From: Deltaproteobacteria bacterium
Lineage (GTDB): Bacteria; UBA10199; DSSB01; JACPFA01
Length of the DNA stretch: 64,000 bases
Reading direction: 5' to 3'
Assembly (NCBI GenBank): GCA_016183235.1
Contig: JACPFA010000033.1
Coordinates: 1-64,000, forward strand
Shown here: piece by piece, positions 1 to 64,000 of the stretch
Layout: each line of letters starts with the position of its first letter
How positions within the stretch are numbered: the first letter of the stretch is position 1
Translations under genes and position numbers: made by a program
The notes under the pieces: generated by a model
The model's input: only the letters and a program-made list of their open reading frames with translations
What the model was told of the DNA's origin: nothing
Database searches by the model: none

Positions 1-119
1 ATTCAACTTAATGCGTTAACCAGCACGCGAATATGAGGTTGAAAAGTTCTCGAGGCTCTGAGGTCCAAATCTCAACCCCTAGGCACGATCACTTTAGCCT
101 TGACCAAGAGGTCATCCAT

Positions 120-189
120 ATGAGGGTCGCCGATGGAGCGCGGCTGACGAAATAACCCAAGCGCTCTCCCTGCAAGACTGAAGCATTAC
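120..189. repeat. 70-bp direct repeat, half of a palindromic element
   Basis: This 70-bp stretch is identical to 5755-5824, immediately upstream of nadB. At the nadB locus it is the right half of a long hairpin. Here no matching left arm is seen, so that arm is either lost or lies before the window. The terminal sequence GTAATGCTTCAGT (complement strand) also ends the hairpin at 18555-18649. It lies just upstream of the VKOR-DsbA gene and may carry its 5' leader. Confidence 0.9.
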
Positions 190-247
190 TTTTTGTACTT
201 CATTATAATTGCAATTTTATTTTATTGAGTTTATTAAGCATCAAAAG

Positions 248-1438
248 ATGAAACCTTCTCACTCCACGTTTTACCGTAACCTGCTTATTGCTGCCCTGCT
301 ATTTTCTTTAGCAGGGATCGGGGTTAGCCTTTTTCTAGTCCAACATCATTTTATGGCTTTAAAAACTGGCAACCTTGATCTTAGCCAATGTAATTTGGGG
401 GGTAATTTTAATTGTGATATCCCGCTCATGAGCCGCTATAGTGTTTTTGCAGGCATCCCAATGGCTGGCCTTGGCTTTCTTTATTATCTCTATATTGCTC
501 TTACCGCTATTGGCGCACTCGTGGTGAGTGAAAATCGGCCGGCACTTTTAGTGCCACCAACCATCGTTAGCGTTTTGGCTATGCTGATGACTTTTTATCT
601 TATTTATGTTTCAAGTCTCGTGCTAGAAGCCTACTGCATCTTTTGTATTTCGATGTATATATTAAACCTTCTTATCACCGTTGGTTTGCTTATGATTTTA
701 TATCCTGATCGATTGCAGTGGAGAGAAACCATGAAAAAAATACCCTGGTTAGGGAGTATTCTTGCGTTTATTTTAATTTTTGGGATTGGCGGTTTTATCT
801 TTTTCTCAAAACAACAATCGCTGGCGCAAAGCAGCCAATTGCCACCTCCTGAGCAGATTATTGCTGCCTTCTTTAATCAACCTAAAATCAATATCCCTAC
901 CGACAATCGCCCTACTTGGGGTAACCCTAACGCTAAAATTACCATTGCTGAGTTTAGCGACTTTGAATGCCCCTTTTGTAAACGGGCAGCGCTTACCCTT
1001 AAACCTTTTTTGACTGAATATAAAAATGCTGTAAAATTTGTCTTTTTAAATTACCCCTTAGATCAAGCCTGTAACCCATTTTTAAAAAAACCCCTTCACA
1101 CTCTCGCATGCCAAGCCGCCTATTCAAGTCACTGTGCACATATGCAGGGGAAGTTTTGGCCTTATCACGATTTGATTTTTGCCAATCAAAAATTACTAAC
1201 CAGCGAATCTTTTAATGCCTTCGCAAAGCAACTTTCTTTAAACTTCGCTCAGTTTCAAAGTTGCCTAAGCTCCGAAGACACCAAAAACGCTATTTTGCGT
1301 GACCTGCAGGCCGGAGACGTTGCCCAAATCTCAGGCACCCCTAGCATCTTTATCAACGGCCGACCCTTCGGCTTCTGGCCCTACGCCCCCATCTTCCACC
1401 AACTCCTCCAAGAAGTAAAAAAGAATCCATCCCGGTAA
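248..1438 (+). CDS. VKOR-DsbA fusion: membrane disulfide-generating oxidoreductase
   Basis: Probable one-polypeptide system that makes disulfides in the periplasm: a vitamin K epoxide reductase membrane domain reoxidises a DsbA-like thioredoxin domain at the expense of quinone. Residues 1-185 carry about five membrane segments with the VKOR loop cysteines C48/C56 and the CxxC pair C130/C133 (CIFC). Residues 220-396 form a thioredoxin/DsbA domain with the CPFC active site at C241-C244 and a cis-Pro in GTPSIFING. I prefer the ATG at 248 to the TTG at 209, which would add 13 residues with no clear role. It is monocistronic and ends at a long hairpin. Confidence 0.88.
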   Translation: MKPSHSTFYRNLLIAALLFSLAGIGVSLFLVQHHFMALKTGNLDLSQCNLGGNFNCDIPLMSRYSVFAGIPMAGLGFLYYLYIALTAIGALVVSENRPALLVPPTIVSVLAMLMTFYLIYVSSLVLEAYCIFCISMYILNLLITVGLLMILYPDRLQWRETMKKIPWLGSILAFILIFGIGGFIFFSKQQSLAQSSQLPPPEQIIAAFFNQPKINIPTDNRPTWGNPNAKITIAEFSDFECPFCKRAALTLKPFLTEYKNAVKFVFLNYPLDQACNPFLKKPLHTLACQAAYSSHCAHMQGKFWPYHDLIFANQKLLTSESFNAFAKQLSLNFAQFQSCLSSEDTKNAILRDLQAGDVAQISGTPSIFINGRPFGFWPYAPIFHQLLQEVKKNPSR

Positions 1439-1443
1439 TCAAT

Positions 1444-1661
1444 AATTGGGCGATGGATTGCTTCAGTAAAAGGTTTCTGAAACCCTTTGCGCGAGAGCGA
1501 CGAAGTCATTCAATTCTAAAAAATGTATGGTTTGTAGAAGTTAGGGTATGACCAGAGGGAATACACTAACTTCTAAACAAACCAACATTTTTTAGGATTG
1601 AATACGAGGAGCGGAGCGCGGGTTGAAGAAACCTTTTACTGAAGCAATCCATCGCCTAATT
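1444..1661. repeat. Long palindromic element between convergent genes (core family B)
   Basis: A hairpin of about 218 nt with outer arms of about 40 nt (AATTGGGCGATGGATTGCTT and its near complement). It continues inward through AATTCTAAAAAATG. The right arm overlaps the last codon and stop of the ribonucleotide-reductase-like gene. The core motif GCGAGAGCGACGA next to the AATTCTAAAAA stem recurs at 7540-7570 although the outer arms there are different. It may also act as a bidirectional terminator. Confidence 0.85.
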
Positions 1662-3314
1662 GCGAATAGCGATGTTGATATTTTTGCACTTTGACTGATA
1701 CGCCGTCATGTAAATCTTATACACATCTTTCTCGGTAGTCCCCTTGGGCAATTCAATCACCCGTGCAATCCCATTATCAGTATATTTTTGAAACACCGCT
1801 TGCATCTTGAGTTGAATCTCGGGATCAATCTCACTGGCTATTTTAAAAATATCCCGCTCTTTTTTAGTCAATTTAGGAATTATTTTTAAATTGCCGGTTT
1901 TGATGATCTTTTGCACGATGGCTTCATCGTAAAACTCATTTTCTCGCAAAAATTCTTCAAAAGCAGGTTTGATGTGAGCTTCATCCGGTTGGCCATTAAA
2001 ATAAGTTAAAGTGGGAACTGGGGCGATGCCATTGCTAATATCGGCAATCGTAGCCAGTAAATCGGTCGGCCCTAATGCTGTAATGGTAGCGTTGCGAATG
2101 GGTTTTAATTTTTGTTTTTCAAGCAAACTACCTTTGAAGTTTGCAAAGGGCCCACGTTGTTTGGCTAAGGCAATGGATGCTTGCCGTGCACGCTTGAGCA
2201 TAAATTTCATGGTGGTGGTCGCAAACGATTTGGCCTTAGGTGAATCGTAAGGAATTTTAAGCCGCATCAATAAATCGGCAAAACCCATCACTCCCAAACC
2301 AATTTTGCGATTTGCCACTACGATTTTTTCACACTGCGGTAAGGGATAATAAGAAGCTTCAATCGCGTCGTCTAAGAATCGAACCGCCAAATCAATTAAA
2401 ATTTCAAAACGTTCTTCATTGAATCCCTTATCATCCACTAAGTTGGCCATATTGATGCTGCCATAAATGACCCCTTCATTGGGTAAAAGCGGCATTTCGC
2501 CATAGGGACTGGTGGCTTCAATTTCACCCAACTGTGGTGTGGGATTGTGGCGATTGATCTCGTCAATAAAAAGCAAGCTAGGGCTCCCGGTTTTACCGGC
2601 CGCTTTACAAATGGCCTCAAAAATATCGGCAGCCCGCACAAAATTGACGATCTGCCCAGTACGCGGATTCACCAGAGGATAAGTGGTGTCTTTTTTCAAA
2701 CAACGCATAAAATGGCTGGTGATGGCCACCGCGATGCGAAAATTTTTAAAACCTTCGTTTTCTTTACAACGGATAAATTCAAAAATATCGGGATGAGAAA
2801 TCGACAACACACCCATATTCATCCCCGGCACTCGACTCCCTTGCTTTAATACATCGGTCGCCGTGTCAAACAAGCGCATAAAATTGACCGGCCCACTCGC
2901 TTGGCCACCGGCGGTTTCAACCACATCACGGCTCGGCCTAATTTTGGAAAAACTAAAACCCGTTCCAGCCCCTGTTTTTTGTAAAATCGACATTTGTTGT
3001 ACGGCTTGGGTGATTCCTTCGACTGAATCGGGCACTGCTAAAACAAAACTCGAAAGCAATTGCCCCTTGGGAAGACCTGCATTCATTAAAGTGGGTGGAG
3101 AAGGCAAAAATTCTAGGCGCCGCATCATCTCTAAGAATTCACTCTCGTAGTATTCGATCTCATCCAGGGTACCCCACTGCCCTTCTACCCGGGCAATAGT
3201 ATGGGCAATACGACGGAACATGTCATCCGACGTTTCGATGGTACGGCCAAAGGAATCTTTGAGCAGATACCCATTTTCGATGATTTTTTGGGCTGTAGCA
3301 CTTAAACGAGCCAT
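1656..3314 (-). CDS. Class II ribonucleotide reductase homologue lacking catalytic cysteines
   Basis: A 552-residue NrdJ-like protein without the ATP cone or the usual C-terminal CxxC tail. The fold motifs are kept: PPTLMNAGLPKGQ, GAGTGFSFSKIRPSRD, LGEIEAT and TDNGIARVIELP. The catalytic N-P-C-G-E motif, which bears the thiyl-radical Cys, reads S-P-Y-G-E (TAT codon, about 2485). The redox Cys of the usual LSACF motif is Ser (LLSSF), and the third Cys (usual ESCNLGS) is Val in EGVIYGS. It therefore should not reduce ribonucleotides. The frame is intact, so it may be a repurposed or regulatory paralogue. I am confident of the family; the function is unknown. Confidence 0.85.
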   Translation of the reverse strand: MARLSATAQKIIENGYLLKDSFGRTIETSDDMFRRIAHTIARVEGQWGTLDEIEYYESEFLEMMRRLEFLPSPPTLMNAGLPKGQLLSSFVLAVPDSVEGITQAVQQMSILQKTGAGTGFSFSKIRPSRDVVETAGGQASGPVNFMRLFDTATDVLKQGSRVPGMNMGVLSISHPDIFEFIRCKENEGFKNFRIAVAITSHFMRCLKKDTTYPLVNPRTGQIVNFVRAADIFEAICKAAGKTGSPSLLFIDEINRHNPTPQLGEIEATSPYGEMPLLPNEGVIYGSINMANLVDDKGFNEERFEILIDLAVRFLDDAIEASYYPLPQCEKIVVANRKIGLGVMGFADLLMRLKIPYDSPKAKSFATTTMKFMLKRARQASIALAKQRGPFANFKGSLLEKQKLKPIRNATITALGPTDLLATIADISNGIAPVPTLTYFNGQPDEAHIKPAFEEFLRENEFYDEAIVQKIIKTGNLKIIPKLTKKERDIFKIASEIDPEIQLKMQAVFQKYTDNGIARVIELPKGTTEKDVYKIYMTAYQSKCKNINIAIRN

Positions 3315-3362
3315 AAACCTCCCATACCACTTTTACGACATACCGCGTTACCGAAAACTCTT

Positions 3363-3446
3363 TGTCATTGCGAATCCCTTTGGGATGAAGCAATCTTCAG
3401 TTTTTGCATGTTGGAGATTGCCACGCCCGTTGGGCTCGCAATGACA
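3363..3446. repeat. Imperfect hairpin of the TGTCATTGCGA type
   Basis: Inverted repeat TGTCATTGCGA ... TCGCAATGACA about 84 nt long with the internal GAAGCAATCT/AGATTGCC arms. The same repeat type occurs at 10108-10270 and 52187-52268. Such GTCATTGCGA-type intergenic palindromes are widespread in bacterial genomes. It separates the ribonucleotide-reductase-like gene from AT-rich sequence in which nothing else is seen up to 3565. Confidence 0.8.
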
Positions 3447-3565
3447 GTTATTATATTTTAAATGAATTCGAGATTGGAGGTGAACTAAATTATGTACTAA
3501 AAAAATAAATTAATGATTTCAAATATTTATATTGATAATTCCAACTCAAAGGAAAGCCATTGACG

Positions 3566-3934
3566 TTATTTTGCAAAAAGATACTTAAAACCCACGAGTA
3601 AAAACAAAACCCCAACCATTTTTTTCAAAACGCCCTCTGAAACAAAATGAACCACGTGGGCACCCAACCATGCCCCAACAATCAAACCCAAGGCAATCCA
3701 CAAGGCGACGATTAAATTCAAATTTCCACTTTGGTGATAACGAACGGCCGCCAATAAACCAACCGGTAAGATAAGCACGGCCAACGAAGTCCCCTGCGCC
3801 ATGTGTTGCGAATAGCCAAAGAAAAACACCAACGCCGGCACCATGACCAACCCACCCCCAATCCCAAAAAACCCGCTCGCCACCCCCGCACTTAAACCAA
3901 CCAAGATATATTTAAGGATGATGGTCCATTCCAT
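3566..3934 (-). CDS. Half-length TauE/SafE-family membrane permease
   Basis: Membrane protein of the TauE/SafE (sulfite/organic anion exporter) family. At 122 residues it is about half the usual 240-270, with four predicted membrane helices and the family's N-terminal GVASGFFGIGGG glycine-rich motif near residue 16. Half-size members exist and may work as dimers, but a truncated remnant is also possible. No second half is seen next to it. The substrate cannot be read from the sequence. Confidence 0.8.
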   Translation of the reverse strand: MEWTIILKYILVGLSAGVASGFFGIGGGLVMVPALVFFFGYSQHMAQGTSLAVLILPVGLLAAVRYHQSGNLNLIVALWIALGLIVGAWLGAHVVHFVSEGVLKKMVGVLFLLVGFKYLFAK

Positions 3935-3946
3935 AAGGATCCTTTC

Positions 3947-4372
3947 TTATTTAATGAGTGAATCCACAAATTCACGCACCGTTAAAATTTGGACCCCATG
4001 AGTTTGCTCAAGCTTATTCATCCATTTCCCAAAGGCTTTTTTGTCTCCCGTAAGAAGATAGCCTGCCCTAGCTTGTAAGGCCCCCTGGAAAATAGGCAAA
4101 TCATCAAGGGGTAATTTCAATGGATTAAAACTTTCATCAACCGATACAGAAATTATTTCTAATTGCTTTTTAAGCTTTTCAAACTGATTCAAAGTATTTG
4201 GAAATTTCAGAGCTAGATTATAATGTGCTTCTTCCAAAGCATATTCGGATGTATAAATTTTCAACTTTAAAAAAGAGGCTCTTTGGATCAGAGAGTAAGT
4301 CAAACCTTGTGGATTATGAGCCCCGGTAAAAATAACATTAGCATCTAAAAACAGGCGTTTTACTTGAGCCAC
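3947..4372 (-). CDS. PIN-domain toxin (VapC-like ribonuclease)
   Basis: PIN-domain protein of 141 residues, likely an Mg-dependent RNase toxin. Acidic active-site positions are visible as LDAN near residue 9, the central DDLP and the C-terminal TGDKKAFG motif. Its start overlaps the 3' end of the upstream AbrB-type gene by 13 nt, the usual translational coupling of an antitoxin-toxin pair. Its RNA target is unknown. Confidence 0.82.
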   Translation of the reverse strand: MAQVKRLFLDANVIFTGAHNPQGLTYSLIQRASFLKLKIYTSEYALEEAHYNLALKFPNTLNQFEKLKKQLEIISVSVDESFNPLKLPLDDLPIFQGALQARAGYLLTGDKKAFGKWMNKLEQTHGVQILTVREFVDSLIK

Positions 4373-4590
4373 TTTTTATCCTTGGGAAGAATTTTATCGG
4401 CTTCTTCCCAATTTGCAATTTCTGAATCCGAATAGGTCTTTAGAGGGATAAGATTGGCTTTTTTCAGCAAGACCCCTTGCGAAGTTTCTTCAATAATAAG
4501 GGGGGTGTTTTGATCAATCGCGTACTTTTTTCGAATCGAAGCCGGCAAAGTTATTTGGCCTCTTTCTGAGACGATAACTGGGGTGGACAT
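4360..4590 (-). CDS. AbrB/MazE-like antitoxin
   Basis: A 76-residue protein with an N-terminal SpoVT/AbrB swapped-hairpin DNA-binding domain (VSERGQITLPASIRKKY). The C-terminal tail probably binds and neutralises the PIN toxin encoded downstream. The start at 4590 has a good GGAGGT ribosome site. A perfect 17-bp palindrome lies just upstream and is a plausible operator for autoregulation. Confidence 0.85.
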   Translation of the reverse strand: MSTPVIVSERGQITLPASIRKKYAIDQNTPLIIEETSQGVLLKKANLIPLKTYSDSEIANWEEADKILPKDKKWLK

Positions 4591-4604
4591 CGTTAGACCT
4601 CCGT

Positions 4605-4621
4605 ATTCTGAAATTCAGAAT
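4605..4621. promoter_or_regulatory. Candidate antitoxin operator, perfect palindrome
   Basis: ATTCTGAAATTCAGAAT is a perfect 17-bp inverted repeat about 15 nt upstream of the AbrB-type antitoxin start. Toxin-antitoxin operons of this kind usually autorepress by binding such palindromes; binding here is inferred. Confidence 0.55.
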
Positions 4622-4718
4622 ATCAGAAAATCAGAAATCTAGCAAGATGCTTTTTCTTGGGGTGATGACAAATTCCTTATTCCCCCTCCCCTTGTGTGGG
4701 AGGGGGTCAGGGGGAGGG

Positions 4719-4842
4719 AGCGGGAGACGGGGGTCGAACCCGCGAAGCAGGCAAACACCAGCCAGTGGCTGGTGGCAAACTGCGGAGCGTATATGGAAAA
4801 TTATCCGAGCTTGCTGTAGGTTCGTAGAAGCTTAGGACATTG
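4719..4842. repeat. Copy of the tRNA-Gly 3' end plus a GGAGCGTATATGG element
   Basis: Positions 4719-4745 duplicate the last 26-27 nt of the adjacent tRNA-Gly (minus strand). Between the copy and the tRNA lies about 97 nt with a CCAGCCAGTGGCTGG hairpin and the motif GGAGCGTATATGGAAA. A related motif is found at 15755 inside another hairpin, and a related hairpin and motif at 58801-58840. The layout resembles insertion of a small element at a tRNA 3' end with target duplication. Confidence 0.8.
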
Positions 4843-4914
<72 letters not shown>

Positions 4915-4961
4915 TATTCAAGGCGAGATTAAGTAGCACAGAAAAAAAAAATGTCAAATGG

Positions 4962-5585
4962 CTATCCCTTTGCCGAACCTTTCTGGCTCACCATCTTAAA
5001 AAAAGACCGCACGTAGAGAAACCCAGAGCCAAGAGAAATAACGAGTGATAAAATCAGAAAAAACCACCCTACTAATTTTAAATCAATGCCAAACATGGGG
5101 TAATAAATAAGCAAGCCCCCTAAGCCTACGTTCTGACAGGCAGTCTTTTTTTTGCCCCAATACGAAGCCACGATTACGATTTGTTCATGGATAGCAACCC
5201 CGCGTAGTGCCGTGATGATAATTTCGCGGCTCATGATAACAACAACCAACCAAGCCGGTACCCGAGCGATGGGAATGAGCATGGTCAAGACACCTAGCAA
5301 TATTAATTTATCGGCCAAGGGGTCTAAAAACTTTCCAAACACGTTATTGATTTTCATGCGCCGAGCCACATAACCATCGACCACATCCGATATGCCGGCG
5401 ATGACGAATAACCCTAAGGCCAGCAAGCCTATTTCTAAATTATAGCGGGGGCCTCGCTCGGGCTTGATCCACATCATACAAATCATCACCGCAGGTACTA
5501 AGATGATCCGCAAAAAAGAAAGGTAATTGGGCCAATTGAGATATTCTTTGCGTTTAGCTTTTTCCATGAGGGGCATCATGGCCAA
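4962..5585 (-). CDS. pgsA: CDP-diacylglycerol-glycerol-3-phosphate phosphatidyltransferase
   Basis: Makes phosphatidylglycerophosphate from CDP-diacylglycerol and glycerol-3-phosphate in the inner membrane, the first committed step to phosphatidylglycerol. The CDP-alcohol phosphotransferase signature D-x2-DG-x2-AR-x8-G-x3-D-x3-D is complete (DVVDGYVARR followed by GKFLDPLAD). About five membrane helices and a length of 207 residues fit PgsA. The start is uncertain: ATGs also occur at residues 3, 4 and 7, and no strong ribosome site separates them. Confidence 0.92.
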   Translation of the reverse strand: MAMMPLMEKAKRKEYLNWPNYLSFLRIILVPAVMICMMWIKPERGPRYNLEIGLLALGLFVIAGISDVVDGYVARRMKINNVFGKFLDPLADKLILLGVLTMLIPIARVPAWLVVVIMSREIIITALRGVAIHEQIVIVASYWGKKKTACQNVGLGGLLIYYPMFGIDLKLVGWFFLILSLVISLGSGFLYVRSFFKMVSQKGSAKG

Positions 5586-5622
5586 AAGAGCTTTTTTTGT
5601 CTACTAATTATGGTAATGGAAG

Positions 5623-5824
5623 GTAATGCTTCAGTCTTGCAGGGAGAGCGCTTGGGTTGTTGAGGAAGCCATCGCGGAAGCGGCGGGGCCCCCATGCGGG
5701 CTAGCCGGCATGGAAAACCGGTTATACCGGAAGGCTTCCGTGCCGGCTAGCCCCATGAGGGTCGCCGATGGAGCGCGGCTGACGAAATAACCCAAGCGCT
5801 CTCCCTGCAAGACTGAAGCATTAC
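5623..5824. repeat. Long palindrome with perfect 36-bp arms, upstream of nadB
   Basis: Arms 5623-5658 and 5789-5824 are perfect inverted repeats (GTAATGCTTCAGTCTTGCAG and on). Inside are further inverted sequences around CCGGCTAGCC and an ACCGGTTATACCGG stem. The right 70 nt recur exactly at 120-189. The element ends one base before the nadB ATG, so it forms the whole 5' leader of nadB and lacks an obvious ribosome site. Confidence 0.92.
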
Positions 5825-5825
5825 A

Positions 5826-7433
5826 ATGGAAGATATGTCTAAAATTTTACAATTTGATTTTATTGTGATTGGCAGCGGCATTGCGGGTATCACGTATGCG
5901 CTTAAAGTGGCGCAAGCAGGGAAAGTTGCGCTGCTAACCAAAAAAAATCGGTCGGATTCTAACACCAATTACGCCCAAGGTGGGATTGCGACGGTTTTCA
6001 ATTCGGATGATTCTCCGCAATCACATATTCAAGACACTCTCGAAGCCGGTGCAGGGTTGTGCCATCGGGATGTGGTTGAAAAGGTCATTGCCGAGAGCCA
6101 AGCCGCTATTGAAGAGTTGATTCAAATTGGAGTTGAGTTTTCAAAAAATGCCACCGGGCACTTTGACTTAGGGAGAGAAGGTGGCCACAGCCGTCGCCGT
6201 GTGTTGCACGCCAAAGATATTACGGGGCAAGAAATTGAACGGGCTTTATTAAACGCCGTTCAACGAACTCCCAACATCACTTTATTTGAACATCAAATGG
6301 TGGTCGACTTCATCATGGAACCATCCCACCGCATCTTGGGCCTTTATGCCCAAGACTCTGCTTCAGGAAAAATTGTAACGTTTGCAGCCCCGATTATCAT
6401 GCTAGCCACGGGTGGGGCTGGAAAAGTTTACAAATTTACCAGCAACCCTGACATTGCCACCGGAGATGGTATTGCCCTAGCTTGGCGGGCTGGGGCCAAA
6501 GTTGGAAATTTAGAGTTTGTGCAATTTCATCCCACCTCACTCTACCACCCCACCGCTAAAAATTTTTTACTCAGTGAAGCATTACGCGGCGAAGGTGGCA
6601 AATTGCAACTAACGAGTGGTGAAGAATTTATGCAACACTACCATCCCTTAGGGGCCTTAGCCCCGCGGGATATCGTGGCTCGCGCTATTGACGCCGAAAT
6701 GAAAAAAGCGGGCACCACACATGTTTTGCTCGACATGACTCACTTAGACTCGCAATTTTTAAAATCACGCTTTCCACAAATTCACGAAAAGCTCATTTCT
6801 TTTGGCCTCGATATGACTCAAGAACCTTTGCCCGTGGTCCCGGCTGCGCATTACATGTGTGGAGGAGTTTGCACTGACTTACACGGTGAAACCACCATTC
6901 AAAATTTGTTTGCGGCTGGCGAGGTTGCCTGCACGGGCTTTCATGGGGCCAACCGTTTGGCCAGCAACTCTTTACTAGAGGCCGTGGTGTTTTCAAAAAA
7001 TGCCGCCTCACGCTCCTTGGAAAGATTTAAAACCTTATCACCCCAAAATATTCGCCTACCGGAATGGAAAGAAGGTGGAGCGGTAGAATCAAAAGAAAAA
7101 ATTATCATCACCCAAAACTGGACGGAGATAAGAAAGTTGATGTGGAATTATGTGGGCATTGTGCGTAGCCAAAACAGGCTACTCCTTGCCAAGCAACGCT
7201 TACAGGCCCTGCGCCATGAAATCGAAGAATATTATTGGAAATACAAAATCACGCCCGATTTTCTGGAACTACGCAACTTGAGCTTAGTAGTTCAACTGAT
7301 TGTCGAATGCGCCTTACGTCGCAAAGAAAGCCGCGGGCTGCATTACATTACCGATTACCCAAACCAAATCGAACCCAAGGATACCATTCTTGATCCTGCC
7401 ATTGATAAAATCGCTCAAATTGCTAAGGATTAA
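5826..7433 (+). CDS. nadB: L-aspartate oxidase
   Basis: FAD enzyme oxidising L-aspartate to iminoaspartate, the first step of de novo NAD synthesis. The N-terminal GSGIAGITYA dinucleotide motif, the NYAQGGIA flavin loop, VQFHPTSL and the catalytic-domain APRDIVARAI are all present; the length of 535 fits NadB rather than the longer SdhA/FrdA. nadA and nadC are not in the window. The ATG at 5826 touches the upstream palindrome; ATG 5835 is an alternative. The 3' end is shared with the inverted arm that also ends pyrE. Confidence 0.93.
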   Translation: MEDMSKILQFDFIVIGSGIAGITYALKVAQAGKVALLTKKNRSDSNTNYAQGGIATVFNSDDSPQSHIQDTLEAGAGLCHRDVVEKVIAESQAAIEELIQIGVEFSKNATGHFDLGREGGHSRRRVLHAKDITGQEIERALLNAVQRTPNITLFEHQMVVDFIMEPSHRILGLYAQDSASGKIVTFAAPIIMLATGGAGKVYKFTSNPDIATGDGIALAWRAGAKVGNLEFVQFHPTSLYHPTAKNFLLSEALRGEGGKLQLTSGEEFMQHYHPLGALAPRDIVARAIDAEMKKAGTTHVLLDMTHLDSQFLKSRFPQIHEKLISFGLDMTQEPLPVVPAAHYMCGGVCTDLHGETTIQNLFAAGEVACTGFHGANRLASNSLLEAVVFSKNAASRSLERFKTLSPQNIRLPEWKEGGAVESKEKIIITQNWTEIRKLMWNYVGIVRSQNRLLLAKQRLQALRHEIEEYYWKYKITPDFLELRNLSLVVQLIVECALRRKESRGLHYITDYPNQIEPKDTILDPAIDKIAQIAKD

Positions 7434-7746
7434 TTTACCTTCTTCAGTATGCTTTCCGAAACCCTGACTTGTGGAAAACAAGGTCCAGTGGACCTTGGCA
7501 AACACAAGTCAGCATAAGCACTTTACCGAGCTTGATGTGCGAGAGCGACGAGTCATGCAATTCTAAAAATAGATGTCATTCTGAACCCAACAGGGTGAAG
7601 AATCTTCCATTTTACAATCCGAAAGGGAAGATCCTTCGGCTTCGCCTCAGGATGACATTTATTTATAGCCTACGAGGAGTCCTTCGCCAAGCCTCAGGAT
7701 AAACTCCGCACGGGTTGAGGAAAGCATACTGAAGAAGGTAAATTAA
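7431..7746. repeat. Long palindrome joining the 3' ends of nadB and pyrE (core family B)
   Basis: A gap of about 310 nt filled by nested inverted repeats. The outer arms read TAATTTACCTTCTTCAGTAT and its complement, and the match runs into both genes: nadB and pyrE each end in AAGGATTAA followed by the same arm. The inner core GCGAGAGCGACGAGTCATGC and AATTCTAAAAA matches the element at 1444-1661. A GTCATTCTGA-type repeat (7571-7660) is nested in the centre. No gene is supported here. Confidence 0.88.
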
Positions 7747-8303
7747 TCCTTAGTATTGAGTAATTCATCTTTGGTAAATAGGCTCACGAATTGCATGCCG
7801 GCTTGTTGCACGGCCTCTTGCCCACCCTCTTGCCGATCGACTAATACGATCACCCCTACGGGCGTTAAGCCAAATTCGCGCACTTTTTCAGCGGCCTTTA
7901 AGAGCGAACCACCGGTGGTAATAACGTCTTCAACCAAGATGACCTTCATGCCCGGTTTTAGGTGGGTGTGGCCCTCAATCCAAGCCCCGGTGCCATGGCC
8001 TTTGGTTTCTTTGCGAACAATGAAACTGAACAAGGGGGTGTGCTTGTGATAGCTGGCTAGGCTCACGCTGGTCAAAATAGGGTCCGCTCCTAAAGTGGGG
8101 CCACCCACGGCTTGAACCTCTGGAAATTTTTTTTGAATGATTTCGAAAATTAATGCCCCGATCAAAAAGGCACCTTCGGGATGAAGGCTGGTTTGCTTGC
8201 CATCAAAATAAAAATTGCTTTTCTTACCTGAGGCCAGCGTGAACTCACCTTTGCGAAAAGAATATTTTAAAAGCAGTTGTTTTAATTTTTCTAGGTTATT
8301 CAT
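7743..8303 (-). CDS. pyrE: Orotate phosphoribosyltransferase
   Basis: Converts orotate and PRPP to orotidine monophosphate in pyrimidine synthesis. The PRPP-binding loop VILVEDVITTGGS (about residue 113) is intact, and the N-terminal FTLASGKKSNFYFD motif is typical of PyrE. I chose the ATG at 8303 because it overlaps the TGA of the upstream hydrolase as ATGA, giving 186 residues; an in-frame ATG 18 nt upstream is possible. Confidence 0.94.
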   Translation of the reverse strand: MNNLEKLKQLLLKYSFRKGEFTLASGKKSNFYFDGKQTSLHPEGAFLIGALIFEIIQKKFPEVQAVGGPTLGADPILTSVSLASYHKHTPLFSFIVRKETKGHGTGAWIEGHTHLKPGMKVILVEDVITTGGSLLKAAEKVREFGLTPVGVIVLVDRQEGGQEAVQQAGMQFVSLFTKDELLNTKD

Positions 8304-9136
8304 AAATGAGCTTTCATCCATTTTAGCATATCTTCAAAGACCTCTTGTCTACCTATTTCGTTGAAAATCTCGTGGTAAAAACCCTCGTAAATTTTTATTT
8401 GTTTATCCTGGACTTTCAAGTCATGGTAAAATTCTTTTGTTGCCTCGGGGTCGCAAACTTGATCGGCTCCTCCGTGCATTAAGAACATGGGGTCTTGAAT
8501 TTTAGGAGCTAACTGCAAAATGGTTTCAAGATTGTCCAAAATAATTTGCGCCATGCGAAACGAGATCTTTTTTTCTACCAACTCATCTTCAATGTAAGCC
8601 CTTACCACTTCAGGGTCATGGCTTAAAAGCGTAGGGTCAATTTCATTATCTAAAGCAACCGTCGGTAACAAAAACGCAAGGTATTTTCCTAACCATTTTT
8701 TATAAGTGGGAATTTTAACCGCCAATCTTAAATTAGGCGAAGATATTAATGCCCCGGCTACTTGGCGAGGGTGGCTTGCCAAATAATTAATAGCCACCTG
8801 GCCCCCAAAACTATGGGCAACAAGAAAAACTTTTTTTTCTTTTTTCTTGGCTAATTGCACGATGGCATGCAAATCGTCGACAAGAGTTTGCATGCTAGGG
8901 GCATAAATTCTTGGGCCTTTGCTCTTGCCATGCCCGCGTTGATCATAAAAATAAATTGAAAAAGAAAATGACAAAAAATACCGCAAGGGGAATTGATAGC
9001 GGCTTGAATGTTCGCCAATGCCATGCACAAAGATAAGGCTCGCTTGGTTATTTTTTTTAAGATAGGTTTGAGTGTAAAGCTCAAGCCCATCTTGCATGTC
9101 ACAAAATTTCTCTAAGGGTTTTACTAAGGAGGCCAT
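8300..9136 (-). CDS. Alpha/beta hydrolase, monoacylglycerol lipase-like
   Basis: Cytoplasmic serine hydrolase of the Hydrolase_4 group (lysophospholipase/monoacylglycerol lipase). Motifs: HGIGEHSSRY (oxyanion region), YDQRGHGKSKGPR, nucleophile Ser in AHSFGG, an Asp in HGGADQVCDP and the His in GFYHEIFNE. It shares an ATGA overlap with pyrE, so the two form an operon although no metabolic link is obvious. Codons 1-5 are copied in inverse orientation about 180 nt upstream as the arm of a palindromic element. Confidence 0.87.
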   Translation of the reverse strand: MASLVKPLEKFCDMQDGLELYTQTYLKKNNQASLIFVHGIGEHSSRYQFPLRYFLSFSFSIYFYDQRGHGKSKGPRIYAPSMQTLVDDLHAIVQLAKKKEKKVFLVAHSFGGQVAINYLASHPRQVAGALISSPNLRLAVKIPTYKKWLGKYLAFLLPTVALDNEIDPTLLSHDPEVVRAYIEDELVEKKISFRMAQIILDNLETILQLAPKIQDPMFLMHGGADQVCDPEATKEFYHDLKVQDKQIKIYEGFYHEIFNEIGRQEVFEDMLKWMKAHL

Positions 9137-9326
9137 AGTCTACTATACATATGACACAGGATCATGAGCCGAGACAAGGAAGATGAGCAAAAAATCCGGA
9201 GGCGTAGCCTAAATGCGGAGCCTGCCCTGAGCACAAGCGAAGGGTTGACGGATTTTTTGTGAAATCTGACGCAGTCGCAGGCCATGAGCCGAAGTCAGAT
9301 GTGCAGTAGACTATGGCCTCCTTAGT
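9123..9326. repeat. Palindromic element whose arm copies the hydrolase start (core family A)
   Basis: Perfect 22-bp inverted arms at 9123-9144 and 9305-9326. The left arm contains the start codon and first codons of the hydrolase gene. The core (ATGAGCAAAAAATCCG, then AGGCGTAGCC, GAAATCTGACGCAGTCGCAG and GAGCCGAAG) closely matches the core at 59605-59695, where the arms are quite different. Confidence 0.9.
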
Positions 9327-9330
9327 TAAT

Positions 9331-10074
9331 TCATAGTGGCATCACCGCTGCTTTACTAACCCAACCCTCTACTCCTCCCGCTGTCTTAACCCACACCACT
9401 TCGCCCTCAATGCTCTTCAAACGAATCACTTGCCCTTCTTTTAATTGAGCTAAGCGATTGGATTGTTCTACCGGTTCTTCTCGCACCCAAGCGTCTTCTA
9501 GAACCACTGCACGGCTTATCATGTGACTGATGGCCGTTGTGATAAATAGAACCAAACTCATGGCATAAATAAAGAAACTACTCAGTAAAAAAATCTTGAG
9601 GCTACGCACTTTTTCCCAACGAAATAGGCAAAAATTCAAACCGATTAAAAAAGAACAAAGGGCTTGAAGATAAAGTGCCTCCGAATAATTGAGTTTAAGC
9701 CGATAAGTGTGGCCCATAACCCAATTGATTAAATTCTTTTCTTCGTTGCTACCTTTATTCATAATTTTATCTAAATGCTGCAAGTTATGGACAAGATAGG
9801 GGTTGCGGGGAAGCTCGCTTTGAGCTTTGAGCCAATACCCCTTGGCTAGGCCCAGTTTACCTAATCTAAAAAACCCATTGCCAATGTTATAATCAACGTA
9901 AGCGCCTCCCCAGCCCATTAATTTCAACTCTTGCCACTTATTAATGGCCTTTTCATAGTCCCCTTGTTGATAAAATTTTTGGGCCTCAGTGGCAAATTCC
10001 ATAGCGGTAAAGGCAAAGAGAGAAGATGGCAAACTGAAAAGAATAAAAAAACAAAGTAAGATTTTCTTTTTCAT
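9331..10074 (-). CDS. batE: BatE-like TPR and SH3b membrane protein
   Basis: Last gene of the Bat (aerotolerance) operon. It has a signal peptide (residues 1-21), TPR-like repeats around residues 25-100, two membrane helices near 130-180 and a C-terminal bacterial SH3 segment (VREEPVEQSNRLAQL ... GWVS). Bat proteins are thought to form a periplasm-facing complex linked to stress tolerance; the exact role of BatE is not known. A 220-nt stretch of repeats separates it from batD. Confidence 0.82.
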   Translation of the reverse strand: MKKKILLCFFILFSLPSSLFAFTAMEFATEAQKFYQQGDYEKAINKWQELKLMGWGGAYVDYNIGNGFFRLGKLGLAKGYWLKAQSELPRNPYLVHNLQHLDKIMNKGSNEEKNLINWVMGHTYRLKLNYSEALYLQALCSFLIGLNFCLFRWEKVRSLKIFLLSSFFIYAMSLVLFITTAISHMISRAVVLEDAWVREEPVEQSNRLAQLKEGQVIRLKSIEGEVVWVKTAGGVEGWVSKAAVMPL

Positions 10075-10107
10075 ATAACACCATCGCCACTACAAACCAG
10101 ACGTCCC

Positions 10108-10275
10108 TCTGTCATTGCGAGCCCAACGGGCGTGGCAATCCCATCGCTTAAACAGAGGAGATTGCTTCACCCTGCTGGGTTCGCAATGACAGAGAGCCCT
10201 CTGGTTTGCAATGACAGAGAGCCCTCTGGTTTGCAATGACAGAGGGCACTCTGGTTTGCAATGACAGAAGCCTTG
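10108..10275. repeat. GTCATTGCGA hairpin followed by three tandem copies of about 31 bp
   Basis: A TGTCATTGCGAGCCCAACGG / GGGTTCGCAATGACA hairpin (10112-10190) is followed by tandem units of about 31 bp reading GAGAGCCCTCTGGTTTGCAA-TGACA. It lies inside the Bat operon, between batD and batE, and may act as a processing or attenuation site; that role is inferred. Confidence 0.85.
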
Positions 10276-10295
10276 CCGAGATCGCAACAACACCT

Positions 10296-12173
10296 TTATG
10301 AAAGTTCTCTATCGATTCTTCGGATCATTTCCAAGGCTTTCTTTTTTAAAGCCTGAGCTGACAGGGCTTGCTGAATACCCCCAAACTGACTGTATTCTAA
10401 ATCGGCCAAAAACTGTTGAACCTCTTCTGCTAACTTTGAAGAAATTTTTTGTTGTTGTAAGATATTAAGGGTCTCTTCAAAGGTAAGGCTGGCGCCTACC
10501 AGCCCTAATTTATTACCCAAATAATCTCGCAACAGATAAAAGATTTGCCCATCGGCATCAGAGTCTAATTTTTGCAATTGTAACTTAGCCTGTCGATAGG
10601 CCCGGCTGCTCCGACGTTCGTTACGGGTTCGTTCCCGCCAAGCTTGGCTACGCCCATAACCCCAATAGGCTAATAAAAAGAGCGGTGCACCCCAAATCAA
10701 CACCAATGCCATAATTTTAAAAACCGATCGCTGGCCATGTATTGCAAGCAAAGGTTTAACCCCAACCACAGGGCTAATATCATTACGGTTGATCACTGGT
10801 TTTTCATCGGTGGTTTTATTTTCATGAATACCAGCGGTCACTAATTGTTCGGAGTTATTCCCTTCTAATATTTTTAGATTTAAAGGCATGCTCGATAACT
10901 CTTTATAGGTGCCTGCCTTAGGGTCAAAATATTCTAACTGAAAACTTGGGATTTGAACAATCCCTGCACTTTCTCCCACTAGGGCAAAATCGAAAATCTT
11001 TTTACCTTCATAACCTTGAGAGCCTTTATTAACTTCGATCTTAGGTTTATTTTCATAAAGTCGTAATCGTGGCGGTAATTCTAATTTTGGCAAAACGCCT
11101 TCGCGTAAATTCCCTTTACCTTGAATAACCACGGACAGGCTGGCTGTTTCCCCAACTTTGATCGTATCGACATTTAAAGAACTCTCGAGGGTAAACTCTC
11201 CTACCAAACCGGTAAAATGGGGCGGCGCGGGTGGAAGCTCTTTGACCTGAAGTGTAATTGGCGCTGTCTTAATGGTTTTGGGTTGAGTGAAAGAAGACAT
11301 GGAAGAGAAAAAAGGATCGGAAAAAATTTGATTGACCTGTTGAATCTGCAAACGAGCCACAATGGGATCAATCGTTAAAGTACCGGTTTTAGTGGGTTGA
11401 AGCAAATACTTCATTTCTGTGATGGCATAGCGAACCCCATCGATCGTTTGGGTATATTCTCGCTCTTTAACTAATTCTTCCGCTACCATATCTTTAAACC
11501 GAAAGGGCTCTAGTTGCCCTGAAGTGACTCGCACCGCAGAATACAAACGTAAGGTCAGAATAATATCTTCGCCCACATAAGGAGAAAGATTATTGACTTG
11601 AGCTTCGATGAATACCGGGCGCTGGGGTATTTTCATCACCGGTGGTTGTTGAGGAACGGTTGGCAAAATCGGATCCAAGCTAGGAAACCCGGGCATGACG
11701 GGGGGGCTCATGGGTTTTTTACGCCCGCCCTGACTAGCATTAACTTCTACCCAAACACTGTTGGTCGTATAAGATTTTCCATCGACTTGCAGAGTAATGG
11801 GCCCAATTTCAAATTTACCTTCTTTTAAGGGCAACAGTGTATATTGATAAACCTTCGATGCACGCATGACACCATTGACATAGCTTACTTCAGCACTTGC
11901 AAATTTCCCCACAATTTCAAAATTACCGCGGGGAGGAATATCTGGCTCACCCACATCTTGCCCACTTTCCACTCGAACGACCAAGGTGAACTCTTGGTCT
12001 AAGCCCACGACTGAATCGCTCACTTCTGCGGATACCTGAACATTGGGGGCAGCCCAAGTGATAGTTGGGAATAAAAGGCAGACGAAGAAAGAGATAAAAT
12101 GGAAGATTCGGAGTTTATCCAGAGCGAAGCGAAGGACCTCTGGACTCAGAATGACATTAATAACTTCTTTCAC
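10296..12173 (-). CDS. batD: BatD family protein
   Basis: Large periplasmic protein of the Bat operon (625 residues). A hydrophobic export segment lies near residues 24-41, followed by repeated Ig-like beta domains with the BatD family's motifs (PFRFKDMVAEELVKEREYTQ region), one membrane helix near 495-515 and a cytoplasmic C-terminal helical domain. Its ATG overlaps the batC TGA as ATGA. Residues about 6-22 (NVILSPEVLRFALDKLRI) are encoded by a GTCATTCTGA-type intergenic repeat that has been absorbed into the coding region. Confidence 0.86.
   Translation of the reverse strand: MKEVINVILSPEVLRFALDKLRIFHFISFFVCLLFPTITWAAPNVQVSAEVSDSVVGLDQEFTLVVRVESGQDVGEPDIPPRGNFEIVGKFASAEVSYVNGVMRASKVYQYTLLPLKEGKFEIGPITLQVDGKSYTTNSVWVEVNASQGGRKKPMSPPVMPGFPSLDPILPTVPQQPPVMKIPQRPVFIEAQVNNLSPYVGEDIILTLRLYSAVRVTSGQLEPFRFKDMVAEELVKEREYTQTIDGVRYAITEMKYLLQPTKTGTLTIDPIVARLQIQQVNQIFSDPFFSSMSSFTQPKTIKTAPITLQVKELPPAPPHFTGLVGEFTLESSLNVDTIKVGETASLSVVIQGKGNLREGVLPKLELPPRLRLYENKPKIEVNKGSQGYEGKKIFDFALVGESAGIVQIPSFQLEYFDPKAGTYKELSSMPLNLKILEGNNSEQLVTAGIHENKTTDEKPVINRNDISPVVGVKPLLAIHGQRSVFKIMALVLIWGAPLFLLAYWGYGRSQAWRERTRNERRSSRAYRQAKLQLQKLDSDADGQIFYLLRDYLGNKLGLVGASLTFEETLNILQQQKISSKLAEEVQQFLADLEYSQFGGIQQALSAQALKKKALEMIRRIDRELS
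12099..12160. repeat. GTCATTCTGA-type repeat inside the batD 5' coding region
   Basis: The sequence AAGATTCGGAGTTTATCCAG ... AGAATGACATT resembles the hairpin repeat at 7571-7660 and the 59425-59465 tail. It is translated in frame as the batD N-terminus just ahead of the export signal. Confidence 0.7.
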
Positions 12174-13138
12174 CAGTCTTTCTCCGGGTGTTGGGTTGCT
12201 CCATAGCTCTCATTCATCTGTGCATTTAAAATTTGGCCCGCATGATCTTCAATCATATTTAACCAACGTTCGGCTTCTTTGGCTTGAGGTGATAATTCTT
12301 GCTGGTTTTGAGTGACAGGGTTTTTGGAATTTTGTTCAGATTGTTTGGGTTGGTTTTTAGCAGTAACATCGCCCGATAAATCTGGGTCGTTTTGCTGATC
12401 GCCAGAATTATTTTGCTTGGGATCTTTTTGCTGGGGTTGACCTGATTGATTTTGTTGTTGATCAAAATTTTCGTTTTTGGCTTCGGAGCCTGATTGGTTC
12501 TGTTTAGCCTGACTATTTTGCTGCTCTGGTTGTTGCTGCTGTTGATCTTGTTGGTTTTGATTTTGTTGATCCTGGTTTTCGGATTGTTGCTCACTTTGTT
12601 CCTGCCCTTGTTTACCTTGCGACCCATCTTTGGCAGATTGTTCACTTTTATTTTCCCCCTGCTGATCGTTTTTTTGCTGGCTATCTTGATTTTGTTTTTG
12701 CTGTTGCAGTTTTCGTTTCACAAACTCTAAATTGAATTTGGCCTCTACATCATTGGGGTCTAATTGCAAGGCGGCTTCATAGTCCTTCACCGCTTCTGGC
12801 AACTGCTCCATGCGATAATGGGTGTTGCCTAAATTATAAAAGGCCTTTTCTTTTAATTCAGTTTTTTTGGATTGAGCTGCGATCTGAAAATTTTTTAAGG
12901 CTTCAGGATAATTCTTTTGTTGGTATTGCGACAAACCCAAATTGTAATAAGAATCAAAGGCCCGCATGTCTTTAGCGGCTGCTTTAAAACGATCTTCGGC
13001 TGTTTTATAGCGTTTGTCTTCGTAGGCCTGCTGCCCTTGAAATTCTTTTAAAAACCCCAAGGGGGTAGCACCCACTTTTTGTGGCATAATAGCGATACTC
13101 AGCAATAGCATGGCGTTTATGACAAGGGTGCTTTTCAC
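12170..13138 (-). CDS. batC: BatC-like TPR protein with a long Gln/Asn-rich region
   Basis: 322 residues from the GTG at 13138, which overlaps the batB TGA as GTGA; the longer frame from 13231 would run far into batB. It has a signal or membrane segment (residues 1-25), three TPR units (about 25-140) and a low-complexity Q/N/K/S-rich stretch of about 150 residues (12270-12720). BatC is thought to scaffold the Bat complex in the periplasm. The Q/N-rich region is unusually long and is prone to length variation. Confidence 0.8.
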   Translation of the reverse strand: MKSTLVINAMLLLSIAIMPQKVGATPLGFLKEFQGQQAYEDKRYKTAEDRFKAAAKDMRAFDSYYNLGLSQYQQKNYPEALKNFQIAAQSKKTELKEKAFYNLGNTHYRMEQLPEAVKDYEAALQLDPNDVEAKFNLEFVKRKLQQQKQNQDSQQKNDQQGENKSEQSAKDGSQGKQGQEQSEQQSENQDQQNQNQQDQQQQQPEQQNSQAKQNQSGSEAKNENFDQQQNQSGQPQQKDPKQNNSGDQQNDPDLSGDVTAKNQPKQSEQNSKNPVTQNQQELSPQAKEAERWLNMIEDHAGQILNAQMNESYGATQHPEKDW

Positions 13139-14130
13139 AGCCGCTTCCTTCCTGCTAAAAAGGCCAAGACACGTTCTAATCCAAAAAAGAACCCAGCAAG
13201 TGCTAAGGGGTAACGATAGCGACTCACCCAAAGCTTCTTTTTACTCGAAGCAATCTCGGACGCTTCTAATTCGCGACGGATCCCTTTCAAATATAACTCC
13301 TCAAGATCGGCCCGCGCGATAAGCGAACGCACATAGGCCCCCCCGGTCTTTAAGGCTATTTCTTGCAAATGTGCCTCATTCAGGCGACTCACCACCATAT
13401 TACCGCCACGATCCATTTTAAAACCCCCTTCGGGCAAGGGTATAGGGGCGCCCTGTTGGGTACCTATGCCCATGACATAAAGACGTATAGACTCTTGCTT
13501 AAGTTTTAGTAAGCTCAGCTCGAGCCCTGCACTATGATCTTCGCCATCGGTAAAGAGCAAAATAGCCTTATTTCGGCCCTTTTCTTCAAAAACTCTCCCA
13601 GCCAATTCAAGGGCACCTTTAAAATCAGTACCTTGCACACTCAAAGACTTAGGCGAAAGCTCATCAACAAATAGCCGCAACGCGCTATAATCGGTGGTTA
13701 GCGGGCTTTGCAAAATCGCCCTTCCAGCAAAAAGAATGAGCCCCACCCGATCGCCCTGCAACATATCGAACAAATCTTTGAGTTTGCGCCGCAAATGCTC
13801 AAGCCGATTGGGAGAAATATCTTGCGCTAACATCGACTCCGAAACATCGACTAAGAGCAACAGATCGATCCCCCGCCTCTTCACCACTTCTTCTTTCGTG
13901 CCCCACTGCGGTTCCATTAAAGTCACGATTAAAAAAACTGCAGTTAAAAATAAACTCAAAGACGAAAACAGCAGGAAGCTCGGGCGAAACCCAGGGAGAA
14001 TTTTAGGATAGAGGCGATCGCCCAAGCCCTGCAAGCGATGCAAAACTTTGCGATAACGATAAACGAACAAAAACAATAAGCCAAAGGCCAAAAATATTAA
14101 AAAAATATAATTAGGATGATTAAATCGCAT
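13135..14130 (-). CDS. batB: BatB: von Willebrand factor A membrane protein
   Basis: VWA-domain protein with two N-terminal membrane helices and a C-terminal helix. The metal-ion adhesion site is intact: DVSESM (D-x-S-x-S) near residue 92, a Thr in PLTTDYSAL and the Asp in LFTDGEDHS. Found directly after batA with a 2-nt gap. Acts at the inner membrane, probably as a partner of BatA and the MoxR ATPase. Confidence 0.9.
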   Translation of the reverse strand: MRFNHPNYIFLIFLAFGLLFLFVYRYRKVLHRLQGLGDRLYPKILPGFRPSFLLFSSLSLFLTAVFLIVTLMEPQWGTKEEVVKRRGIDLLLLVDVSESMLAQDISPNRLEHLRRKLKDLFDMLQGDRVGLILFAGRAILQSPLTTDYSALRLFVDELSPKSLSVQGTDFKGALELAGRVFEEKGRNKAILLFTDGEDHSAGLELSLLKLKQESIRLYVMGIGTQQGAPIPLPEGGFKMDRGGNMVVSRLNEAHLQEIALKTGGAYVRSLIARADLEELYLKGIRRELEASEIASSKKKLWVSRYRYPLALAGFFFGLERVLAFLAGRKRL

Positions 14131-14132
14131 TT

Positions 14133-15140
14133 TTAAGGCTCCACCGTTTTAATCCAAAAAGCGACAATGCATCCATAAAGCAGCAAACCCAAAAGACTTG
14201 CCCCCACGAGGAAAGGAAACAACTCGGTTACAACTTCATATTGTTTAACTTTAACTTCGGTTTTTTCCATTTTATCGATGGTGGCGTAAATAGATTGAAG
14301 TTTTTTGGTATCGGTAGCGAAAAAATATTCTCCTCCTGTGATTTGTGCGATCTGCTTTAAAGATTCTTCATCAAAATCCATTTTCACGCGCACCAACCGA
14401 TCCCCAAAAGGAGAGCGTTGCATAATAGGAACTAACCCCTCGGTCGCCACTCCAATCGTATAAACTTTGATAGCTAAGGCCTTGGCTAACTCTGCTGCCT
14501 TGAGCGGTGGAATCATACCGGCATTGTTTTTGCCATCGGTTAGCAAAACAATAACCTTAGATTTACTTGAGCTGTCTTTTAACCGTTTAACCGCTAGGGC
14601 TAGCCCATCGCCAATGGCCGTGGCTTCACCGGCAATACCCACTTTAATTTTAGTTACAAATTGTGTCAGCACATCATAATCTAAGGTCAAGGGGCTTTGG
14701 GTGTAAGCCAGATCGCCAAATACCACCATGCCAATGCGATCGGATAAGCGATTGCGAATAAAATCCGTGACCACTTTTTTCACAACGGTTAAACGGTTCA
14801 CAGGTTTACCCCCCAACTCGAAATCAAGTGCATCCATGCTCCCGCTGGCATCGATCACTAACACAAGATCAATCCCCTCCGTTTCGATTTCGGTTGAACG
14901 AGTGCCCCACTGGGGGCGAGCAAAACCCAAAAAACATAAAAACAAACTCAAAAACAAAATGGCTTTAGGCAACAAGGCGCGCAGCCGGTCTTGCCACCCT
15001 ACAAAAGACGACAAATAAGTTGCCAAAGGAAAGTTTAAAACAACTTTGCGCCTCAACCAGCGAGGCAAAAAGATAAGCCCCAAAGGAATGAACAGCAAAA
15101 GCAATAACCAAGGCGAATCCAAACGAAAAAAATATTTCAT
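14133..15140 (-). CDS. batA: BatA: von Willebrand factor A membrane protein
   Basis: VWA-domain membrane protein of 335 residues, paralogue of the next gene. MIDAS residues are present in LVIDASGSMD (near residue 93), SPLTLDYDV and LLTDGKNNAG. Membrane helices occur at residues 9-27, 55-75 and near the C-terminus. The ATG overlaps the upstream TGA (ATGA). Role inferred from the Bat operon. Confidence 0.9.
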   Translation of the reverse strand: MKYFFRLDSPWLLLLLFIPLGLIFLPRWLRRKVVLNFPLATYLSSFVGWQDRLRALLPKAILFLSLFLCFLGFARPQWGTRSTEIETEGIDLVLVIDASGSMDALDFELGGKPVNRLTVVKKVVTDFIRNRLSDRIGMVVFGDLAYTQSPLTLDYDVLTQFVTKIKVGIAGEATAIGDGLALAVKRLKDSSSKSKVIVLLTDGKNNAGMIPPLKAAELAKALAIKVYTIGVATEGLVPIMQRSPFGDRLVRVKMDFDEESLKQIAQITGGEYFFATDTKKLQSIYATIDKMEKTEVKVKQYEVVTELFPFLVGASLLGLLLYGCIVAFWIKTVEP

Positions 15141-15688
15141 GCGGCCTTACTCCCAACAACATTTTCAGGCGGCCGTACCGCAGTTTGCAAAATCATTCGT
15201 AAATGTTTGACCGAATTAAGTATTTCGTCTTTCGAGGGAAAATATTTGGCAAACTTGGCCATTTCAGAAACTTGAATAATGAAATTTAGCTGATTTTCTT
15301 TTTCTTTACCAAAGGGCAAAGTTGCTAGTTGGGCTTTTAATTCTCGTTCGGTTGCTTCAACGGCGGGAATCTTCCATTCTTCTTCTAAAAATCTGCGAAA
15401 GATTTCTGAAAATTCAAAATAAAACGGGCGGATTTGATTTTTTTCAAGGAGGCGCTTTGCCACCAACTGATCAAGGGCTATTAAGGCACGATCCATCGGT
15501 GACTGAGGAGGCATTAAAATCGGACGAGACTTTTTTAAATACTTAACAAGTTTCTTAAGCAAGAAAAACAAGAGCAGCCCAACCAAAAGCAGCCCGATCA
15601 AGTAAAGCCAAGTTAAATCCCACTTGAGTAGATCTTTGACCTCCAAGATGTCTTGCATTTCTTCAATAGTTTTAGGCAACAACCTCAT
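15137..15688 (-). CDS. DUF4381-like single-pass membrane protein of the Bat operon
   Basis: 183 residues with one membrane helix near 29-47 and a cytoplasmic helical domain resembling the DUF4381 proteins found between DUF58 and BatA genes. The family function is unknown; a link to MoxR/VWA complexes is inferred from invariant neighbourhood. A palindromic element separates it from the upstream DUF58 gene. Confidence 0.75.
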   Translation of the reverse strand: MRLLPKTIEEMQDILEVKDLLKWDLTWLYLIGLLLVGLLLFFLLKKLVKYLKKSRPILMPPQSPMDRALIALDQLVAKRLLEKNQIRPFYFEFSEIFRRFLEEEWKIPAVEATERELKAQLATLPFGKEKENQLNFIIQVSEMAKFAKYFPSKDEILNSVKHLRMILQTAVRPPENVVGSKAA

Positions 15689-15701
15689 ATACTAATTCCC
15701 T

Positions 15702-15847
15702 GGGACCTCTAAAAAGGGCCCAGATGCAAGGCGCCCGCAAAGACGCGACCGGAGCGTATATGGAAATACGTGAGGATCGCGGCTTTGCGGGCAATCCTTC
15801 GCTTGCGCTCTGGACAGGCTCTGCGGATGGGTCATTTTTAGAGGTCC
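15702..15847. repeat. Palindromic element with GGAGCGTATATGG loop (core family C)
   Basis: Outer arms GGGACCTCTAAAAA (15702-15715) and its complement (15834-15847). An inner stem GCCCGCAAAGACGCGA pairs with TCGCGGCTTTGCGGGC and closes a loop with GGAGCGTATATGGAAATACG. The loop motif is shared with 4791-4806 and more distantly with 58830-58840. It lies inside the Bat operon and could affect relative expression of the two halves. Confidence 0.88.
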
Positions 15848-15849
15848 CA

Positions 15850-16731
15850 TTAATACATTCTTTTTTCACGTAGGCGGAAGAACTTTAGTAGGGGATCAAT
15901 AAAATCTTTATTTTGATTAATGACCACACTATCCACCCCCACTCGATTAAAAAGTTTTTCCTTTTGTTTGAGTTGCGCTTGAGAAAATTCTAAAAATTTT
16001 TGGCGTATTTTTTTTTGAGTGGTATCCACGACGATTTCAAAACCCGTTTCGGGGTCTTGTAAATGCACCAACCCCAAAGGGGGTAATGATAATTCCGACA
16101 TATCGTAAAACAAGGCACAAATCACATCGTGCCGCTTGCCTGCCATGCCTAGGGCCTTTTCATAATCGGCGGCTTGAAAATCAGAAATGACAAAGCAAAT
16201 AGACCGGCGGGTTAAGACCTTGAGCAAGGTTTCAAGCGGAGGGTTTAAATCGGTCTGTCGATATTCAGGTTGAAAGGTAAGGATTTCTTTGATCACATGA
16301 TAAACATGGCTTTTGCCTTTTTTGGGGGGAATAAATTTTTCAACTCGATCGGTAAAAATCATTAATCCAACTTTATCGTTATTTTTAATCGCGGCAAAAG
16401 CCAGCAGGGCGGCTACTTCTGCAAAGGTTTCTTTTTTTAGGCGATTCTGGGTGCCATATTCACCCGAGGCGCTGGCATCGACTAAAAGCATCATGGTGAG
16501 TTGTCGTTCTTCACGAAAAATTTTGATGTGGGGCTTGTTGGTGCGAGCGGTGACATTCCAATCGATTGAGCGAATATCATCACCGGCTTGATATTCTCTT
16601 ACTTCTTCAAATTCGATCCCCTGCCCTCGAAAGCTACTTTTATATTCACCCGAAAAGATCTCGTTGGCCAAGTGATTGGTTTTGATGTGGAGTAATTTGA
16701 TTTTTTGTAAAACTTCTTTAGAAAGCATCAT
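15850..16731 (-). CDS. DUF58 protein (VWA-like), Bat operon
   Basis: 293-residue DUF58 protein with the family signature GxGIEFEEVREYQAGDDIR and WNVTART near residues 35-65, and a degenerate VWA metal site (LLVDASASGEYG). DUF58 proteins accompany MoxR ATPases and are thought to be their clients or adaptors. ATGA overlap with moxR upstream. Confidence 0.88.
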   Translation of the reverse strand: MMLSKEVLQKIKLLHIKTNHLANEIFSGEYKSSFRGQGIEFEEVREYQAGDDIRSIDWNVTARTNKPHIKIFREERQLTMMLLVDASASGEYGTQNRLKKETFAEVAALLAFAAIKNNDKVGLMIFTDRVEKFIPPKKGKSHVYHVIKEILTFQPEYRQTDLNPPLETLLKVLTRRSICFVISDFQAADYEKALGMAGKRHDVICALFYDMSELSLPPLGLVHLQDPETGFEIVVDTTQKKIRQKFLEFSQAQLKQKEKLFNRVGVDSVVINQNKDFIDPLLKFFRLREKRMY

Positions 16732-17720
16732 GGAACTTCGACATGGTCAAAGATTTTTTTAATCACATCGTCCGAAGTAAGCCCTTCGGCTTCGGCCTCG
16801 TAAGTAAGCAAGAGCCGGTGGCGCAGCACATCAAGGCCGACTTCTTTAACATCTTGCGGTGTCACAAAGGCCCTACCCTCTAAAAATGCATGGCAGCGGG
16901 CCGCTTGATAAAGATAAATGGAGGCACGCGGGGAGGCCCCGAATTGTAAATAATTTTCAATCCCAATTTTAAGCTTAGCCGGTTCGCGAGTACTAAAGAC
17001 CAATCGCACAATATATTCTTTAATTTTGGGATCCACATAAATACGGCCAATCACTTCCATAATGCGCTGCAATTTTTCGAGCGTAAAAAAGGCTTGCACT
17101 TGTTCAAAATTCTTTTCTAACTGGATGGCCCGATCCATGATGGCGATTTCTTCTTCAAAATTAGGGTAACTGACATGCAGTTTAAACATGAAGCGATCCA
17201 TTTGCGCTTCAGGCAACGGATAAGTCCCTTCTTGTTCAATGGGGTTTTGCGTTGCCAGTACAATAAAAGGAAACCCTAATTTAAAAGTTTGTTCACCGAT
17301 GGTGACCTGGCGCTCTTGCATGGCCTCAAGCAAGGCGCTTTGCACCTTAGCGGGCGCCCGATTGATTTCGTCGGCCAAAATAACATTGGCAAAAACCGGG
17401 CCTTTTTTAACCAAAAATTCCTGGTCTTTGGGATTATAAATCTGAGTTCCAATCACATCGGCGGGCAGTAAATCGGGGGTAAATTGAATCCGTTGAAACT
17501 TGGTGCCTAATACCTTGGCCAAGGTTTTTACCACCGTGGTTTTAGCCAGCCCCGGCACCCCTTCCACCAAGATGTGACCTTGCAAAAAGATCCCCATCAA
17601 TAGGCGTTCTATCATGTAACGCTGACCCACCACAACTTTGGCGACTTCTTCAACCGCACCAGCCAAAATCCCATGACATTCTTTAACGAGTAAGGTTGTT
17701 TTTTCGATTTCTGGATTCAT
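16728..17720 (-). CDS. moxR: MoxR-family AAA+ ATPase
   Basis: First gene of the Bat operon (330 residues). Walker A is the MoxR-type [10 protein letters not shown] near residue 57, Walker B is [10 protein letters not shown], with sensor [10 protein letters not shown] and a C-terminal lid domain. MoxR proteins act as chaperone-like ATPases that mature metal-site complexes with VWA partners, four of which or their relatives are encoded downstream. A strong ribosome site (AAGGAGGT) lies 8 nt before the ATG. Confidence 0.93.
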
Positions 17721-17802
17721 TATCTTCGTACCTCCTTAAAAGTACCTTGAGTAGCATATACTACGTACTAAAGACAACGAAGGGTTTTTGGGTTTGGGAA
17801 AT

Positions 17803-18246
17803 TTATTCCGAAGGTTGCAAGATACTTACTTCTTCAAATGACAAATGGCCAAAATGCTGAATATTCCACGTGTAAAGAGAAGGAATTTGCATCCGCAAGG
17901 CCGCTTGAACGATCAGGGCATCGTAGAGAATCCCTCCCTTTAACGCCGTCTTGCAAACTCGGGCCATGGCTGCAAAATAATCTGCCTTTTTCAACTCGAT
18001 AATAGAAAAATTTTTTGCAAAATTATTTTGCATGAGTTCCAAAGCTAATTCAGAACTAATGCGTGGTTGAATGGGCATAGCAGTAAGAACCGCAAAGGCC
18101 TCTGCCAAACTATGACTACACAAGTAACCTTTTATCTTCCCATCCATTACTTTTTTGATGAGCGCAAAGGAGGCTTGATGATGCCTATGTTCTTTAAGCG
18201 TAGCCGCCACCATCACTGATGTATCAATCAGAATGGGTGATTTCAT
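17803..18246 (-). CDS. PIN-domain toxin (second pair)
   Basis: About 147 residues from ATG 18246. PIN-domain features: LIDTSVMVAA with the first Asp near residue 6, an acidic residue in LAEAFAVL, YDALIVQAA with the central Asp, and WNIQHFGHL. Likely an RNase toxin. It overlaps the AbrB-type antitoxin gene upstream by 23 nt. Not closely similar to the pair at 3947-4590. Confidence 0.83.
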   Translation of the reverse strand: MKSPILIDTSVMVAATLKEHRHHQASFALIKKVMDGKIKGYLCSHSLAEAFAVLTAMPIQPRISSELALELMQNNFAKNFSIIELKKADYFAAMARVCKTALKGGILYDALIVQAALRMQIPSLYTWNIQHFGHLSFEEVSILQPSE

Positions 18247-18499
18247 GAATGCGGCCTTCACGCAGATTATCTAATATTGGGTCGGAATCGATAGGTGCTT
18301 TTTCTTTGCTAGTCACGATTAAAAACCCTGATTTATTTTCCAGTTTGGGTTTTGATTGGATGGGTTGAAGCAAAATCCCTCGTTTGGTCTTATGGACCTG
18401 CAGGGTTGAGCCTGCACCCAGAGCATACTCTTTACGAATTTCAGCAGGGATAACCACACGCCCTGCTTTATCAATGGGTAAGATTCCATGCTTTTCCAT
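18224..18499 (-). CDS. AbrB/MazE-like antitoxin (second pair)
   Basis: 91 residues from ATG 18499 with the AbrB N-domain (PIDKAGRVVIPAEIRKEY). The longer frame start at 18508 would add three residues. It probably represses its own operon and neutralises the overlapping PIN toxin. An ATTAAT-ACC-ATTAAT inverted repeat lies about 20 nt upstream. Confidence 0.83.
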   Translation of the reverse strand: MEKHGILPIDKAGRVVIPAEIRKEYALGAGSTLQVHKTKRGILLQPIQSKPKLENKSGFLIVTSKEKAPIDSDPILDNLREGRIHEITHSD

Positions 18500-18517
18500 T
18501 GCCCACACTTACCATAT

Positions 18518-18532
18518 ATTAATACCATTAAT
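18518..18532. promoter_or_regulatory. Candidate operator of the second antitoxin
   Basis: ATTAATACCATTAAT, an inverted repeat with a 3-nt spacer just upstream of the AbrB-type gene. Binding is inferred from position only. Confidence 0.35.
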
Positions 18533-18554
18533 CAATACCATAATTATGTGGGTG

Positions 18555-18649
18555 GTAATGCCTCAGTGACGGGTGGTTCGCTGTCATCCTCGCCCTGATC
18601 GGGGGCGGGAATGACACAACACTTTTTCCACCCGTCACTGAAGCATTAC
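18555..18649. repeat. Palindromic element with 22-bp arms
   Basis: Arms 18555-18576 and 18628-18649 (GTAATGCYTCAGTGACGGGT) pair with one mismatch. The outer 13 nt equal those of the hairpin at 5623-5824, while the rest of the arm differs. A GTCATCCTCGCC ... GGGAATGACA sequence sits in the loop. Confidence 0.87.
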
Positions 18650-18735
18650 GTTTTTGGCATTTAAATACTTTATATTTTAATTCTCTTGTGATATTCGAAA
18701 GTTGAATTAAAAAGCAAATTCTTTAAAGGGCCTTT

Positions 18736-18975
18736 ATGGAAAGAATAATGACCTGGGAGGAAATAAAAGAATCTTTTCCGAATGAGTGGCTTCGCGTTGT
18801 GGATTATGAGATTGATGAATCAGGAAAATTAAAATCCGGCAAAGTTCTTTACCATTCCCCTTCCAAACACGAGGTGTATTCAAAGCCTCTTTCTGGTCAA
18901 TCAGAGGCCTTCTGGTATACAGGAAAGTCTAGCTTCTCTGGATTACGAAGTCATGTCGAACATAACGACCTTTGA
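18736..18975 (+). CDS. Small partner of a retropepsin-like protein
   Basis: 79 residues (73 if the ATG at 18748 is used), with a TWEEIKESFPNEWL opening and no clear catalytic motif. Small proteins opening in this way are often encoded just before retropepsin-like aspartic protease genes; the pairing here, with a 23-nt overlap, supports a real gene. Function unknown. Confidence 0.68.
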   Translation: MERIMTWEEIKESFPNEWLRVVDYEIDESGKLKSGKVLYHSPSKHEVYSKPLSGQSEAFWYTGKSSFSGLRSHVEHNDL

Positions 18976-19351
18976 CACTTCTGAACATCACATCTATGTG
19001 ACCTCTTCTATCGTTGACAAGTTTGGTATTGCTCACACCTTCCGTGGCATTTTAGATACTGGCGCTCCTACTACAGAATTTTCGGATGAATTTTTAAATA
19101 CTATTGGTTTATTAAAATCCAACCAAAAATTGAATATTGAAGTTTCCCCATTCGAACAAACCAAGAAATATGGGAAGCTTACTATTCCAAAGATAAAATG
19201 TCTGGGACAAGAAATAGAAAATGTTGCGGTTAGAGTTGCCAAATTTGCAGAAGGATGGGGAATTGATGCTTTAATTGGACTCGATTTTTTCCGACTTTTT
19301 CGCGTAACAATTGACTATCAATCAGGCTCTGTGATTACAGAACCGTTCTAA
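18953..19351 (+). CDS. Retropepsin-like aspartic protease domain protein
   Basis: 132 residues with a single catalytic motif [12 protein letters not shown] near residue 33 and the flap/second-half motif [11 protein letters not shown] near residue 105, as in single-domain clan AA proteases that dimerise. No signal peptide, so cytoplasmic. The upstream small gene overlaps it. Its stop overlaps that of convergent dnaJ. Confidence 0.78.
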
Positions 19352-20433
19352 TATCCGAAAAAACCTTTTTTCTTTTTTGCGGGTTGGAGGGTTTGAAATT
19401 CTTCGAGCAAGGCCTTTTGCTCGTGGGTCAAGTGTTTAGGGGTATTAACAAAAATGGAAACATGTAATTTCCCTCTTCCTTTACCATTGACTCGTGGCAT
19501 CCCTTGGTTAGCCAATGTCAACACTTCACCCGTATCGGTGCCTGCAGGTATTTTCAATTTGGCTTCACCATCAGGAGTTGTAACGATAACTTCGGCACCC
19601 AAGGCAGCATCGACCATCGAAATATCGTAACGCATCATCAAATCATCTCCCTCGCGTTTAAAATGGGGGTCTTCTTTGACGAAAATAAACACATAAAGGT
19701 CGCCGTGGGGGGCATTCACTTCACCGGCATTGCCTTCACCTGCTAAACGCAAACGCATATTATTGTCGACTCCAGCGGGGATTTTAACTTTAATTTTTTT
19801 ACTAAGCCGCACCTTGCCATGACCACGACAATCTTCGCAGTATTGATCGATCACCATTCCCGTACCATGGCAGCGATGGCAAGTGCTGCTAATGGCAAAA
19901 AATCCCTGACTGCGTAAAATTTGGCCTTGGCCATGGCAGGTATTACAAACCTTAGGCGCACAATCAGGCGGATAACCCTTACCTCTACAAAGTTCACAGG
20001 CCTCTTGCCTGGTGATTTGAATCTCTTTTTCTAAACCCGTAAAGGCTTCTTGAAAAGTGATGTTTAAATCATAGCGAAGATCTTCCCCAGATCTCGGCCC
20101 TCTTTGTTTACCACCCCGACCGCCAAAACCAAAAAATTCTTCGAAAATATCACCAAAACTAGAAAAAATATCGTCAACATCCGAAAAGCCGGCGTGGAAC
20201 CCGCCGCTTTGAAGCCCTTCATGCCCGTAGCGATCATAAATGGCCCTTTTTTCAGCACTACTTAGAACTTCGTAGGCCTCGCTGGCCTCTTTAAATTTCG
20301 TTTCAGCTTCAGCATCGGGGTTGCGATCGGGGTGAAATTCAAAAGCAATTTTGCGATAAGCTCGTTTGACATCGTCGGTGCTGGCATTGCGAGTAACCGA
20401 CAAGATTTCATAGTAATCACGTTTGGTAGCCAT
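19348..20433 (-). CDS. dnaJ: Chaperone protein DnaJ
   Basis: Full-length type I J-protein, 361 residues. J-domain with HPD at about residues 34-36, a G/F-rich linker, four CxxCxGxG-type zinc motifs ([32 protein letters not shown]) at 140-205 and the C-terminal substrate-binding domains. It stimulates DnaK ATPase and hands over unfolded clients. dnaK is not next to it but 30 kb away in the opposite direction, at the far edge of the gas-vesicle island. Confidence 0.96.
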
Positions 20434-20578
20434 GAAGGTAAACTCCGATTTTTACATAAGCATCCTAGGGGCCAAGGTCAATACTTATGGTGTCAATACT
20501 TATGGGTTAAAAAGATTTTCAGCCCTTTTTATGTCTTTTTATTGCTAACTTTTTACTACAGGGTTAAAATTTTCTTCA

Positions 20579-20953
20579 ATGTCTCCTTCCTTACCCCATA
20601 TTCTTATTGCAGATGACGAGCCTGAGCTGTGTGATGTGCTTAAGAAGGTGTTGTGCAAGGAAGGTTACCGAGTTTTAACGGCTACGACGGGAGAAAAAGC
20701 CCTGGCACTCCTTAAAAAAGAAAGGGTTCGGCTCCTCTTGCTTGACCTGAAAATGCCGGGAATTAACGGCCTTGAGGTCTTAAAGGAGATTCATCAAGGT
20801 TTTACAAAACCAGCGCCCCAGGTGGTAATCCTCACGGCTCATAGCGGTCTTAGCTCGGCACGAGAAGCGATGGAGCTAGGGGCCACTGATTATCTCACCA
20901 AGCCTTTTGACCTTGATGAAGTGAAGGCAGTCGTCAAGGAGGTGCTTGGGTGA
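20579..20953 (+). CDS. Single-domain response regulator
   Basis: 124-residue receiver alone: acidic pair in ADDEPE, phospho-acceptor Asp in LLLLDLKMPG (about residue 56), Thr in ILTAH and Lys in YLTKPFD. It opens the signalling cluster. Its stop overlaps the next start as GTGA, coupling it to an unknown protein; the same pairing recurs at 31905-32863. Confidence 0.92.
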   Translation: MSPSLPHILIADDEPELCDVLKKVLCKEGYRVLTATTGEKALALLKKERVRLLLLDLKMPGINGLEVLKEIHQGFTKPAPQVVILTAHSGLSSAREAMELGATDYLTKPFDLDEVKAVVKEVLG

Positions 20954-21576
20954 GGTGTCTGGTCTATATCCCCATTCTTCACACAACAAGTGACATGGGC
21001 ACGCTGGCCCCCTCCATGAGAGAGGCGTATATCAAGAAGTTCGGCAAGCAAAAGTGGAATGAACATGTCCGAGTCATTGATGAAATGTGGAGTGGAATCC
21101 AGCAGAAGATTCAGCAAATGAATTTTTCCTACAAGAAGGTCAAGGTTTATCAAGACGGTCTTCCTGTTTGTGGAATGGAAAAACAGATCATTGCCGATTT
21201 GGCAAAAAAAGGGAGCCCGAACCACAAACTGGTTCAATGGATGATGCGTAAGGGGGCAACCCTTGTAGGTACCGAGGATCCCAAGCTCCTTCTGGAAGAG
21301 TATCATCACATCAGGCAGATTACCCAAGCCAAGACCCACCATGAACGTGAAAAACGGGTGCATGAATTCGAAGAGCAAAGTGCGGAACTCTTGCAAAAAA
21401 GGGATAAAAAGATGAGTGCCCAAATCGGCTCAACACTCAAAAAAGGGGAAACGGGGGTCCTTTTTATCGGCCTCCTTCACCGAGTGGATGAGTGGTTGGC
21501 CAAAGATATCCGCACCAGCTATCTCATCCACCGTCTTCCGTTTTGGCGAAGTTTGGAAATGAAGAAGGGGGCCTGA
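20950..21576 (+). CDS. Unknown protein coupled to a receiver gene (copy 1)
   Basis: 208 residues from a GTG that overlaps the receiver stop. No family recognised. It is clearly paralogous to 32282-32863: both open with YxPILHT and share QDxLPVCG, KGSxNH, GTEDPxLLLxEY and near the C-terminus VLFxGxxHxxxxxLxKDxxxxYxIxRLPF. No signal peptide or membrane segment; a charged helical middle. The repeated genetic coupling to a lone receiver suggests an output or partner of that receiver, which is an inference. Confidence 0.75.
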   Translation: MRCLVYIPILHTTSDMGTLAPSMREAYIKKFGKQKWNEHVRVIDEMWSGIQQKIQQMNFSYKKVKVYQDGLPVCGMEKQIIADLAKKGSPNHKLVQWMMRKGATLVGTEDPKLLLEEYHHIRQITQAKTHHEREKRVHEFEEQSAELLQKRDKKMSAQIGSTLKKGETGVLFIGLLHRVDEWLAKDIRTSYLIHRLPFWRSLEMKKGA

Positions 21577-21588
21577 GGGGCGCATTCT

Positions 21589-23115
21589 ATGATTTTGCTT
21601 GATGATATTTTAAAATGGTTTCCGAGCCGGGAGAAGGGATGGGTCGGGGAAACAACTTTCTCGGCATGTCCCCTTCCGTACGTTGTCTGCAACAAAAATT
21701 TTTTGATCGTGGCGGCCAACCCCGCCTTTGCCCGTTTTTTTAAAATCCCGTTGGAAAGACTCAAGGGGAAAACCCTTTTTCAGACCCTGGGAAATAACAA
21801 GATCACTCTCACTGCCGACGGAAAGAAATATTCGCAAATCACTAGCCTGTCATCCGTTGTCAAGCAACAAAATCCAAAAATCCTCCAGGGAGAATTCCCG
21901 AAACTCGGCACAAGGGTCTTTCATGTTTTTATGCGAATGCTCCCACCGAATGTCCTTGTCCTTTTTCAGGACATCACGGGGGCCAAAGAGCTGGAAGACA
22001 AAATTTCAAAGAGCCGCTTCGCACTTCTCTCGATCTTTGACGGGATCGACGATCCCATGGTGATGATCGGTAAAGATTTTAGAATCAAGCGGATCAACGA
22101 GACGATGCTGAAGACGATGTCAAAGTCTGAAACAGGAGACTCCTACAAAAATTTTATCGGAAAGGCCTGTTGGTACAAGCTTCACGGGCGAAGAGAGCAG
22201 TGCCCTGGGTGCACTGCGGGCAAGACCTTTGCTAGGGGAAAGAAGACTTCGCGGATGGGGCCCCTCCAGGCACGAAAGGATGCCGAAGACTTCAGCTACC
22301 AGATCACCTGTTACCCTCTGAAAGATGCCGCGGGGAAGATTATGGGAATCGCGGAGGGCTACCGAGACATTACCGAGATTCGAAGGGTCGAAGAAGAACT
22401 CTACGAGTCGGAGCGGAGCCGAATCATGGAACCGCTTGCCGCGGGGATTGCGCACGAAATCCGAAACCCCCTGGCGATCGTCAGATCGACCGCCCAGTAT
22501 TGTCTGGGAGAGGTTCATGAAAACAAGGACCTTAAGGAGAGCCTGGAGACGATCATCAGGGCCACTGAGAATGCCGATCGTGTTGTTGGCGATCTCCTCG
22601 ACTTTGCACGCCCCCAGCAGATCGGCTTTCAAGCAAGGCCGATGAAACCGCTCTTGGAACAGGTCCTCCGGCTGATCAAGGTGCGCGCAAAGAATCAAAA
22701 GGTGAAAATCAGAAAAACAATCCCGAAAGGGCTCCTCCCCATTTTCGTCGACGAGAAGCGATTCCAACAGGCCCTCCTCAATCTTCTGATGAACTCCCTG
22801 GATGCAATGCCCCAGGGAGGGAGGATCAACCTTGAGGTCTGGATGAATTCCGGTGGGAAGAGATATCACATCGTGATTCGAGACACGGGCAAGGGGGTCC
22901 CCGAAGAGATAATCTCGAAGGCCTTCCAGCCCTTCTACAGCACCAAAAAAGATGGGGTGGGACTGGGACTCCCCTTGGCCGAGGCGATCATTCGGTCCCA
23001 TGGAGGGCGGATCCGTTTCAAGAGCTGGGAAGGGAGAGGCTCTGATGTGAGCATTGAACTCCCACGGACACTGAGGAAAAATCATAAGAATGGTGGAGTT
23101 GGTTCAAATTCTTAA
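21589..23115 (+). CDS. Sensor histidine kinase, PAS-PAS-HisKA-HATPase
   Basis: Soluble NtrB-like kinase of 508 residues. Two PAS-like domains (about 25-135 and 140-270); the second has a CWYKLHGRREQCPGC segment typical of PAS domains with conserved cysteines. HisKA motif AGIAHEIRNPLAIV holds the phospho-His near residue 287; N-, G1- and G2-box motifs are present (NLLMNSLDAM, DTGKGVPEE, GVGLGLPLAE). The cysteines could sense redox state or bind metal. Confidence 0.9.
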   Translation: MILLDDILKWFPSREKGWVGETTFSACPLPYVVCNKNFLIVAANPAFARFFKIPLERLKGKTLFQTLGNNKITLTADGKKYSQITSLSSVVKQQNPKILQGEFPKLGTRVFHVFMRMLPPNVLVLFQDITGAKELEDKISKSRFALLSIFDGIDDPMVMIGKDFRIKRINETMLKTMSKSETGDSYKNFIGKACWYKLHGRREQCPGCTAGKTFARGKKTSRMGPLQARKDAEDFSYQITCYPLKDAAGKIMGIAEGYRDITEIRRVEEELYESERSRIMEPLAAGIAHEIRNPLAIVRSTAQYCLGEVHENKDLKESLETIIRATENADRVVGDLLDFARPQQIGFQARPMKPLLEQVLRLIKVRAKNQKVKIRKTIPKGLLPIFVDEKRFQQALLNLLMNSLDAMPQGGRINLEVWMNSGGKRYHIVIRDTGKGVPEEIISKAFQPFYSTKKDGVGLGLPLAEAIIRSHGGRIRFKSWEGRGSDVSIELPRTLRKNHKNGGVGSNS

Positions 23116-23902
23116 GTGCCTCTACGAAAAGACAGGGTGCGATTTTCGTGAATATCGGCAGAGTACCCTCCTGCGACGGATCGCCCGGAGAATGCATGCC
23201 ACCGGTTCACCCACCTACCAGGCCTACCTCGATCGCCTCACCGGAGAGAATGTTGAATCCCACAATCTCTTAAAAGAACTCACGATCCACGTGACGGAGT
23301 TCTTTCGGGAACCGGAGCACTGGGAGACGGTCGCCAAAAAGGTTTTTCCTGATCGCCTTGCACAACGAACGCATGACACGGTGAAGATTTGGTCGGCAGG
23401 GTGTGCAACGGGAGAAGAGGCTTATTCGCTGGCCATCCTCATTGAAGAAGCTCGATGTCAGAGATCCGAGGTCAGAATCCTCGGGACCGACCTCGACGAG
23501 AGTTCACTCCTCTCAGCGCGGGAGGGAACCTATTCAGAAGCGAAATTAAAAAATCTGCCGATTCCTCTTCGAGAGAAATATCTTCAGAGGGGGGGAAAGG
23601 GATATCAAATTGTTCCCGTAATTCGGAGGTCGGTTCAGTTCCGGCGTCTCGATCTTGTCGGTGGGGAGTGTCCGGGGACCTTCGACCTCATCTCCTGTCG
23701 CAATGTCCTGATCTACTTTTCCAAGGAGTTGCAAGAAACGGTCCTCCTCAAACTTCACCGGGCCCTGAATCCGAACGGCTTCCTCTGGCTCGGCAAGGCG
23801 GAGTCGCTTTGGGGAAGGCCCCGTGAACTTTTTGAATGCGTCGACAAGAGGGCGAAGATTTTCAGAAAAGGATTTAATGTTTGTGAATCCGGTGAGTTAT
23901 GA
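23090..23902 (+). CDS. cheR: CheR-type protein-glutamate methyltransferase
   Basis: 270 residues: N-terminal helical CheR domain (1-75) and an S-adenosylmethionine-binding domain with WSAGCATGEEAYSLA (about 102-116), GTDLDESSL and CRNVLIYF. CheR normally methylates chemoreceptors. No receptor, CheA or CheW is encoded here, so it may modify the HAMP sensor kinase two genes downstream or act in an alternative signalling pathway. It overlaps the upstream kinase by 26 nt. Confidence 0.9.
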   Translation: MVELVQILKCLYEKTGCDFREYRQSTLLRRIARRMHATGSPTYQAYLDRLTGENVESHNLLKELTIHVTEFFREPEHWETVAKKVFPDRLAQRTHDTVKIWSAGCATGEEAYSLAILIEEARCQRSEVRILGTDLDESSLLSAREGTYSEAKLKNLPIPLREKYLQRGGKGYQIVPVIRRSVQFRRLDLVGGECPGTFDLISCRNVLIYFSKELQETVLLKLHRALNPNGFLWLGKAESLWGRPRELFECVDKRAKIFRKGFNVCESGEL

Positions 23903-23915
23903 TAGGTTCTACTCG

Positions 23916-24773
23916 ATGAAAAATGTTTTCGTTATGCTCTTAACGGCATTTCTTGTTTTTGGAACAAGTCGGTTGGCTGTTGCCGAAGAGGAAAAGGAGC
24001 GAGGGTATCAACAACCGCTGCAAGAGGTCTTTCAAACAGAGGTAGTCTATCCTCAAGAGAAGGGTGAGGTTCAACTAACCATCGCCCCAAGATTTAGCGA
24101 AGGGGATGCCCAGAATATCATTCAAATTCCCCTTTCAATCGAATATGGAATAACGGACGCCTGGCAGATCGAATTAGAATGGGATGCCTTTGTCAATCGA
24201 GATCCAACAGCCGGAGGCGCTACGCGGGGGATTGGCGATCTGGAAATTGGCACCAAATACAGTTTCATGAACATTGCAGACTGGGCTTTTCACGTCGCTG
24301 CTGGTTTTGAGATAAGCCTCCCGCTGGGTGATCTTAACAAGGAACTCACGGAGGGCTTTATTGAATATGAGCCTTTTTTTATCCTGGCGAAAGACTTTCC
24401 AAAACTCAACAATAGTCAGATTTTTACGCAATTTGGTATAAGCCTTGTCCAGCGCATCAAAAATCATACCGACCCAGATGAGGACGAACCTGCTGCCCAT
24501 GAGTTGAACTGGAACATTGGATTCTTTGTTCCCGCGGGACCCATTCGCTTCACCACCGAGTTCAACTGGAGAAACAACAGGTGGAATAATGACGGCGAAG
24601 AAAACCAAATGTACCTGACACCGGGCTTGGTATGGGACCTTCCCAAAACGTGGGAACTTGGCTTGGGCATCCCCATCGGTCTTAATGGAACCTCAGACAA
24701 TTTCCGGGTGATCGCCATGTTGACGTATGAGTTTCGTCTATTAAATTCTCAGTCTGCAAGGGAGGAAAAATGA
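23916..24773 (+). CDS. Outer-membrane beta-barrel-like protein
   Basis: 285 residues from ATG 23916, which gives a clean signal peptide ending near VAEEEK; in-frame starts up to 23823 would bury it. The rest alternates hydrophobic and polar residues as in beta strands, with aromatic girdles and a C-terminal ...LTYEFRLLNS, resembling the phenol-degradation MetA/transporter-like barrels. Its place between a CheR gene and a membrane kinase is unusual; it may feed a signal or solute to the kinase. ATGA overlap with the next gene. Confidence 0.72.
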   Translation: MKNVFVMLLTAFLVFGTSRLAVAEEEKERGYQQPLQEVFQTEVVYPQEKGEVQLTIAPRFSEGDAQNIIQIPLSIEYGITDAWQIELEWDAFVNRDPTAGGATRGIGDLEIGTKYSFMNIADWAFHVAAGFEISLPLGDLNKELTEGFIEYEPFFILAKDFPKLNNSQIFTQFGISLVQRIKNHTDPDEDEPAAHELNWNIGFFVPAGPIRFTTEFNWRNNRWNNDGEENQMYLTPGLVWDLPKTWELGLGIPIGLNGTSDNFRVIAMLTYEFRLLNSQSAREEK

Positions 24774-26392
24774 AGATAAAAAGCAGGCTGACCCTTGGTT
24801 TTCTGGGGATGGTGATGCTTTGTATTGTCGTTGGGTATGTGGGGTATACGGGAAATGGTAAGATCATCGAAGACTTTGACATCATCGTAGACGAAACGGC
24901 CCCAGAGTTGGTTGTCTTGGGGAGGGTTAAGGCCCTCTCAAACAGCTTGCAAACCGAGGCCGTGAGCCTTGCGTTACTTCCGTTGATTAAGGGAGATGAA
25001 AACGAACTGCGAGAGGAACTGCGCCAATTCGAAGAGGTAAATCAGGAGTTGGACAAGACCCTTGCGGGAACCGTGGAGCCTCCTGGGCAAAAAGCTGAGG
25101 AACTTACCGAAGGAGAAGAGGCCTCTCTTTTCGAAAAGATCAAAGAAGGCAAGTCAAAACTCTATCAGGCATCGCTTAACCTCGTCAGGGTCGCGAAGGA
25201 GGAACGAGGGATTGAGGCGATTTTGGAGGCAAAAGAAGAACTCGAAACAGCTGAGGAGGCATTGAATACAGTCATTAAGTTGCGCTTTGATTCAGAGGTT
25301 CAAGAATTAAAAAGGCGGGATGATCATGCCGATGAAACGGGCGCTCGCACAAGAACGGTGATCCTTACCGTCAGCGCGATTTCTATTTTTCTCGCCTTTC
25401 TTTTGGGATTCTTCATTTCTCGCTCCATTGTGATTCCTATCTCAAGGCTGCGAATGGCAACGGTGGTGATGTCACAAGGAGATCTCTCGGTGAGATCCGA
25501 TGTGAAATCCAGAGATGAGATCGGAGAATTATCGGTCTCCTTCAATACCATGGCCGATTCGATCCAAGACAAAAACGAAGAGCTCCAGACCTTCAACGAG
25601 GAGTTGCAGACTTCAAACGAAGAACTCAAGGCAACGACGGAGGAGCTGGAGGCCAGCAACGAGGAATTGACGTCTTCCAACGAAGAGATCGAGGCGGCTA
25701 ATGAAGAACTTCGGGAGGCCCAAGAAAAGTTGGTCCAACAAGAAAAACTGGCGGCGGTGGGACAACTCGCCTCGGGGATTGGGCACGAACTCCGAAATCC
25801 GCTCGGTGTGCTGAAGAACGCCGTCTATTACATTAAAACAAAGGTGGGGATGGAAGACGAGAAACTTGCGAAGCACCTGCGCATCATGGAAAAAGAAATC
25901 GATAATTCGACGAAGATCATCGGCGATCTCTTGGGTTTCTCCCGCACGCGCAAGCCCGATATCGCCCCGACCGACATCCATCGCGTGATCGAAGATGCCA
26001 TCTCGGCGGTCGAGTTGCCAACGAACGTGCGAATTTCAAAGGAGTTTGACAAGCAGCTCCCGCAGGCAATGGTCGATCCGGATCAAATGCGTCAGGTCTT
26101 TTTGAATCTCGCCTTGAATGCCATCCAGTCGATGAACGAAGGCGGGATGCTGACCGTGGCAACCCGTCGGTCCAACGCATGGGTCGAAATCCAATTCAGG
26201 GACACCGGCAGCGGTATCCCACAGGAGCATTTGAAAAAACTCTTCGATCCCTTTTTTACCACAAAGGCCCGCGGTGTTGGCCTTGGGCTGGCCGTTTCTC
26301 ACGGAATCATCGAACGGCACAACGGAAGGATCGAGGTTCAGAGCGTGGTCGGGAAAGGGACGACTTTTACCATCTTGCTATCGACCGGTTAG
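24770..26392 (+). CDS. Membrane sensor histidine kinase with HAMP and coiled coil
   Basis: 540 residues: membrane helix near 8-28, a helical periplasmic sensor region (30-195), second helix (about 198-222), HAMP to about 270, then a striking coiled coil of repeated (E/S)NEEL units (about 265-315), HisKA with GIGHELRNPLGVL and a HATPase domain (DTGSGIPQEHL, GVGLGLAVSHG). The layout resembles a chemoreceptor front end joined to a kinase, which may explain the CheR gene upstream. Confidence 0.92.
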   Translation: MKIKSRLTLGFLGMVMLCIVVGYVGYTGNGKIIEDFDIIVDETAPELVVLGRVKALSNSLQTEAVSLALLPLIKGDENELREELRQFEEVNQELDKTLAGTVEPPGQKAEELTEGEEASLFEKIKEGKSKLYQASLNLVRVAKEERGIEAILEAKEELETAEEALNTVIKLRFDSEVQELKRRDDHADETGARTRTVILTVSAISIFLAFLLGFFISRSIVIPISRLRMATVVMSQGDLSVRSDVKSRDEIGELSVSFNTMADSIQDKNEELQTFNEELQTSNEELKATTEELEASNEELTSSNEEIEAANEELREAQEKLVQQEKLAAVGQLASGIGHELRNPLGVLKNAVYYIKTKVGMEDEKLAKHLRIMEKEIDNSTKIIGDLLGFSRTRKPDIAPTDIHRVIEDAISAVELPTNVRISKEFDKQLPQAMVDPDQMRQVFLNLALNAIQSMNEGGMLTVATRRSNAWVEIQFRDTGSGIPQEHLKKLFDPFFTTKARGVGLGLAVSHGIIERHNGRIEVQSVVGKGTTFTILLSTG

Positions 26393-26411
26393 AAAAGACA
26401 AGGAGGAACCC

Positions 26412-27143
26412 ATGACCGAAAAAAATGTGAACATTCTTGTCGTGGACGATCAAATAGGGATGCTCGAGACGTTCACCGACATCCTGGCAGACCGCGGCTT
26501 TCGCGTCGAGACCGCCGAGGACGGCTTCACTGCGATCGACAAGGTCAAAAAAGACTCTTTCGATATCATCTTCATGGACATCAAGATGCCGGGGATCAAT
26601 GGGGTCCAAACCTTTCGCGAGATCAGAAAGATCAATGAAAAGACCCGAGTGATCATGATGACCGCTTACGCCGTGGAGGATTTGATCAAGGAGGCGATCG
26701 AGGAAGGGGCCTACACGGTCATCTACAAACCGTTTGACATGGACAAGGTCATCCGAACGATCGAACGGGTCTTAAAGACCCAGCTCATCCTGGTGGTCGA
26801 TGACCGCCTGGAAGACCGGGAAACCTTCAAGGATCTGCTGGAAACTCGCGGGTATAAGGTCGCGACCGCCCAGAGCGGGCGTGAGGCGATCGAGCTTCTT
26901 CGAAAGGGGGACAACTTCGACATTATCTTCCTCGACGTGAAGATGCCGGAGTTTGATGGTATCGCGACCTTCGATGAGATCCATAAGTTAACACCTGAAA
27001 TCCCGGTGATCATGGTCACCGCCTACACCGCCGAAGAGATCACCAAAGAGGCCCTAAACAAGGGCGCCTACGCCTGCCTTTTCAAGCCGATCGACATGGA
27101 GAGGCTAGTCAAGCTCCTGGATGAAGTGGCCGAGCTGAAGTGA
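26412..27143 (+). CDS. Tandem double-receiver response regulator
   Basis: 243 residues made of two complete receiver domains (about 1-122 and 123-243). Phospho-acceptors: FMDIKMPG in the first and FLDVKMPE in the second; both have MxTAY and YKPFD/FKPID lysines. No output domain. I chose ATG 26412 because of the AGGAGG site 6 nt upstream. Likely a phosphorelay or phosphate-sink element. GTGA overlap to the following kinase. Confidence 0.93.
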   Translation: MTEKNVNILVVDDQIGMLETFTDILADRGFRVETAEDGFTAIDKVKKDSFDIIFMDIKMPGINGVQTFREIRKINEKTRVIMMTAYAVEDLIKEAIEEGAYTVIYKPFDMDKVIRTIERVLKTQLILVVDDRLEDRETFKDLLETRGYKVATAQSGREAIELLRKGDNFDIIFLDVKMPEFDGIATFDEIHKLTPEIPVIMVTAYTAEEITKEALNKGAYACLFKPIDMERLVKLLDEVAELK

Positions 27144-28396
27144 AATCTACGAATCCACTACCCATCATGGTTGTCGATGACGATCCCGGTACGCGGGGGA
27201 CGTTGTTTGATATCCTGGAGGATTGGCATTATCAACCGATCATCTTTGAGAGCGGTAACGAGGCGATCAAGGCCTATGCCCAAAACCCGGTCAGCGTGAT
27301 CCTTGCCGATATCCAGCTCCCCGACATGAGCGGCCTCGAGGTCCTTCAGACCGTGCGGGAGATCAACCCGGATGTCGCCGTTGTCATCATGAGCGGTCAC
27401 GCGAGCCTCGAAAATGCGATCCAAGCCCTCAATCAGGGGGCAACCGCCTACCTTGAAAAACCGCTCAACATGGAGGAACTGCAGGCACTCCTCAAGAAGG
27501 CCCATCGCGAGGCGCGCCTCTCCCAAGAAAACAAGCGGCTTATCGATCATCTCCAGCTCGCGAATCAGAAACTTGAAAAGATTGCCCGAGAACTCGACAC
27601 CAAAAACCGCGATCTCGCCCATCTTACCGCGGAGATGGAACAGCTCCTTCACATTGTTTCCCATGATCTCAAGTCGCCACTCATTAATATACAGGGGTTC
27701 ACCCATCGCTTGGAGGAGGAGTTTTGTCTTCTGAGGGATTCGCTAAAGAGCCTTCGGATTGAGGAAACATCGGGTACTGCAGGCGCTGCACCGGCGGAGG
27801 TGATGGCTCGCTTTGAAAAGAGGGGGGAGCAGTCTTTTGCCTTTATCAAAAAGGGGGTCGATAAAATGGATCAAATGATCCAGAGCCTCTTGCGTCTTTC
27901 CAAGATTGGGCGACAGGCCGATCCCTTTGAGGAGAAAGATTTCAACGTCTTATTGGGCGATATACGGGGTGTATTTTCTCATCAGTTGGAGCAGGAGAAA
28001 ATTGACTTTGTCTGCCACCCCCTGCCCCACCTCCATTGCCGTGCCAATGAGATAAGCCAGGTCTTTTCTAATCTGATCGCCAATGCCATTAATTATATGG
28101 GGGAAAAATTCCCCAAAGCAATTGAGGTTCGGTGTGTCTCGACCAACGGCGCTTTTCAGTTTTCCGTTGCAGACACAGGGATTGGCATCGAAGAAAAAGA
28201 TTTTGAGAAGATCTTCAAAATATTTTCACGTCTCGGGGAGAAACCAGTCAAGGGAGAGGGGCTCGGGCTTACCATTGTGAGGAAAATTATCCATGGCCAT
28301 GGGGGGAGGATTTGGGTACAATCTAAAAAGGGGCAAGGAAGCACGTTTTATTTTACACTCCCAAAGGAGTCTCATGGAACCACCCAAGCCAATTGA
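27140..28396 (+). CDS. Hybrid REC-histidine kinase
   Basis: 418 residues from a GTG that overlaps the upstream TGA. N-terminal receiver (ADIQLPDMSG), a coiled coil (about 118-165), a phytochrome-type HisKA (IVSHDLKSPLINI) and HATPase (DTGIGIEEKDFEKIF, GEGLGLTIVRK). The 3' end (from 28277) was duplicated along with the head of the downstream receiver gene when a nucleotidyltransferase module was inserted, leaving this kinase intact. Confidence 0.92.
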   Translation: MKSTNPLPIMVVDDDPGTRGTLFDILEDWHYQPIIFESGNEAIKAYAQNPVSVILADIQLPDMSGLEVLQTVREINPDVAVVIMSGHASLENAIQALNQGATAYLEKPLNMEELQALLKKAHREARLSQENKRLIDHLQLANQKLEKIARELDTKNRDLAHLTAEMEQLLHIVSHDLKSPLINIQGFTHRLEEEFCLLRDSLKSLRIEETSGTAGAAPAEVMARFEKRGEQSFAFIKKGVDKMDQMIQSLLRLSKIGRQADPFEEKDFNVLLGDIRGVFSHQLEQEKIDFVCHPLPHLHCRANEISQVFSNLIANAINYMGEKFPKAIEVRCVSTNGAFQFSVADTGIGIEEKDFEKIFKIFSRLGEKPVKGEGLGLTIVRKIIHGHGGRIWVQSKKGQGSTFYFTLPKESHGTTQAN

Positions 28397-28402
28397 TATT
28401 CT
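28277..28402 (+). repeat. 126-bp direct repeat, left copy (kinase 3' end plus receiver 5' end)
   Basis: Nearly identical to 29284-29409, with only a few mismatches over 126 bp. It contains the last codons of the kinase, the AAAGGAG ribosome site and the first codons ([10 protein letters not shown]) of the receiver gene whose real body begins after the right copy. It brackets an 881-bp insertion. Confidence 0.96.
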
Positions 28403-28706
28403 CTTGCAAAAACCCCCTTCATTTTTAAAAAAATATTTTTGGGATGTTGATTTTGAGCCCCTCTCCCTCGATCAACACCGGGTTTATATCCTTAAAAGGA
28501 TTTTGGAATTTGGAGATGAAAAGGCCGTCTCGTGGATGAAACAGAACTTTACAAGAGACGAAATAAAATCAGTGTTTGCCAACTTTCGGGGTGTGTCTCC
28601 CAAGAGCGCCCACTTTTGGTCCGTTATTTTTGATATCCCCAGAGAGGAGATATTGTGTTTGAAGAAGCACTCATCGGAGGAGCCAAAGACAGCTTGGCCC
28701 TACTAG
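28374..28706 (+). CDS. DUF6922-like putative antitoxin with a receiver-derived N-terminus
   Basis: 110 residues. From about residue 12 it matches the DUF6922 pattern (PSFLKKYFWDVDFEPLSL ... YILKRILEFGDEKAVSW) found upstream of AbiEii-type nucleotidyltransferase genes, where it is a presumed antitoxin or adaptor. The first ten residues ([10 protein letters not shown]) are borrowed from the receiver gene by the 126-bp duplication, so the gene uses the receiver's ribosome site. Overlaps the toxin-like gene by 52 nt. Confidence 0.8.
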   Translation: MEPPKPIDILLQKPPSFLKKYFWDVDFEPLSLDQHRVYILKRILEFGDEKAVSWMKQNFTRDEIKSVFANFRGVSPKSAHFWSVIFDIPREEILCLKKHSSEEPKTAWPY

Positions 28707-29287
28707 GAAGCTCAGGGCTTTTACGAGAAGCCTATCTCGCTGGAGGGACAGCGGCCGCTTTACAGATGGGGCATCGTATTTCGGTTGATTTCGACTTTTT
28801 TACTCAAGAAACCTTCGACCCAAAAAAGGTTGCCGAAGCATTGTCTCAACTGGGTTCCTTTGCAGTGGATCAATCGGATAAGGGCTCCGTCTTAGGAGAG
28901 TTTCAAGGGGTTAAATTTTCTCTCTTTGTTTATGAATACCCTTTGATCGAAAAGGCACACCCCTATTTGTCCCTCTCTCTTGCCTCCCTTCAGGACATAG
29001 CCGCCATGAAAATTGATGCCATTTCTGGTCGAGGGGCCAAGCGGGATTTTGTGGATCTTTATTTTCTTTGTAGTCAAGGATTTTCGTTGAATGAAATTTT
29101 GAGATTTTACCAGAAAAAGTATAAAAAATTGGCCTCAAACTTAATTCACATTCAAAAAAGCCTTGTTTATTTCGCGGATGCTGAGGCAGATGAAATGCCA
29201 AAGATGCTCAAGCCCACCCAATGGGATCACGTTAAACATTTCTTTGAACAAGAAGTCATTAGGGTGTTTACTCGACTACCACAGTGA
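28655..29287 (+). CDS. AbiEii-type nucleotidyltransferase
   Basis: 210 residues from a GTG with an AGAGAGGAGA ribosome site. Nucleotidyltransferase motif [22 protein letters not shown] (G-G-T...D-x-D) near residues 29-50 and the later Lys/Asp motif [19 protein letters not shown], as in AbiEii/AbiGii toxins that nucleotidylate tRNA or other targets. With the DUF6922 gene it makes a mobile toxin-antitoxin or defence pair inserted into the signalling cluster. Confidence 0.85.
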
Positions 29288-29409
29288 GGAAAATAACCCA
29301 TGGCCATGGGGGGAGGATTTGGGTACAATCTAAAAAAGGGCAAGGAAGCACGTTTTATTTTACACTCCCAAAGGAGTCTCATGGAACCACCCAAACCAAT
29401 TGATATTCT
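29284..29409 (+). repeat. 126-bp direct repeat, right copy
   Basis: Right partner of 28277-28402. The kinase-derived part is non-functional here; the ribosome site and ATG at 29381 serve the receiver gene. Confidence 0.96.
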
Positions 29410-29830
29410 GCTCGTTGAAGACGACGAGGGGCATGCCCTCCTGGTGCAGGAAAATTTAAAAAACCACGGTGTTATCAACAAGATTTATACCGTAACGGAT
29501 GGAGAGATGGCGCTCAACTTTCTTTATCGTCGCAGGGAGTTTGCCGCGGAGGGAAAGGCGCCACGTCCAGGGTTGATTCTCCTCGATCTGAATCTCCCCA
29601 AGGTCGACGGTTTTGCAATCTTGTCTCAGATCAAAAAAGACGAAGACCTCAAAATCATTCCGGTTATTATCCTGACAAGCACAGAGGATCCAAAAGAAAT
29701 CGATCGGAGCTATCGGCTCGGGGCCAACAACTACATTACAAAACCGGTCGAATACAAACAGTTTCAGGAAAGGATTCATGGCCTGGGTCTCTTTTTGGAG
29801 ATTGTGAGTCTCCCTTTGGTGAAGCCATGA
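29381..29830 (+). CDS. Rcp1-type single-domain response regulator
   Basis: 149 residues from ATG 29381 (AAAGGAG site 5-6 nt upstream); the frame upstream to 29300 is duplicated kinase sequence in another frame. Receiver residues: [24 protein letters not shown] and YITKPVEY, with the longer loops of the phytochrome-associated Rcp1 group. It probably accepts phosphate from the phytochrome-type kinase that preceded it before the module was inserted. ATGA overlap with the next gene. Confidence 0.93.
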
Positions 29831-31056
29831 ACCCAACCCGGATTCTCCTCTTTGAAGATGATCCTGGCATGGCTTTGCTCACCAAAGAGGCACTGGAAAA
29901 GAGCCACTATGCGGTAGACACCGCCCCCGATGGAACCCAGGGGCTCAAGCTGTTTTCAAAAAATTCCTACGATGTTGTTTTGTTGGACCTCGAGATGCCC
30001 GACATGACAGGGCTCGAGGTTTTTCGCCTGCTCCAGGGCCTTTCTCCAAAAGTCCTGGGGATTATGGTGACAGGGAGTGGCGATGAGCATTCTGCCGTGG
30101 AGGCCCTGAAATCGGGGGTGGCCGATTACATCGTGAAGGCACCCGACTCGGCCCATCTGGCCACCCTTCCCACCGTGATCGAGCGTGCCTTGGAACATGA
30201 GGCGCTGAAGGATGAGCAGCAGAGACTCCAGGAGCAGCTGAAAGAGCACGCGATAACGCTGGAGCAGAAGATCGTCGAACGTACCAAGGAGATCGAGCGG
30301 TCTCGGAACACACTCGAGGCGACCCTAGAAGAGACGCACCGGCTCGAAACGAGCCTGGTCCAGGCTGAAAAGCTGTCGGGAATTGGCCAGCTCGCCGCAG
30401 GGATAGCCCATGAACTCAACAGTCCCTTGACCGGGGTCATTGGCCTGTCTCGAGTCTTGATCAAGAGGACAAAAGGGACAAAAAAGTTCAACCGCCTTCT
30501 GAAAGACATCCATGAGGCCGCCGTTCACGCAGCGAAGGTCGTGACCGAACTCTCGGCATTCGCACGGCCGTCGGAGGGCAAAGTGGAGAGTTTCGACCTC
30601 AGAAATTGTATCGAAAGGACCTTGAGATTCATTCAATATCAGTTGAATCGGAAGGGGACAAAAGTCACCAAGCGTTTCTCACGGTTGCCTCAGATCCGAG
30701 GCGACCGGCGTCAGCTCCAACAGGTTTTTTTGAACATGATCACCAATGCGCGGGACGCCCTGAATTCGACCACGCCGCCCACCAGAAAAGAACTCATCAT
30801 CGGGACTCGTCCTTCAGAGAACAAGGAGAGTGTGGAGGTCTTTTTCGAGGACAGCGGCCACGGGATCCAGAAGGAGCACCTGCAGCAAATCTTTGATCCT
30901 TTTTTTACGACCAAGGAGCCTGGTAAGGGAACCGGCCTTGGGCTTTCTATTAGTTATACGATCGTCAAAAATCATGGGGGGACGATTGAGGTGGATTCGG
31001 AGGTGGGCAAGGGAACAACCTTTACGATCCGATTGCCCATCGAGGGGGTGCAATGA
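29827..31056 (+). CDS. Hybrid REC-histidine kinase
   Basis: 409 residues. Receiver (1-120; [22 protein letters not shown]), coiled coil (about 125-180), His[16 protein letters not shown] with phospho-His near residue 197, and HATPase ([31 protein letters not shown]). Cytoplasmic, without its own sensor domain, so it likely passes on a signal received through its receiver. Flanked by ATGA overlaps on both sides. Confidence 0.93.
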
Positions 31057-31460
31057 CGCTAAACGGGATTCTCATTGTGGATGATGATCCTGTCGTCTGC
31101 CTCGCACTCAAGGAGCAGCTTCTTGAAGAGGGGTATCGCGTACAGACCGCGTGTAGAGGGAGCGATGCACTTCGCATCTTAGGGAAAAAGCAGTTTGATC
31201 TTGCGTATGTCAACCTCATCATGGACCCCATGGACGGTATCGAGACGGCAAGGCGACTCAAGCAAATCGATCCTCGAATGAAGATCGTTCTCATGTCTGG
31301 GCTTCACGAAGAACTGGAGATGAGAAAGCAGGAGGCCTTTCAAGTCGGCGAATGTGATATGATCATCGACAAGCCGATCACGCTTGATATTGGTCGATTC
31401 ACAAAGAAGGTTCTGAAAAAGAACTTTCCTAAAAGGGGTGGAAGGGGGAAATATGCTTAA
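31053..31460 (+). CDS. Receiver protein lacking the phospho-acceptor Asp
   Basis: 135-residue receiver domain. The acidic pair (VDDDP), the Ser in LMSGLHEE and the Lys in IIDKPIT are present, but the phospho-acceptor position reads Asn (AYVNLIMDPMDG instead of LLDLxMPxMDG). It may act as a phosphate-independent decoy or binding partner. ATGA overlap with the kinase upstream; overlaps the next frame slightly. Confidence 0.88.
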   Translation: MTLNGILIVDDDPVVCLALKEQLLEEGYRVQTACRGSDALRILGKKQFDLAYVNLIMDPMDGIETARRLKQIDPRMKIVLMSGLHEELEMRKQEAFQVGECDMIIDKPITLDIGRFTKKVLKKNFPKRGGRGKYA

Positions 31461-31908
31461 TAAGAGGCGTTTGTCTAAGGGTGAAAAGATCTTGGTGGTA
31501 GATGATGACCGTGTTGTGGGGATCGCGGTGAGGGAGGAGTTGAAAGAGGCGGGCTATTCTGTAACGATCGCCGGCTCAGGAAAGGAGGCGGTTCGAAATG
31601 CCAAACTGCAAAACTTTGCCCTGGCCTTAGTCGACCTCTGGATGCCGGGGATGGATGGGGTGGAGACCTGTAAGAAGGTTAGAGAAGTTTCTCCGAAAAC
31701 GGAGGTGGTCTTGGTCTCTGGCCGTCCCGACGGTTTTGGCGGTCGCGAAGGGGATTTTGTGAAGGCAGGGGGGGTGAACTTCTTTCTCTACAAGCCGTTC
31801 CAGGAAGGAGAGCTTGTCTCCATTGCCAAAAAGGTCCTGGCAGTCTCTAGGAAGGAAGGAAGGAAGGAAGGAAGGAAGGAAGGAAGGAAGGAAGGAAGGA
31901 AGAAATGA
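31453..31908 (+). CDS. Receiver protein ending in a tetranucleotide-encoded tail
   Basis: 151 residues from ATG 31453. Full receiver motifs (VDDDR, LVDLWMPGMDG, LVSGRPDG, LYKPFQEG). The last 18 or so residues are KEGR repeats encoded by a (GGAA) run, so each gain or loss of a unit shifts the frame of the tail and moves its stop relative to the next gene's ATG. Confidence 0.9.
   Translation: MLNKRRLSKGEKILVVDDDRVVGIAVREELKEAGYSVTIAGSGKEAVRNAKLQNFALALVDLWMPGMDGVETCKKVREVSPKTEVVLVSGRPDGFGGREGDFVKAGGVNFFLYKPFQEGELVSIAKKVLAVSRKEGRKEGRKEGRKEGRKK
31850..31902 (+). repeat. (GGAA)13 tetranucleotide microsatellite
   Basis: 53 nt of uninterrupted GGAA units at the 3' end of one receiver gene and immediately before the ATG of the next (31905). 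It is both coding and an extended Shine-Dalgarno-like tract. Tetranucleotide tracts of this length are typical phase-variation sites. Confidence 0.97.
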
Positions 31909-32285
31909 CGACCCTACTGATGATTGATGACGAGAGGGAACTCCTCGAGGTGTTTGCAAAATTTTTCCCGAAGAGGGGGTACCAGGTCTTCACAGCCGCC
32001 TCGGGGTTAGAAGGGTTGAAGGTTGCTCGAAAAGAAAAACCCGATCTCATCGTCCTGGATATGCGAATGCCGAAGCTGGACGGGTTTGAAACCCTAAAGC
32101 AACTTCGCAAGAGGGACAAAAAAACAAGGGTCGTGATGCTGACAGGCTATGGTACCGCCGGGCTCATTCGTGAGGCCTCGGAGCTTAACATTTCCGACTT
32201 TGTGGCAAAGCCGTTTGACCTCCATCACCTGCAGCGGCTCATCGAAGAAGTCCTCGATCCCGCATCCGGCGGGGGGGCGATGTGA
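31905..32285 (+). CDS. Single-domain response regulator
   Basis: 126-residue receiver (IDDERE, VLDMRMPKLDG, MLTGYG, VAKPFD). Its ATG overlaps the upstream TGA and is preceded by the GGAA tract as ribosome site. GTGA overlap with the unknown PVCG/GTEDP protein downstream, as for the pair at 20579-21576. Confidence 0.92.
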   Translation: MTTLLMIDDERELLEVFAKFFPKRGYQVFTAASGLEGLKVARKEKPDLIVLDMRMPKLDGFETLKQLRKRDKKTRVVMLTGYGTAGLIREASELNISDFVAKPFDLHHLQRLIEEVLDPASGGGAM

Positions 32286-32863
32286 GGCGCCTTTTTTACG
32301 TTCCTATCCTCCACACCGAGAGGGAAGTCTCCCTCATCCAGTCGGGTGAGGGGCATGGGGAGAAGGTTCGCTCGATCCAAGAGATGTGGGCCGGTCTGCA
32401 AAAAAAGCTCCTCGATCTCGCACTTCCGTGGGAGAAGGTGCGCATCTATCAAGATGCCCTTCCGGTCTGCGGCAGGGAAGAAGAGATTGTCCGACAATTG
32501 GCCTTGAAAGGGAGCATGAACCATCGTCTTCTGCTCGGGTTCATGAAGCGGGGCGCCCGTCTCGAAGGGACAGAAGACCCGGGGCTCCTCTTGAAAGAGT
32601 ACGACCTCCTCTCTCAGGCGTTTAGCGGTTCCTCCGATGCGTCCCATGCGACCCCCTATCGGGCCCAAAGTGATGCCCTCCTGGCGGAAAGGGATCAATT
32701 CATTGTTCGGAGGGTGCAGGAGACCTTGCAAGACGGAGAGACAGTCCTTCTTTTCATGGGGGTCAGGCACAAGATCGAGCCGCTTTTAAAGAAGGATTAC
32801 GAACTCACTTATGTCATCTACCGACTCCCTTTTCAAACAATCAAAACGGTTTATAATCTCTAG
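32282..32863 (+). CDS. Unknown protein coupled to a receiver gene (copy 2)
   Basis: 193 residues from a GTG overlapping the receiver stop. Paralogue of 20950-21576 with the shared motifs YxPILHT, QDALPVCG, KGSMNHRL, GTEDPGLLLKEYD and VLLFMGVRHKIEPLLKKDYE. No recognised domain. The ending (G-x-x-H, then a beta-strand-like YVIYRLPF) is the best conserved part. Confidence 0.75.
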   Translation: MRRLFYVPILHTEREVSLIQSGEGHGEKVRSIQEMWAGLQKKLLDLALPWEKVRIYQDALPVCGREEEIVRQLALKGSMNHRLLLGFMKRGARLEGTEDPGLLLKEYDLLSQAFSGSSDASHATPYRAQSDALLAERDQFIVRRVQETLQDGETVLLFMGVRHKIEPLLKKDYELTYVIYRLPFQTIKTVYNL

Positions 32864-32866
32864 CCT

Positions 32867-33616
32867 ATGAAAAAACCTCCTGGGTTTGCCCCCCTCCATG
32901 TCAACTGGAACCTCCTCGACAGCCGCCGATTAGAACCCCTTTATCAATTCGCCCACCTCCTCTTTCAGGGGGACCCCTCCGGTGGGGGGATCTTAAAGAC
33001 CCTCCTTTCTGCCGAAAGTGACATCGACCGACCCTTCATGAACCTACCCCACAAGGAAAGAGACCATCTCGAGAAGGCCCTCGAGGGTCTGGTCATCGAT
33101 CTAAAATTTAAGATCTCGGACAAACACGCAGGTGAGATCCTCTCCGTCCCGATCCACCTCGAACCCGCCCGCGTCATGAAACGAGCGATCTTGGGAAGGA
33201 GTTCGCCAACCGATTTCGATAGGCAGTTTGCGAATATTCGAAAGATCGTGGCCGAATTTGTCTTAAAGGAGTTTAAGAAAAAGATGAGGGAGAGCCTCCA
33301 GGGCTTCTTCAAGGCAGAGGTGGTCAAAGCAAAGGTCAAGGCCGGTGTAAAAGAACTCATCCGACTGGGGGCCATCACGCGGAAGGGGCTATTTGCCTCC
33401 GAAACCACGATCGAAGACCTGCTCTCGGGAAAATATGCCGATATCTTCGCACGGGTTGCCAACCGCGAGGTGGTGAATGAGGGGATCCTCATCCGAGAGA
33501 CATTCTCTGGACTCTGCGAGTGGGCAGAGCTAGGTCACGAGGCATGGGCGCGCGAAGCAAGGCAAGAACTCAACCTTATCGGAGAAACCCTCGGGGCCCT
33601 TCACAATCTGGTTTGA
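32867..33616 (+). CDS. Unknown helical protein in the signalling cluster
   Basis: 249 residues, soluble, no signal peptide, rich in predicted helix with a basic middle section (FKKKMRESLQGFFKAEVVKAKVKAGVK region, residues about 139-165). No family recognised. It follows the receiver-coupled protein by 3 nt and precedes the last kinase, so it is probably co-transcribed with them. Confidence 0.65.
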   Translation: MKKPPGFAPLHVNWNLLDSRRLEPLYQFAHLLFQGDPSGGGILKTLLSAESDIDRPFMNLPHKERDHLEKALEGLVIDLKFKISDKHAGEILSVPIHLEPARVMKRAILGRSSPTDFDRQFANIRKIVAEFVLKEFKKKMRESLQGFFKAEVVKAKVKAGVKELIRLGAITRKGLFASETTIEDLLSGKYADIFARVANREVVNEGILIRETFSGLCEWAELGHEAWAREARQELNLIGETLGALHNLV

Positions 33617-33662
33617 CAAAAAAATGTTTCCCCCACAAGATTTTGGAGGTATACTCCCTAGG

Positions 33663-34871
33663 ATGAACCGACCCCAAGTCAAAGAGGAGCTCCTCTCGGC
33701 CGCCAGGCCGTTTCTTGAGGTAAGAAAGATTCAGAAACTCGACGAAGAGTTCGAGAAGGGTGGGATCAGGATGAAGATCGCCACACTAGGGGAAAGGGTC
33801 AAGGTCTCCGAGGAGAAATACCAGGCCCTGTTCGAGGGTTCCCCAGACGGGGTTGTGGTCTGCCGCCCCGGCGGGGGAAGGATCCTGGAGTGCAACCGTC
33901 AGACGGAGCATCTCCTCCTTAAGATGAGGCACCAGCTGAGAAAGATGTCTCTTGTCGATCTTTTCCCAAAGAGATCTAAGAAGACCCTGAAGGACGGCCT
34001 TGAGAAAATTATGCTGGGCCCAGTTGATTTCAAGGATCTTTGTATCCCCCTTGAGAAGGGAAAAACGCGAACCTTAAGCATGACGGCCAGTGGTATCCGC
34101 CACGAAGGCGAGAAGGCAGTCCTCTGCATCTTCAAGGATGTAACCGAGAAACGCCTTCTGGAGAATCAGATCCGTCAAACGGAGAAGATGTCTCTCTTGG
34201 GTCAGTTCACCGCTGGGGCGGCCCACGAGATCAACAACCCCCTGGCCATTATTTCCTCGCACACCCAGTATCTTTTGGAGAATGTCCTGAATAAGAAGAT
34301 TCGCAAGAAGGAGATGAACGAAATCCGGGAGACCTTAAACCTTCTCTACCGAGAGGCCCACTTTTGCGGGGGAATCATCAAGAATCTCTTGGCCTACACC
34401 CACGTAAACGGGGTGGTCCGAAAACCGGTTGATCTTACAACGGTCGTCAACCATTCCATCAAGATGGTGGAACGCCAGCTCAAACTCTCCAACATCACCG
34501 TGGAAAAACGATTCACCGAAACAATTCCCCACGTCCTATCCGATGACAACCTACTGCAGCAGGTCCTCATGAACCTGATCTGGAATGCCCAGGCGGCCAT
34601 GCCCAAAGGGGGCAAATTGCGGGTGGAGGTGCGAACCGATCAGAAGGGCTCAGTCGAGGTCATCGTCAGTGACACGGGGCTTGGAATCCATTCGAAGAAT
34701 CTCGACAAGATTTACACCCCCTTTTTCACCACAAAAGAGATCGGCAAGGGAACGGGGCTGGGGCTCTGGGTGGTCAAGTCGATACTCGATGACCACAAGG
34801 CAGCGATTGATGTGAAGAGCCGGGTTGGAAAGGGAACTGTTTTCACCATAAAGTTCCCTGCGGCTTCTTAA
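33663..34871 (+). CDS. NtrB-like PAS histidine kinase
   Basis: 402 residues from ATG 33663 (an ATG at 33624 is possible but has no ribosome site). Coiled coil, PAS domain (about 50-165; KYQALFEGSPDGVVV ... CIFKDVTEKR), HisKA AGAAHEINNPLAIIS, HATPase (NLIWNAQAAM, DTGLGIHSKNL, GTGLGLWVVKS). Its stop overlaps the start of the NtrC-type gene, which makes it the most likely direct kinase of that activator. Confidence 0.92.
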   Translation: MNRPQVKEELLSAARPFLEVRKIQKLDEEFEKGGIRMKIATLGERVKVSEEKYQALFEGSPDGVVVCRPGGGRILECNRQTEHLLLKMRHQLRKMSLVDLFPKRSKKTLKDGLEKIMLGPVDFKDLCIPLEKGKTRTLSMTASGIRHEGEKAVLCIFKDVTEKRLLENQIRQTEKMSLLGQFTAGAAHEINNPLAIISSHTQYLLENVLNKKIRKKEMNEIRETLNLLYREAHFCGGIIKNLLAYTHVNGVVRKPVDLTTVVNHSIKMVERQLKLSNITVEKRFTETIPHVLSDDNLLQQVLMNLIWNAQAAMPKGGKLRVEVRTDQKGSVEVIVSDTGLGIHSKNLDKIYTPFFTTKEIGKGTGLGLWVVKSILDDHKAAIDVKSRVGKGTVFTIKFPAAS

Positions 34872-36247
34872 TGGAAACCATTCTCATCATTGATGACGAA
34901 GAAGATCTTTGCCGCACACTGGAAAAAGTGCTCACCAAAGAAGGGTATCGTGTCATTTGGACCACTTCTCCTGGTTCCGTCTTATCACTGATGCAGACGG
35001 AATCGCCCTGCGCCGCTCTGTTGGATCTCAAGCTGGGCAACCAAGACGGGCTCGCTGTTCTAAAGGAGATCCGTGAAAAAGATCCTCACCTACCTGTGAT
35101 TATGTTAACCGCTTACGAAACCGTGAAAACCGCCGTTGAGGCCATGAAACAAGGGGCCTTTCACTACATGCCAAAACCCTTTGATAACGAAGAACTTAAA
35201 ACCCTCCTTGATAAGGCCATCACCCAAAGAAGGCTGTATGATGAAATGAACAAGCTGAGAACCACGCTGGGTGAATCTGAAACGTTAAAGATGCTCATGG
35301 GTCAATCCGAAAAAATCCAAGAGGTCATTAAATTGATTCATTCTGTGGCCCCTACCAATGTGAATGTCTTGCTCTTGGGTGAATCGGGAACTGGCAAGGA
35401 ACTGGCTGCCAATGCTATTCATCATCTCTCAAAGCGTGCTAATGGGCCCTTTATTCCTGTCGATTGTGCCGCCATTCCTGAGACGCTTATTGAAAGTGAG
35501 CTTTTTGGGCACGAAAAAGGCTCTTTCACGGGTGCGGTGTCTTCTCAACCGGGACATTTTGAAATGGCTGACGGCGGCACCATCTTTTTAGATGAGATAG
35601 GGAATATTCCTCCCAGCGTTCAATCCAAGCTCCTTCGCTTTCTTGAAACCCATGAACTCAAAAGGGTCGGGGGGAGAAAACCCATTAAAACATCGGTACG
35701 GGTTATCGCAGCAACCAATATTGATTTAGCTCGGTCGTCTAAAGAAAATGGTTTTAGATTAGATCTGTTGTATCGACTTAACGAATTCCCCATCCACCTC
35801 CCCCCTTTAAGAGAAAGACCCGAAGATATTCACCTGCTTTGTGCGCATTTTGTTGCTGAATTTGGTTTAGAACTCGAGAAAAAAATTGAAGGGATTACCC
35901 CAGAGGCCTTGGAACGACTGCAAAATTATTCATTTCCCGGAAATGTAAGGGAGTTGAGAAATGCTTTAAAGCGAGCCAGCGTCATCGCCACTGGCCAGAT
36001 CGAAGTAGCCAATCTTCCTCTTGAAGTTTGTCAGCCAGAAAAAAAAGCCCCCCTTCATGAAATTACCCTCCCCTTGGAACCCAATCTCCCCCTCCTAGAA
36101 GCCTCACGCCGAATTGCCATTCAAGTGGAGAAGAGCCTTATCCAAAATGCCTTACACCGCACCCAGGGGCATTATGAAGAGGCTGCGCGCCTGCTCGGCA
36201 TCTCACGAAAAACGCTCTACAATAAGGTGAAGGAATACGGAGTTTAA
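34871..36247 (+). CDS. NtrC-family sigma-54-dependent response regulator
   Basis: 458 residues: receiver (1-120; phospho-Asp in ALLDLKLGN), AAA+ domain (about 145-380) with Walker A GESGTGKELA, the sigma-54-contacting loop as GSFTGA (Ser for Ala in GAFTGA), Walker B GGTIFLDEIG, and a C-terminal Fis-type HTH (EEAARLLGISRKTLYNKVKEY). It should remodel sigma-54 RNA polymerase. The strong sigma-54 promoter before gvpA, 3.6 kb downstream, is the obvious target candidate. Confidence 0.95.
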   Translation: METILIIDDEEDLCRTLEKVLTKEGYRVIWTTSPGSVLSLMQTESPCAALLDLKLGNQDGLAVLKEIREKDPHLPVIMLTAYETVKTAVEAMKQGAFHYMPKPFDNEELKTLLDKAITQRRLYDEMNKLRTTLGESETLKMLMGQSEKIQEVIKLIHSVAPTNVNVLLLGESGTGKELAANAIHHLSKRANGPFIPVDCAAIPETLIESELFGHEKGSFTGAVSSQPGHFEMADGGTIFLDEIGNIPPSVQSKLLRFLETHELKRVGGRKPIKTSVRVIAATNIDLARSSKENGFRLDLLYRLNEFPIHLPPLRERPEDIHLLCAHFVAEFGLELEKKIEGITPEALERLQNYSFPGNVRELRNALKRASVIATGQIEVANLPLEVCQPEKKAPLHEITLPLEPNLPLLEASRRIAIQVEKSLIQNALHRTQGHYEEAARLLGISRKTLYNKVKEYGV

Positions 36248-36302
36248 AAATCAGACCTCTTGCATAATCTATTGATACGGTGAAAAATGTAATTTTTACC
36301 CC

Positions 36303-37745
36303 TTATGCCAAGAAAATATCATCAAGTGTCAGTATTCTGTCAAAATAACTTGTCAGTTCATTGTCGGCACCCTCTGTGGTAATAAGAACCTTATTAATAG
36401 TAGCCTTTTTTGGGTTTGGAAACAATTCCAGTTTACGTTCGAAGTCCGCAATAATCCTGCGCGTTGCCTTTGATTGCAAATATTTTATCTCACATATTGT
36501 GATGACCCTGTCTGACCTGTCAAAAACAAGGTCTATTTGAAATCCTTTATCTTGAGTATGTGACTGGCGATTAAAGAAAGCCCCTGCCTTATATATGACC
36601 GATTCAAATCCAAGCAATTTGGCAATAAGGCGATGCCGCTTTCTACAGAGGCGTTCAAAACTATACCCCAGCCATTTTAGGTATGTATCGGTGTTGATAG
36701 GAAGGGCTGGATTTTTATTAAAGCTACCGTTTTGTATTTCTCCATAGACCGGCTCGATGAATTTAAAATAAAATTGCAGATATTGGTCGCTGATACCGTA
36801 TCTTGTAAGCAGACTTTGTTCATCCAGATTATATGGGACATATCTTGTTATGAATCCGCAAAGCTCCAAATCCTTTAATAAGGCAGTCAGTGTTCCTCCT
36901 GTCTCACACTTGATATGTTTTGCAATCTCCTGTCTTGCAGCAAACCTTTCTCTGCTTAGAAATCTAATAACTTTAAGATAATCTCTGTTTGAGCCCAGCC
37001 TGCTTGTAAAAATTCTTTGGTATTCATTCGAGAAGAAACTTCCCGATACGAATGTATTTTTGCACAACCCCAAAAAGACTGACGACTCACGGTTCAGATA
37101 TTTCAGATATTCCGGTATGCCTCCTACGGTCAGATAAGCATCCATGACCTCCCGGTTAGAACGCCTGCTTCCGAGAAATGACTTCGTTTCATGGAGGTCA
37201 AATTCCTGCAAATGTATTTCGTGCTGGGACCGGTTATAAAGAGCACGGGAATGAAGAACTTTGTTGATGATGAATGACGGAGATGAACCACACAGAACAA
37301 GGACCAGCGATCTATTTTGCCTAAAATAGTTATCCCAGACATATTTAAGTTCGGCTATTAGCTGACTGCGATAGGATGCCAACCATTGCAATTCATCTAG
37401 AAATAGGGTCCATTCCCCCTTTAAGGTATATTTTGCAATCAATTGAAATATCTCTGCCCAGCTTCTGAGGTTAAGCTTGGCAATAAGAGGATCTCCAGCA
37501 TATTCAGAAAACTGTGAAAGCACGTGCTTCATCTGGCTGAATTTGTGCTCGCCTTCGACCCCTTCAAATTTTATGATGTTCCGGTTTCTAAAGGCCTGTT
37601 CGACAAGTTCTGTTTTGCCGACCCTGCGCCTGCCGTATACCACAACAATAGATGCTTCGTTGGTATCAGCTATTTGAGCGAGTTTCGAAAGTTCAAATTC
37701 CCGGCCTATGAATTGTTTATTTGCATTGATTCGTTTGGATTTCAT
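36303..37745 (-). CDS. AAA ATPase with DUF234/nuclease-like C-terminus
   Basis: 480 residues. Walker A YGRRRVGKTELV (about 34-45), Walker B TLFLDELQW, a winged-helix middle and a C-terminal PD-(D/E)xK-like segment (IDLVFDRSDRVITICEIKYL). Proteins of this type are common in archaea and mobile in bacteria; their cellular role is not established. AT-richer than the signalling genes, and on the opposite strand, which suggests separate acquisition. Confidence 0.85.
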   Translation of the reverse strand: MKSKRINANKQFIGREFELSKLAQIADTNEASIVVVYGRRRVGKTELVEQAFRNRNIIKFEGVEGEHKFSQMKHVLSQFSEYAGDPLIAKLNLRSWAEIFQLIAKYTLKGEWTLFLDELQWLASYRSQLIAELKYVWDNYFRQNRSLVLVLCGSSPSFIINKVLHSRALYNRSQHEIHLQEFDLHETKSFLGSRRSNREVMDAYLTVGGIPEYLKYLNRESSVFLGLCKNTFVSGSFFSNEYQRIFTSRLGSNRDYLKVIRFLSRERFAARQEIAKHIKCETGGTLTALLKDLELCGFITRYVPYNLDEQSLLTRYGISDQYLQFYFKFIEPVYGEIQNGSFNKNPALPINTDTYLKWLGYSFERLCRKRHRLIAKLLGFESVIYKAGAFFNRQSHTQDKGFQIDLVFDRSDRVITICEIKYLQSKATRRIIADFERKLELFPNPKKATINKVLITTEGADNELTSYFDRILTLDDIFLA

Positions 37746-38299
37746 GGCAGGTACAACTTACAGAAATCCAGCCAAATAGTCAATAAAATGATACTAATTG
37801 GCTTAATTTATGCTTTACGTTTTTAGCCAATTAAGACTATTTTAGTTGCTAATTGGCTGGAATACGTTTCTGATACTCATATTGGCTTTAAAAATTGTCT
37901 TTTATTTCTGTTTCATTGATAGTCTAAAAAAGGGTCATAAGTGAAACTGTTTAAGATTCAAAATTGCTTGCATAAAGCCGGGTTGGAGGGCTTACGCGAA
38001 CGACGAGGAATTAAAGCAATCATCCCGTTTAAGAAGAAATTACTCAAAGCAGTTGAAATGTTGAATGGCTTGTAATCGGTCAGTCATTGGTCGTAAATTG
38101 TCATCCCCGTGAAAACGGGGATCCATAAATTCTTGAAAACACTGGATTCCCGCCCCCCGATCGGGGTCGAGGGCATGTTTCGCGGGAATGACATTTTTCA
38201 ACACTCTCAATATCTGTCGTGAAATATCATGCTGCCTATAATTTGGGTGACTACTTCATCTAGATAGGGTATAATTCAGTTGAGTTAGAGGTGTAACCT
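37746..38299. other. Non-coding gap with a 44-codon remnant and a GTCATCCCCG hairpin
   Basis: A 554-bp gap between divergent ATPase genes. The first part is AT-rich with repeated GCCAATTAG/CTAATTGGC words, including an inverted pair near 37790-37860. A GTG frame at 37941-38075 (VKLFKIQNCLHKAGLEGLRE...) could be a tiny gene or a fragment; no match is recognised. At 38098-38195 a GTCATCCCCGTGAAAACGGG ... GCGGGAATGACA hairpin repeat occurs. Confidence 0.6.
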
Positions 38300-39712
38300 A
38301 TGTATTTCCCTAGATTTCTGTCTTCAGACCTTTCGCGGTGGAGAAGACAGATCGATCACAAACCGCTGATTGTTCGTGGGGCAAGACAAGTCGGAAAAAG
38401 TTTCTTAATTGAAGAGTTTGGAAGGAGAGAGTTTAAAAATGTCGTAGTCGTAAATTTCGAAAGAGAATCATCCATGAGAAAACTCTTCTCATCAGAAGAT
38501 CAAATAAAAAGTATTCTGAACCAAATCGAGATTACCAAAAATGTTTCAATAGAACCTGAAAATACACTGTTGTTTCTTGACGAAATACAGGCATGTCCCG
38601 ATGCTATCACAAAGCTCCGATACTTCTATGAAGAATTCCCAAAATATTACGTTATTGCCGCAGGGTCGCTGCTTGAATTTATTCTGGATGAACAAATAAG
38701 GTCATTTCCCGTCGGAAGGGTTGAGATGATGTATTTGTATCCCTTGGTTTTTGAGGAATATCTCGAGGCCATAGGGGAGGAAAGAATTTTGAGATTCATC
38801 AATGGTGTCGGGCACAATGATGTGTTGTCCGGTGTCGTGGCAGACAAACTACGAAATTTTTACCGCGATTATTTGATAATAGGTGGCATGCCAGAACCTA
38901 TAAAAAAGTTTCTTCTGACCTCCAGCATGATGGAGGCCCAAAAAACGGCAGAAAATCTTGTAAAAACTCTGGAAGAAGATTTTAGGAAGTATCAATCGCG
39001 ATTTGACACGTCACATCTTGAGTTGATATTTGGTGAGATCCCAAAGTGGATTGGAAGGCAAATCAATTATTCAAAACTCAATGCTACTATTCTTACCCCC
39101 CAACAGGTTTCAAAGGGCGTGGAACTTTTACGAAAAGCCATGCTTATAACAAAAGTGAATGCAATAACTTCAGCACGGTTTCCTCTTGCTCCGCGCACGA
39201 AAATTCATCCCAAACTTTTTTATCTAGATGTGGGGCTTGCACAAAACAGAAATAGAATTACAAAAGACATTATGGAATCTCCTCTCTTGTCTTCCGTTTA
39301 TGGTGGTGGCTTAGTTGAACAGTTTGTTGCCCAAGAAATTCTTGCACTGACCAGCTCTGCAAAAAAGCCGGAATTGTTCTTCTGGGTTTCTGAAAACAGA
39401 ACGTCTACGGCCGATGTGGATTTTATCCTGCCACACGAAAATTTCATAATACCGATTGAGGTAAAATCTGGCAAGGGAACGACACTTGCGTCATTGCACA
39501 GATTTAATACCCTCTATAAACCGCCAATATCCGTCAGGGTTTATGATGGAAATATTTGTCTTGAAACAATATTCGTCAAACTTTCAACGGGCGAAAAAAT
39601 CTCATACAAGCTGCTTTCAATACCCCATTTTTTAATTAGGCAACTACCGCGGCTCATTACAGACCTTAGAATAAGTGACCCCAGTGAATCGAGTAGGCCC
39701 CTTCCCAATTGA
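38300..39712 (+). CDS. AAA ATPase with DUF4143 domain
   Basis: 470 residues. Walker A VRGARQVGKSFLI (about 27-39), Walker B TLLFLDEIQA, and a DUF4143 C-terminal domain with a PD-(D/E)xK-like core (VDFILPHENFIIPIEVKSGK). Such genes behave as accessory or toxin-like modules; the substrate is unknown. Different subfamily from the divergent neighbour although the layout (ATPase plus nuclease-like fold) is the same. Confidence 0.88.
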   Translation: MYFPRFLSSDLSRWRRQIDHKPLIVRGARQVGKSFLIEEFGRREFKNVVVVNFERESSMRKLFSSEDQIKSILNQIEITKNVSIEPENTLLFLDEIQACPDAITKLRYFYEEFPKYYVIAAGSLLEFILDEQIRSFPVGRVEMMYLYPLVFEEYLEAIGEERILRFINGVGHNDVLSGVVADKLRNFYRDYLIIGGMPEPIKKFLLTSSMMEAQKTAENLVKTLEEDFRKYQSRFDTSHLELIFGEIPKWIGRQINYSKLNATILTPQQVSKGVELLRKAMLITKVNAITSARFPLAPRTKIHPKLFYLDVGLAQNRNRITKDIMESPLLSSVYGGGLVEQFVAQEILALTSSAKKPELFFWVSENRTSTADVDFILPHENFIIPIEVKSGKGTTLASLHRFNTLYKPPISVRVYDGNICLETIFVKLSTGEKISYKLLSIPHFLIRQLPRLITDLRISDPSESSRPLPN

Positions 39713-39737
39713 GAACCCTTTTACTCAAAATTTTTAA

Positions 39738-39850
39738 TTTCCACCTTAGCTTTTACTTTCCACCATGGCGTCATTCATCAATTTTTTGGCCGTTTAAAAA
39801 CAAACAGCACAACCACTTATCGATGTTACGAACCCTGCATGCCTTCCACC
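39738..39850 (+). promoter_or_regulatory. Three TTCCACC direct repeats upstream of the gvpA promoter
   Basis: YTTCCACC occurs at 39738-39745, 39757-39764 and 39843-39850. The first two are 19 nt apart and about 100-125 nt upstream of the sigma-54 -24 element, where activators of this class bind. They are candidate sites for the NtrC-type protein; this is position-based inference only. Confidence 0.35.
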
Positions 39851-39860
39851 TTTACTGACC

Positions 39861-39876
39861 TGGCACGTTAATTGCT
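39861..39876 (+). promoter_or_regulatory. Sigma-54 (-24/-12) promoter of the gas-vesicle operon
   Basis: TGGCACGTTAATTGCT matches the sigma-54 consensus TGGCACG-N4-TTGCW exactly, with the invariant GG (39862-39863) and GC (39874-39875) separated by 10 nt. It lies about 90 nt before the gvpA ATG in the right orientation. No other such site was noticed in the intergenic gaps I examined. Confidence 0.9.
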
Positions 39877-39923
39877 AGACCATCTAGACTATATTGAAGA
39901 CAAAACGTCTGATCATAAAAACC

Positions 39924-39950
39924 GTCCTTTCACCTTGTGAGGTGAAGGAC
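39924..39950 (+). promoter_or_regulatory. Leader hairpin ahead of gvpA
   Basis: GTCCTTTCACCT pairs with AGGTGAAGGAC around a TGTG loop with one bulged T, 18 nt before the gvpA ATG. It may stabilise the abundant gvpA message or gate its ribosome site (AAAGGGGG). Confidence 0.6.
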
Positions 39951-39967
39951 AAAAAAAGGGGGTAGTT

Positions 39968-40183
39968 ATGGCCGTGCAAAAATCAATGGCTAGTTCGTCA
40001 CTTGCAGAAGTTATCGATCGCATCCTTGACAAAGGGATCGTAATTGATGCTTGGGCAAGGCTTTCGCTCGTGGGGATCGAATTCCTATCTCTCGAGGCCA
40101 GGGTCGTGGTCGCCGGGGTCGAGACCTATTTGAAATATGCCGAAGCGATTGGCTTAACAACCAGCGCTGCTCAACCTGCCTAA
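39968..40183 (+). CDS. gvpA: Gas-vesicle major structural protein GvpA
   Basis: 71 residues with the GvpA signature: [19 protein letters not shown] then [20 protein letters not shown] and [13 protein letters not shown]. GvpA monomers assemble into the ribbed gas-permeable shell. First gene after the sigma-54 promoter, and followed by a hairpin, as expected for the most highly expressed product of the operon. Confidence 0.97.
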
Positions 40184-40199
40184 ATAAAAGTTTCAAGGG

Positions 40200-40251
40200 G
40201 GTTTGCCGAGCGAACCCTTCGCTTTAAAACGAAGGCTCCGTTTGCCAAACC
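40200..40251 (+). promoter_or_regulatory. Hairpin between gvpA and the next gene
   Basis: GGTTTG...CCTTCG and CGAAGG...CAAACC form an interrupted stem around CTTTAAAA, 16 nt after the gvpA stop. No T-run follows, so it is more likely a 3'-end stabiliser or processing/partial-termination site that raises gvpA over downstream genes. Confidence 0.6.
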
Positions 40252-40282
40252 GTCTGAACCTTGAATACCAAGGAGCAGTGTG

Positions 40283-40837
40283 GTGCCCGTACCTGAAGAG
40301 ATCCGAAGCTTAGCAGAGGGCGTTGTGGCCTCGTTTGAATTGGGGGTCAACGCCGTGGGTCGCCTGATTGAGCAGGGGCTTGAACTTCTCGACGGCTATC
40401 GTCGCGAGCAAGAAGCGGTTCAAGGGCGGCTTCGCAATGCCTTGACCTTAGTTGGAAGCCTTCGAAGGAAAGACTTCGATGGGATCATGGGCAGGATTCT
40501 CGCGTTCCAGTTGAGCCGAGAATCCGAAATCAAGACGCTCATCAGGGAATCCCTAAAAAAGCAGAGGGGGCTCGCCGCGAGGCTTAAACACTCTCTCGAG
40601 GCTGGCATCTTCCAAGAGGTGGAACGGTGCAAGGAAGGGCTTTCCAGGCTAATCGATGAAGCGAGGGAAGAGATTTTTGCGTTTCAACGGGAGCAGGAAA
40701 AGATCCGCTCCGCCCTTGAGGCGCTTGAGGCCAACACTCTGGTATCGGCCAGGGAATTCAAGAAGGTCATTGGTGATCTCGAGACGGAACTTTTTGGTGC
40801 GGACAACAAACAGGTAGCGGCCATGGGAAATGGCTAA
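40283..40837 (+). CDS. Unknown helical protein in the gvpC position (first)
   Basis: 184 residues from GTG 40283 (AGGAG 7 nt upstream; GTG 40280 is also possible). Almost entirely predicted coiled-coil/helix. A weak motif of the type (K/R)xQxxxxxRLxxxLE recurs about every 45-50 residues (near 42, 93 and 136). No family recognised. The place after gvpA is where the shell-strengthening repeat protein GvpC is usually encoded, so a shell-binding role is possible but unproven. Confidence 0.65.
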   Translation: MPVPEEIRSLAEGVVASFELGVNAVGRLIEQGLELLDGYRREQEAVQGRLRNALTLVGSLRRKDFDGIMGRILAFQLSRESEIKTLIRESLKKQRGLAARLKHSLEAGIFQEVERCKEGLSRLIDEAREEIFAFQREQEKIRSALEALEANTLVSAREFKKVIGDLETELFGADNKQVAAMGNG

Positions 40838-40860
40838 CACAAGAAAGGATGGTTAATGAT

Positions 40861-41241
40861 ATGGGACTCGCAGAACAATTCGTAAATTTGGGGGAGGATT
40901 TTCTGGGCGCTTTTGATGCCAGAGTGAACTTCCTCGGAAAGAATATCGTTGATGTGAAGAACTTGAAGCTGGACACCCATAAGCTCCAGAACAAGTTCGC
41001 CAAGGAGCAGAAGGCCATGGGAAACAAGCTCCGAGCCGATCTCGGCGCCTTTGTGGACGACTTGACCGGAACCGTTGAGGCTCTGCAGCACAAATTCCAA
41101 AAACAACAACGGACAGTCCATCAGGATTGCACGGCCGCGCATCGAGCGTGGGAAAAGGTTGAGAAGACGATGCAAGCCAAGCGCCGTAATTTAAAAAACG
41201 CCGTCAATGCAGCAAAACAGAAGGCATCTCGCTCTAAGTAA
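40861..41241 (+). CDS. Unknown helical protein in the gvpC position (second)
   Basis: 126 residues from ATG 40861 (AAAGGA 11 nt upstream; ATG 40849 would overlap that site). Basic and helical with two KEQ/KQQ-centred repeats (FAKEQKAMGNKLRADLGAF near 46 and FQKQQRTVHQD near 79) resembling the motif in the preceding gene. Probably a paralogous companion. No known domain; gas-vesicle role inferred from operon membership. Confidence 0.65.
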   Translation: MGLAEQFVNLGEDFLGAFDARVNFLGKNIVDVKNLKLDTHKLQNKFAKEQKAMGNKLRADLGAFVDDLTGTVEALQHKFQKQQRTVHQDCTAAHRAWEKVEKTMQAKRRNLKNAVNAAKQKASRSK

Positions 41242-41314
41242 CTAAGATGCCTTTTCACGGAAGGTCACCCCTCCGCGCTTGAAGGCGGATGGTTGATCCT
41301 CCCTGGGGGATGAC

Positions 41315-41491
41315 ATGAATCAATCGGAAAAGATCGTTTGTGCCTTTTGCCACGGCCGCGGGGTAGTCCGTATTGCCAAATCATTAAAAAACAAGTTCCA
41401 CCTGTGTCACGATTGCAAAGGGACAGGGATGGAAACTGAAACCAGGGAATCGGGGGGAGGCTTGCTATGGAAGTTGATCAAGGGGCCATGA
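41315..41491 (+). CDS. Small zinc-ribbon protein with DnaJ-like CxxCxGxG motifs
   Basis: 58 residues from ATG 41315. Two cysteine motifs, CAFCHGRG (residues 9-16) and CHDCKGTG (residues 31-38), copy the zinc-binding CxxCxGxG repeats of DnaJ but without a J-domain. It overlaps the start of gvpN. In this operon, which also encodes a J-domain GvpF, it may be a separated DnaJ-type zinc module. The ribosome site is weak (CTGGGGGATGAC). Role inferred. Confidence 0.7.
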   Translation: MNQSEKIVCAFCHGRGVVRIAKSLKNKFHLCHDCKGTGMETETRESGGGLLWKLIKGP

Positions 41492-42414
41492 CCGTCGTGC
41501 AGCCCAAGGCCGGCGAAGGTTTTATCGAAACCTCTTTTATCAAAGGTGTCTTGGATCGGGCCATGCATTATCTAAAGGCCGGTTTTCCGGTTCATCTACG
41601 CGGTATCGCGGGGACCGGCAAAACGACCTTGGCATTGCGTCTTGCCGAGTTCTTGAACAGACCGGTGGTATGGCTGCAGGGAGATGAAGAACTTTCTACC
41701 ACTCATTTGATTGGAGGAGAGATCGGCTATCATAGGAGAAGTTTGCGCGACAATTTTATTTCCTCGGTCTTGAAAGTCGAAGAGGATGCCTCCAGGGAGT
41801 GGGTCGACAACAGGCTGACCCATGCCTGCCAAAACGGCTACACCCTGGTTTACGACGAATTTACCCGTTCCCGCCCAGAGGCCAACAATGTGCTCCTTTC
41901 GGTTCTGCAAGAAGGGGTCTTGAATTTCCCAACCAGCCGTGGGCAAGGGGAACAGATCATCAAAGTTCACCCCGATTTTCACGCCATTTTTACCAGCAAT
42001 CCCGAAGAATATGCTGGGGTACATCGGTCTCAGGATGCCCTCCGTGATCGATTGGTGACCCTCGACCTTGAGTCCTTCGATCGTGAATCCGAGATGAAAA
42101 TCACCCAAAAAAAATCGGGGACGCCGCTTGTCGATGCGGCCAAGATTGTTGACATCGTACGGAGTGTGCGGGATTCGGGGCAATACGAGTTTGCTCCCAC
42201 CGTTCGTGGTTGTCTGATGATTGCCAAGGCGGTCTATTCCTACAAGGGCCGTGTCAAGATTGACAAGACCGATCCCATCTTTCGACAAATCTGTTTGGAT
42301 ATTCTTACTTCCGAGACATCGCGGATCGGTAGCAAGACAACCGCAAAAAAAGTGAAAGACATTGTTTTAAAGGCGATCGACCAGTACTGCAAAAATGGGA
42401 ATGGTCACGCATGA
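41467..42414 (+). CDS. gvpN: Gas-vesicle AAA+ ATPase GvpN
   Basis: 315 residues of the MoxR-like AAA+ group. Walker A GIAGTGKTTLA (about 46-56), Walker B YTLVYDEFTRSRPEANN, sensor FTSNPEEYAG. GvpN is needed for gas-vesicle growth to full width. The ATG at 41467 has a GGGAGG site; ATG 41488 would form an ATGA overlap with the zinc-ribbon gene and is an alternative. Confidence 0.94.
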   Translation: MEVDQGAMTVVQPKAGEGFIETSFIKGVLDRAMHYLKAGFPVHLRGIAGTGKTTLALRLAEFLNRPVVWLQGDEELSTTHLIGGEIGYHRRSLRDNFISSVLKVEEDASREWVDNRLTHACQNGYTLVYDEFTRSRPEANNVLLSVLQEGVLNFPTSRGQGEQIIKVHPDFHAIFTSNPEEYAGVHRSQDALRDRLVTLDLESFDRESEMKITQKKSGTPLVDAAKIVDIVRSVRDSGQYEFAPTVRGCLMIAKAVYSYKGRVKIDKTDPIFRQICLDILTSETSRIGSKTTAKKVKDIVLKAIDQYCKNGNGHA

Positions 42415-42436
42415 ATAAAAAATCAGGAGGACGTTT

Positions 42437-42781
42437 ATGAGTATTTTAGCCAGACCACAGCGGGGCTGTGCTTCGATCAAGGGGACCTCACGTATCAAAC
42501 ACCTGGCAAGCTTGGGTGGCGAACTTGCCCACGAGGCAAACCGCCTCTATATGCTGACTGTGAAGCGAGAGAGCATGGTGAATAAAAAACGTTCCATTGA
42601 AACCCGGCTCAAGGAGATCAACAAGGTGTTAAAAGAGATCGAGGTAGAAACCGATATTAGCAGCAAAAAATACAGCCTGCTGAGCGGCACGCACACCCCT
42701 CGTCGAAGTCGCGCCAAGACTCATGATGAGGCAACATCCGCCCAAACAACATCTACCAAAATGTTTTCTATGAAATACTAA
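42437..42781 (+). CDS. Unknown small helical protein of the gvp operon
   Basis: 114 residues: a central helical hairpin (about 25-75; EANRLYMLTVKRESM and EIEVETDISSKKYSLL) and a basic, Ser/Thr-rich tail. A good AGGAGG ribosome site precedes it. No family recognised, though it may be a divergent gas-vesicle accessory protein. Lies between gvpN and the Hsp20 gene. Confidence 0.68.
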   Translation: MSILARPQRGCASIKGTSRIKHLASLGGELAHEANRLYMLTVKRESMVNKKRSIETRLKEINKVLKEIEVETDISSKKYSLLSGTHTPRRSRAKTHDEATSAQTTSTKMFSMKY

Positions 42782-42792
42782 GAGGCAAGTTT

Positions 42793-43380
42793 ATGGCTAA
42801 AAAAAATGCTCACAAAAAAGAAAATCAGAAACCAGATGCTGAAATTGAGCTTGGTGGCAAGGGGCTACTTGGCGGGTTTTTCAAAGGGCTCGGTAGCCTC
42901 ATCGAACTTGCCGATAAACTTGGCAAGACGGGAGGGATCGAAAAAAGTGGGACGTTTGGGGTCAATGGGCAAAAAGACGTCAATGGGGTCTATGGTTTTT
43001 CGATCAAGACCATGACCGGGCCGGGAGGCGCCGCAAGGCCGGTGGTCCAACCGTTTGGTGATTTGTCAAAATTCAAACCCTCAGCGCAATCGGTCAAAAA
43101 ACAAAAGCCCGCCGGACCCACCGTGGAGGAGGCACGCGAACCCCTCACGGATATTTTTGACGAAGGCGGCTTTGTGCGGATTGTCGTGGAACTCCCGGGG
43201 GTTTCAGAGCCTGAACTGGTTTGTGAGATTCAAGGAGACGACATCGTTCAGATTTCGACAACCGGTAACAAGAAATATTCCAAAGAGATCCTTCTCACCC
43301 ATAAAATCGACCCAGCAAGCGAGGAAAAAAGATTCACGAACGGTGTGTTGGAACTCAAGCTCAAAAAGAAGGTCAAATGA
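42793..43380 (+). CDS. gvpH: Hsp20/alpha-crystallin protein (GvpH-like)
   Basis: 195 residues: a Gly-rich N-terminal part and a C-terminal alpha-crystallin-like domain (about 117-195; DEGGFVRIVVELPGVSEPEL ... NGVLELKLKKK). GvpH proteins are small heat-shock proteins that keep gas-vesicle subunits soluble. ATGA-type overlap with the AAA gene downstream. Confidence 0.87.
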   Translation: MAKKNAHKKENQKPDAEIELGGKGLLGGFFKGLGSLIELADKLGKTGGIEKSGTFGVNGQKDVNGVYGFSIKTMTGPGGAARPVVQPFGDLSKFKPSAQSVKKQKPAGPTVEEAREPLTDIFDEGGFVRIVVELPGVSEPELVCEIQGDDIVQISTTGNKKYSKEILLTHKIDPASEEKRFTNGVLELKLKKKVK

Positions 43381-45554
43381 TGCCCGAGCGCAAAGAAAAA
43401 ACGGCAGAAGCAAAAAGCGCGACCCTTCGTGTCGGGGAGGCCCTCTCCAAAGACGTGGGGCGTGGAGTGGCACGAATCGACCCTGCGGAAATGGAGAAAT
43501 TGGGCGTAAAGGTGGGAGAGGTAATCCATATCAAGGGGGAAAGAACCGTTGGCGCCAAGGTGCTGCCAACCTTCTCAGACCACCGCGGTCGTGGGATGAT
43601 CGAAATTGATGGAATTATGCGCGAAAATGCCAAGGTCGGTCTTGATGAAAAAGTGCGGGTGACACCGGGGAATTTTGAACCAGCCAAATCCGTAACGCTC
43701 AAGACCCTGTCCCGGTTAGGCTTGGTCGATCCATCAGGACAGACCCGCTATCTGGGGCGCATGGTTGAAGGGCTTCCAGTGGCCAAAGGTGACAAGGTAC
43801 AGGTGGCCCTGTTTGGTTCAAGAACTCGGCAATTTCATGTGATCCAAACCGCTCCTGAAGGCATTGTTTTAGTCACACCACAGACATCCATCAAGGTCGA
43901 AGAACCCAAAAGCAGAGAGGAAGCAAAGGGTGAATCAGACCAGGCAACCATTTCCTACGAAGACGTTGGAGGTTTGGGAAAAGAGATTCAACGGGTTCGC
44001 GAGATGATCGAGCTGCCCCTCAAAAGCCCACAAATTTTTGAGCGTTTGGGCATTGATCCTCCCAAAGGGGTTCTGCTTTACGGACCTCCGGGTACCGGAA
44101 AAACGCTGATTGCCCGCGCGGTGGCCCACGAATCGGATGCCAATTTTTACACCGTGGCAGGCCCCGAGATTGTCCACAAATTTTATGGCGAGTCAGAGCA
44201 ACATTTAAGAAGCATTTTTGCGGAAGCCTCGCGCAATGCCCCAGCGATCATCTTCATCGACGAGATCGACTCGGTGGCCCCAAAGCGGGCCAATGTGCAG
44301 GGAGAGGTGGAAAAAAGGATTGTGGCAACACTTTTAAATCTCATGGATGGGCTGAAATCCCGCGGTGAATTGATTGTCATCGGGGCGACCAACATGCCCG
44401 ATCTGTTGGACCAGGCATTGCGGCGACCCGGCCGCTTTGACCGCGAGATTGTCATCGGAATTCCAGACCGCGACGGACGCTTGAAGATCCTTGAGATCCA
44501 CACCCGCGGCATGCCCATGGCCGCAGACGTCAGCCTGGAGCGACTCGCCGACATCACTCATGGCTACGTTGGCGCAGACCTCGAAGCCCTCGCCCGCGAA
44601 GCAGCGATGAGCTGTCTGCGCGAATCGATGGAGAAGGGAGATATCACCCTCGAAGATGTCCCCTACGACGTTATCGAATCACTCGAGGTAAATCACACTC
44701 ACTTCATGCAAGCACTCAATGAGGTGGAACCCTCAGCCATTCGCGAGGTCTCCATTGAAGTACCCAACGTCCACTGGGCCGACATCGGCGGACTTGACAA
44801 CGCAAAAATGATTTTGAGGGAAAGCGTCGAATGGCCGCTGCGCTACGACAAACTTTTCGAAAAGGCTAGGTTCAAACCAACAAAGGGAATTCTGTTGGGG
44901 GGACCGCCGGGGACAGGAAAGACCTTGCTCGCCAAGGCCCTGGCCACCGAATCGGAGGTCAACTTTATTTCTATCAAGGGCCCTGAGCTTGTTTCTAAAT
45001 GGATTGGAGAGTCTGAAAAGGGAATCCGCGAAGTCTTCAAGAAGGCAAAATCCGCGGCCCCTTGCATCCTTTTTTTCGACGAGATGGATTCAATTGCGCC
45101 ACGGCGGAGTTCCGGAGAGGGAGATTCGGGGGTCATGGGCCGAACGATCAGCCAATTTTTAACCGAGTTGGATGGGCTGGAAGAATTGAGAGGGGTGGTT
45201 GTGCTTGGCGCCACCAATCGAACAGACCTGATTGATCCGGCCATCCTTAGGCCCGGGCGCTTTGATCACTTGATTCAGTTGGGCCTCCCCGACATTGACG
45301 CAAGGGAGGCTATCTTCAAGATCCACACCCGAGACAGGCCCATGGAGCAAGGGATCAACATGTCCAAATTGGCTCGGGAAACGGAAGGGATGAGCGGGGC
45401 AGAGATCGAGGCCATCTGCAAACAGGCCATCACCCTTGCCATTCGGGAGTTTATCGGGGCCCATCCAAAAGATGCCAACGAAAAGGCCGAAAAATTTTGG
45501 GTCCGCAAGGCACATTTTGACGCTGCCGCAAAGAAGAAGGGGGACGCGACATGA
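43377..45554 (+). CDS. CDC48/VAT-type double AAA+ ATPase
   Basis: 725 residues: a CDC48 N-domain (about 15-185), D1 with Walker A GPPGTGKTLIA and Walker B IIFIDEIDSVAP, and D2 with GPPGTGKTLLA and ILFFDEMDSIAP. Unfoldase of archaeal/eukaryotic type, found in several gas-vesicle clusters. It may extract or remodel GvpA-family or other clients. ATG 43377 or 43380 could start it; the first overlaps the upstream TGA. Confidence 0.92.
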   Translation: MMPERKEKTAEAKSATLRVGEALSKDVGRGVARIDPAEMEKLGVKVGEVIHIKGERTVGAKVLPTFSDHRGRGMIEIDGIMRENAKVGLDEKVRVTPGNFEPAKSVTLKTLSRLGLVDPSGQTRYLGRMVEGLPVAKGDKVQVALFGSRTRQFHVIQTAPEGIVLVTPQTSIKVEEPKSREEAKGESDQATISYEDVGGLGKEIQRVREMIELPLKSPQIFERLGIDPPKGVLLYGPPGTGKTLIARAVAHESDANFYTVAGPEIVHKFYGESEQHLRSIFAEASRNAPAIIFIDEIDSVAPKRANVQGEVEKRIVATLLNLMDGLKSRGELIVIGATNMPDLLDQALRRPGRFDREIVIGIPDRDGRLKILEIHTRGMPMAADVSLERLADITHGYVGADLEALAREAAMSCLRESMEKGDITLEDVPYDVIESLEVNHTHFMQALNEVEPSAIREVSIEVPNVHWADIGGLDNAKMILRESVEWPLRYDKLFEKARFKPTKGILLGGPPGTGKTLLAKALATESEVNFISIKGPELVSKWIGESEKGIREVFKKAKSAAPCILFFDEMDSIAPRRSSGEGDSGVMGRTISQFLTELDGLEELRGVVVLGATNRTDLIDPAILRPGRFDHLIQLGLPDIDAREAIFKIHTRDRPMEQGINMSKLARETEGMSGAEIEAICKQAITLAIREFIGAHPKDANEKAEKFWVRKAHFDAAAKKKGDAT

Positions 45555-46570
45555 GTCTGTATCTTTACGGGGTCATTGATAGCCAAGACAAGGTCGCCCT
45601 AGGGCCAATCGGCTTTGACCGCCAGCAGGTAGAGATTTTGCCCGCGGGGAGGCTGGCGGCTATGGTGGGCCCTTCACCCCAAGAAGATTTTTTTCACATG
45701 CCGAAAGAAAAACTGGTGGGGCTTCTCCTGTCCCACCAACAAACACTCGAGACCGTCATGAAACGTTTTTTTGTCCTTCCCTTCAAATTCGGAACGACCC
45801 TAAAGGATGAATCGGAAGCAACCCGGATTTTGCAAGAGGGAAGAGAAGCGCTAACCAAACTCATGGGGCAAATGAAAGGCTGCACCGAAATCGACGTCAT
45901 CGCAACTTGGGATGTGAAAAAAACCCTCCAGGAGATTGCCGAAGAAGATCCTGAAATCGCTGCGTGTAAAAAGGCAGTAACCCACGGCCACACCAACGGC
46001 GACGTGGCCTTTGTGGGCATGCTCCTTGCCAAGGCCCTAAAACAAAGGGCCGAACAATGGAAAGGCGAAATTACCCAGGCCCTTTTCAACTATAATGTCG
46101 CTCCTCACGATCTGTTGAATGACACCATGATCCTCAATTCATCTTTTCTAGTCCCCCATCAAGAAGAAAAGAATTTTATGACAAAGCTCGAAAAAGTAGA
46201 TGCCCATTTTGGTGGAAAAATCCATTTCAAATGCGTGGGTCCCCTCCCCCCTTATAGTTTTGCAACGATCATGATCAAACGGTTTGACCCCGTCCAGATT
46301 CAACAGGCGGCCGCCATGCTTCGTTTAAACGGCCGGACCGAATTATTAGAACTCAAAAAAATCTACCGACAATTATCTAAAGAGTTTCATCCGGATCACT
46401 GTTTAAAACCTTCTCAAAACGAGGCTGGGTTTGAAGACATCAACAAGGCCTATGAAATGGTCGCTGACTATTGCAAAGACGGACCCAAGTCGCTCGAAAG
46501 GGCCGCGGTAGAGAGTTTTTCACGGTTGGAGGTCTGCGCAGCACAACAGGAGTCGCACTGTGCGGCATGA
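45551..46570 (+). CDS. gvpF: GvpF/L protein fused to a C-terminal J-domain
   Basis: 339 residues. Residues 1-245 are GvpF/GvpL (MSLYLYGVID ..., FVLPFKFGT, VGPLPPYSFATIMI). After a short linker, residues about 262-315 form a compact J-domain: ELLELKKIYRQLSKEFHPDH with HPD at 280-282 and GFEDINKAYEMV as helix III. GvpF binds GvpA during assembly, so the fusion could recruit DnaK directly to it. The tail has three Cys residues. ATGA overlap upstream. Confidence 0.9.
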   Translation: MSLYLYGVIDSQDKVALGPIGFDRQQVEILPAGRLAAMVGPSPQEDFFHMPKEKLVGLLLSHQQTLETVMKRFFVLPFKFGTTLKDESEATRILQEGREALTKLMGQMKGCTEIDVIATWDVKKTLQEIAEEDPEIAACKKAVTHGHTNGDVAFVGMLLAKALKQRAEQWKGEITQALFNYNVAPHDLLNDTMILNSSFLVPHQEEKNFMTKLEKVDAHFGGKIHFKCVGPLPPYSFATIMIKRFDPVQIQQAAAMLRLNGRTELLELKKIYRQLSKEFHPDHCLKPSQNEAGFEDINKAYEMVADYCKDGPKSLERAAVESFSRLEVCAAQQESHCAA

Positions 46571-46580
46571 AGGAAAATAT

Positions 46581-47300
46581 ATGTATGGAATTATCGCAAC
46601 CGACGAAGCCCCAAATTTTGGGCCCATAGGAATGGGAGGGGGTGAAAGTGAAGTGATTACGGTGGGCACTCAAGGATTGGCCGCGGTGATCAGCGATGCC
46701 TCGCTGGATCACTACACCCTTTCCAAAGAAAACCTCACGACCCATACCCGCGTGATTGAAAAAGTGGCAGAAGACTACACAATTCTTCCCATGCGATTTT
46801 GCACCGTGGCCGAATCAACCGATGAGATACTCTCTTTTTTGGAGGACAACGAGCGTCAACTCAAAAACAGCCTAAAAGATTTAGAGGGAAAGGTGGAGAT
46901 CGGGATCAAAATCATTTGGAAAAACATGAAAGAGATTTACGAGGAAATGACCCTTGAAAACCGCAAGATAAAAGAAATTAAAACAGGGGGCGGCAAAGAC
47001 ATGCAAGGCCTGATCCAGGCCGGACAAATGGTCGAAGTCGCCCTAGAAGAAAAAAAAGCGGTTGAGGGGGAGGAATATCTTCGACCCCTAAAAAAAATGT
47101 CGGTCCGATTCAAGGAGGAAGAAAACAAGACAGAAGACATGGTCGTCACCGCTTCCTTCCTGATAGATAAGGCGTGGCTTGGCGAGTTTGATGCGCAGGT
47201 AGACAAAATGGGGCGGGAGCATCATAAACGGATTGATGTTAAATATATTGGCCCGATTCCTCCGTTTAGTTTTGTTAATCTAGAAATGCATTGGGAGTGA
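46581..47300 (+). CDS. gvpL: GvpF/L family protein
   Basis: 239 residues from ATG 46581 (AAGGA 6 nt upstream; the frame start at 46560 overlaps the preceding gene). GvpF/L motifs: YGIIATDEAPNF, ILPMRFCTVAES, and the terminal YIGPIPPFSFVNLEM. Cytoplasmic assembly factor, one of four in the operon. Confidence 0.92.
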   Translation: MYGIIATDEAPNFGPIGMGGGESEVITVGTQGLAAVISDASLDHYTLSKENLTTHTRVIEKVAEDYTILPMRFCTVAESTDEILSFLEDNERQLKNSLKDLEGKVEIGIKIIWKNMKEIYEEMTLENRKIKEIKTGGGKDMQGLIQAGQMVEVALEEKKAVEGEEYLRPLKKMSVRFKEEENKTEDMVVTASFLIDKAWLGEFDAQVDKMGREHHKRIDVKYIGPIPPFSFVNLEMHWE

Positions 47301-47306
47301 GAATTT

Positions 47307-48107
47307 ATGAATGGACTTTGGCTCTATTGCATCATTGAAAACCGCGGGGAAATGAAATGGAACTGCCTTGGGATTCATGGTACCAGCGCGGTCTTTGTGG
47401 TACCCGGCGGTGAGTTTGCCGCGGTGGTTTCCGAGGAACCGATGAAAAAGTATCCACTGGTGCGCGACTATTTGATCGCTCACCAAAAGGTGAATGAAAC
47501 AGTGATGCAGGGGCGTTCGGTGCTGCCGGTCCGGTTTTGCACCATGACGGAGCGCAAGGAAAAGATTGTTGACGAGGTGCTCGTACCCAAGGCGCAGGAG
47601 TTTCGGAAAGAATTCGCCGAAATCGAAGGGAAAGAGGAATATGGGTTGCGAGTTCGGTGGACAAACCTCGACCGTATTTTTCGTGAGATAGGTGAAACCG
47701 ATGAAAAGATTTTAGAGAAAAAAAAGAAAATCCTTTTGCAGACCGAAGCAGAGAGACGCATTGAACTGGTTGACATTGGGCATTGGGTTCAAACGGCGAT
47801 CCAGCAAAAGAACCAAGCCATGGTCGACGCCTTGATGGCAGAACTTGTTCCACTCGCAACTCGGTCGAAGAAAAATAACACGCTGGGAGATGCCATGATT
47901 TTAAACGCGGCGTTCCTGCTCAAAAAGGGTGTTGAGCCAGCCTTGAGCGCCAAGGTTTTGTCCCTGGATGAAAAATACAAAGGCCTGCTGCAGTTCAAGT
48001 ATGTCGGCCCTGTGCCGCCGTTCAATTTTGTAGAAATCGTTATCAAGTGGCGAGAAGAGCCAAGCCACGCCACGGTGCAAGGAGAAAAAAATGTTTCTGT
48101 TGGATGA
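47307..48107 (+). CDS. gvpL: GvpF/L family protein
   Basis: 266 residues with WLYCIIENRGE, SVLPVRFCTMTERKE and YVGPVPPFNFVEIVIK, and a charged helical middle. Closest in layout to the preceding gene. It overlaps gvpG by 17 nt. Confidence 0.92.
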   Translation: MNGLWLYCIIENRGEMKWNCLGIHGTSAVFVVPGGEFAAVVSEEPMKKYPLVRDYLIAHQKVNETVMQGRSVLPVRFCTMTERKEKIVDEVLVPKAQEFRKEFAEIEGKEEYGLRVRWTNLDRIFREIGETDEKILEKKKKILLQTEAERRIELVDIGHWVQTAIQQKNQAMVDALMAELVPLATRSKKNNTLGDAMILNAAFLLKKGVEPALSAKVLSLDEKYKGLLQFKYVGPVPPFNFVEIVIKWREEPSHATVQGEKNVSVG

Positions 48108-48321
48108 CCTATTGCTTGCCCCCATCAAGGGGGTTAAATGGCTCGGCGAGAAACTTCGAACCATGGCCGACAAGGAGCTCTTTGATCCCGACAAGATTCA
48201 AGAGGAACTCATGACCCTTCAAGCCAAACTCGATATGGGCGAGATTGCCGAGCAAGAATACGAGGCAAAAGAAGTAGAGCTACTGAAGAGACTTTCGGAA
48301 ATTCAAGAAAGGCAGGAGTAA
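48091..48321 (+). CDS. gvpG: Gas-vesicle protein GvpG
   Basis: 76 residues: LLDDLLLAPIKGVKWLGEKL followed by a long charged helix ending EVELLKRLSEIQERQE, as in GvpG. Small accessory protein that joins the GvpF/L complex. Its start lies within the end of the preceding gene. Confidence 0.92.
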   Translation: MFLLDDLLLAPIKGVKWLGEKLRTMADKELFDPDKIQEELMTLQAKLDMGEIAEQEYEAKEVELLKRLSEIQERQE

Positions 48322-48325
48322 AGTT

Positions 48326-48616
48326 ATGTTTGGTATCCATGAAGCACAACAAAAGGTCGTTGATTTTCTCGCAACGGAGCTTGGAAAAGAGCGGGAAATG
48401 ATACGTTTTATCAAGATGGCGAAGTTTGAAGCCAATTGGGAGGCAAAAGTTGAGGTAACAGAACTCAACGAATACCTCAAAAAATTGGGACATCCTACAA
48501 TCTTTGACAGAAACGTCTACACCGTGGTGCTCGATCCGACCCTTGAGATTGTGAGTTTTGCTCAAACCGCTTCCCGCGAACGAAGTTACGCAACGGAAGA
48601 GCGAGAGGAAATTTAA
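48326..48616 (+). CDS. gvpO: GvpO-like gas-vesicle protein
   Basis: 96 residues. The C-terminal half WEAKVEVTELNEYLKKLG ... FDRNVYTVVLDPTLEIVSF resembles the single GvpO domain (beta-strand rich, with the W-x-V/E-E pattern). Role in assembly or regulation; assignment is by similarity pattern and position after gvpG. Confidence 0.78.
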   Translation: MFGIHEAQQKVVDFLATELGKEREMIRFIKMAKFEANWEAKVEVTELNEYLKKLGHPTIFDRNVYTVVLDPTLEIVSFAQTASRERSYATEEREEI

Positions 48617-48631
48617 GGAAGGAAGTTCGCC

Positions 48632-48853
48632 ATGCAACATTCAACTCATGGGGAGAGTTTAGCCGATGTGGTGGAACGTGTCCTCGATAAGGGGTTGGTC
48701 ATCAACGCCGATATCGTAATTTCGCTTTGTCAAACCGAACTTATTTCCATCAAACTGCGCGCCGCCATCGCCTCTTTTGAGACAGCGGCCAAGTGGGGGC
48801 TCGCCTTTCCTTCCGACACGCGAATAAATGCGCCCGTGTCAGCGAAGGTTTAA
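48632..48853 (+). CDS. gvpJ: GvpJ (GvpA-family minor shell protein)
   Basis: 73 residues of the GvpA fold (LADVVERVLDKGLVINADIV then RAAIASFETAAKW), differing from GvpA in the second half as GvpJ/M/S do. Minor shell or tip component, probably nucleating the bicone. Has an AAGGAAGG ribosome site. Confidence 0.9.
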   Translation: MQHSTHGESLADVVERVLDKGLVINADIVISLCQTELISIKLRAAIASFETAAKWGLAFPSDTRINAPVSAKV

Positions 48854-48868
48854 AAAACGGGGTGTTAT

Positions 48869-49189
48869 ATGAAACTCGAAATTGACGACAAAGAACTCAA
48901 ACACGGAGTACTGGGGCTTGTGCTGGCAGTGGTTGAAGTGATACGCGACACCTTGAAGATCCAGTCGGTCAAAAGAATGGAGGGGGGGCGCTTGACTGAG
49001 CAGCAAATTGAACGGTTGGGCAACGCACTCCTAGAGCTTGACCGCGCGATTGAACAGATCAAAGAAGAACAAGGTGTTTCCGAAGCAGTCCGGTCGGTGA
49101 GAGATGGCTTGGATGATCTCGTGAACAGCATGATTCATACGGTTGCAAACCCCATCAACGCCGAAAAAGATGGGTGTTTTAATGTCTAA
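48869..49189 (+). CDS. gvpK: Gas-vesicle protein GvpK
   Basis: 106 residues: DDKELKHGVLGLVLAVVEVIRDTLKIQSVKR, GGRLTEQQIERLGNALLELDRAIEQ, typical of GvpK, an essential helical assembly protein. Its 3' end overlaps the next gvpF/L frame. Confidence 0.92.
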   Translation: MKLEIDDKELKHGVLGLVLAVVEVIRDTLKIQSVKRMEGGRLTEQQIERLGNALLELDRAIEQIKEEQGVSEAVRSVRDGLDDLVNSMIHTVANPINAEKDGCFNV

Positions 49190-49949
49190 AGGGATTTACC
49201 TATTTTGCGTCGCTGTGGGGTCTCAGGAGGAGGATCTAGTGCTCAAAGGGATTGGGGGAGAGGCAGTTTTTACGGTATCGACCGCTGGACTTTCCGCGGT
49301 GGTGCAATCTTGTGGTGAGCCTTTTTCCTCAAAGGATCCCAAACTGATCTCGGAATGGATTTTAACCCATCAGGCCGTGGTAGATTTTGCCTGGGAACGT
49401 TTTGCAACGGTACTTCCTTTCAGCTTTGATACGATTGTCATCGAGAAAGATGGAAAATCGGCCCGTGAGAATCTCTTGGCCTGGCTTGAAAAAGAGGCCA
49501 TTGCCCTCAGAGAAAAATTGGCAAGGCTTGAAGGAAAGGCGGAGTATGGTGTGCAGATCTCGTGGGACCCTTTGCGCATAGCCCCTCGAATCACACAGCG
49601 GGACGCTAATTTTCAGTTACTTGAGGCAAAAATTCAAGCAGCCCCCCCTGGCACGGCCTATCTTTTAAAGCAGCAATTGGAAGCCCTCCTCAAAGAGCGG
49701 CTCGAAATAGCGGCAGATGCCTATTTTAAGGAATTCTATCAAAAGATCAAAGAGTGCACTGAGGAGGTCAAGGTTGAAAAAACAAAAAAAGAAGAGGCGC
49801 CCCGCCAGATGCTTGCCAATCTGTCTTGCCTGGCTCCCAAGGAAAGTATTGCCCGATTGGGGGATCAATTAGACAAGATCGGAAAGATAGATGGATTCTT
49901 TGTTCGATTTACGGGCCCCTGGCCTCCCTACAGTTTTGTAAATTTATAA
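49182..49949 (+). CDS. gvpF: GvpF/L family protein
   Basis: 255 residues from ATG 49182 (MSKGIYLFCV), which overlaps the gvpK stop by 8 nt; ATG 49170 is an alternative. Motifs TVLPFSFDT and FTGPWPPYSFVNL. Fourth GvpF/L of the operon; no J-domain here. Confidence 0.9.
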   Translation: MSKGIYLFCVAVGSQEEDLVLKGIGGEAVFTVSTAGLSAVVQSCGEPFSSKDPKLISEWILTHQAVVDFAWERFATVLPFSFDTIVIEKDGKSARENLLAWLEKEAIALREKLARLEGKAEYGVQISWDPLRIAPRITQRDANFQLLEAKIQAAPPGTAYLLKQQLEALLKERLEIAADAYFKEFYQKIKECTEEVKVEKTKKEEAPRQMLANLSCLAPKESIARLGDQLDKIGKIDGFFVRFTGPWPPYSFVNL

Positions 49950-49962
49950 ATAGTGTGAACAC

Positions 49963-50181
49963 ATGGAACCCGCTCGTTCAGGCCATGCCACATTGGTGGA
50001 CTTACTCGACCGAATTCTCGATAAGGGGTTGATTTTAAATGCCGACCTGATTATCTCTTTAGCGGGAGTACCCCTCATCGCCGTTTCACTTCGAGCGGCC
50101 ATCGCCAGCATTGAAACCATGGCAAAATACGGGATGATGAGAGAGTTGATTCAAGACGCAAGTCGAGAAAAAATTCATTAA
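49963..50181 (+). CDS. gvpJ: Second GvpJ-like minor shell protein
   Basis: 72 residues of the GvpA fold (LVDLLDRILDKGLILNADLI, RAAIASIETMAKYGM). Third GvpA-family gene of the operon and its last gvp gene. About 90 nt separate it from dnaK. Confidence 0.9.
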   Translation: MEPARSGHATLVDLLDRILDKGLILNADLIISLAGVPLIAVSLRAAIASIETMAKYGMMRELIQDASREKIH

Positions 50182-50273
50182 AATGATGAGGCTAGCCCCT
50201 TGACGCATGGGCTTTGATGCTCATCTTAAAACAAAGGAATTTGGGAATCTAAAACCATGAAGGAGTATGCTGC

Positions 50274-52181
50274 ATGGCTACGAAAAATTCAAAGAAAATC
50301 ATTGGGATAGACCTCGGAACGACTAACAGTGTTGTCGCGGTCATGGAGGGTGGCGAGGTTAAAGTTATTCCCAACCAAGAAGGCACCAACACCACACCTT
50401 CGGTCGTCGGTTTTACCAAAGATGGAGAAATTTTGTGCGGCCAAGTGGCGAAACGTCAGGCCATCACCAACCCTGAAAATACCATTTACAGTGTCAAACG
50501 CTTTATGGGGCGTCAGTTTAAAGAAGTACATGAAGAAAGCAAACGCGTGCCCTACCATGTGGTGGAGGGCAAAAATGGCGCCGCCAATATTTCTGCCCAA
50601 AGTAAAGAAGTTACCCCACAAGAAATTTCTTCAAAGATTTTACTTAAACTGAAACAGGCCGCTGAAGATTATCTGGGCGAAAAAGTCACCGAAGCTGTGA
50701 TTACGGTTCCTGCTTATTTTAACGATGCCCAACGCCAAGCCACCAAAGATGCTGGCAAAATCGCTGGCCTCGAAGTGCGCCGTATTATCAATGAACCCAC
50801 TGCCGCAGCCCTAGCTTACGGGCTTGATAAAAAAGAAAGTGAGATTATTGCAGTTTATGACTTTGGCGGTGGTACCTTCGATATCTCCATTCTTGAAGTG
50901 GGCGACAAAGTGGTCGAGGTTATTGCAACCAACGGCGATACTCACTTAGGCGGTGACAATTTCGACCAACGCATCATTGATTATTTGATTGAAGAATTTA
51001 AAAAAGACCAAGGCATTGATGTCAGCAAAGACAAAATGGTTTTGCAACGGCTCAAAGAAGCCTCTGAAAAGGCCAAGATCGAACTCTCAAGTACGGTCGA
51101 AACCGAAATTAACTTGCCTTTCTTAACCGCCGATCAAAATGGCCCTAAACATCTTAATATCAAACTCACTCGGGCTAAATTTGAATCGCTGGTTGATGAC
51201 CTTGTCCAACGCAGTTTTGAGCCCCTCAAACAGGCTTTAAAAGACGCCAACCGCAAACCCTCGGATATTGATGAAGTGGTGTTGGTGGGTGGTTCCACTC
51301 GTACGCCCAAAATTCAAGAAGGGGTTAAGAAATTCTTTGGCAAAGACCCACACAAGGGTGTGAACCCCGATGAAGTGGTAGCCGTAGGCGCCGCTATTCA
51401 AGGCGGCGTGTTAGCGGGCGACGTTAAAGATGTCTTGCTCTTAGATGTTACACCTCTATCATTGGGAATTGAAACCTTAGGTGGAGTTATGACTCGCTTG
51501 ATCGAACGTAACACCACAATCCCCACCAAAAAATCCCAAGTGTTTTCTACCGCAGCCGATGGGCAAACCAGTGTTGAAATTCACGTTGTGCAAGGTGAAC
51601 GCGAAATGGCCAACGATAATAAATCGCTGGGGCGGTTTCATCTCGATGGCATTCCACCTGCACCTCGTGGCATCCCCCAAGTTGAAGTTACTTTTGATAT
51701 TGATGCGAACGGTATTTTGAATGTGAGTGCGATGGATAAGGCCACCGATAAAAAACAACATATCACCATCACCGCCACCACTTCGCTTTCGAAAGACGAA
51801 GTAGAAAATTTGGTGAACGACGCCAAAAAGCATGAACATGAAGACAAACAAAAACGTGAAACCATTGAAACTCGCAATGCTGCCGACTCGTTGGTTTATA
51901 GTACTGAAAAAGTCTTAACAGAAAACAAAGACAAGGTCGATGCGGCCACAGTCTCCACGATTGAAAAGGCCATCGAAGAATTAAAAGAAGCCATCAAAAA
52001 AGAAGATGCAGCCGCCATGAAAAGCGGGATCGATAAATTACAACAGGCCTCTCAAAAATTAGGCGAGCTGCTCTACAAAGCGAGCGAAGCCAAGGGCGCA
52101 AGTGGCGAAGAAGCACCTAAAGAAGAGAAGAAAGAAAAAGATAACGTTGTAGACGCGGAGTTTGAAGAAAGTAAGGATTAG
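50274..52181 (+). CDS. dnaK: Hsp70 chaperone DnaK
   Basis: 635 residues, complete: phosphate loop [29 protein letters not shown], the substrate-binding domain ([16 protein letters not shown]) and an EEV-like charged tail. General protein folding chaperone. Codon choice and base composition look like the flanking chromosome rather than the gvp genes. It faces away from dnaJ, 30 kb away, so the gas-vesicle/signalling island sits between them. A hairpin repeat follows as probable terminator. Confidence 0.97.
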
Positions 52182-52186
52182 GCTGT

Positions 52187-52268
52187 CATTGCGAGCCCAG
52201 CAGGGCGAAGCAATCCCACCGGTTAGACACAGAGAGATTGCTTCGCCCTGCTGGGCTCGCAATGACAG
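52187..52268. repeat. GTCATTGCGA hairpin after dnaK
   Basis: CTGTCATTGCGAGCCCAGCA ... pairs with a near-perfect complement ending CGCAATGACAG. Same type as 3363-3446 and 10112-10190. Lies just after the dnaK stop and could terminate transcription from either side. Confidence 0.85.
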
Positions 52269-52293
52269 AAGAGCCTTGGCCTCACAATGACAT

Positions 52294-52617
52294 TTAGTCC
52301 AAAATACTTCCCAATTTAATTGCCAAGCCCATGTCGCCGGCCACTTTAAGCTTGCCGGTCATAAAGGCCATTTGGGGATTCAGTTTGCCATCAAGAATTT
52401 GACCAAGATTTTCGGTCGTGATACTAACCGTACAATTGGCTTTGCCGGTTGACCCTTCAACTACTTTGCCTTCGCCTTGGGTAAAATCGAGCGACCAAAC
52501 GCCACCTTCATCCCCCGAGACATTAAATTCATAAATCGATTTAATACCGGTTGTTTTATCTGCATTCTTTTTTAATTTTTCCGGGATCTTTGTTGTAAAT
52601 AAGTCTTTCGCAGACAT
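52294..52617 (-). CDS. SCP2 sterol-carrier-domain protein
   Basis: 107 residues forming one SCP2-like lipid-binding domain (YEFNVSGDEGGVWSLDF ... DGKLNPQMAFMTGKLKVAGDMGLA). Cytoplasmic carrier of fatty or other hydrophobic molecules, possibly linked to the acyl-CoA synthetase encoded nearby. Strong TTGGAGGT ribosome site. Confidence 0.9.
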   Translation of the reverse strand: MSAKDLFTTKIPEKLKKNADKTTGIKSIYEFNVSGDEGGVWSLDFTQGEGKVVEGSTGKANCTVSITTENLGQILDGKLNPQMAFMTGKLKVAGDMGLAIKLGSILD

Positions 52618-52649
52618 TGATTACCTCCAAGTTAAAGGGTCTTTGCTTT

Positions 52650-53087
52650 TTAAAAAGTAACCCCTGAATTAACAAGGGATAGAGTTGCTGTCAAGCGAGG
52701 TAATAATTTCAACATCCATTGTAAGAATAAAAGTACTAAAAAAGAGCTGCTGATCATTTGATTACCCCTTTTGCTTGACCACATGGGGTACCGCCCCCAA
52801 AACAAGCGAAAGCTATGGCTCACCCCCCAAAGAAAAAATAATAACGCCAACGGATAAACCGCCGCATTCATTTTCAAAGCAGATAAAAATTGTAAGTGAA
52901 TTAAAAAATAAAAAGCCCGGGTCAACCCACAACCCGGGCATTCAAAACCTAAAGCTAACTTAACAACACACAACGGAGTTGTCTCAATCCACCGAAGCGG
53001 GATGAACAAAGCTATCGAGAACAAAACAGCTAATGTAACTAATATTCTTAAACCTCTGTCATCCCCGCGAAGGCGGGGATCCAGCAT
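52650..53087 (-). CDS. DUF2752 membrane protein with repeat-supplied start
   Basis: About 145 residues, three to four membrane helices, with the DUF2752 motif LGFECPGCGLTRAF (CxxCG-x-T-R) near residue 50. Function unknown. The only ATG ahead of the domain lies inside a GTCATCCCCGCGAA repeat, so the first dozen residues (LDPRLRGDDRG) are repeat-derived; a GTG at 53108 is also possible. Confidence 0.75.
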   Translation of the reverse strand: MLDPRLRGDDRGLRILVTLAVLFSIALFIPLRWIETTPLCVVKLALGFECPGCGLTRAFYFLIHLQFLSALKMNAAVYPLALLFFLWGVSHSFRLFWGRYPMWSSKRGNQMISSSFLVLLFLQWMLKLLPRLTATLSLVNSGVTF

Positions 53088-53138
53088 TTCTGTGGACACG
53101 ATGAGCACTGGATCCCCGCCTTCGCGGGGATGACAGCC
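53058..53138. repeat. GTCATCCCCGCGAA hairpin
   Basis: Perfect-looking inverted repeat CTGTCATCCCCGCGAAGGCG ... and its complement around a TTTCTGTGGACACGATGAG loop. Related to 38098-38195. It provides the N-terminal codons of the DUF2752 gene. Confidence 0.9.
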
Positions 53139-53185
53139 TATTTAAAAGTTAATTTACCGTAGTAGTCTGCGATTGGGTCAATCGA

Positions 53186-53572
53186 TTATTTAGCGGCTTG
53201 TTTTTCGGCAATATCGCCAAGGTATGGAACTTTCCACTTTTGGCCCTGATAAGCCTTTACCATGCAAACAATCATGACGATAAACACCGCCAACCACACG
53301 AGCCAAGAAATGGCAGTAAAAATACCGGCTAAGGCCAGCGAAAAGGTCGCCAGAATGGAAATAAAAATTGCCATCACCAGATAAAAGGCCATGAAACCAC
53401 CACCTAACAGGATGGATTGCCAGGCATGAAATTTAACGTCTTTGTTGTCTTTTTCGATGAGTAAGAAAATGATCCCTGTCACAAAACCACAGATGTAACA
53501 CAACAGTGAAGCGACATTGGGTGCTAACCCTGAACCACCTGAGGTTGGGGAGCTTTGAGTTGGTTGATTCAT
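53186..53572 (-). CDS. DUF4870 small membrane protein
   Basis: 128 residues with a short N-terminal Ser/Thr/Gly tail, then four membrane helices and the DUF4870 pattern (VASLLCYICGFVTGIIFLLI ... VKFHAWQS). No established function. Preceded by an AGGAGGA ribosome site. Confidence 0.87.
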   Translation of the reverse strand: MNQPTQSSPTSGGSGLAPNVASLLCYICGFVTGIIFLLIEKDNKDVKFHAWQSILLGGGFMAFYLVMAIFISILATFSLALAGIFTAISWLVWLAVFIVMIVCMVKAYQGQKWKVPYLGDIAEKQAAK

Positions 53573-53617
53573 GGACGATCCTCCTTATGATTTATGAAAA
53601 GTAAGCTTTTATATACA

Positions 53618-55396
53618 CTAATCTTTATAAAGGCTATCTAAAACTTCTTTATATTTCTGGCTAACGAATTTCCGTTTTACTTTAAGAGATGGGGTTAACT
53701 CGCCGCTTTCAATAGAAAAATCATTTCCTAAAATCGCAAATTTTTTAATGGTTTCATAGCTGGGCAATTGCCGATTCTTTTCATCAATGAGTTTTTTGAC
53801 CATTTGAAAAATCTTGGGATGTTGCACCAACTCTTGATAAGGTACCCCATTGAGCCCTCGTTTTTGCGCATAATGATGCACTTCTTGTTCATTCAAAGTA
53901 ATCAATGCCGAAAGATATTTGCGCTTGTCACCATGCACCATGACCTGACTAATCACAGGTTCTGTTTTGATTAAATTTTCGATATTTTGAGGGGCCACAT
54001 TTTTGCCAGCCGCCGTTACGATGATATCTTTTTTTCGATCGGTAATGCGCAAATGACCGTCTTGGTCAAATTCGCCAATATCGCCGGTTTTAAACCAATC
54101 TTCTACAAAAGCTTCGGCCGTGGCCTGAGGATTATTATAATAACCTTTAAAAACCATTCCGCCCCGCACTAAAATTTCACCATCTTCGGCAATTTTTTGT
54201 TCGGCGTATTTTACGGTTTGACCCACGGTTCCAAATCTACAGTGAGTTAAGGTGTTAACATTGGTAGCCCCCGTGGTTTCGGTTAAACCATAACCTTCTA
54301 GAATAACTAGACCAGCGGCGTTAAAAAATTCGGCGATCTCTTTAGCTAAGGGCGCACCCCCTGAAACAAAAAAGCGAATTCGCCCCCCTAATTTTTCATG
54401 GAGCTTTGAAAATACCAAAGAACTAGCCACCGAATAACTCAAAGAATCCAAAAGTGAAATTTTTTGCCCTTTAATGCGAGATTCCCCTACTCTGCGACCT
54501 AAGTCTGAAGCCCACTGGAAAATCTTTTGTTTTAATAGAGAAGCATTTTCCACATCGCTCATCACCTTCGTATGAATTTTTTCAAAAATACGCGGCACGG
54601 CCACAATAAAATGGGGGTTGACCTCTTGGATATTATCAACCAGATGATCGATGCTTTCGGCGTAGGCATGCACAAAACCCACCGCCAATTGAAAAAACTG
54701 CACCGCCCTAGCCAAAATATGAGCCAAAGGCAAAAACATGATGCTTACTTCTTGCCCGGTTAACTGAAAGGCCTCTCTCATGGCCTCTACTTCTTTAATG
54801 ATATTATCATGAGTTAACATCACGCCTTTGGGCATGCCGGTGGTACCCGAAGTGTAAACCAAAGTTGCTAAATCATCGCGGGTAATTTCTTTAATTCGCA
54901 AAGAAAAATCTTGCGGGTCGGTGCCTTCGCCCATCCGCATCAATTCTTTAAAGGTTAGCACTTCAGGTTCATTGCTTTTACCGGTAAACAAAATGATTTT
55001 TTTCAAACTTTTAATACCATCGCGAATTCCAAAGACCTTCTCTAATTGATTTTTATCTTCTACAAAAATAGCCTTGGCCCCTGAATCGTTGAGGATGTGA
55101 AGGGCTTCATCGGGCAAGGTAGATTGATAGATGGGAACCGTGATGGCCCCCAACGATAAAATGGCTAAGTCGGTTAGAGTCCATTCATAACGAGTTAAGG
55201 AAAGGATGCAAACTTTATCTCCCCGTTTAATCCCCATTTTTTTCAAACCTTCAGAAATTTGAATTACTTTTTCTAAGGATTGATTCCAAGAAAGGACATT
55301 CCAATCTTTGTTTTTCTTATACTTAAGACAAGGGGCCTCTTTTAAACGGCCAGTGGTTTCTTCAAAGGCGAGTAAAATATTTTCTAACAACATCAT
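53618..55396 (-). CDS. fadD: Long-chain acyl-CoA synthetase
   Basis: 592 residues of the AMP-binding family, activating long-chain fatty acids with ATP and CoA. Motifs: LVYTSGTTGMPKGVMLTH (phosphate loop), GYGLTETTGATN, KTGDIGEFDQDG and ITDRKKDIIVTAAGKNVAP, with the conserved C-terminal Lys region. Length and motifs fit the FAA1/FadD15 type. Probably monocistronic. Confidence 0.92.
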   Translation of the reverse strand: MMLLENILLAFEETTGRLKEAPCLKYKKNKDWNVLSWNQSLEKVIQISEGLKKMGIKRGDKVCILSLTRYEWTLTDLAILSLGAITVPIYQSTLPDEALHILNDSGAKAIFVEDKNQLEKVFGIRDGIKSLKKIILFTGKSNEPEVLTFKELMRMGEGTDPQDFSLRIKEITRDDLATLVYTSGTTGMPKGVMLTHDNIIKEVEAMREAFQLTGQEVSIMFLPLAHILARAVQFFQLAVGFVHAYAESIDHLVDNIQEVNPHFIVAVPRIFEKIHTKVMSDVENASLLKQKIFQWASDLGRRVGESRIKGQKISLLDSLSYSVASSLVFSKLHEKLGGRIRFFVSGGAPLAKEIAEFFNAAGLVILEGYGLTETTGATNVNTLTHCRFGTVGQTVKYAEQKIAEDGEILVRGGMVFKGYYNNPQATAEAFVEDWFKTGDIGEFDQDGHLRITDRKKDIIVTAAGKNVAPQNIENLIKTEPVISQVMVHGDKRKYLSALITLNEQEVHHYAQKRGLNGVPYQELVQHPKIFQMVKKLIDEKNRQLPSYETIKKFAILGNDFSIESGELTPSLKVKRKFVSQKYKEVLDSLYKD

Positions 55397-55452
55397 AATA
55401 AGTTCCTCAAATCCGCGAATTTTTATAATAAATTTTAAGGAGGTGTCTAGTA

Positions 55453-55977
55453 CTATTTAGGCTCGAGATACCCTATATAGGGTAAATGCCGGTATTGACC
55501 ATTTAAATCCATACCATACCCCACCACATATAAATTTTTAATGGTGAACCCTATAAATTCCACCGGAGTATTTTTTTCACTTTCTTTTTTCAAAAGGGCG
55601 CAAATTTTTAGAGATTTCGGATTTTTAGAAAGTAAATGTTCACGGATAAATTGAAGTGAAGAACCCGTATCGACGATGTCTTCTACCACCAGCACATGTT
55701 TATTGGCAATGGGCTGGGTGAGATCAAATTCTAAGCGCAGTTGCCGAGGTTTTCCCCTGGCATCATAACTGCTAATCCGCAAAAAGTCGCAAGTAACCGG
55801 TTGCTTTAGGTGACGAACAAGATCACTCATAAAAACAAAGGCCCCTTTAAGCACCCCAACCACAACCAGATCCTGCCCACTCGTCGCTCGATGGATTTCT
55901 TTAGCCAAGCTCGCCATTCTTTTTTTTAAGGCGGATTCGCTAATTAACACCTTAATCTTCTTGGATTTTTTCCTCAT
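55453..55977 (-). CDS. hpt: Hypoxanthine phosphoribosyltransferase
   Basis: 174 residues. Purine salvage enzyme turning hypoxanthine (and guanine) and PRPP into nucleotides. PRPP motif VLVVEDIVDTGSSLQ near residue 95, SSYDARG substrate loop and VGYGMDLNGQYRHLPYIG near the C-terminus. Confidence 0.94.
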   Translation of the reverse strand: MRKKSKKIKVLISESALKKRMASLAKEIHRATSGQDLVVVGVLKGAFVFMSDLVRHLKQPVTCDFLRISSYDARGKPRQLRLEFDLTQPIANKHVLVVEDIVDTGSSLQFIREHLLSKNPKSLKICALLKKESEKNTPVEFIGFTIKNLYVVGYGMDLNGQYRHLPYIGYLEPK

Positions 55978-56195
55978 GGTACTGAATATGACCTAAACTA
56001 ATGTTCTAAACAAGGCAATTAGAACAGATCTTTTTGAATCAATGATTGCAAAAGTTTTCTAACTTCATTAGGGAAAACAGACTATTTGTTCGTCTTCAAT
56101 CCTCTATTTTCCATTTTCTAATGCCATTTTCTAAAATTTTCGCACTAGAAAATAGCATGAGAAAATAGAGGAAAAATTTTCTTGCGAAAATTTTT

Positions 56196-56267
<72 letters not shown>

Positions 56268-56273
56268 CATTCT

Positions 56274-56700
56274 TTAAAATCCAATTTGCCTCTTTGATTT
56301 TATCGGAGGCTTCAAGTTCTTTGTGATGACTCACCACTTCTCTCATTTTGACAAAAGCTCGCATAATTTCGATGTTTACCCGAACAGCGTTTTTGCTCCT
56401 CAGCACACTTGAAAGCATAGCAACCCCTTGTTCAGTAAAAACGATTGGTAAGTGCTTGATATTTTTACCTTTAATCAAGGTCACAATTTGTGACCTTGAT
56501 TGAATCACTCCTACCTCATCCCATGTAAGTTCAAACATAAAGTCCATGGGAAATCGATCAAGGTTTCGCCTTACCGCCTGGTTTAAAACCTTGGTTTGCA
56601 CACTATAAAGCATTGCTAGATCGCTAGCGAACATTACTTTGTATCCACGTAAGAAGAAAATACGTTTGGTAATTTCATCAATTGAGATTAAATCTCTCAT
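56274..56700 (-). pseudogene. ORF6N-domain gene, internally deleted and frameshifted
   Basis: Intact ORF6N DNA-binding region (about residues 1-120; IFFLRGYKVMFASDLAMLY, LNQAVRRNLDRFP), a phage-derived domain. After HHKEL the coiled-coil segment kept in the homologue at 58194 is missing. The family's C-terminal PPxKSKxQIGF survives in a different frame ending at 56274. The open frame therefore runs on to 56131 across the tRNA-Cys antisense, so that tail is spurious. Confidence 0.8.
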
Positions 56701-56794
56701 AAAATTTTATCTTAGCAATTACCATGCCAGTTGGACTGGTCACAAATTGTGACCAATTGTAAAACAGAACAAAATAAAATAGAGGTTTATTTGA

Positions 56795-58093
56795 TTGAAA
56801 ACTAAAACAAAAAAAATTCTGCTGTTAGTGGGAATTCTTAGCGCGTTTGGCTTATTGGTTTTTTATTCACCGATTTTTCTTGGTTGGATCACTCACGATA
56901 TTTCTCCCATCGATGATTCAGACCTTCTACTCGGTAAAATTTCCATCTTAGAACAGGGCAATGGCTATTTTGATTTAGTCAAAGCCGTGGCAAATCTTAA
57001 ATCTATTATTGATGAGCACGAACGAAACCTTGAACTTTTTGACATGGTGGAGGGAAAAACTTGGGATGAGAAATTGGCTGATGAACTACTTTCACAAAAT
57101 CAGGCTACTTTGGACCACTTTCATGCTGCAATGCAAAGGCCAGCCTTTCAAAACCCTGCTTTTAGCAATCCTGAAGAAATAAGTTTTAAAACAAAATCGT
57201 TCGTAAACGCGTTTTCAATAATGGATCTAAGTAAACTCGAAACCCTCTATTTATTGTCCCTTACCAAAAAACGGCTTCATCATGAAGCCATTAACCAATC
57301 CTTACAACTAATGAAATTCGGACAAAAAATGCAGGATTCGGTCACAAGCCTTTTGTTTTATATGGTAGGAAGCTCTCTTAAACAACAAGGGATAAACATC
57401 ATACAACAAACGATTCTTTCGAATTCAACACCGGTTGAAGATCTACAAAGTTATATCCAATCATTAGAACCATTTTATGACAATGAACGTGGTTTAATTA
57501 ATGCAATGAAATTTGAATACGCCTTGTTCAAAAATTTATTCAAGAATCCAAAAAATATTAATGAACGGAACATCTTAATCAAAGATAATAAATCTTTTTT
57601 AAAAAAATGGTTTAAGAAAGGTGACCCACGTTCTCGAACAATCGAGATTGGTTATTATTTTAGACCCAATAAGACACTACAAATGAAGGCCGAAAATACT
57701 CGAGCCATAATCGAAAAAATATCCCTCCCCTGTGGGGATTTAGCGGACATCCCACAACCTACTCAAAAATCTCGCGTCATCATGTATTTTACCGAAAATA
57801 TAATGGGTAAGCTGATGGTTGAAATGGTTTCCCTTGACCTCGTACGACACATTGAAAAAAGGTGTGAAGAAGATTGGCTCCTTGCCACCACCCAAAGCCT
57901 AATGGCCATTCAAGCTTACAAACTTGAAAAAGGAGATTATCCGAAAACTTTAGAGGACTTATCTCCCACTTACCTTCCCCACCCTCCCATCGACCCTTAT
58001 GATGGCCAAGTGCTAAAGTATGATCTTGAGAAAAAAATCATTTATTCAGCAAGTAAAGATAAAAATCTTAAGTATTCTTTTGATCAACTTTAA
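56795..58093 (+). CDS. Unknown membrane-anchored protein with pseudopilin-like tail
   Basis: 432 residues from a TTG with AGAGG 9 nt upstream. One N-terminal membrane helix (about 7-30), a helical middle domain, and a C-terminal segment (TTQSLMAIQAYKLEKGDYPKTLEDL ... DPYDGQVLKYDLE) resembling the globular tail of type II secretion pseudopilins. No family recognised for the middle part. Confidence 0.72.
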   Translation: MKTKTKKILLLVGILSAFGLLVFYSPIFLGWITHDISPIDDSDLLLGKISILEQGNGYFDLVKAVANLKSIIDEHERNLELFDMVEGKTWDEKLADELLSQNQATLDHFHAAMQRPAFQNPAFSNPEEISFKTKSFVNAFSIMDLSKLETLYLLSLTKKRLHHEAINQSLQLMKFGQKMQDSVTSLLFYMVGSSLKQQGINIIQQTILSNSTPVEDLQSYIQSLEPFYDNERGLINAMKFEYALFKNLFKNPKNINERNILIKDNKSFLKKWFKKGDPRSRTIEIGYYFRPNKTLQMKAENTRAIIEKISLPCGDLADIPQPTQKSRVIMYFTENIMGKLMVEMVSLDLVRHIEKRCEEDWLLATTQSLMAIQAYKLEKGDYPKTLEDLSPTYLPHPPIDPYDGQVLKYDLEKKIIYSASKDKNLKYSFDQL

Positions 58094-58595
58094 ACCCAAT
58101 TTGCTTTTTTGATTTTGTCGGAGGTTTCATCAATTCACGAATAGCTTCAAATAATGTGCGAATATGACTGTCGTGTTTTGAAACTACTTTCTCTCATTCG
58201 GTCATCTTTTCAAAAAGCTCTTTGTGATGAGAGACAAGCTCACGCATTTTTACAAAGGCACGAACTACATAAATGCTAGCCTCGATGGCATGCTGACTGT
58301 TTAGCAGCGATGCTGCCATAATAGCCCCATGCTCAGTGAACACGCATGGTAACCCCTTATAAAATTTAAGCTTTTTGAGGTGGTCACAAATTGTGACCAC
58401 CTCATGTTTCTCTTTCTTAGTAATTTGAAAGATAAAATCCTTGGGAAATCTTGAACTATTTCTTTTCACAGCTTGGTTTAAAACTTTTGTCGAAACCCCA
58501 TAAAGACCCGCCAAATCAGCATCTAAAATGACTTTTTGGCCACGAAGGAATAAAATTCGTTCGGTAATTTCATAAATGGGAACTAAATTATTCAT
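58074..58595 (-). pseudogene. ORF6N-domain gene with an in-frame stop
   Basis: Residues 1-133 (from 58595) encode a good ORF6N domain (LFLRGQKVILDADLAGLYGV, LNQAVKRN). A TGA at 58194 interrupts it. The same frame then continues with EKVVSKHDSHIRTLFEAIRE and KPPTKSKKQIGF, the expected C-terminus, before a stop near 58074. A sense-to-stop change probably truncates it; the short product may still bind DNA. Confidence 0.78.
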
Positions 58596-58754
58596 GGTCG
58601 ATGATTAAAAGCAATAATCATACCAAAGACGAAGTGGTCACAAATTGTAACCACCCATTGGGTTTGAATCAACGATTGCCAAACTCCCTTATTTTCACTA
58701 GTGGGATAGGGGAAATTTGTATAAAGGTTTTCAGAAATGTCCCAGGCCAAGGCA

Positions 58755-58885
58755 AAATTAATTTTCAAGCGAGGCGTACTCGCGTAATAGGTAAACTTCA
58801 GCCAGTGGCTGAAGGCAAACTATGGAAGCGTATAAGCTCTTGATCCGAGCTGGCTGTACGTCGAGCGAAGAAAATTAATTTTAAC
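58755..58885. repeat. GGAAGCGTATAAGC element (core family C) near tRNA-Leu
   Basis: AATTAATTTTC arms at about 58757 and 58870 flank a TTCAGCCAGTGGCTGAAGGC hairpin and a GGAAGCGTATAAGC ... GATCCGAGCTGGCTGTACG stretch. The order of motifs matches the element next to tRNA-Gly at 4746-4842. Again beside a tRNA gene, about 40 nt upstream of tRNA-Leu. Confidence 0.75.
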
Positions 58886-58922
58886 GCAGGCATGGGGCAT
58901 TTATGGAAACCGTATCTTTAAG

Positions 58923-59009
58923 GCCCGGGTGGCGAAATAGGTAGACGCACAGGACTTAAAATCCTGAGTTCCGAATAGGGACGTGCCGGTTCGATTCCGG
59001 CCCCGGGCA
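58923..59009 (+). tRNA. tRNA-Leu (TAA)
   Basis: 87-nt class II tRNA: acceptor GCCCGGG/CCCGGGC, anticodon TAA in GGACTTAAAATCC, long variable arm, TpsiC arm GCCGGTTCGATTCCGGC. CCA not encoded. Confidence 0.97.
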
Positions 59010-59013
59010 CATT

Positions 59014-59466
59014 ATGAAAAATGTACGTTGGAAACAGAGATTTCAAAACTTTGAAAAATCTTTTTTGCAGCTAGAAATAGCACTTAAAATCAAAAAACCT
59101 TCTGATACAGAGCGGGCGGGGCTGATTCAATTTTTTGAGCTTAGCTTTGAATTAGCATGGAAAACACTTAAAGATTATCTTGAATCACAAGGCTTTCAAG
59201 TGAATAGCCCCCGAGAAACGTTGAAGCAAGCCTATCAGGCCCAAGTGATCAACCATGGAGAGATTTGGATAGAAGCGCTCGATAACCGTAACCTAACCGT
59301 GTATGCCTATGATGAAGCTACCTGTTTGAAAATTGTTGATTTGATTCAAAATAAATATTTTTCTATTCTTAAAGAACTCTATCAAACCTTGAAAAATAAA
59401 AACTCACAAGCAGAAGATTCGGAATTTACCCTGAGGGCTGCCGAAGGGCCTCTGGGTTCAGAATGA
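59014..59466 (+). CDS. HI0074-type nucleotidyltransferase substrate-binding (HEPN) protein
   Basis: 150 residues; FFELSFELAWKTLKDYLESQG and RETLKQAYQAQ ... ALDNRNLTVYAYDE are characteristic of the HI0074/HEPN family, the partner of minimal nucleotidyltransferases in MNT-HEPN pairs. No MNT gene is adjacent, so it is an orphan. The last 12 or so codons (TLRAAEGPLGSE) come from a GTCATTCTGA-type repeat that now holds the stop codon. Starts 4 nt after tRNA-Leu. Confidence 0.83.
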   Translation: MKNVRWKQRFQNFEKSFLQLEIALKIKKPSDTERAGLIQFFELSFELAWKTLKDYLESQGFQVNSPRETLKQAYQAQVINHGEIWIEALDNRNLTVYAYDEATCLKIVDLIQNKYFSILKELYQTLKNKNSQAEDSEFTLRAAEGPLGSE

Positions 59467-59550
59467 CATGGTAGTTTGAGTTGATTTTAATACTGTAACT
59501 AACCCAGAATTTAAAAAGCACATCCAGCAATACGGTCAAATTTTTTTTAC

Positions 59551-59724
59551 TAACAAGTCCTCTGTATAGGCTACAGATTGCGAGGATTATGTGGCGAGAG
59601 AAGGAAAATGAGCAAAAAGCCCGCAGGCGTACCTTAGGGTACGTCGAGGACTTTTTGCGAAATCTGACGCACTCGCAGCCCATAAGCCGAAGCAAGCTGT
59701 AGCCTATACAGAGGACTTGTTAGT
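59551..59724. repeat. Palindromic element with perfect 28-bp arms (core family A)
   Basis: Arms 59551-59578 and 59697-59724 (ACTAACAAGTCCTCTGTATA and on) pair perfectly. The core ATGAGCAAAAAGCCCG, AGGCGTACC, GAAATCTGACGCACTCGCAG matches 9185-9295. The right arm overlaps the stop codon of the minus-strand secreted-protein gene. Confidence 0.92.
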
Positions 59725-60103
59725 AAGGCACGCTGACGTAGCCTTGGCATTTGCCTGAGCCTTCGATGGCCTGGCCTTGGAGGCCTTTGCTTAGGCAAGC
59801 CGCTAAAGTGCTATCATTGGGGTTTAGCAATTTTAGTGAATCTACCTTCCCGGCGTTCCAGACCCATTCCAAAGAAACTTCTTTTCCTTTAAGCCCGCAC
59901 GATTCAAAAGTCTTTTTATTCGAACCTAAAAAAGCCGTCATCATAATAGAACCCATGAATGACGCCTGCGATAGCTGGCAATTGAGCTTGCGGGCCTTGA
60001 CTCCATCAACGTCGGTATCTTCGATCTTGATATTCATGATGGCCAAAGCAGGAGAGGATAATAATAATATAAATAATAACGAAAAGGCTTTATTTCTTTT
60101 CAT
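59720..60103 (-). CDS. Small secreted protein of unknown function
   Basis: 127 residues with a signal peptide (cut near ALAIMN), four Cys residues that could form two disulfides (positions near 42, 69, 103 and 118) and no recognised domain. The VKOR-DsbA protein is a candidate for making such disulfides. Last codons overlap a palindromic arm. Confidence 0.68.
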   Translation of the reverse strand: MKRNKAFSLLFILLLSSPALAIMNIKIEDTDVDGVKARKLNCQLSQASFMGSIMMTAFLGSNKKTFESCGLKGKEVSLEWVWNAGKVDSLKLLNPNDSTLAACLSKGLQGQAIEGSGKCQGYVSVPY

Positions 60104-60166
60104 TGTAAGTTCCTTTACTTATGCTGTTGAACATTTACTCTTTAATAGGATTTGATGAGGTAAGCT

Positions 60167-60823
60167 ATGCTTAAAATGGTTCAGGGCGTTATTAATTTTC
60201 ATAAAAATATTTTGCCGGGCTTGCGCCATCAATTTGCCCAATTAGGTAATGGCCAATCACCCGACACCTTAATGATTGCTTGCTCAGATAGCCGGGTGGT
60301 TCCTAATCTTTTTGCCTCAACAGACCCTGGGGATTTGTTTGTGATAAGAAATCCTGGCAATTTAGTTCCACCCTATCAAAACACAACAACAACTCAAACC
60401 TCAGAAGGGGCAGCCATTGAAATCGCCGTTGATACCCTCAAAGTAAAAGATATTATTGTTTGTGGTCATTCTCACTGCGCTGGCATGACGGCACTTTTAA
60501 ATGAAGAAAAGGCAACCCCTCAATTAAAACAGTGGCTACGCCATGGACAAAAAGCAAAAGGTACCTTTCATTTAGGTAAAACTTTTAATGATTCACTGCC
60601 TGCAACTGAGCAGCTTTCTCAGCTCAATGTAATGAGTCAGCTGGAAAACTTAAAAACCTACCCTGAAGTATTAGATCATTTAAAAGCAGGCACATTGCGT
60701 CTTCATGGATGGTGGTTTGATATTGCAGCTGGCAACGTCTATGCTTTTGATCCTGAAGAAAAAAAATTCTTAATCATCGACGAAAAACAAGGGGCAAAAA
60801 TTCTGCAACGCTTGACCACTTAG
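60167..60823 (+). CDS. Beta-carbonic anhydrase
   Basis: 218 residues. Interconverts CO2 and bicarbonate. Zinc ligands and catalytic dyad are visible: CSDSR (Cys and Asp-Arg), then HSHCAGM (His and Cys) near residue 105. The FVIRNPGN motif is family-typical. GAGGTAAGCT ribosome region. Ends at the stop of the convergent multihaem gene. Confidence 0.94.
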   Translation: MLKMVQGVINFHKNILPGLRHQFAQLGNGQSPDTLMIACSDSRVVPNLFASTDPGDLFVIRNPGNLVPPYQNTTTTQTSEGAAIEIAVDTLKVKDIIVCGHSHCAGMTALLNEEKATPQLKQWLRHGQKAKGTFHLGKTFNDSLPATEQLSQLNVMSQLENLKTYPEVLDHLKAGTLRLHGWWFDIAAGNVYAFDPEEKKFLIIDEKQGAKILQRLTT

Positions 60824-63040
60824 CTATCTTTGATGACAAGTGCCACAGGTATTTCCGGTGTGGCAGGCGGTGGCGCAACTTGCTTTCAAGCTTTCAGCTC
60901 GAAAATCGTTTCCGTGAAAAACGGGGGACCAACGATCGATCCATCCCATTGCATGGTAGCGTTTATCAGGAGAGGCGGTTTCGGGGGTGAGGTCGTTTTT
61001 ACCATGACAAGCTAGGCAGGCACCTGAACCTGAATGACAAGTGCTGCATTCTGACGGATTGGCCCAAAAGCTTGCTCCGTGCCCTTGGAAGCTGCCGAGG
61101 TGATTGCGACTGTAGGCCTCGAGAGGTTCTCTGGGTTTGTGACATTCAAGGCACGTTGTCGTGGGATTAACGGGGCCCTCTATTTTAACGGGTTGATGAC
61201 AATGACTGCATTGCGCCAACGGCACAGCGCTTGTTGCGAGCAAAGCTTGATCGGTTGAGTATTGATGGGTTGATTTCCAATTAGCTTCAGGATGCACCAC
61301 CACCTGCCTCTTCGTGTGACAGGTGTTACATGTCCCTTCGGCTCCCTTAGATGGAAGCGTAGGCACACCTTCTCCATTATCGGTATGGCAAGTGGGGCAG
61401 GCAACACCTAAAGCGCCCGTGGTATGCTGCCCATAAATACGATGATCGATGTTAGGTGGAATTTGTGCAGAGGGTTTTTCGGTATGGCAATAGTCACAAT
61501 TCTTTTCTTCTATTTCGTCATGACAACTTACACATACTTTCTCTTTTGGGCGTAATTGGCCAGAATCCTTGGGCCTATGACAAGTGCTGCAATTGTCGTC
61601 CATGTCTAAATAGGTAGTACCTGAATAACCGGGAGTCGCAAAATGGGGAACATGCTTGAGCGCAAAAGGCGCCGCTGCATCCCGAGGCGAAACGGGCACA
61701 TTAAGGGCATAGCTGCTCGGAGTTTCTTTCGGAGAAGGTCTCCAGGCAATTTGCACAAGCCCTCTTACATCTATACCAGAACCCCCAAAAGTTGAGGCTG
61801 GGGTCAAAACCTCCGCAACAGGTGCAACATAAAATCCCTCCCCAATAGCAACTTCAGCAGAGACCCTACCCCCACCTGACAGCTGATCCTCGGGTTGATA
61901 GGGTTGCCCCGGGCTTGGCATATAAAATTCTGCGGGTACATCAAAAGGTGGCAGAGAAAGAATATCGGCTGGCTCTACATAATTTAAATAACCCGTGGCT
62001 AATAAAACAACAGGGCCCAAGGTGGTACGAACGTTCAAAGCTAGTTGGCTAAGTCCCCCATCGGTTTCGCTGTCACGCCTCATCCCGGTTAAACCCATTT
62101 GGGTAAAATAATCTAATAATGAAAATCGAATATCTGCATTGAGTTGATAGCCATCTAATTCACTCTCACGCATTAAAAGGCCAGCTACCGTCATGACCTC
62201 AAGACGGTAGGCACCTGGAAAATCAAAAGACAAGGCTCCGGCCAGATCCACCTGATGTCGAGGTAAGCTGGTTGGCCCATCCGCTACTTTTTCTCCATCC
62301 ACATAGACCTGACCCCCTGGAAATAAAACTTCTAAGGGATGCCCCTTTAGTAAAGACGCTAAAGGGTTTTGATCGTATTGATAAGCCACCCAAACTCGCC
62401 ACGTGGAATCGGTAAGAACGGTCAATCGAGCCGCCCCTTTAGTGACGCTTTCTGACAAGGGATCGATGTCAACCATACCTTGAAGGGAACCAAGGCCTGG
62501 ATGAGAATAAGCACCGCCTAGACCAACATCCACAGTTTCTAGGTCTGGAAAGGGCTTGCGGTAATCAGCTCGAGTGTAAAAGATTAACCCATCGATGGGT
62601 CGCAGAGAAAGTTTTGCCCCCACGCTAGGAGAATCATCATGAACTTCAGAATAAAGATCGACAGGCCAACCTACATACGCATCAAACCCAAGCCAAGGCG
62701 CGATAACAAACCGCCCGGCTACCCCATCGAGCGATAAAGGCGCACCATGGTCTAATAAAAAAAGCCGCCCGGCTTGAACTGCTCCCGATCTCCAAGAATA
62801 TTGGGCATAAGCTTGATCGACAAAAAGTTTATAATTCCCCTCTCCACGATTATCTTCGGTCACTCCGCCTATTCTTAAAAAAGCCTTGGCTTTCTCATAT
62901 AAAGCTACCCAACCATCAAAGTCAAAAAGCCCCGCATAGTGATCTTCTTGTAAAAAAGAACCCACCCGGGGATTGAGATTGTAAGTAATGACTGCAGGCT
63001 CCGAAGTTGCTCCAACCGCTAATGGCCCTTTATCCCCCAT
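60824..63040 (-). CDS. Outer-membrane barrel fused to a multihaem cytochrome c domain
   Basis: 738 residues from ATG 63040. Residues about 1-450 alternate as beta strands with amphipathic pattern, like an outer-membrane barrel. Residues about 470-738 hold ten CxxCH haem sites (CSTCH, CVSCH, CDYCH, CPTCH, CNTCH and others) plus one CATACH. It lacks a signal peptide, odd for such a protein. Removing one G from the G5 at 63034-63038 would join it in frame to the upstream multihaem frame. Probably moves electrons across the outer membrane. Confidence 0.82.
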   Translation of the reverse strand: MGDKGPLAVGATSEPAVITYNLNPRVGSFLQEDHYAGLFDFDGWVALYEKAKAFLRIGGVTEDNRGEGNYKLFVDQAYAQYSWRSGAVQAGRLFLLDHGAPLSLDGVAGRFVIAPWLGFDAYVGWPVDLYSEVHDDSPSVGAKLSLRPIDGLIFYTRADYRKPFPDLETVDVGLGGAYSHPGLGSLQGMVDIDPLSESVTKGAARLTVLTDSTWRVWVAYQYDQNPLASLLKGHPLEVLFPGGQVYVDGEKVADGPTSLPRHQVDLAGALSFDFPGAYRLEVMTVAGLLMRESELDGYQLNADIRFSLLDYFTQMGLTGMRRDSETDGGLSQLALNVRTTLGPVVLLATGYLNYVEPADILSLPPFDVPAEFYMPSPGQPYQPEDQLSGGGRVSAEVAIGEGFYVAPVAEVLTPASTFGGSGIDVRGLVQIAWRPSPKETPSSYALNVPVSPRDAAAPFALKHVPHFATPGYSGTTYLDMDDNCSTCHRPKDSGQLRPKEKVCVSCHDEIEEKNCDYCHTEKPSAQIPPNIDHRIYGQHTTGALGVACPTCHTDNGEGVPTLPSKGAEGTCNTCHTKRQVVVHPEANWKSTHQYSTDQALLATSAVPLAQCSHCHQPVKIEGPVNPTTTCLECHKPREPLEAYSRNHLGSFQGHGASFWANPSECSTCHSGSGACLACHGKNDLTPETASPDKRYHAMGWIDRWSPVFHGNDFRAESLKASCATACHTGNTCGTCHQR

Positions 63041-64000
63041 GGTGACACTCCTGACATACAGGTTCTTGATAAGTAGTTTTGGGCTCATGGGCCTGGTTGT
63101 GACAAAGGCCCAAATTTCCCTTACTACACGTGTTTTGAATGGCTGGAATGGTGCGGGTATCGTAATGAATATTTTCGGCGGGGCTCATGCCTTCTGCATT
63201 CACAAATAAAGGGCTGAAGTGCATAAACGCAGTATGCCCAGGGCTATTAGTAGATACCCAAGGGGAATTATCATAAGACACATGGGGATAGGCGGTGTGA
63301 CATTCATAACAAGAAGGCACGCCTTGCAAATTATTCAGAGCAAGGTCGGCTTTGCTTTGTTGGTTCGAGCTAAACCCCACAACCTCACCGTGACATTTCA
63401 AGCAATTTTGATTAGACTTCGAATAATAAAATCCGTGGCCCTCACCTTTGGCCCATTGCCCAACATGGGTCACCCCTTCTTTTGAATCATGGCAGCCGAT
63501 GCGTTCACAGTTAAGTTTAGGGCGTACCCCTTCATCGGTGCGATCATAATCTTCGCCGTGACAGGTGCTGCAAACTTTTGCATCGGTTTTGCGTTCTTTT
63601 AAGAAAGTAAGCGCATGTTCGGTTTTAGGCGCAGGGCTCAACCAATCACTTTGCCGATGCGGATATAAGGCATGGCATTCATAACAAGAAGGTGCCAGGT
63701 CACTACCTTCAAAAGAAGAACCATGACAATTGACCGTATCACACGATTGCTTACCATCATCGTAGGCCTCTGCACCATGCACCTTGCCCTTTTCCCAACG
63801 GTTGTTGCCATTGTGACCTTGAATGTGCGGATAATTTTCGTGGCATTTGAAACAAGAAATACCTGAGTTGCCTCCCTTAAGATCATCGCCATGACAATTG
63901 CTGCATTTTATTTGCCCTTCATTATGACACAGGCGGCAAGAATCTGGTTTTCCATCAACCTTGGTTAGTTCGAACGTGTAGGTCCCATGTTTAACTTTGG
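63030..64000 (-). CDS. Multihaem c-type cytochrome, 5' end outside the window
   Basis: The frame is open to the window edge, giving at least 323 residues. Eight CxxCH sites (CRLCH, CSNCH, CFKCH, CYECH twice, CSTCH, CLKCH, CQECH) and two CxxxxCH sites (CDTVNCH, CERIGCH), the alternating pattern of Geobacter-type CxxxxCH/CxxCH proteins. It ends ...CQECHHGG at TAA 63030. The export signal must be upstream of the window. May be the N-terminal half of one protein with the next gene. Confidence 0.85.
   Translation of the reverse strand, partial: KVKHGTYTFELTKVDGKPDSCRLCHNEGQIKCSNCHGDDLKGGNSGISCFKCHENYPHIQGHNGNNRWEKGKVHGAEAYDDGKQSCDTVNCHGSSFEGSDLAPSCYECHALYPHRQSDWLSPAPKTEHALTFLKERKTDAKVCSTCHGEDYDRTDEGVRPKLNCERIGCHDSKEGVTHVGQWAKGEGHGFYYSKSNQNCLKCHGEVVGFSSNQQSKADLALNNLQGVPSCYECHTAYPHVSYDNSPWVSTNSPGHTAFMHFSPLFVNAEGMSPAENIHYDTRTIPAIQNTCSKGNLGLCHNQAHEPKTTYQEPVCQECHHGG

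Follow-up and report, generated by a model that had tools for sequence, protein, structure and literature searches.

A class II ribonucleotide reductase paralogue without catalytic cysteines as a candidate pseudoenzyme, and a second cysteine-less reductase-like family

The locus and the reductase genes of the genome

The window analysed here is a stretch of 64,000 nucleotides from contig JACPFA010000033.1. Near its beginning lies a reverse-strand gene for a class II ribonucleotide reductase (RNR) paralogue in which the catalytic cysteines are replaced (hereafter the Cys-less NrdJ), and this gene is convergent with one for a VKOR-DsbA-like thiol oxidoreductase, named from sequence resemblance (Table 1). 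Translation gave an ATG start, 552 amino acids and no internal stops, so the intact frame described in an earlier sequence-only reading of this DNA was confirmed; a GGGAGG Shine-Dalgarno element was also present. The end of a giant hairpin provides the last base of the TAG stop codon. This hairpin is a repeat with a shared core of ~145 bp, which together with its arms folds at −79.8 kcal/mol (z −21), and the arms are long inverted repeats that differ between several copies yet stay complementary. Farther along the window, gas-vesicle-cluster-like genes (GvpN- and GvpF/L-like proteins) were seen at ~41,400-50,000, and proteins with many CxxCH motifs, resembling multihaem cytochromes, at 60,824-63,782.

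The protein was assigned by Pfam to PF02867 (RNR barrel domain, E 9e-98) and also matched PF00317 (all-alpha domain). Against TIGR02504 (NrdJ_Z) it scored 464.8 bits, above the curated cut-off of 399.95, and against the PRK08665 equivalog (NF006417) 634.5 bits, below the cut-off of 961 of a model that is longer than the protein. The best solved relative was the NrdJ of T. maritima. An AlphaFold2 model was built from an input alignment of 39 sequences (pLDDT 92.2, pTM 0.93) and matched NrdJ 1xje over 547 residues (Z 49.6, 1.8 Å); the RNR barrel fold is thus predicted to be kept, with a Z of about 50 to NrdJ structures. PADLOC returned no match for the Cys-less NrdJ, and a defence role was rejected for this reason.

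Searching the genome with PF02867 retrieved three genes, all on contig C33. Besides the Cys-less NrdJ these were a catalytic class II NrdJ (1427 aa; C33:111,241-115,524) with all cysteines kept, which answers the earlier question of whether the genome holds another reductase, and an RNR-like protein of 854 aa that is also Cys-less. The catalytic NrdJ carries an intein where its radical Cys lies (locus L008, 5242-9525). NrdR was present in the genome, and neither NrdB nor NrdD was found there.

Table 1. Features of the locus in window coordinates (except the last row), with residues numbered in the Cys-less NrdJ and compared with T. maritima (Tm) NrdJ
Feature	Position	Strand	Evidence
Convergent neighbour, VKOR-DsbA-like thiol oxidoreductase	209..1438	+	Name from sequence resemblance
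Giant hairpin, repeat with ~30 genome matches (L171-L186)	1444..1661	.	
Cys-less class II RNR (NrdJ), candidate pseudoenzyme, 552 aa	1656..3314	-	Pfam, TIGR02504, AlphaFold2
IARVIE where near-invariant VSKTxN stands	1752..1769	-	Alignment, conservation count
PTDLL where PTGTI/S phosphate loop stands	2055..2069	-	Alignment
V282 replaces Cys333 (active-site Cys pair; ESCNLGS Cys)	2469..2471	-	Alignment
E273 = Glu324, retained (general-base Glu)	2496..2498	-	Alignment; PMC4728125 Table 4
Y271 replaces Cys322 (radical Cys, finger loop, NPCGE)	2502..2504	-	Alignment
S269 replaces Asn320 (substrate 3'-OH contact)	2508..2510	-	Alignment; contact PMC4728125 Table 4
V162 replaces Arg207 (loop 2, substrate phosphate contact)	2829..2831	-	Alignment; PMC4728125 Table 4
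R126 = Arg171, retained (effector phosphate contact)	2937..2939	-	Alignment; PMC4728125 Table 4
K113 = Lys158, retained (effector phosphate contact)	2976..2978	-	Alignment; PMC4728125 Table 4
D96 = Asp141, retained (effector ribose contact)	3027..3029	-	Alignment; PMC4728125 Table 4
S89 replaces Tm NrdJ Cys134 (active-site Cys pair; LSACF Cys)	3048..3050	-	Alignment
P73 replaces Ser91 (substrate phosphate contact)	3096..3098	-	Alignment; PMC4728125 Table 4
Shine-Dalgarno GGGAGG, 3 nt before ATG of the Cys-less NrdJ	3318..3323	-	Sequence
Second Cys-less RNR-like protein, 854 aa	L007 3511-6075 (G000:C33:81,510-84,071)		Motif inspection

Residues, orthologues and selection

Residue correspondence was taken from the alignment of the Cys-less NrdJ with T. 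maritima NrdJ (PDB 1xje, 3o0o), in which the substrate is contacted at its ribose and phosphate by N320, E324, S91 and R207, and the effector by D141, K158 and R171 (PMC4728125, Table 4). The two proteins share the fold, 35% identity over 547 residues and the three effector contacts, but C134, C322, C333, N320, S91 and R207 are all replaced here and the C-terminal Cys pair is absent. The losses listed in the sequence-only reading were recovered: NPCGE has become SPYGE (residues 269-273), the LSACF and ESCNLGS cysteines are Ser and Val, and the protein ends in KNINIAIRN, without the Cys-bearing C-terminal extension of ~55 aa found in its orthologues. No remnant of this tail was seen in the three frames downstream of the gene. 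Insertion of the hairpin repeat was considered as the event that removed the tail and was weakened as an explanation: should TAATTG be a target duplication, the pre-insertion sequence would still stop one codon later, and the tail was then probably lost before the insertion.

Degeneration proved to be deeper than first described. Substrate or catalytic contacts were lost at six of seven positions and effector contacts kept at three of three (Fisher p 0.03). Conservation in at least 95% of 48 Cys-intact homologues held for 84 positions, and the Cys-less NrdJ departs from it at 21; each of the 48, left out in turn, departs at no more than five (median 2). The changed conserved sites cluster along the sequence (p 0.02). 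Within residues 94-181, a region that covers the effector site and was picked post hoc, 0 of 17 conserved positions were changed versus 21 of 67 elsewhere (p 0.004); with the limits set at residues 90-165 the count was 1 of 12 (p 0.14).

The order was sampled with eight genomes, including the source genome (G000). Orthologues were found in four of them (G001, G002, G004 and G007; 54-58% identity); these PRK08665-type short NrdJ proteins are adjoined by the same convergent VKOR-DsbA-like gene and form, with full support (100), the sister group of the Cys-less NrdJ in the tree. All four retain the three cysteines, NPCGE and a tail containing Cys, in contrast to the Cys-less NrdJ, whose rate of evolution is about twice theirs. 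Because these same-order relatives keep their cysteines, the loss arose within the order and is no ancient feature of the family. No copy of the short NrdJ was found in G003, G005 or G006 (same-order drafts, 73-84% complete).

Among 79 loci from the genome-collection scan, one other full-length match had no radical Cys. This Woesearchaeota NrdJ (L034, 4022-6058) reads NPYGE with both other cysteines kept, its radical Cys having been replaced by Tyr in parallel; NPCGE is kept in its near relative L037. Three tandem RNR genes, with the catalytic cysteines all present, were seen at L031, L032, L033, L035, L038, L048, L053, L056, L058 and L063, loci belonging to Microgenomates, Woesearchaeota and similar records.

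Branch lengths from the same fork were 0.82 changes per site to the Cys-less NrdJ and ~0.40 to its sisters. The corresponding branches of the catalytic NrdJ in the same genomes measured 0.29 versus about 0.25-0.29, and on this comparison the acceleration is not genome-wide; the VKOR-DsbA-like neighbour is likewise long-branched. Purifying selection, which the sequence-only reading had named as a check, was addressed with a codon model in which omega fixed at 1 on the Cys-less NrdJ branch was rejected (lnL −6518.5 versus −6497.4, 2ΔlnL 42), in a test that spans the whole branch including pre-loss time, contains one Cys-less copy and has saturated synonymous sites. An extra neutral phase on the branch was disfavoured (best length about 0), and the excess of 0.42 amino acid changes per site would, if neutral, be expected to bring ~11 stops where 0 were observed. 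These results oppose a long neutral decay, and neither date nor exclude a recent onset, since the sites are saturated and the branch predates the loss. Ordinary decay of the Cys-less NrdJ is unlikely.

Readings of the Cys-less NrdJ

We give about an even chance to the Cys-less NrdJ being a pseudoenzyme under selection, which arose from the accessory short class II NrdJ still present in Cys-intact form in the sister genomes. Such a protein would still dimerise, would bind a dNTP or NTP at the specificity site and would act through binding, reducing no ribonucleotide, as a nucleotide-responsive scaffold, a partner or an effector sink that serves the rest of the dNTP machinery. With the catalytic residues and most of those for the substrate lost and the effector contacts kept, the most economical guess is that dNTP is bound at the dimer interface and no chemistry follows. 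The protein would probably be a dimer, binding dNTP but carrying out no reduction. Nucleotide sensing is plausible and compatible with the kept D96, K113 and R126. Loop 2, the link between effector and substrate, is altered, so that sensing, if any, would no longer direct which substrate is chosen; given this change, effector binding could be altered too. The non-reductase role proposed in the sequence-only reading thus stands as far as the lost catalytic residues and the apparently selected frame go, but not as an old non-reductase family, the loss being confined to one lineage. Control by NrdR was rejected for the Cys-less NrdJ, as no NrdR box was found in a scan around its start or those of its four orthologues.

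That reading had also held that orthologues all keeping the cysteines would mark this copy as a decaying pseudogene or an assembly error. Every orthologue does keep them, but neither consequence was borne out. In an early pseudogene, the accessory reductase would have become dispensable in this lineage and would be decaying with the first stop still to come; a branch twice the sister length beside a catalytic NrdJ that is not accelerated agrees with this, as do the cysteines kept in every orthologue and the absence of the copy from the three drafts mentioned above. We nevertheless consider it fairly unlikely, because omega of 1 was rejected, because 21 conserved sites have changed while the gene stayed free of stops and frameshifts and kept its Shine-Dalgarno, and because those sites are clustered. 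Error in assembly or sequencing can be put aside as extremely improbable: the genome is a single draft of 51 contigs, but the changes are coherent over many codons, several, such as Cys to Val GTC and Leu to Tyr, require two base changes, no frameshift is present and synteny with relatives is kept. The sequence-only reading had dismissed sequencing error as well.

A structural or regulatory partner, joining either the catalytic NrdJ or the second Cys-less RNR-like protein in a heteromer, is suggested by the three RNR-type genes of the genome lying within ~115 kb on one contig and by the conserved dimer and effector region. For the second Cys-less protein alone, NrdR boxes in relatives point to the reductase regulon. 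This arrangement is nonetheless unlikely in our judgement, as identity to the catalytic NrdJ is only about 25-30%, which makes a shared dimer interface doubtful. The kept general-base Glu (E273) and intact fold would suit a neofunctional enzyme whose barrel catalyses a different reaction, possibly still with adenosylcobalamin; with the radical Cys and most substrate contacts lost, and no new conserved catalytic set discernible from one sequence, we regard this as quite improbable.

Reductase homologues with other roles occur in viruses. M45 of murine cytomegalovirus is an RNR large-subunit homologue that has no reductase activity and serves another role. The same holds for cytomegalovirus UL45, an R1 homologue without reductase activity (PMC5469499). 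These viral proteins are class I derived and target host signalling. The AdoMetDC prozyme of T. brucei, a dead paralogue that activates its active partner (PMC5201418), offers a parallel in that a catalytically dead copy stands beside an active one in one genome; it belongs to another enzyme family, and the partner activation established there is at most conceivable for the Cys-less NrdJ. Literature searches on inactive bacterial RNRs gave nothing on point, and no published case was found of a class II RNR paralogue in a cellular organism that has lost all its catalytic cysteines. The word "inactive" does not occur in the searched text of the family-wide RNR studies PMC9531940 and PMC9669993.

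The second Cys-less family and dNTP control

Relatives of the 854-aa protein were found in G001, G002, G003, G004, G007, G010, G014, G024 and G029, with weaker ones in G042 and G044 (family loci L007, L123, L124, L125, L126, L127, L130, L143, L145 and L148), and by sequence this putative family spans about a dozen genomes of the class. Its members are degenerate to differing degrees, since those of G004 and G014 retain, of the three cysteines, just the one at the C333 position, and that of G024, with HPCHA, has one at the radical position with the other two missing. The protein of G019 is intermediate, keeping three cysteines with DPCSG in place of NPCGE. Deep branches of the family are very long in the tree and their order is unsure.

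Pfam TSCPD was matched by the proteins of G000, G002 and G010. An ATP-cone in those of G000 and G002 fell below the Pfam cut-off (E 0.007 for the 854-aa protein), and hhalign of the N-terminal part of the 854-aa protein against true ATP-cones gave a probability of 41%; the ATP-cone name is provisional for these reasons. A MltD/LysM-type gene, named by resemblance, is divergent from the family gene in G000, G001, G002 and G010. The closest pair, G002/G007, had a dN/dS of 0.21 (dS 0.18, 511 codons) and is the sole direct evidence for purifying selection on members without catalytic Cys. The remaining pairs tested (dS 0.8 to 2.1) are far more diverged, which makes their dN/dS less reliable.

NrdR sites were scanned for as two 16-bp boxes, 31-33 bp apart, in the 500-bp regions around each frame start. 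Second-family genes scored 38 (G001), 36 (G002), 35 (G003), 36 (G004) and 34 (G010), and catalytic nrdJ genes 38 (G000), 35 (G001), 35 (G004), 31 (G002) and 30 (G003), against a background of 1388 tiles with a median of 24 and a 99th percentile of 30; the scoring scheme was our own and was fixed after the first boxes had been seen, and the top background tiles probably include the same sites. In G001 and G002 a TTGACA-like element precedes the first box. The same scan showed no tandem pair at the second-family genes of G000, G014, G019, G024 and G029.

Non-catalytic RNR-like proteins may be used in dNTP control by this bacterial class, as is suggested by this second, more widespread family, which appears to be under NrdR in five genomes. 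A broader proposal, which we hold as possible but rather doubtful, is that the class regulates its class II RNR by dedicated proteins of this kind: a Cys-less TSCPD family with a weak ATP-cone-like part, under NrdR together with nrdJ in several genomes, and here in addition a pseudo-reductase from an accessory NrdJ that would still read dNTPs at the specificity site. The second family is marked by NrdR boxes, which tie it to nrdJ, and this opens the idea of a non-catalytic RNR regulator to genetic and biochemical testing. Should the Cys-less proteins prove to bind dNTPs and to influence the working enzyme, overall dNTP control in class II organisms could lie with a distinct regulatory subunit, for which we know of no precedent in class II.

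Follow-up and report, generated by a model that had tools for sequence, protein, structure and literature searches.

A haem-rich locus, probably two overlapping genes of an outer-membrane electron conduit with a leaderless barrel-multihaem protein

The multihaem locus at the end of the window (positions 1-64000 of contig C33, genome G000; the whole contig has 153,672 bases) is best read, with a probability of about 0.72, as a pair of neighbouring genes that are coupled in translation and together encode an electron conduit across the outer membrane. The supposed one-base break between the two frames is more likely the normal border of two overlapping genes. What was observed are the gene borders, the haem motifs, the homology of ORF1 and of the C-terminal domain of ORF2, and the same two-ORF layout in a second genome, G032. 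The locus is ordinary in this main respect, being a gene border and not a break, and unusual in detail, with a merged porin and periplasmic cytochrome and no leader on proteins of this kind in three genera. In the literature searched, no conduit was found in which porin and periplasmic wire form one protein closely coupled to an outer wire of 32 haems. The features are as follows.

60167..60823, plus strand: beta-carbonic-anhydrase-like gene, convergent (50% identity; a counterpart adjoins the conduit operon of G027)
60824..63040, minus strand: ORF2, 738 aa, barrel and multihaem, no signal peptide
60833..61591, minus strand: C-terminal haem domain of ORF2, 10 CxxCH and 1 CATACH (phmmer, hhalign, motif list)
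61727..62968, minus strand: predicted outer-membrane beta-barrel region of ORF2, limits approximate (sequence pattern and weak hhalign alignment to class porins)
63030..63032, minus strand: stop codon (TAA) of ORF1, matching the conserved C-terminus of the family (alignment A1, 13 homologues)
63034..63038, minus strand: G5 tract within the ORF2 start region (read from sequence)
63048..63052, minus strand: AGGAG Shine-Dalgarno-like site, 7 nt before ATG 63040 (motif scan of ORF1)
63030..64000, minus strand: 3' part of ORF1, multihaem lipoprotein cytochrome (MHC), whole gene C33:63030-65901 (motifs, Pfam, class homologues)

ORF1 has 956 aa at full length, carries the lipobox LAGC and extends past the window edge to C33:65901 (locus L002). 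It contains 32 haem motifs (27 CxxCH, 2 CX3CH and 3 CX4CH), 10 of them inside the window; the preliminary description, which saw the upstream frame as a piece with 8 or more haems, had only its last third in view. Pfam matches were Cytochrom_c3_2, Cytochrome_C7 and the MtrC/MtrF domain, and homologues were identified in 24 of 46 class genomes (E 1e-10). By its lipobox, motifs and class homologues, ORF1 is a putative extracellular multihaem lipoprotein cytochrome, as expected of that component in a porin-cytochrome conduit (PCC), with a predicted surface position. The reported frame end was confirmed on the minus strand, where the protein closes with CQECHHGG followed by TAA. In alignment A1 (13 sequences) every protein stops just past the same last haem, with C-termini of the form NTCGGGTxGxCH ... 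LCGxYCH plus 0-4 residues, or a longer tail in some, and the window C-terminus, PVCQECHHGG, coincides with the end of the 12 aligned class homologues. Since ORF1 ends at the natural C-terminus of its family, the TAA is the expected stop and not an interruption.

The frame after this TAA is +1 and stays open for 2.2 kb down to 60824. The longest ATG frame of ORF2 opens at 63088, but a ribosome-binding site precedes ATG 63040, which gives 738 aa and an overlap of 11 nt between the ORF2 start and the ORF1 stop (ATGGGGGATAA). Of the 68 out-of-frame ATGs that ORF1 contains, only the one at 63040 (AGGAG-N7-ATG) is preceded by a Shine-Dalgarno match of at least 5 nt; the argument is statistical, and the site may be partly fortuitous because CQEC is a common spelling of the haem motif. 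In 198 of 200 shuffles the RNA was more structured than that around this ATG (z = +2.4), a result that fits an initiation site and not a recoding element. The first residues of window ORF2 resemble those of the second ORF of G032 from Met on, MGDKGPLAVGATSEPAVI / MGGDGRIVGTATSRGTLI (shuffle p 0.0017), a sequence likeness that is suggestive only.

The border of G032 is built in the same manner. There, an 11-haem MHC lipoprotein ends CGGYCHKR-TAA, followed by AATAAG and then ATG, with AAGAGG nine bases before this ATG; the second ORF encodes 664 aa with a barrel and 9 haems, lacks a leader and is followed by a 12-haem lipoprotein gene, which sets it apart from the window. The second ORF is in frame with the stop in G032 and in the +1 frame in the window, so the layout can be explained without invoking a sequencing slip in the window. 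A third leaderless protein, barrel first and 15 haems last, was identified in G008 (RIFCSPLOWO2_02_FULL_50_16), where its gene is divergent from that of a 39-haem MHC. The barrel-haem proteins of G008 and G032 are homologous (blastp E 3e-28 over the barrel). All three share the order of predicted barrel and then haems (9-15 in the two relatives) without a signal peptide, and that of G032 also directly follows an MHC lipoprotein; the shared layout may be convergent because no relationship of the window barrel to theirs could be detected. Between the divergent MHC and barrel-haem genes of G008 lies a 26-nt dyad, 85% complementary (L044:5953-6063), a possible operator. An invertible segment that would have flipped the MHC away from the second gene was also considered in this genome; among the longest inverted repeats detected, none flank the MHC gene.

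ORF2 comprises a barrel-like region and then 11 haem motifs (10 CxxCH and one CX3CH); the order of barrel and then haems stands as first described, the count of 10 does not. The C-terminal domain matched the class hepta- and nonahaem periplasmic proteins with phmmer (E 1e-7 to 5e-9) and the class heptahaem proteins with hhalign (probability 96.9%). By this similarity it appears to correspond to the separate periplasmic cytochrome of the relatives, the periplasmic part of a PCC, and its location is predicted to be periplasmic. The barrel aligned weakly to the class porins (hhalign score 28.3, E 0.007, beaten by 1 of 100 shuffles) and would be at best very distantly related to them. The barrel region had no Pfam match, and its single-sequence AlphaFold2 model (pLDDT 30) was uninformative. 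Barrel-only searches of the class, of wider genomes and of the contig collection returned no relatives but itself, weak matches in G118, G027 and G024 looking like chance. Blastp, and hhalign with shuffles, gave no significant similarity to the barrels of G008 and G032, and homology to them was rejected; likewise, no support was found for homology to the porins of the own genome or of the G029 type. A search of all of G000 for the A3 porin gave no hit at E<=0.01, and a search of the contig collection with alignment A2 gave three loci, all in genomes already found.

About 20 class genomes carry MHC, leader-bearing porin and 7-9-haem genes of the same system. The commonest arrangement is a close series of MHC lipoprotein, porin of ~410-450 aa and heptahaem protein, each with a leader. 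The MHC most similar to ORF1 (41% over 908 aa) belongs to one of these three-gene conduits, in G027 (MAG nzgw603), which shares with the window the homologous lipoprotein, the order MHC, porin and periplasmic haem, and the convergent carbonic anhydrase neighbour. The differences are that porin and heptahaem protein are separate genes with their own leaders and that this porin family (54% mean identity) was not found in the window genome. PCC3 consists of a porin, an extracellular MHC (median 34 haems) and a periplasmic MHC (He et al. 2017, PMC5566968). It is alike in composition, with a porin, an extracellular MHC of very many haems and a periplasmic MHC, and differs in having separate genes and a conserved inner-membrane protein; no such inner-membrane protein was seen beside the locus, whose neighbours encode the carbonic anhydrase and a different kind of lipoprotein. 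MtrCAB and the Omb-Oma-Omc and Ext conduits of Geobacter contain the same functional parts, a lipoprotein cytochrome, an outer-membrane protein and a periplasmic cytochrome (PMC6148476), but as three or more separate proteins, and no full-length sequence relationship of ORF2 to any of them was found. Cyc2 is a cytochrome-porin fusion with a single haem (PMC9040806, PMC10734462); like the predicted ORF2 product it joins cytochrome and barrel in one polypeptide, whereas ORF2 has 11 haems C-terminal to the barrel and no leader, and is not placed with Cyc2.

The proposed function follows this architecture and the operons of the relatives, which support the outer-membrane electron conduit first suggested; barrel fold, membrane position, electron transfer and coupling are predicted. 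ORF1 would be an exported lipoprotein of about 32 haems, acting as extracellular wire or terminal electron carrier. Translation of ORF2 would begin at ATG 63040, a start of its own within the 3' end of ORF1, and its product would be porin and periplasmic cytochrome in one protein, the barrel joined to the 11-haem domain. Electrons may pass from the periplasm to the 11 haems, through the barrel to the 32-haem wire and outside, or in reverse. A conventional electron-transfer locus was identified elsewhere in the same genome (contig C24, L109:7407-17294, plus strand), with a 13-haem MHC, inner-membrane and tetrahaem proteins, a leader-bearing porin and a leader-bearing nonahaem protein, which makes electron exchange with the exterior plausible for this organism.

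The preliminary description took the locus as one protein split by a single base. Skipping one base, or removing one G, does give a single uninterrupted frame of 1691 aa with 43 haem motifs, a hypothetical fusion, and a genuine 43-haem fusion gene, broken by one inserted G through assembly error, strain polymorphism or recent pseudogene formation, would also supply the leader that ORF2 needs and does not have. Single-ORF haem-porin fusions are real in the class. In G042 (L071:320-2497, minus strand) one ORF of 725 aa contains a leader, 12 haems and a class porin, followed by a separate haem protein, and in G014 (L060:2382-4040, plus strand) one of 552 aa contains a leader, 4 haem motifs and a class porin. 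By analogy with both, a self-contained haem-barrel polypeptide in this class is not absurd; in architecture, these fusions are many-haem counterparts of the mono-haem Cyc2. The porin part of G042 was modelled as a 22-strand barrel, mostly with pLDDT >70 (AlphaFold2, 16 sequences), with generic porins and ushers as the nearest solved structures and no confident model for the haem part. An even number of strands would put both barrel ends in the periplasm, and the N-terminal haems of G042 would then be periplasmic; with ORF1 outside, a fusion of ORF1 and ORF2 would need barrel ends on opposite sides, which counts against a simple fusion. Against a broken fusion gene in the window stand also the fact that ORF1 stops where its family naturally ends, the Shine-Dalgarno site and ATG at the border, the barrel-haem ORF standing alone in G008, and the border of G032, which has the same layout with another, in-frame stop and would require two independent errors at one place. 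No uninterrupted homologue with the same domain order was identified in 385 genomes (barrel query) or in the contig collection. Homologues encoded as separate genes, the second with its own signal peptide, had been named as the observation that would speak against one protein; separate genes were found, most porins with their own signal peptide, but the closest counterparts, in G032 and G008, are leaderless. On balance a broken fusion gene is rather unlikely.

The reading as two coupled genes leaves the missing leader to be explained. In a hydrophobicity scan of the 86 ORFs with at least 4 haem motifs in the loci examined, 82 had a hydrophobic leader in the first 120 residues. The four without it are all three barrel-then-haem ORFs (window, G008 and G032) and L059:4325, which carries an N-terminal extension, so the absence appears to be a shared property of the barrel-haem architecture. 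The best hydrophobic 10-mer of ORF2 scored 0.95, compared with at least 2.6 in exported class proteins, and the lack of a signal peptide on the second frame, noted at the outset, holds. No convincing signal peptide was found in other frames of the window, G032 or G008, a short MRVPWVIMMVTA stretch in another frame of G008 being too short. A PCC has an export signal on its barrel and periplasmic parts; ORF2 bears none, and the locus is therefore classed as working like a PCC, its membership left open. Haem c is not attached in the cytoplasm, where ORF2 as a separate leaderless protein should remain, without haem c, and so something is missing from the picture. The missing piece is possibly recoding from the upstream exported gene (an option for the window and G032 but not for the assembled G008 locus) or another export path. 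Transport of the leaderless barrel-multihaem class to the outer membrane by a route not yet recognised, either occasional recoding or a path independent of signal peptides, is a minor possibility. Since c-type haem attachment and barrel insertion both occur outside the cytoplasm, the lack of a leader on this architecture in three genera creates a definite problem of export.

Under recoding, most ribosomes would stop at the TAA and release ORF1, and a minority would enter ORF2, by a +1 or -2 slip on the G run in the window or by stop readthrough in G032, to make a lipid-anchored wire-barrel-wire fusion; in the window this would be one polypeptide with 43 haems spanning the outer membrane. No other route was found by which ORF2 would acquire an export signal, and in both closely linked cases the barrel-haem ORF comes directly after an exported MHC. 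A precedent for reading a stop codon within a conduit gene would be ExtK/ExtL of Geobacter, where a TGA is predicted to encode selenocysteine (PMC6148476). No stimulatory RNA structure was found in the unusually unstructured region, however, the canonical +1 slip site is absent, window and G032 would require different mechanisms and no ORF lies upstream of the barrel-haem ORF of G008, all of which makes recoding improbable.

An ORF2 that has lost its leader and is decaying, or is not exported, is equally improbable. The absent signal peptide would agree with this, but its 738 codons are open, the base composition is coding-like, the 11 haem motifs are intact, and two further genera have leaderless counterparts that are likewise intact. 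Phase variation, also put forward at first, is hardly credible as an effect of slippage in the G5 tract, although a one-base homopolymer change would switch the frame: contingency tracts usually have 8 or more G, the tract is neither a long homopolymer nor a simple repeat, five others of the same kind and length in ORF2 leave the frame intact, and the G032 border has none.

Other parts of the window and of the class gave minor observations. A gas-vesicle-like cluster with several short GvpA-like ORFs and accessory genes occupies 39968-50181 (plus strand), and a packed run of response-regulator, CheR-like and hybrid-kinase-like genes lies at 20579-36247 (plus strand), including two similar ORFs at 28293 and 29300 that open with the same residues; both regions were recognised by eye only. 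At a contig end in G010 (L045:5862-11150, plus strand) a lipoprotein cytochrome of 1762 aa with ~55 haem motifs was identified.
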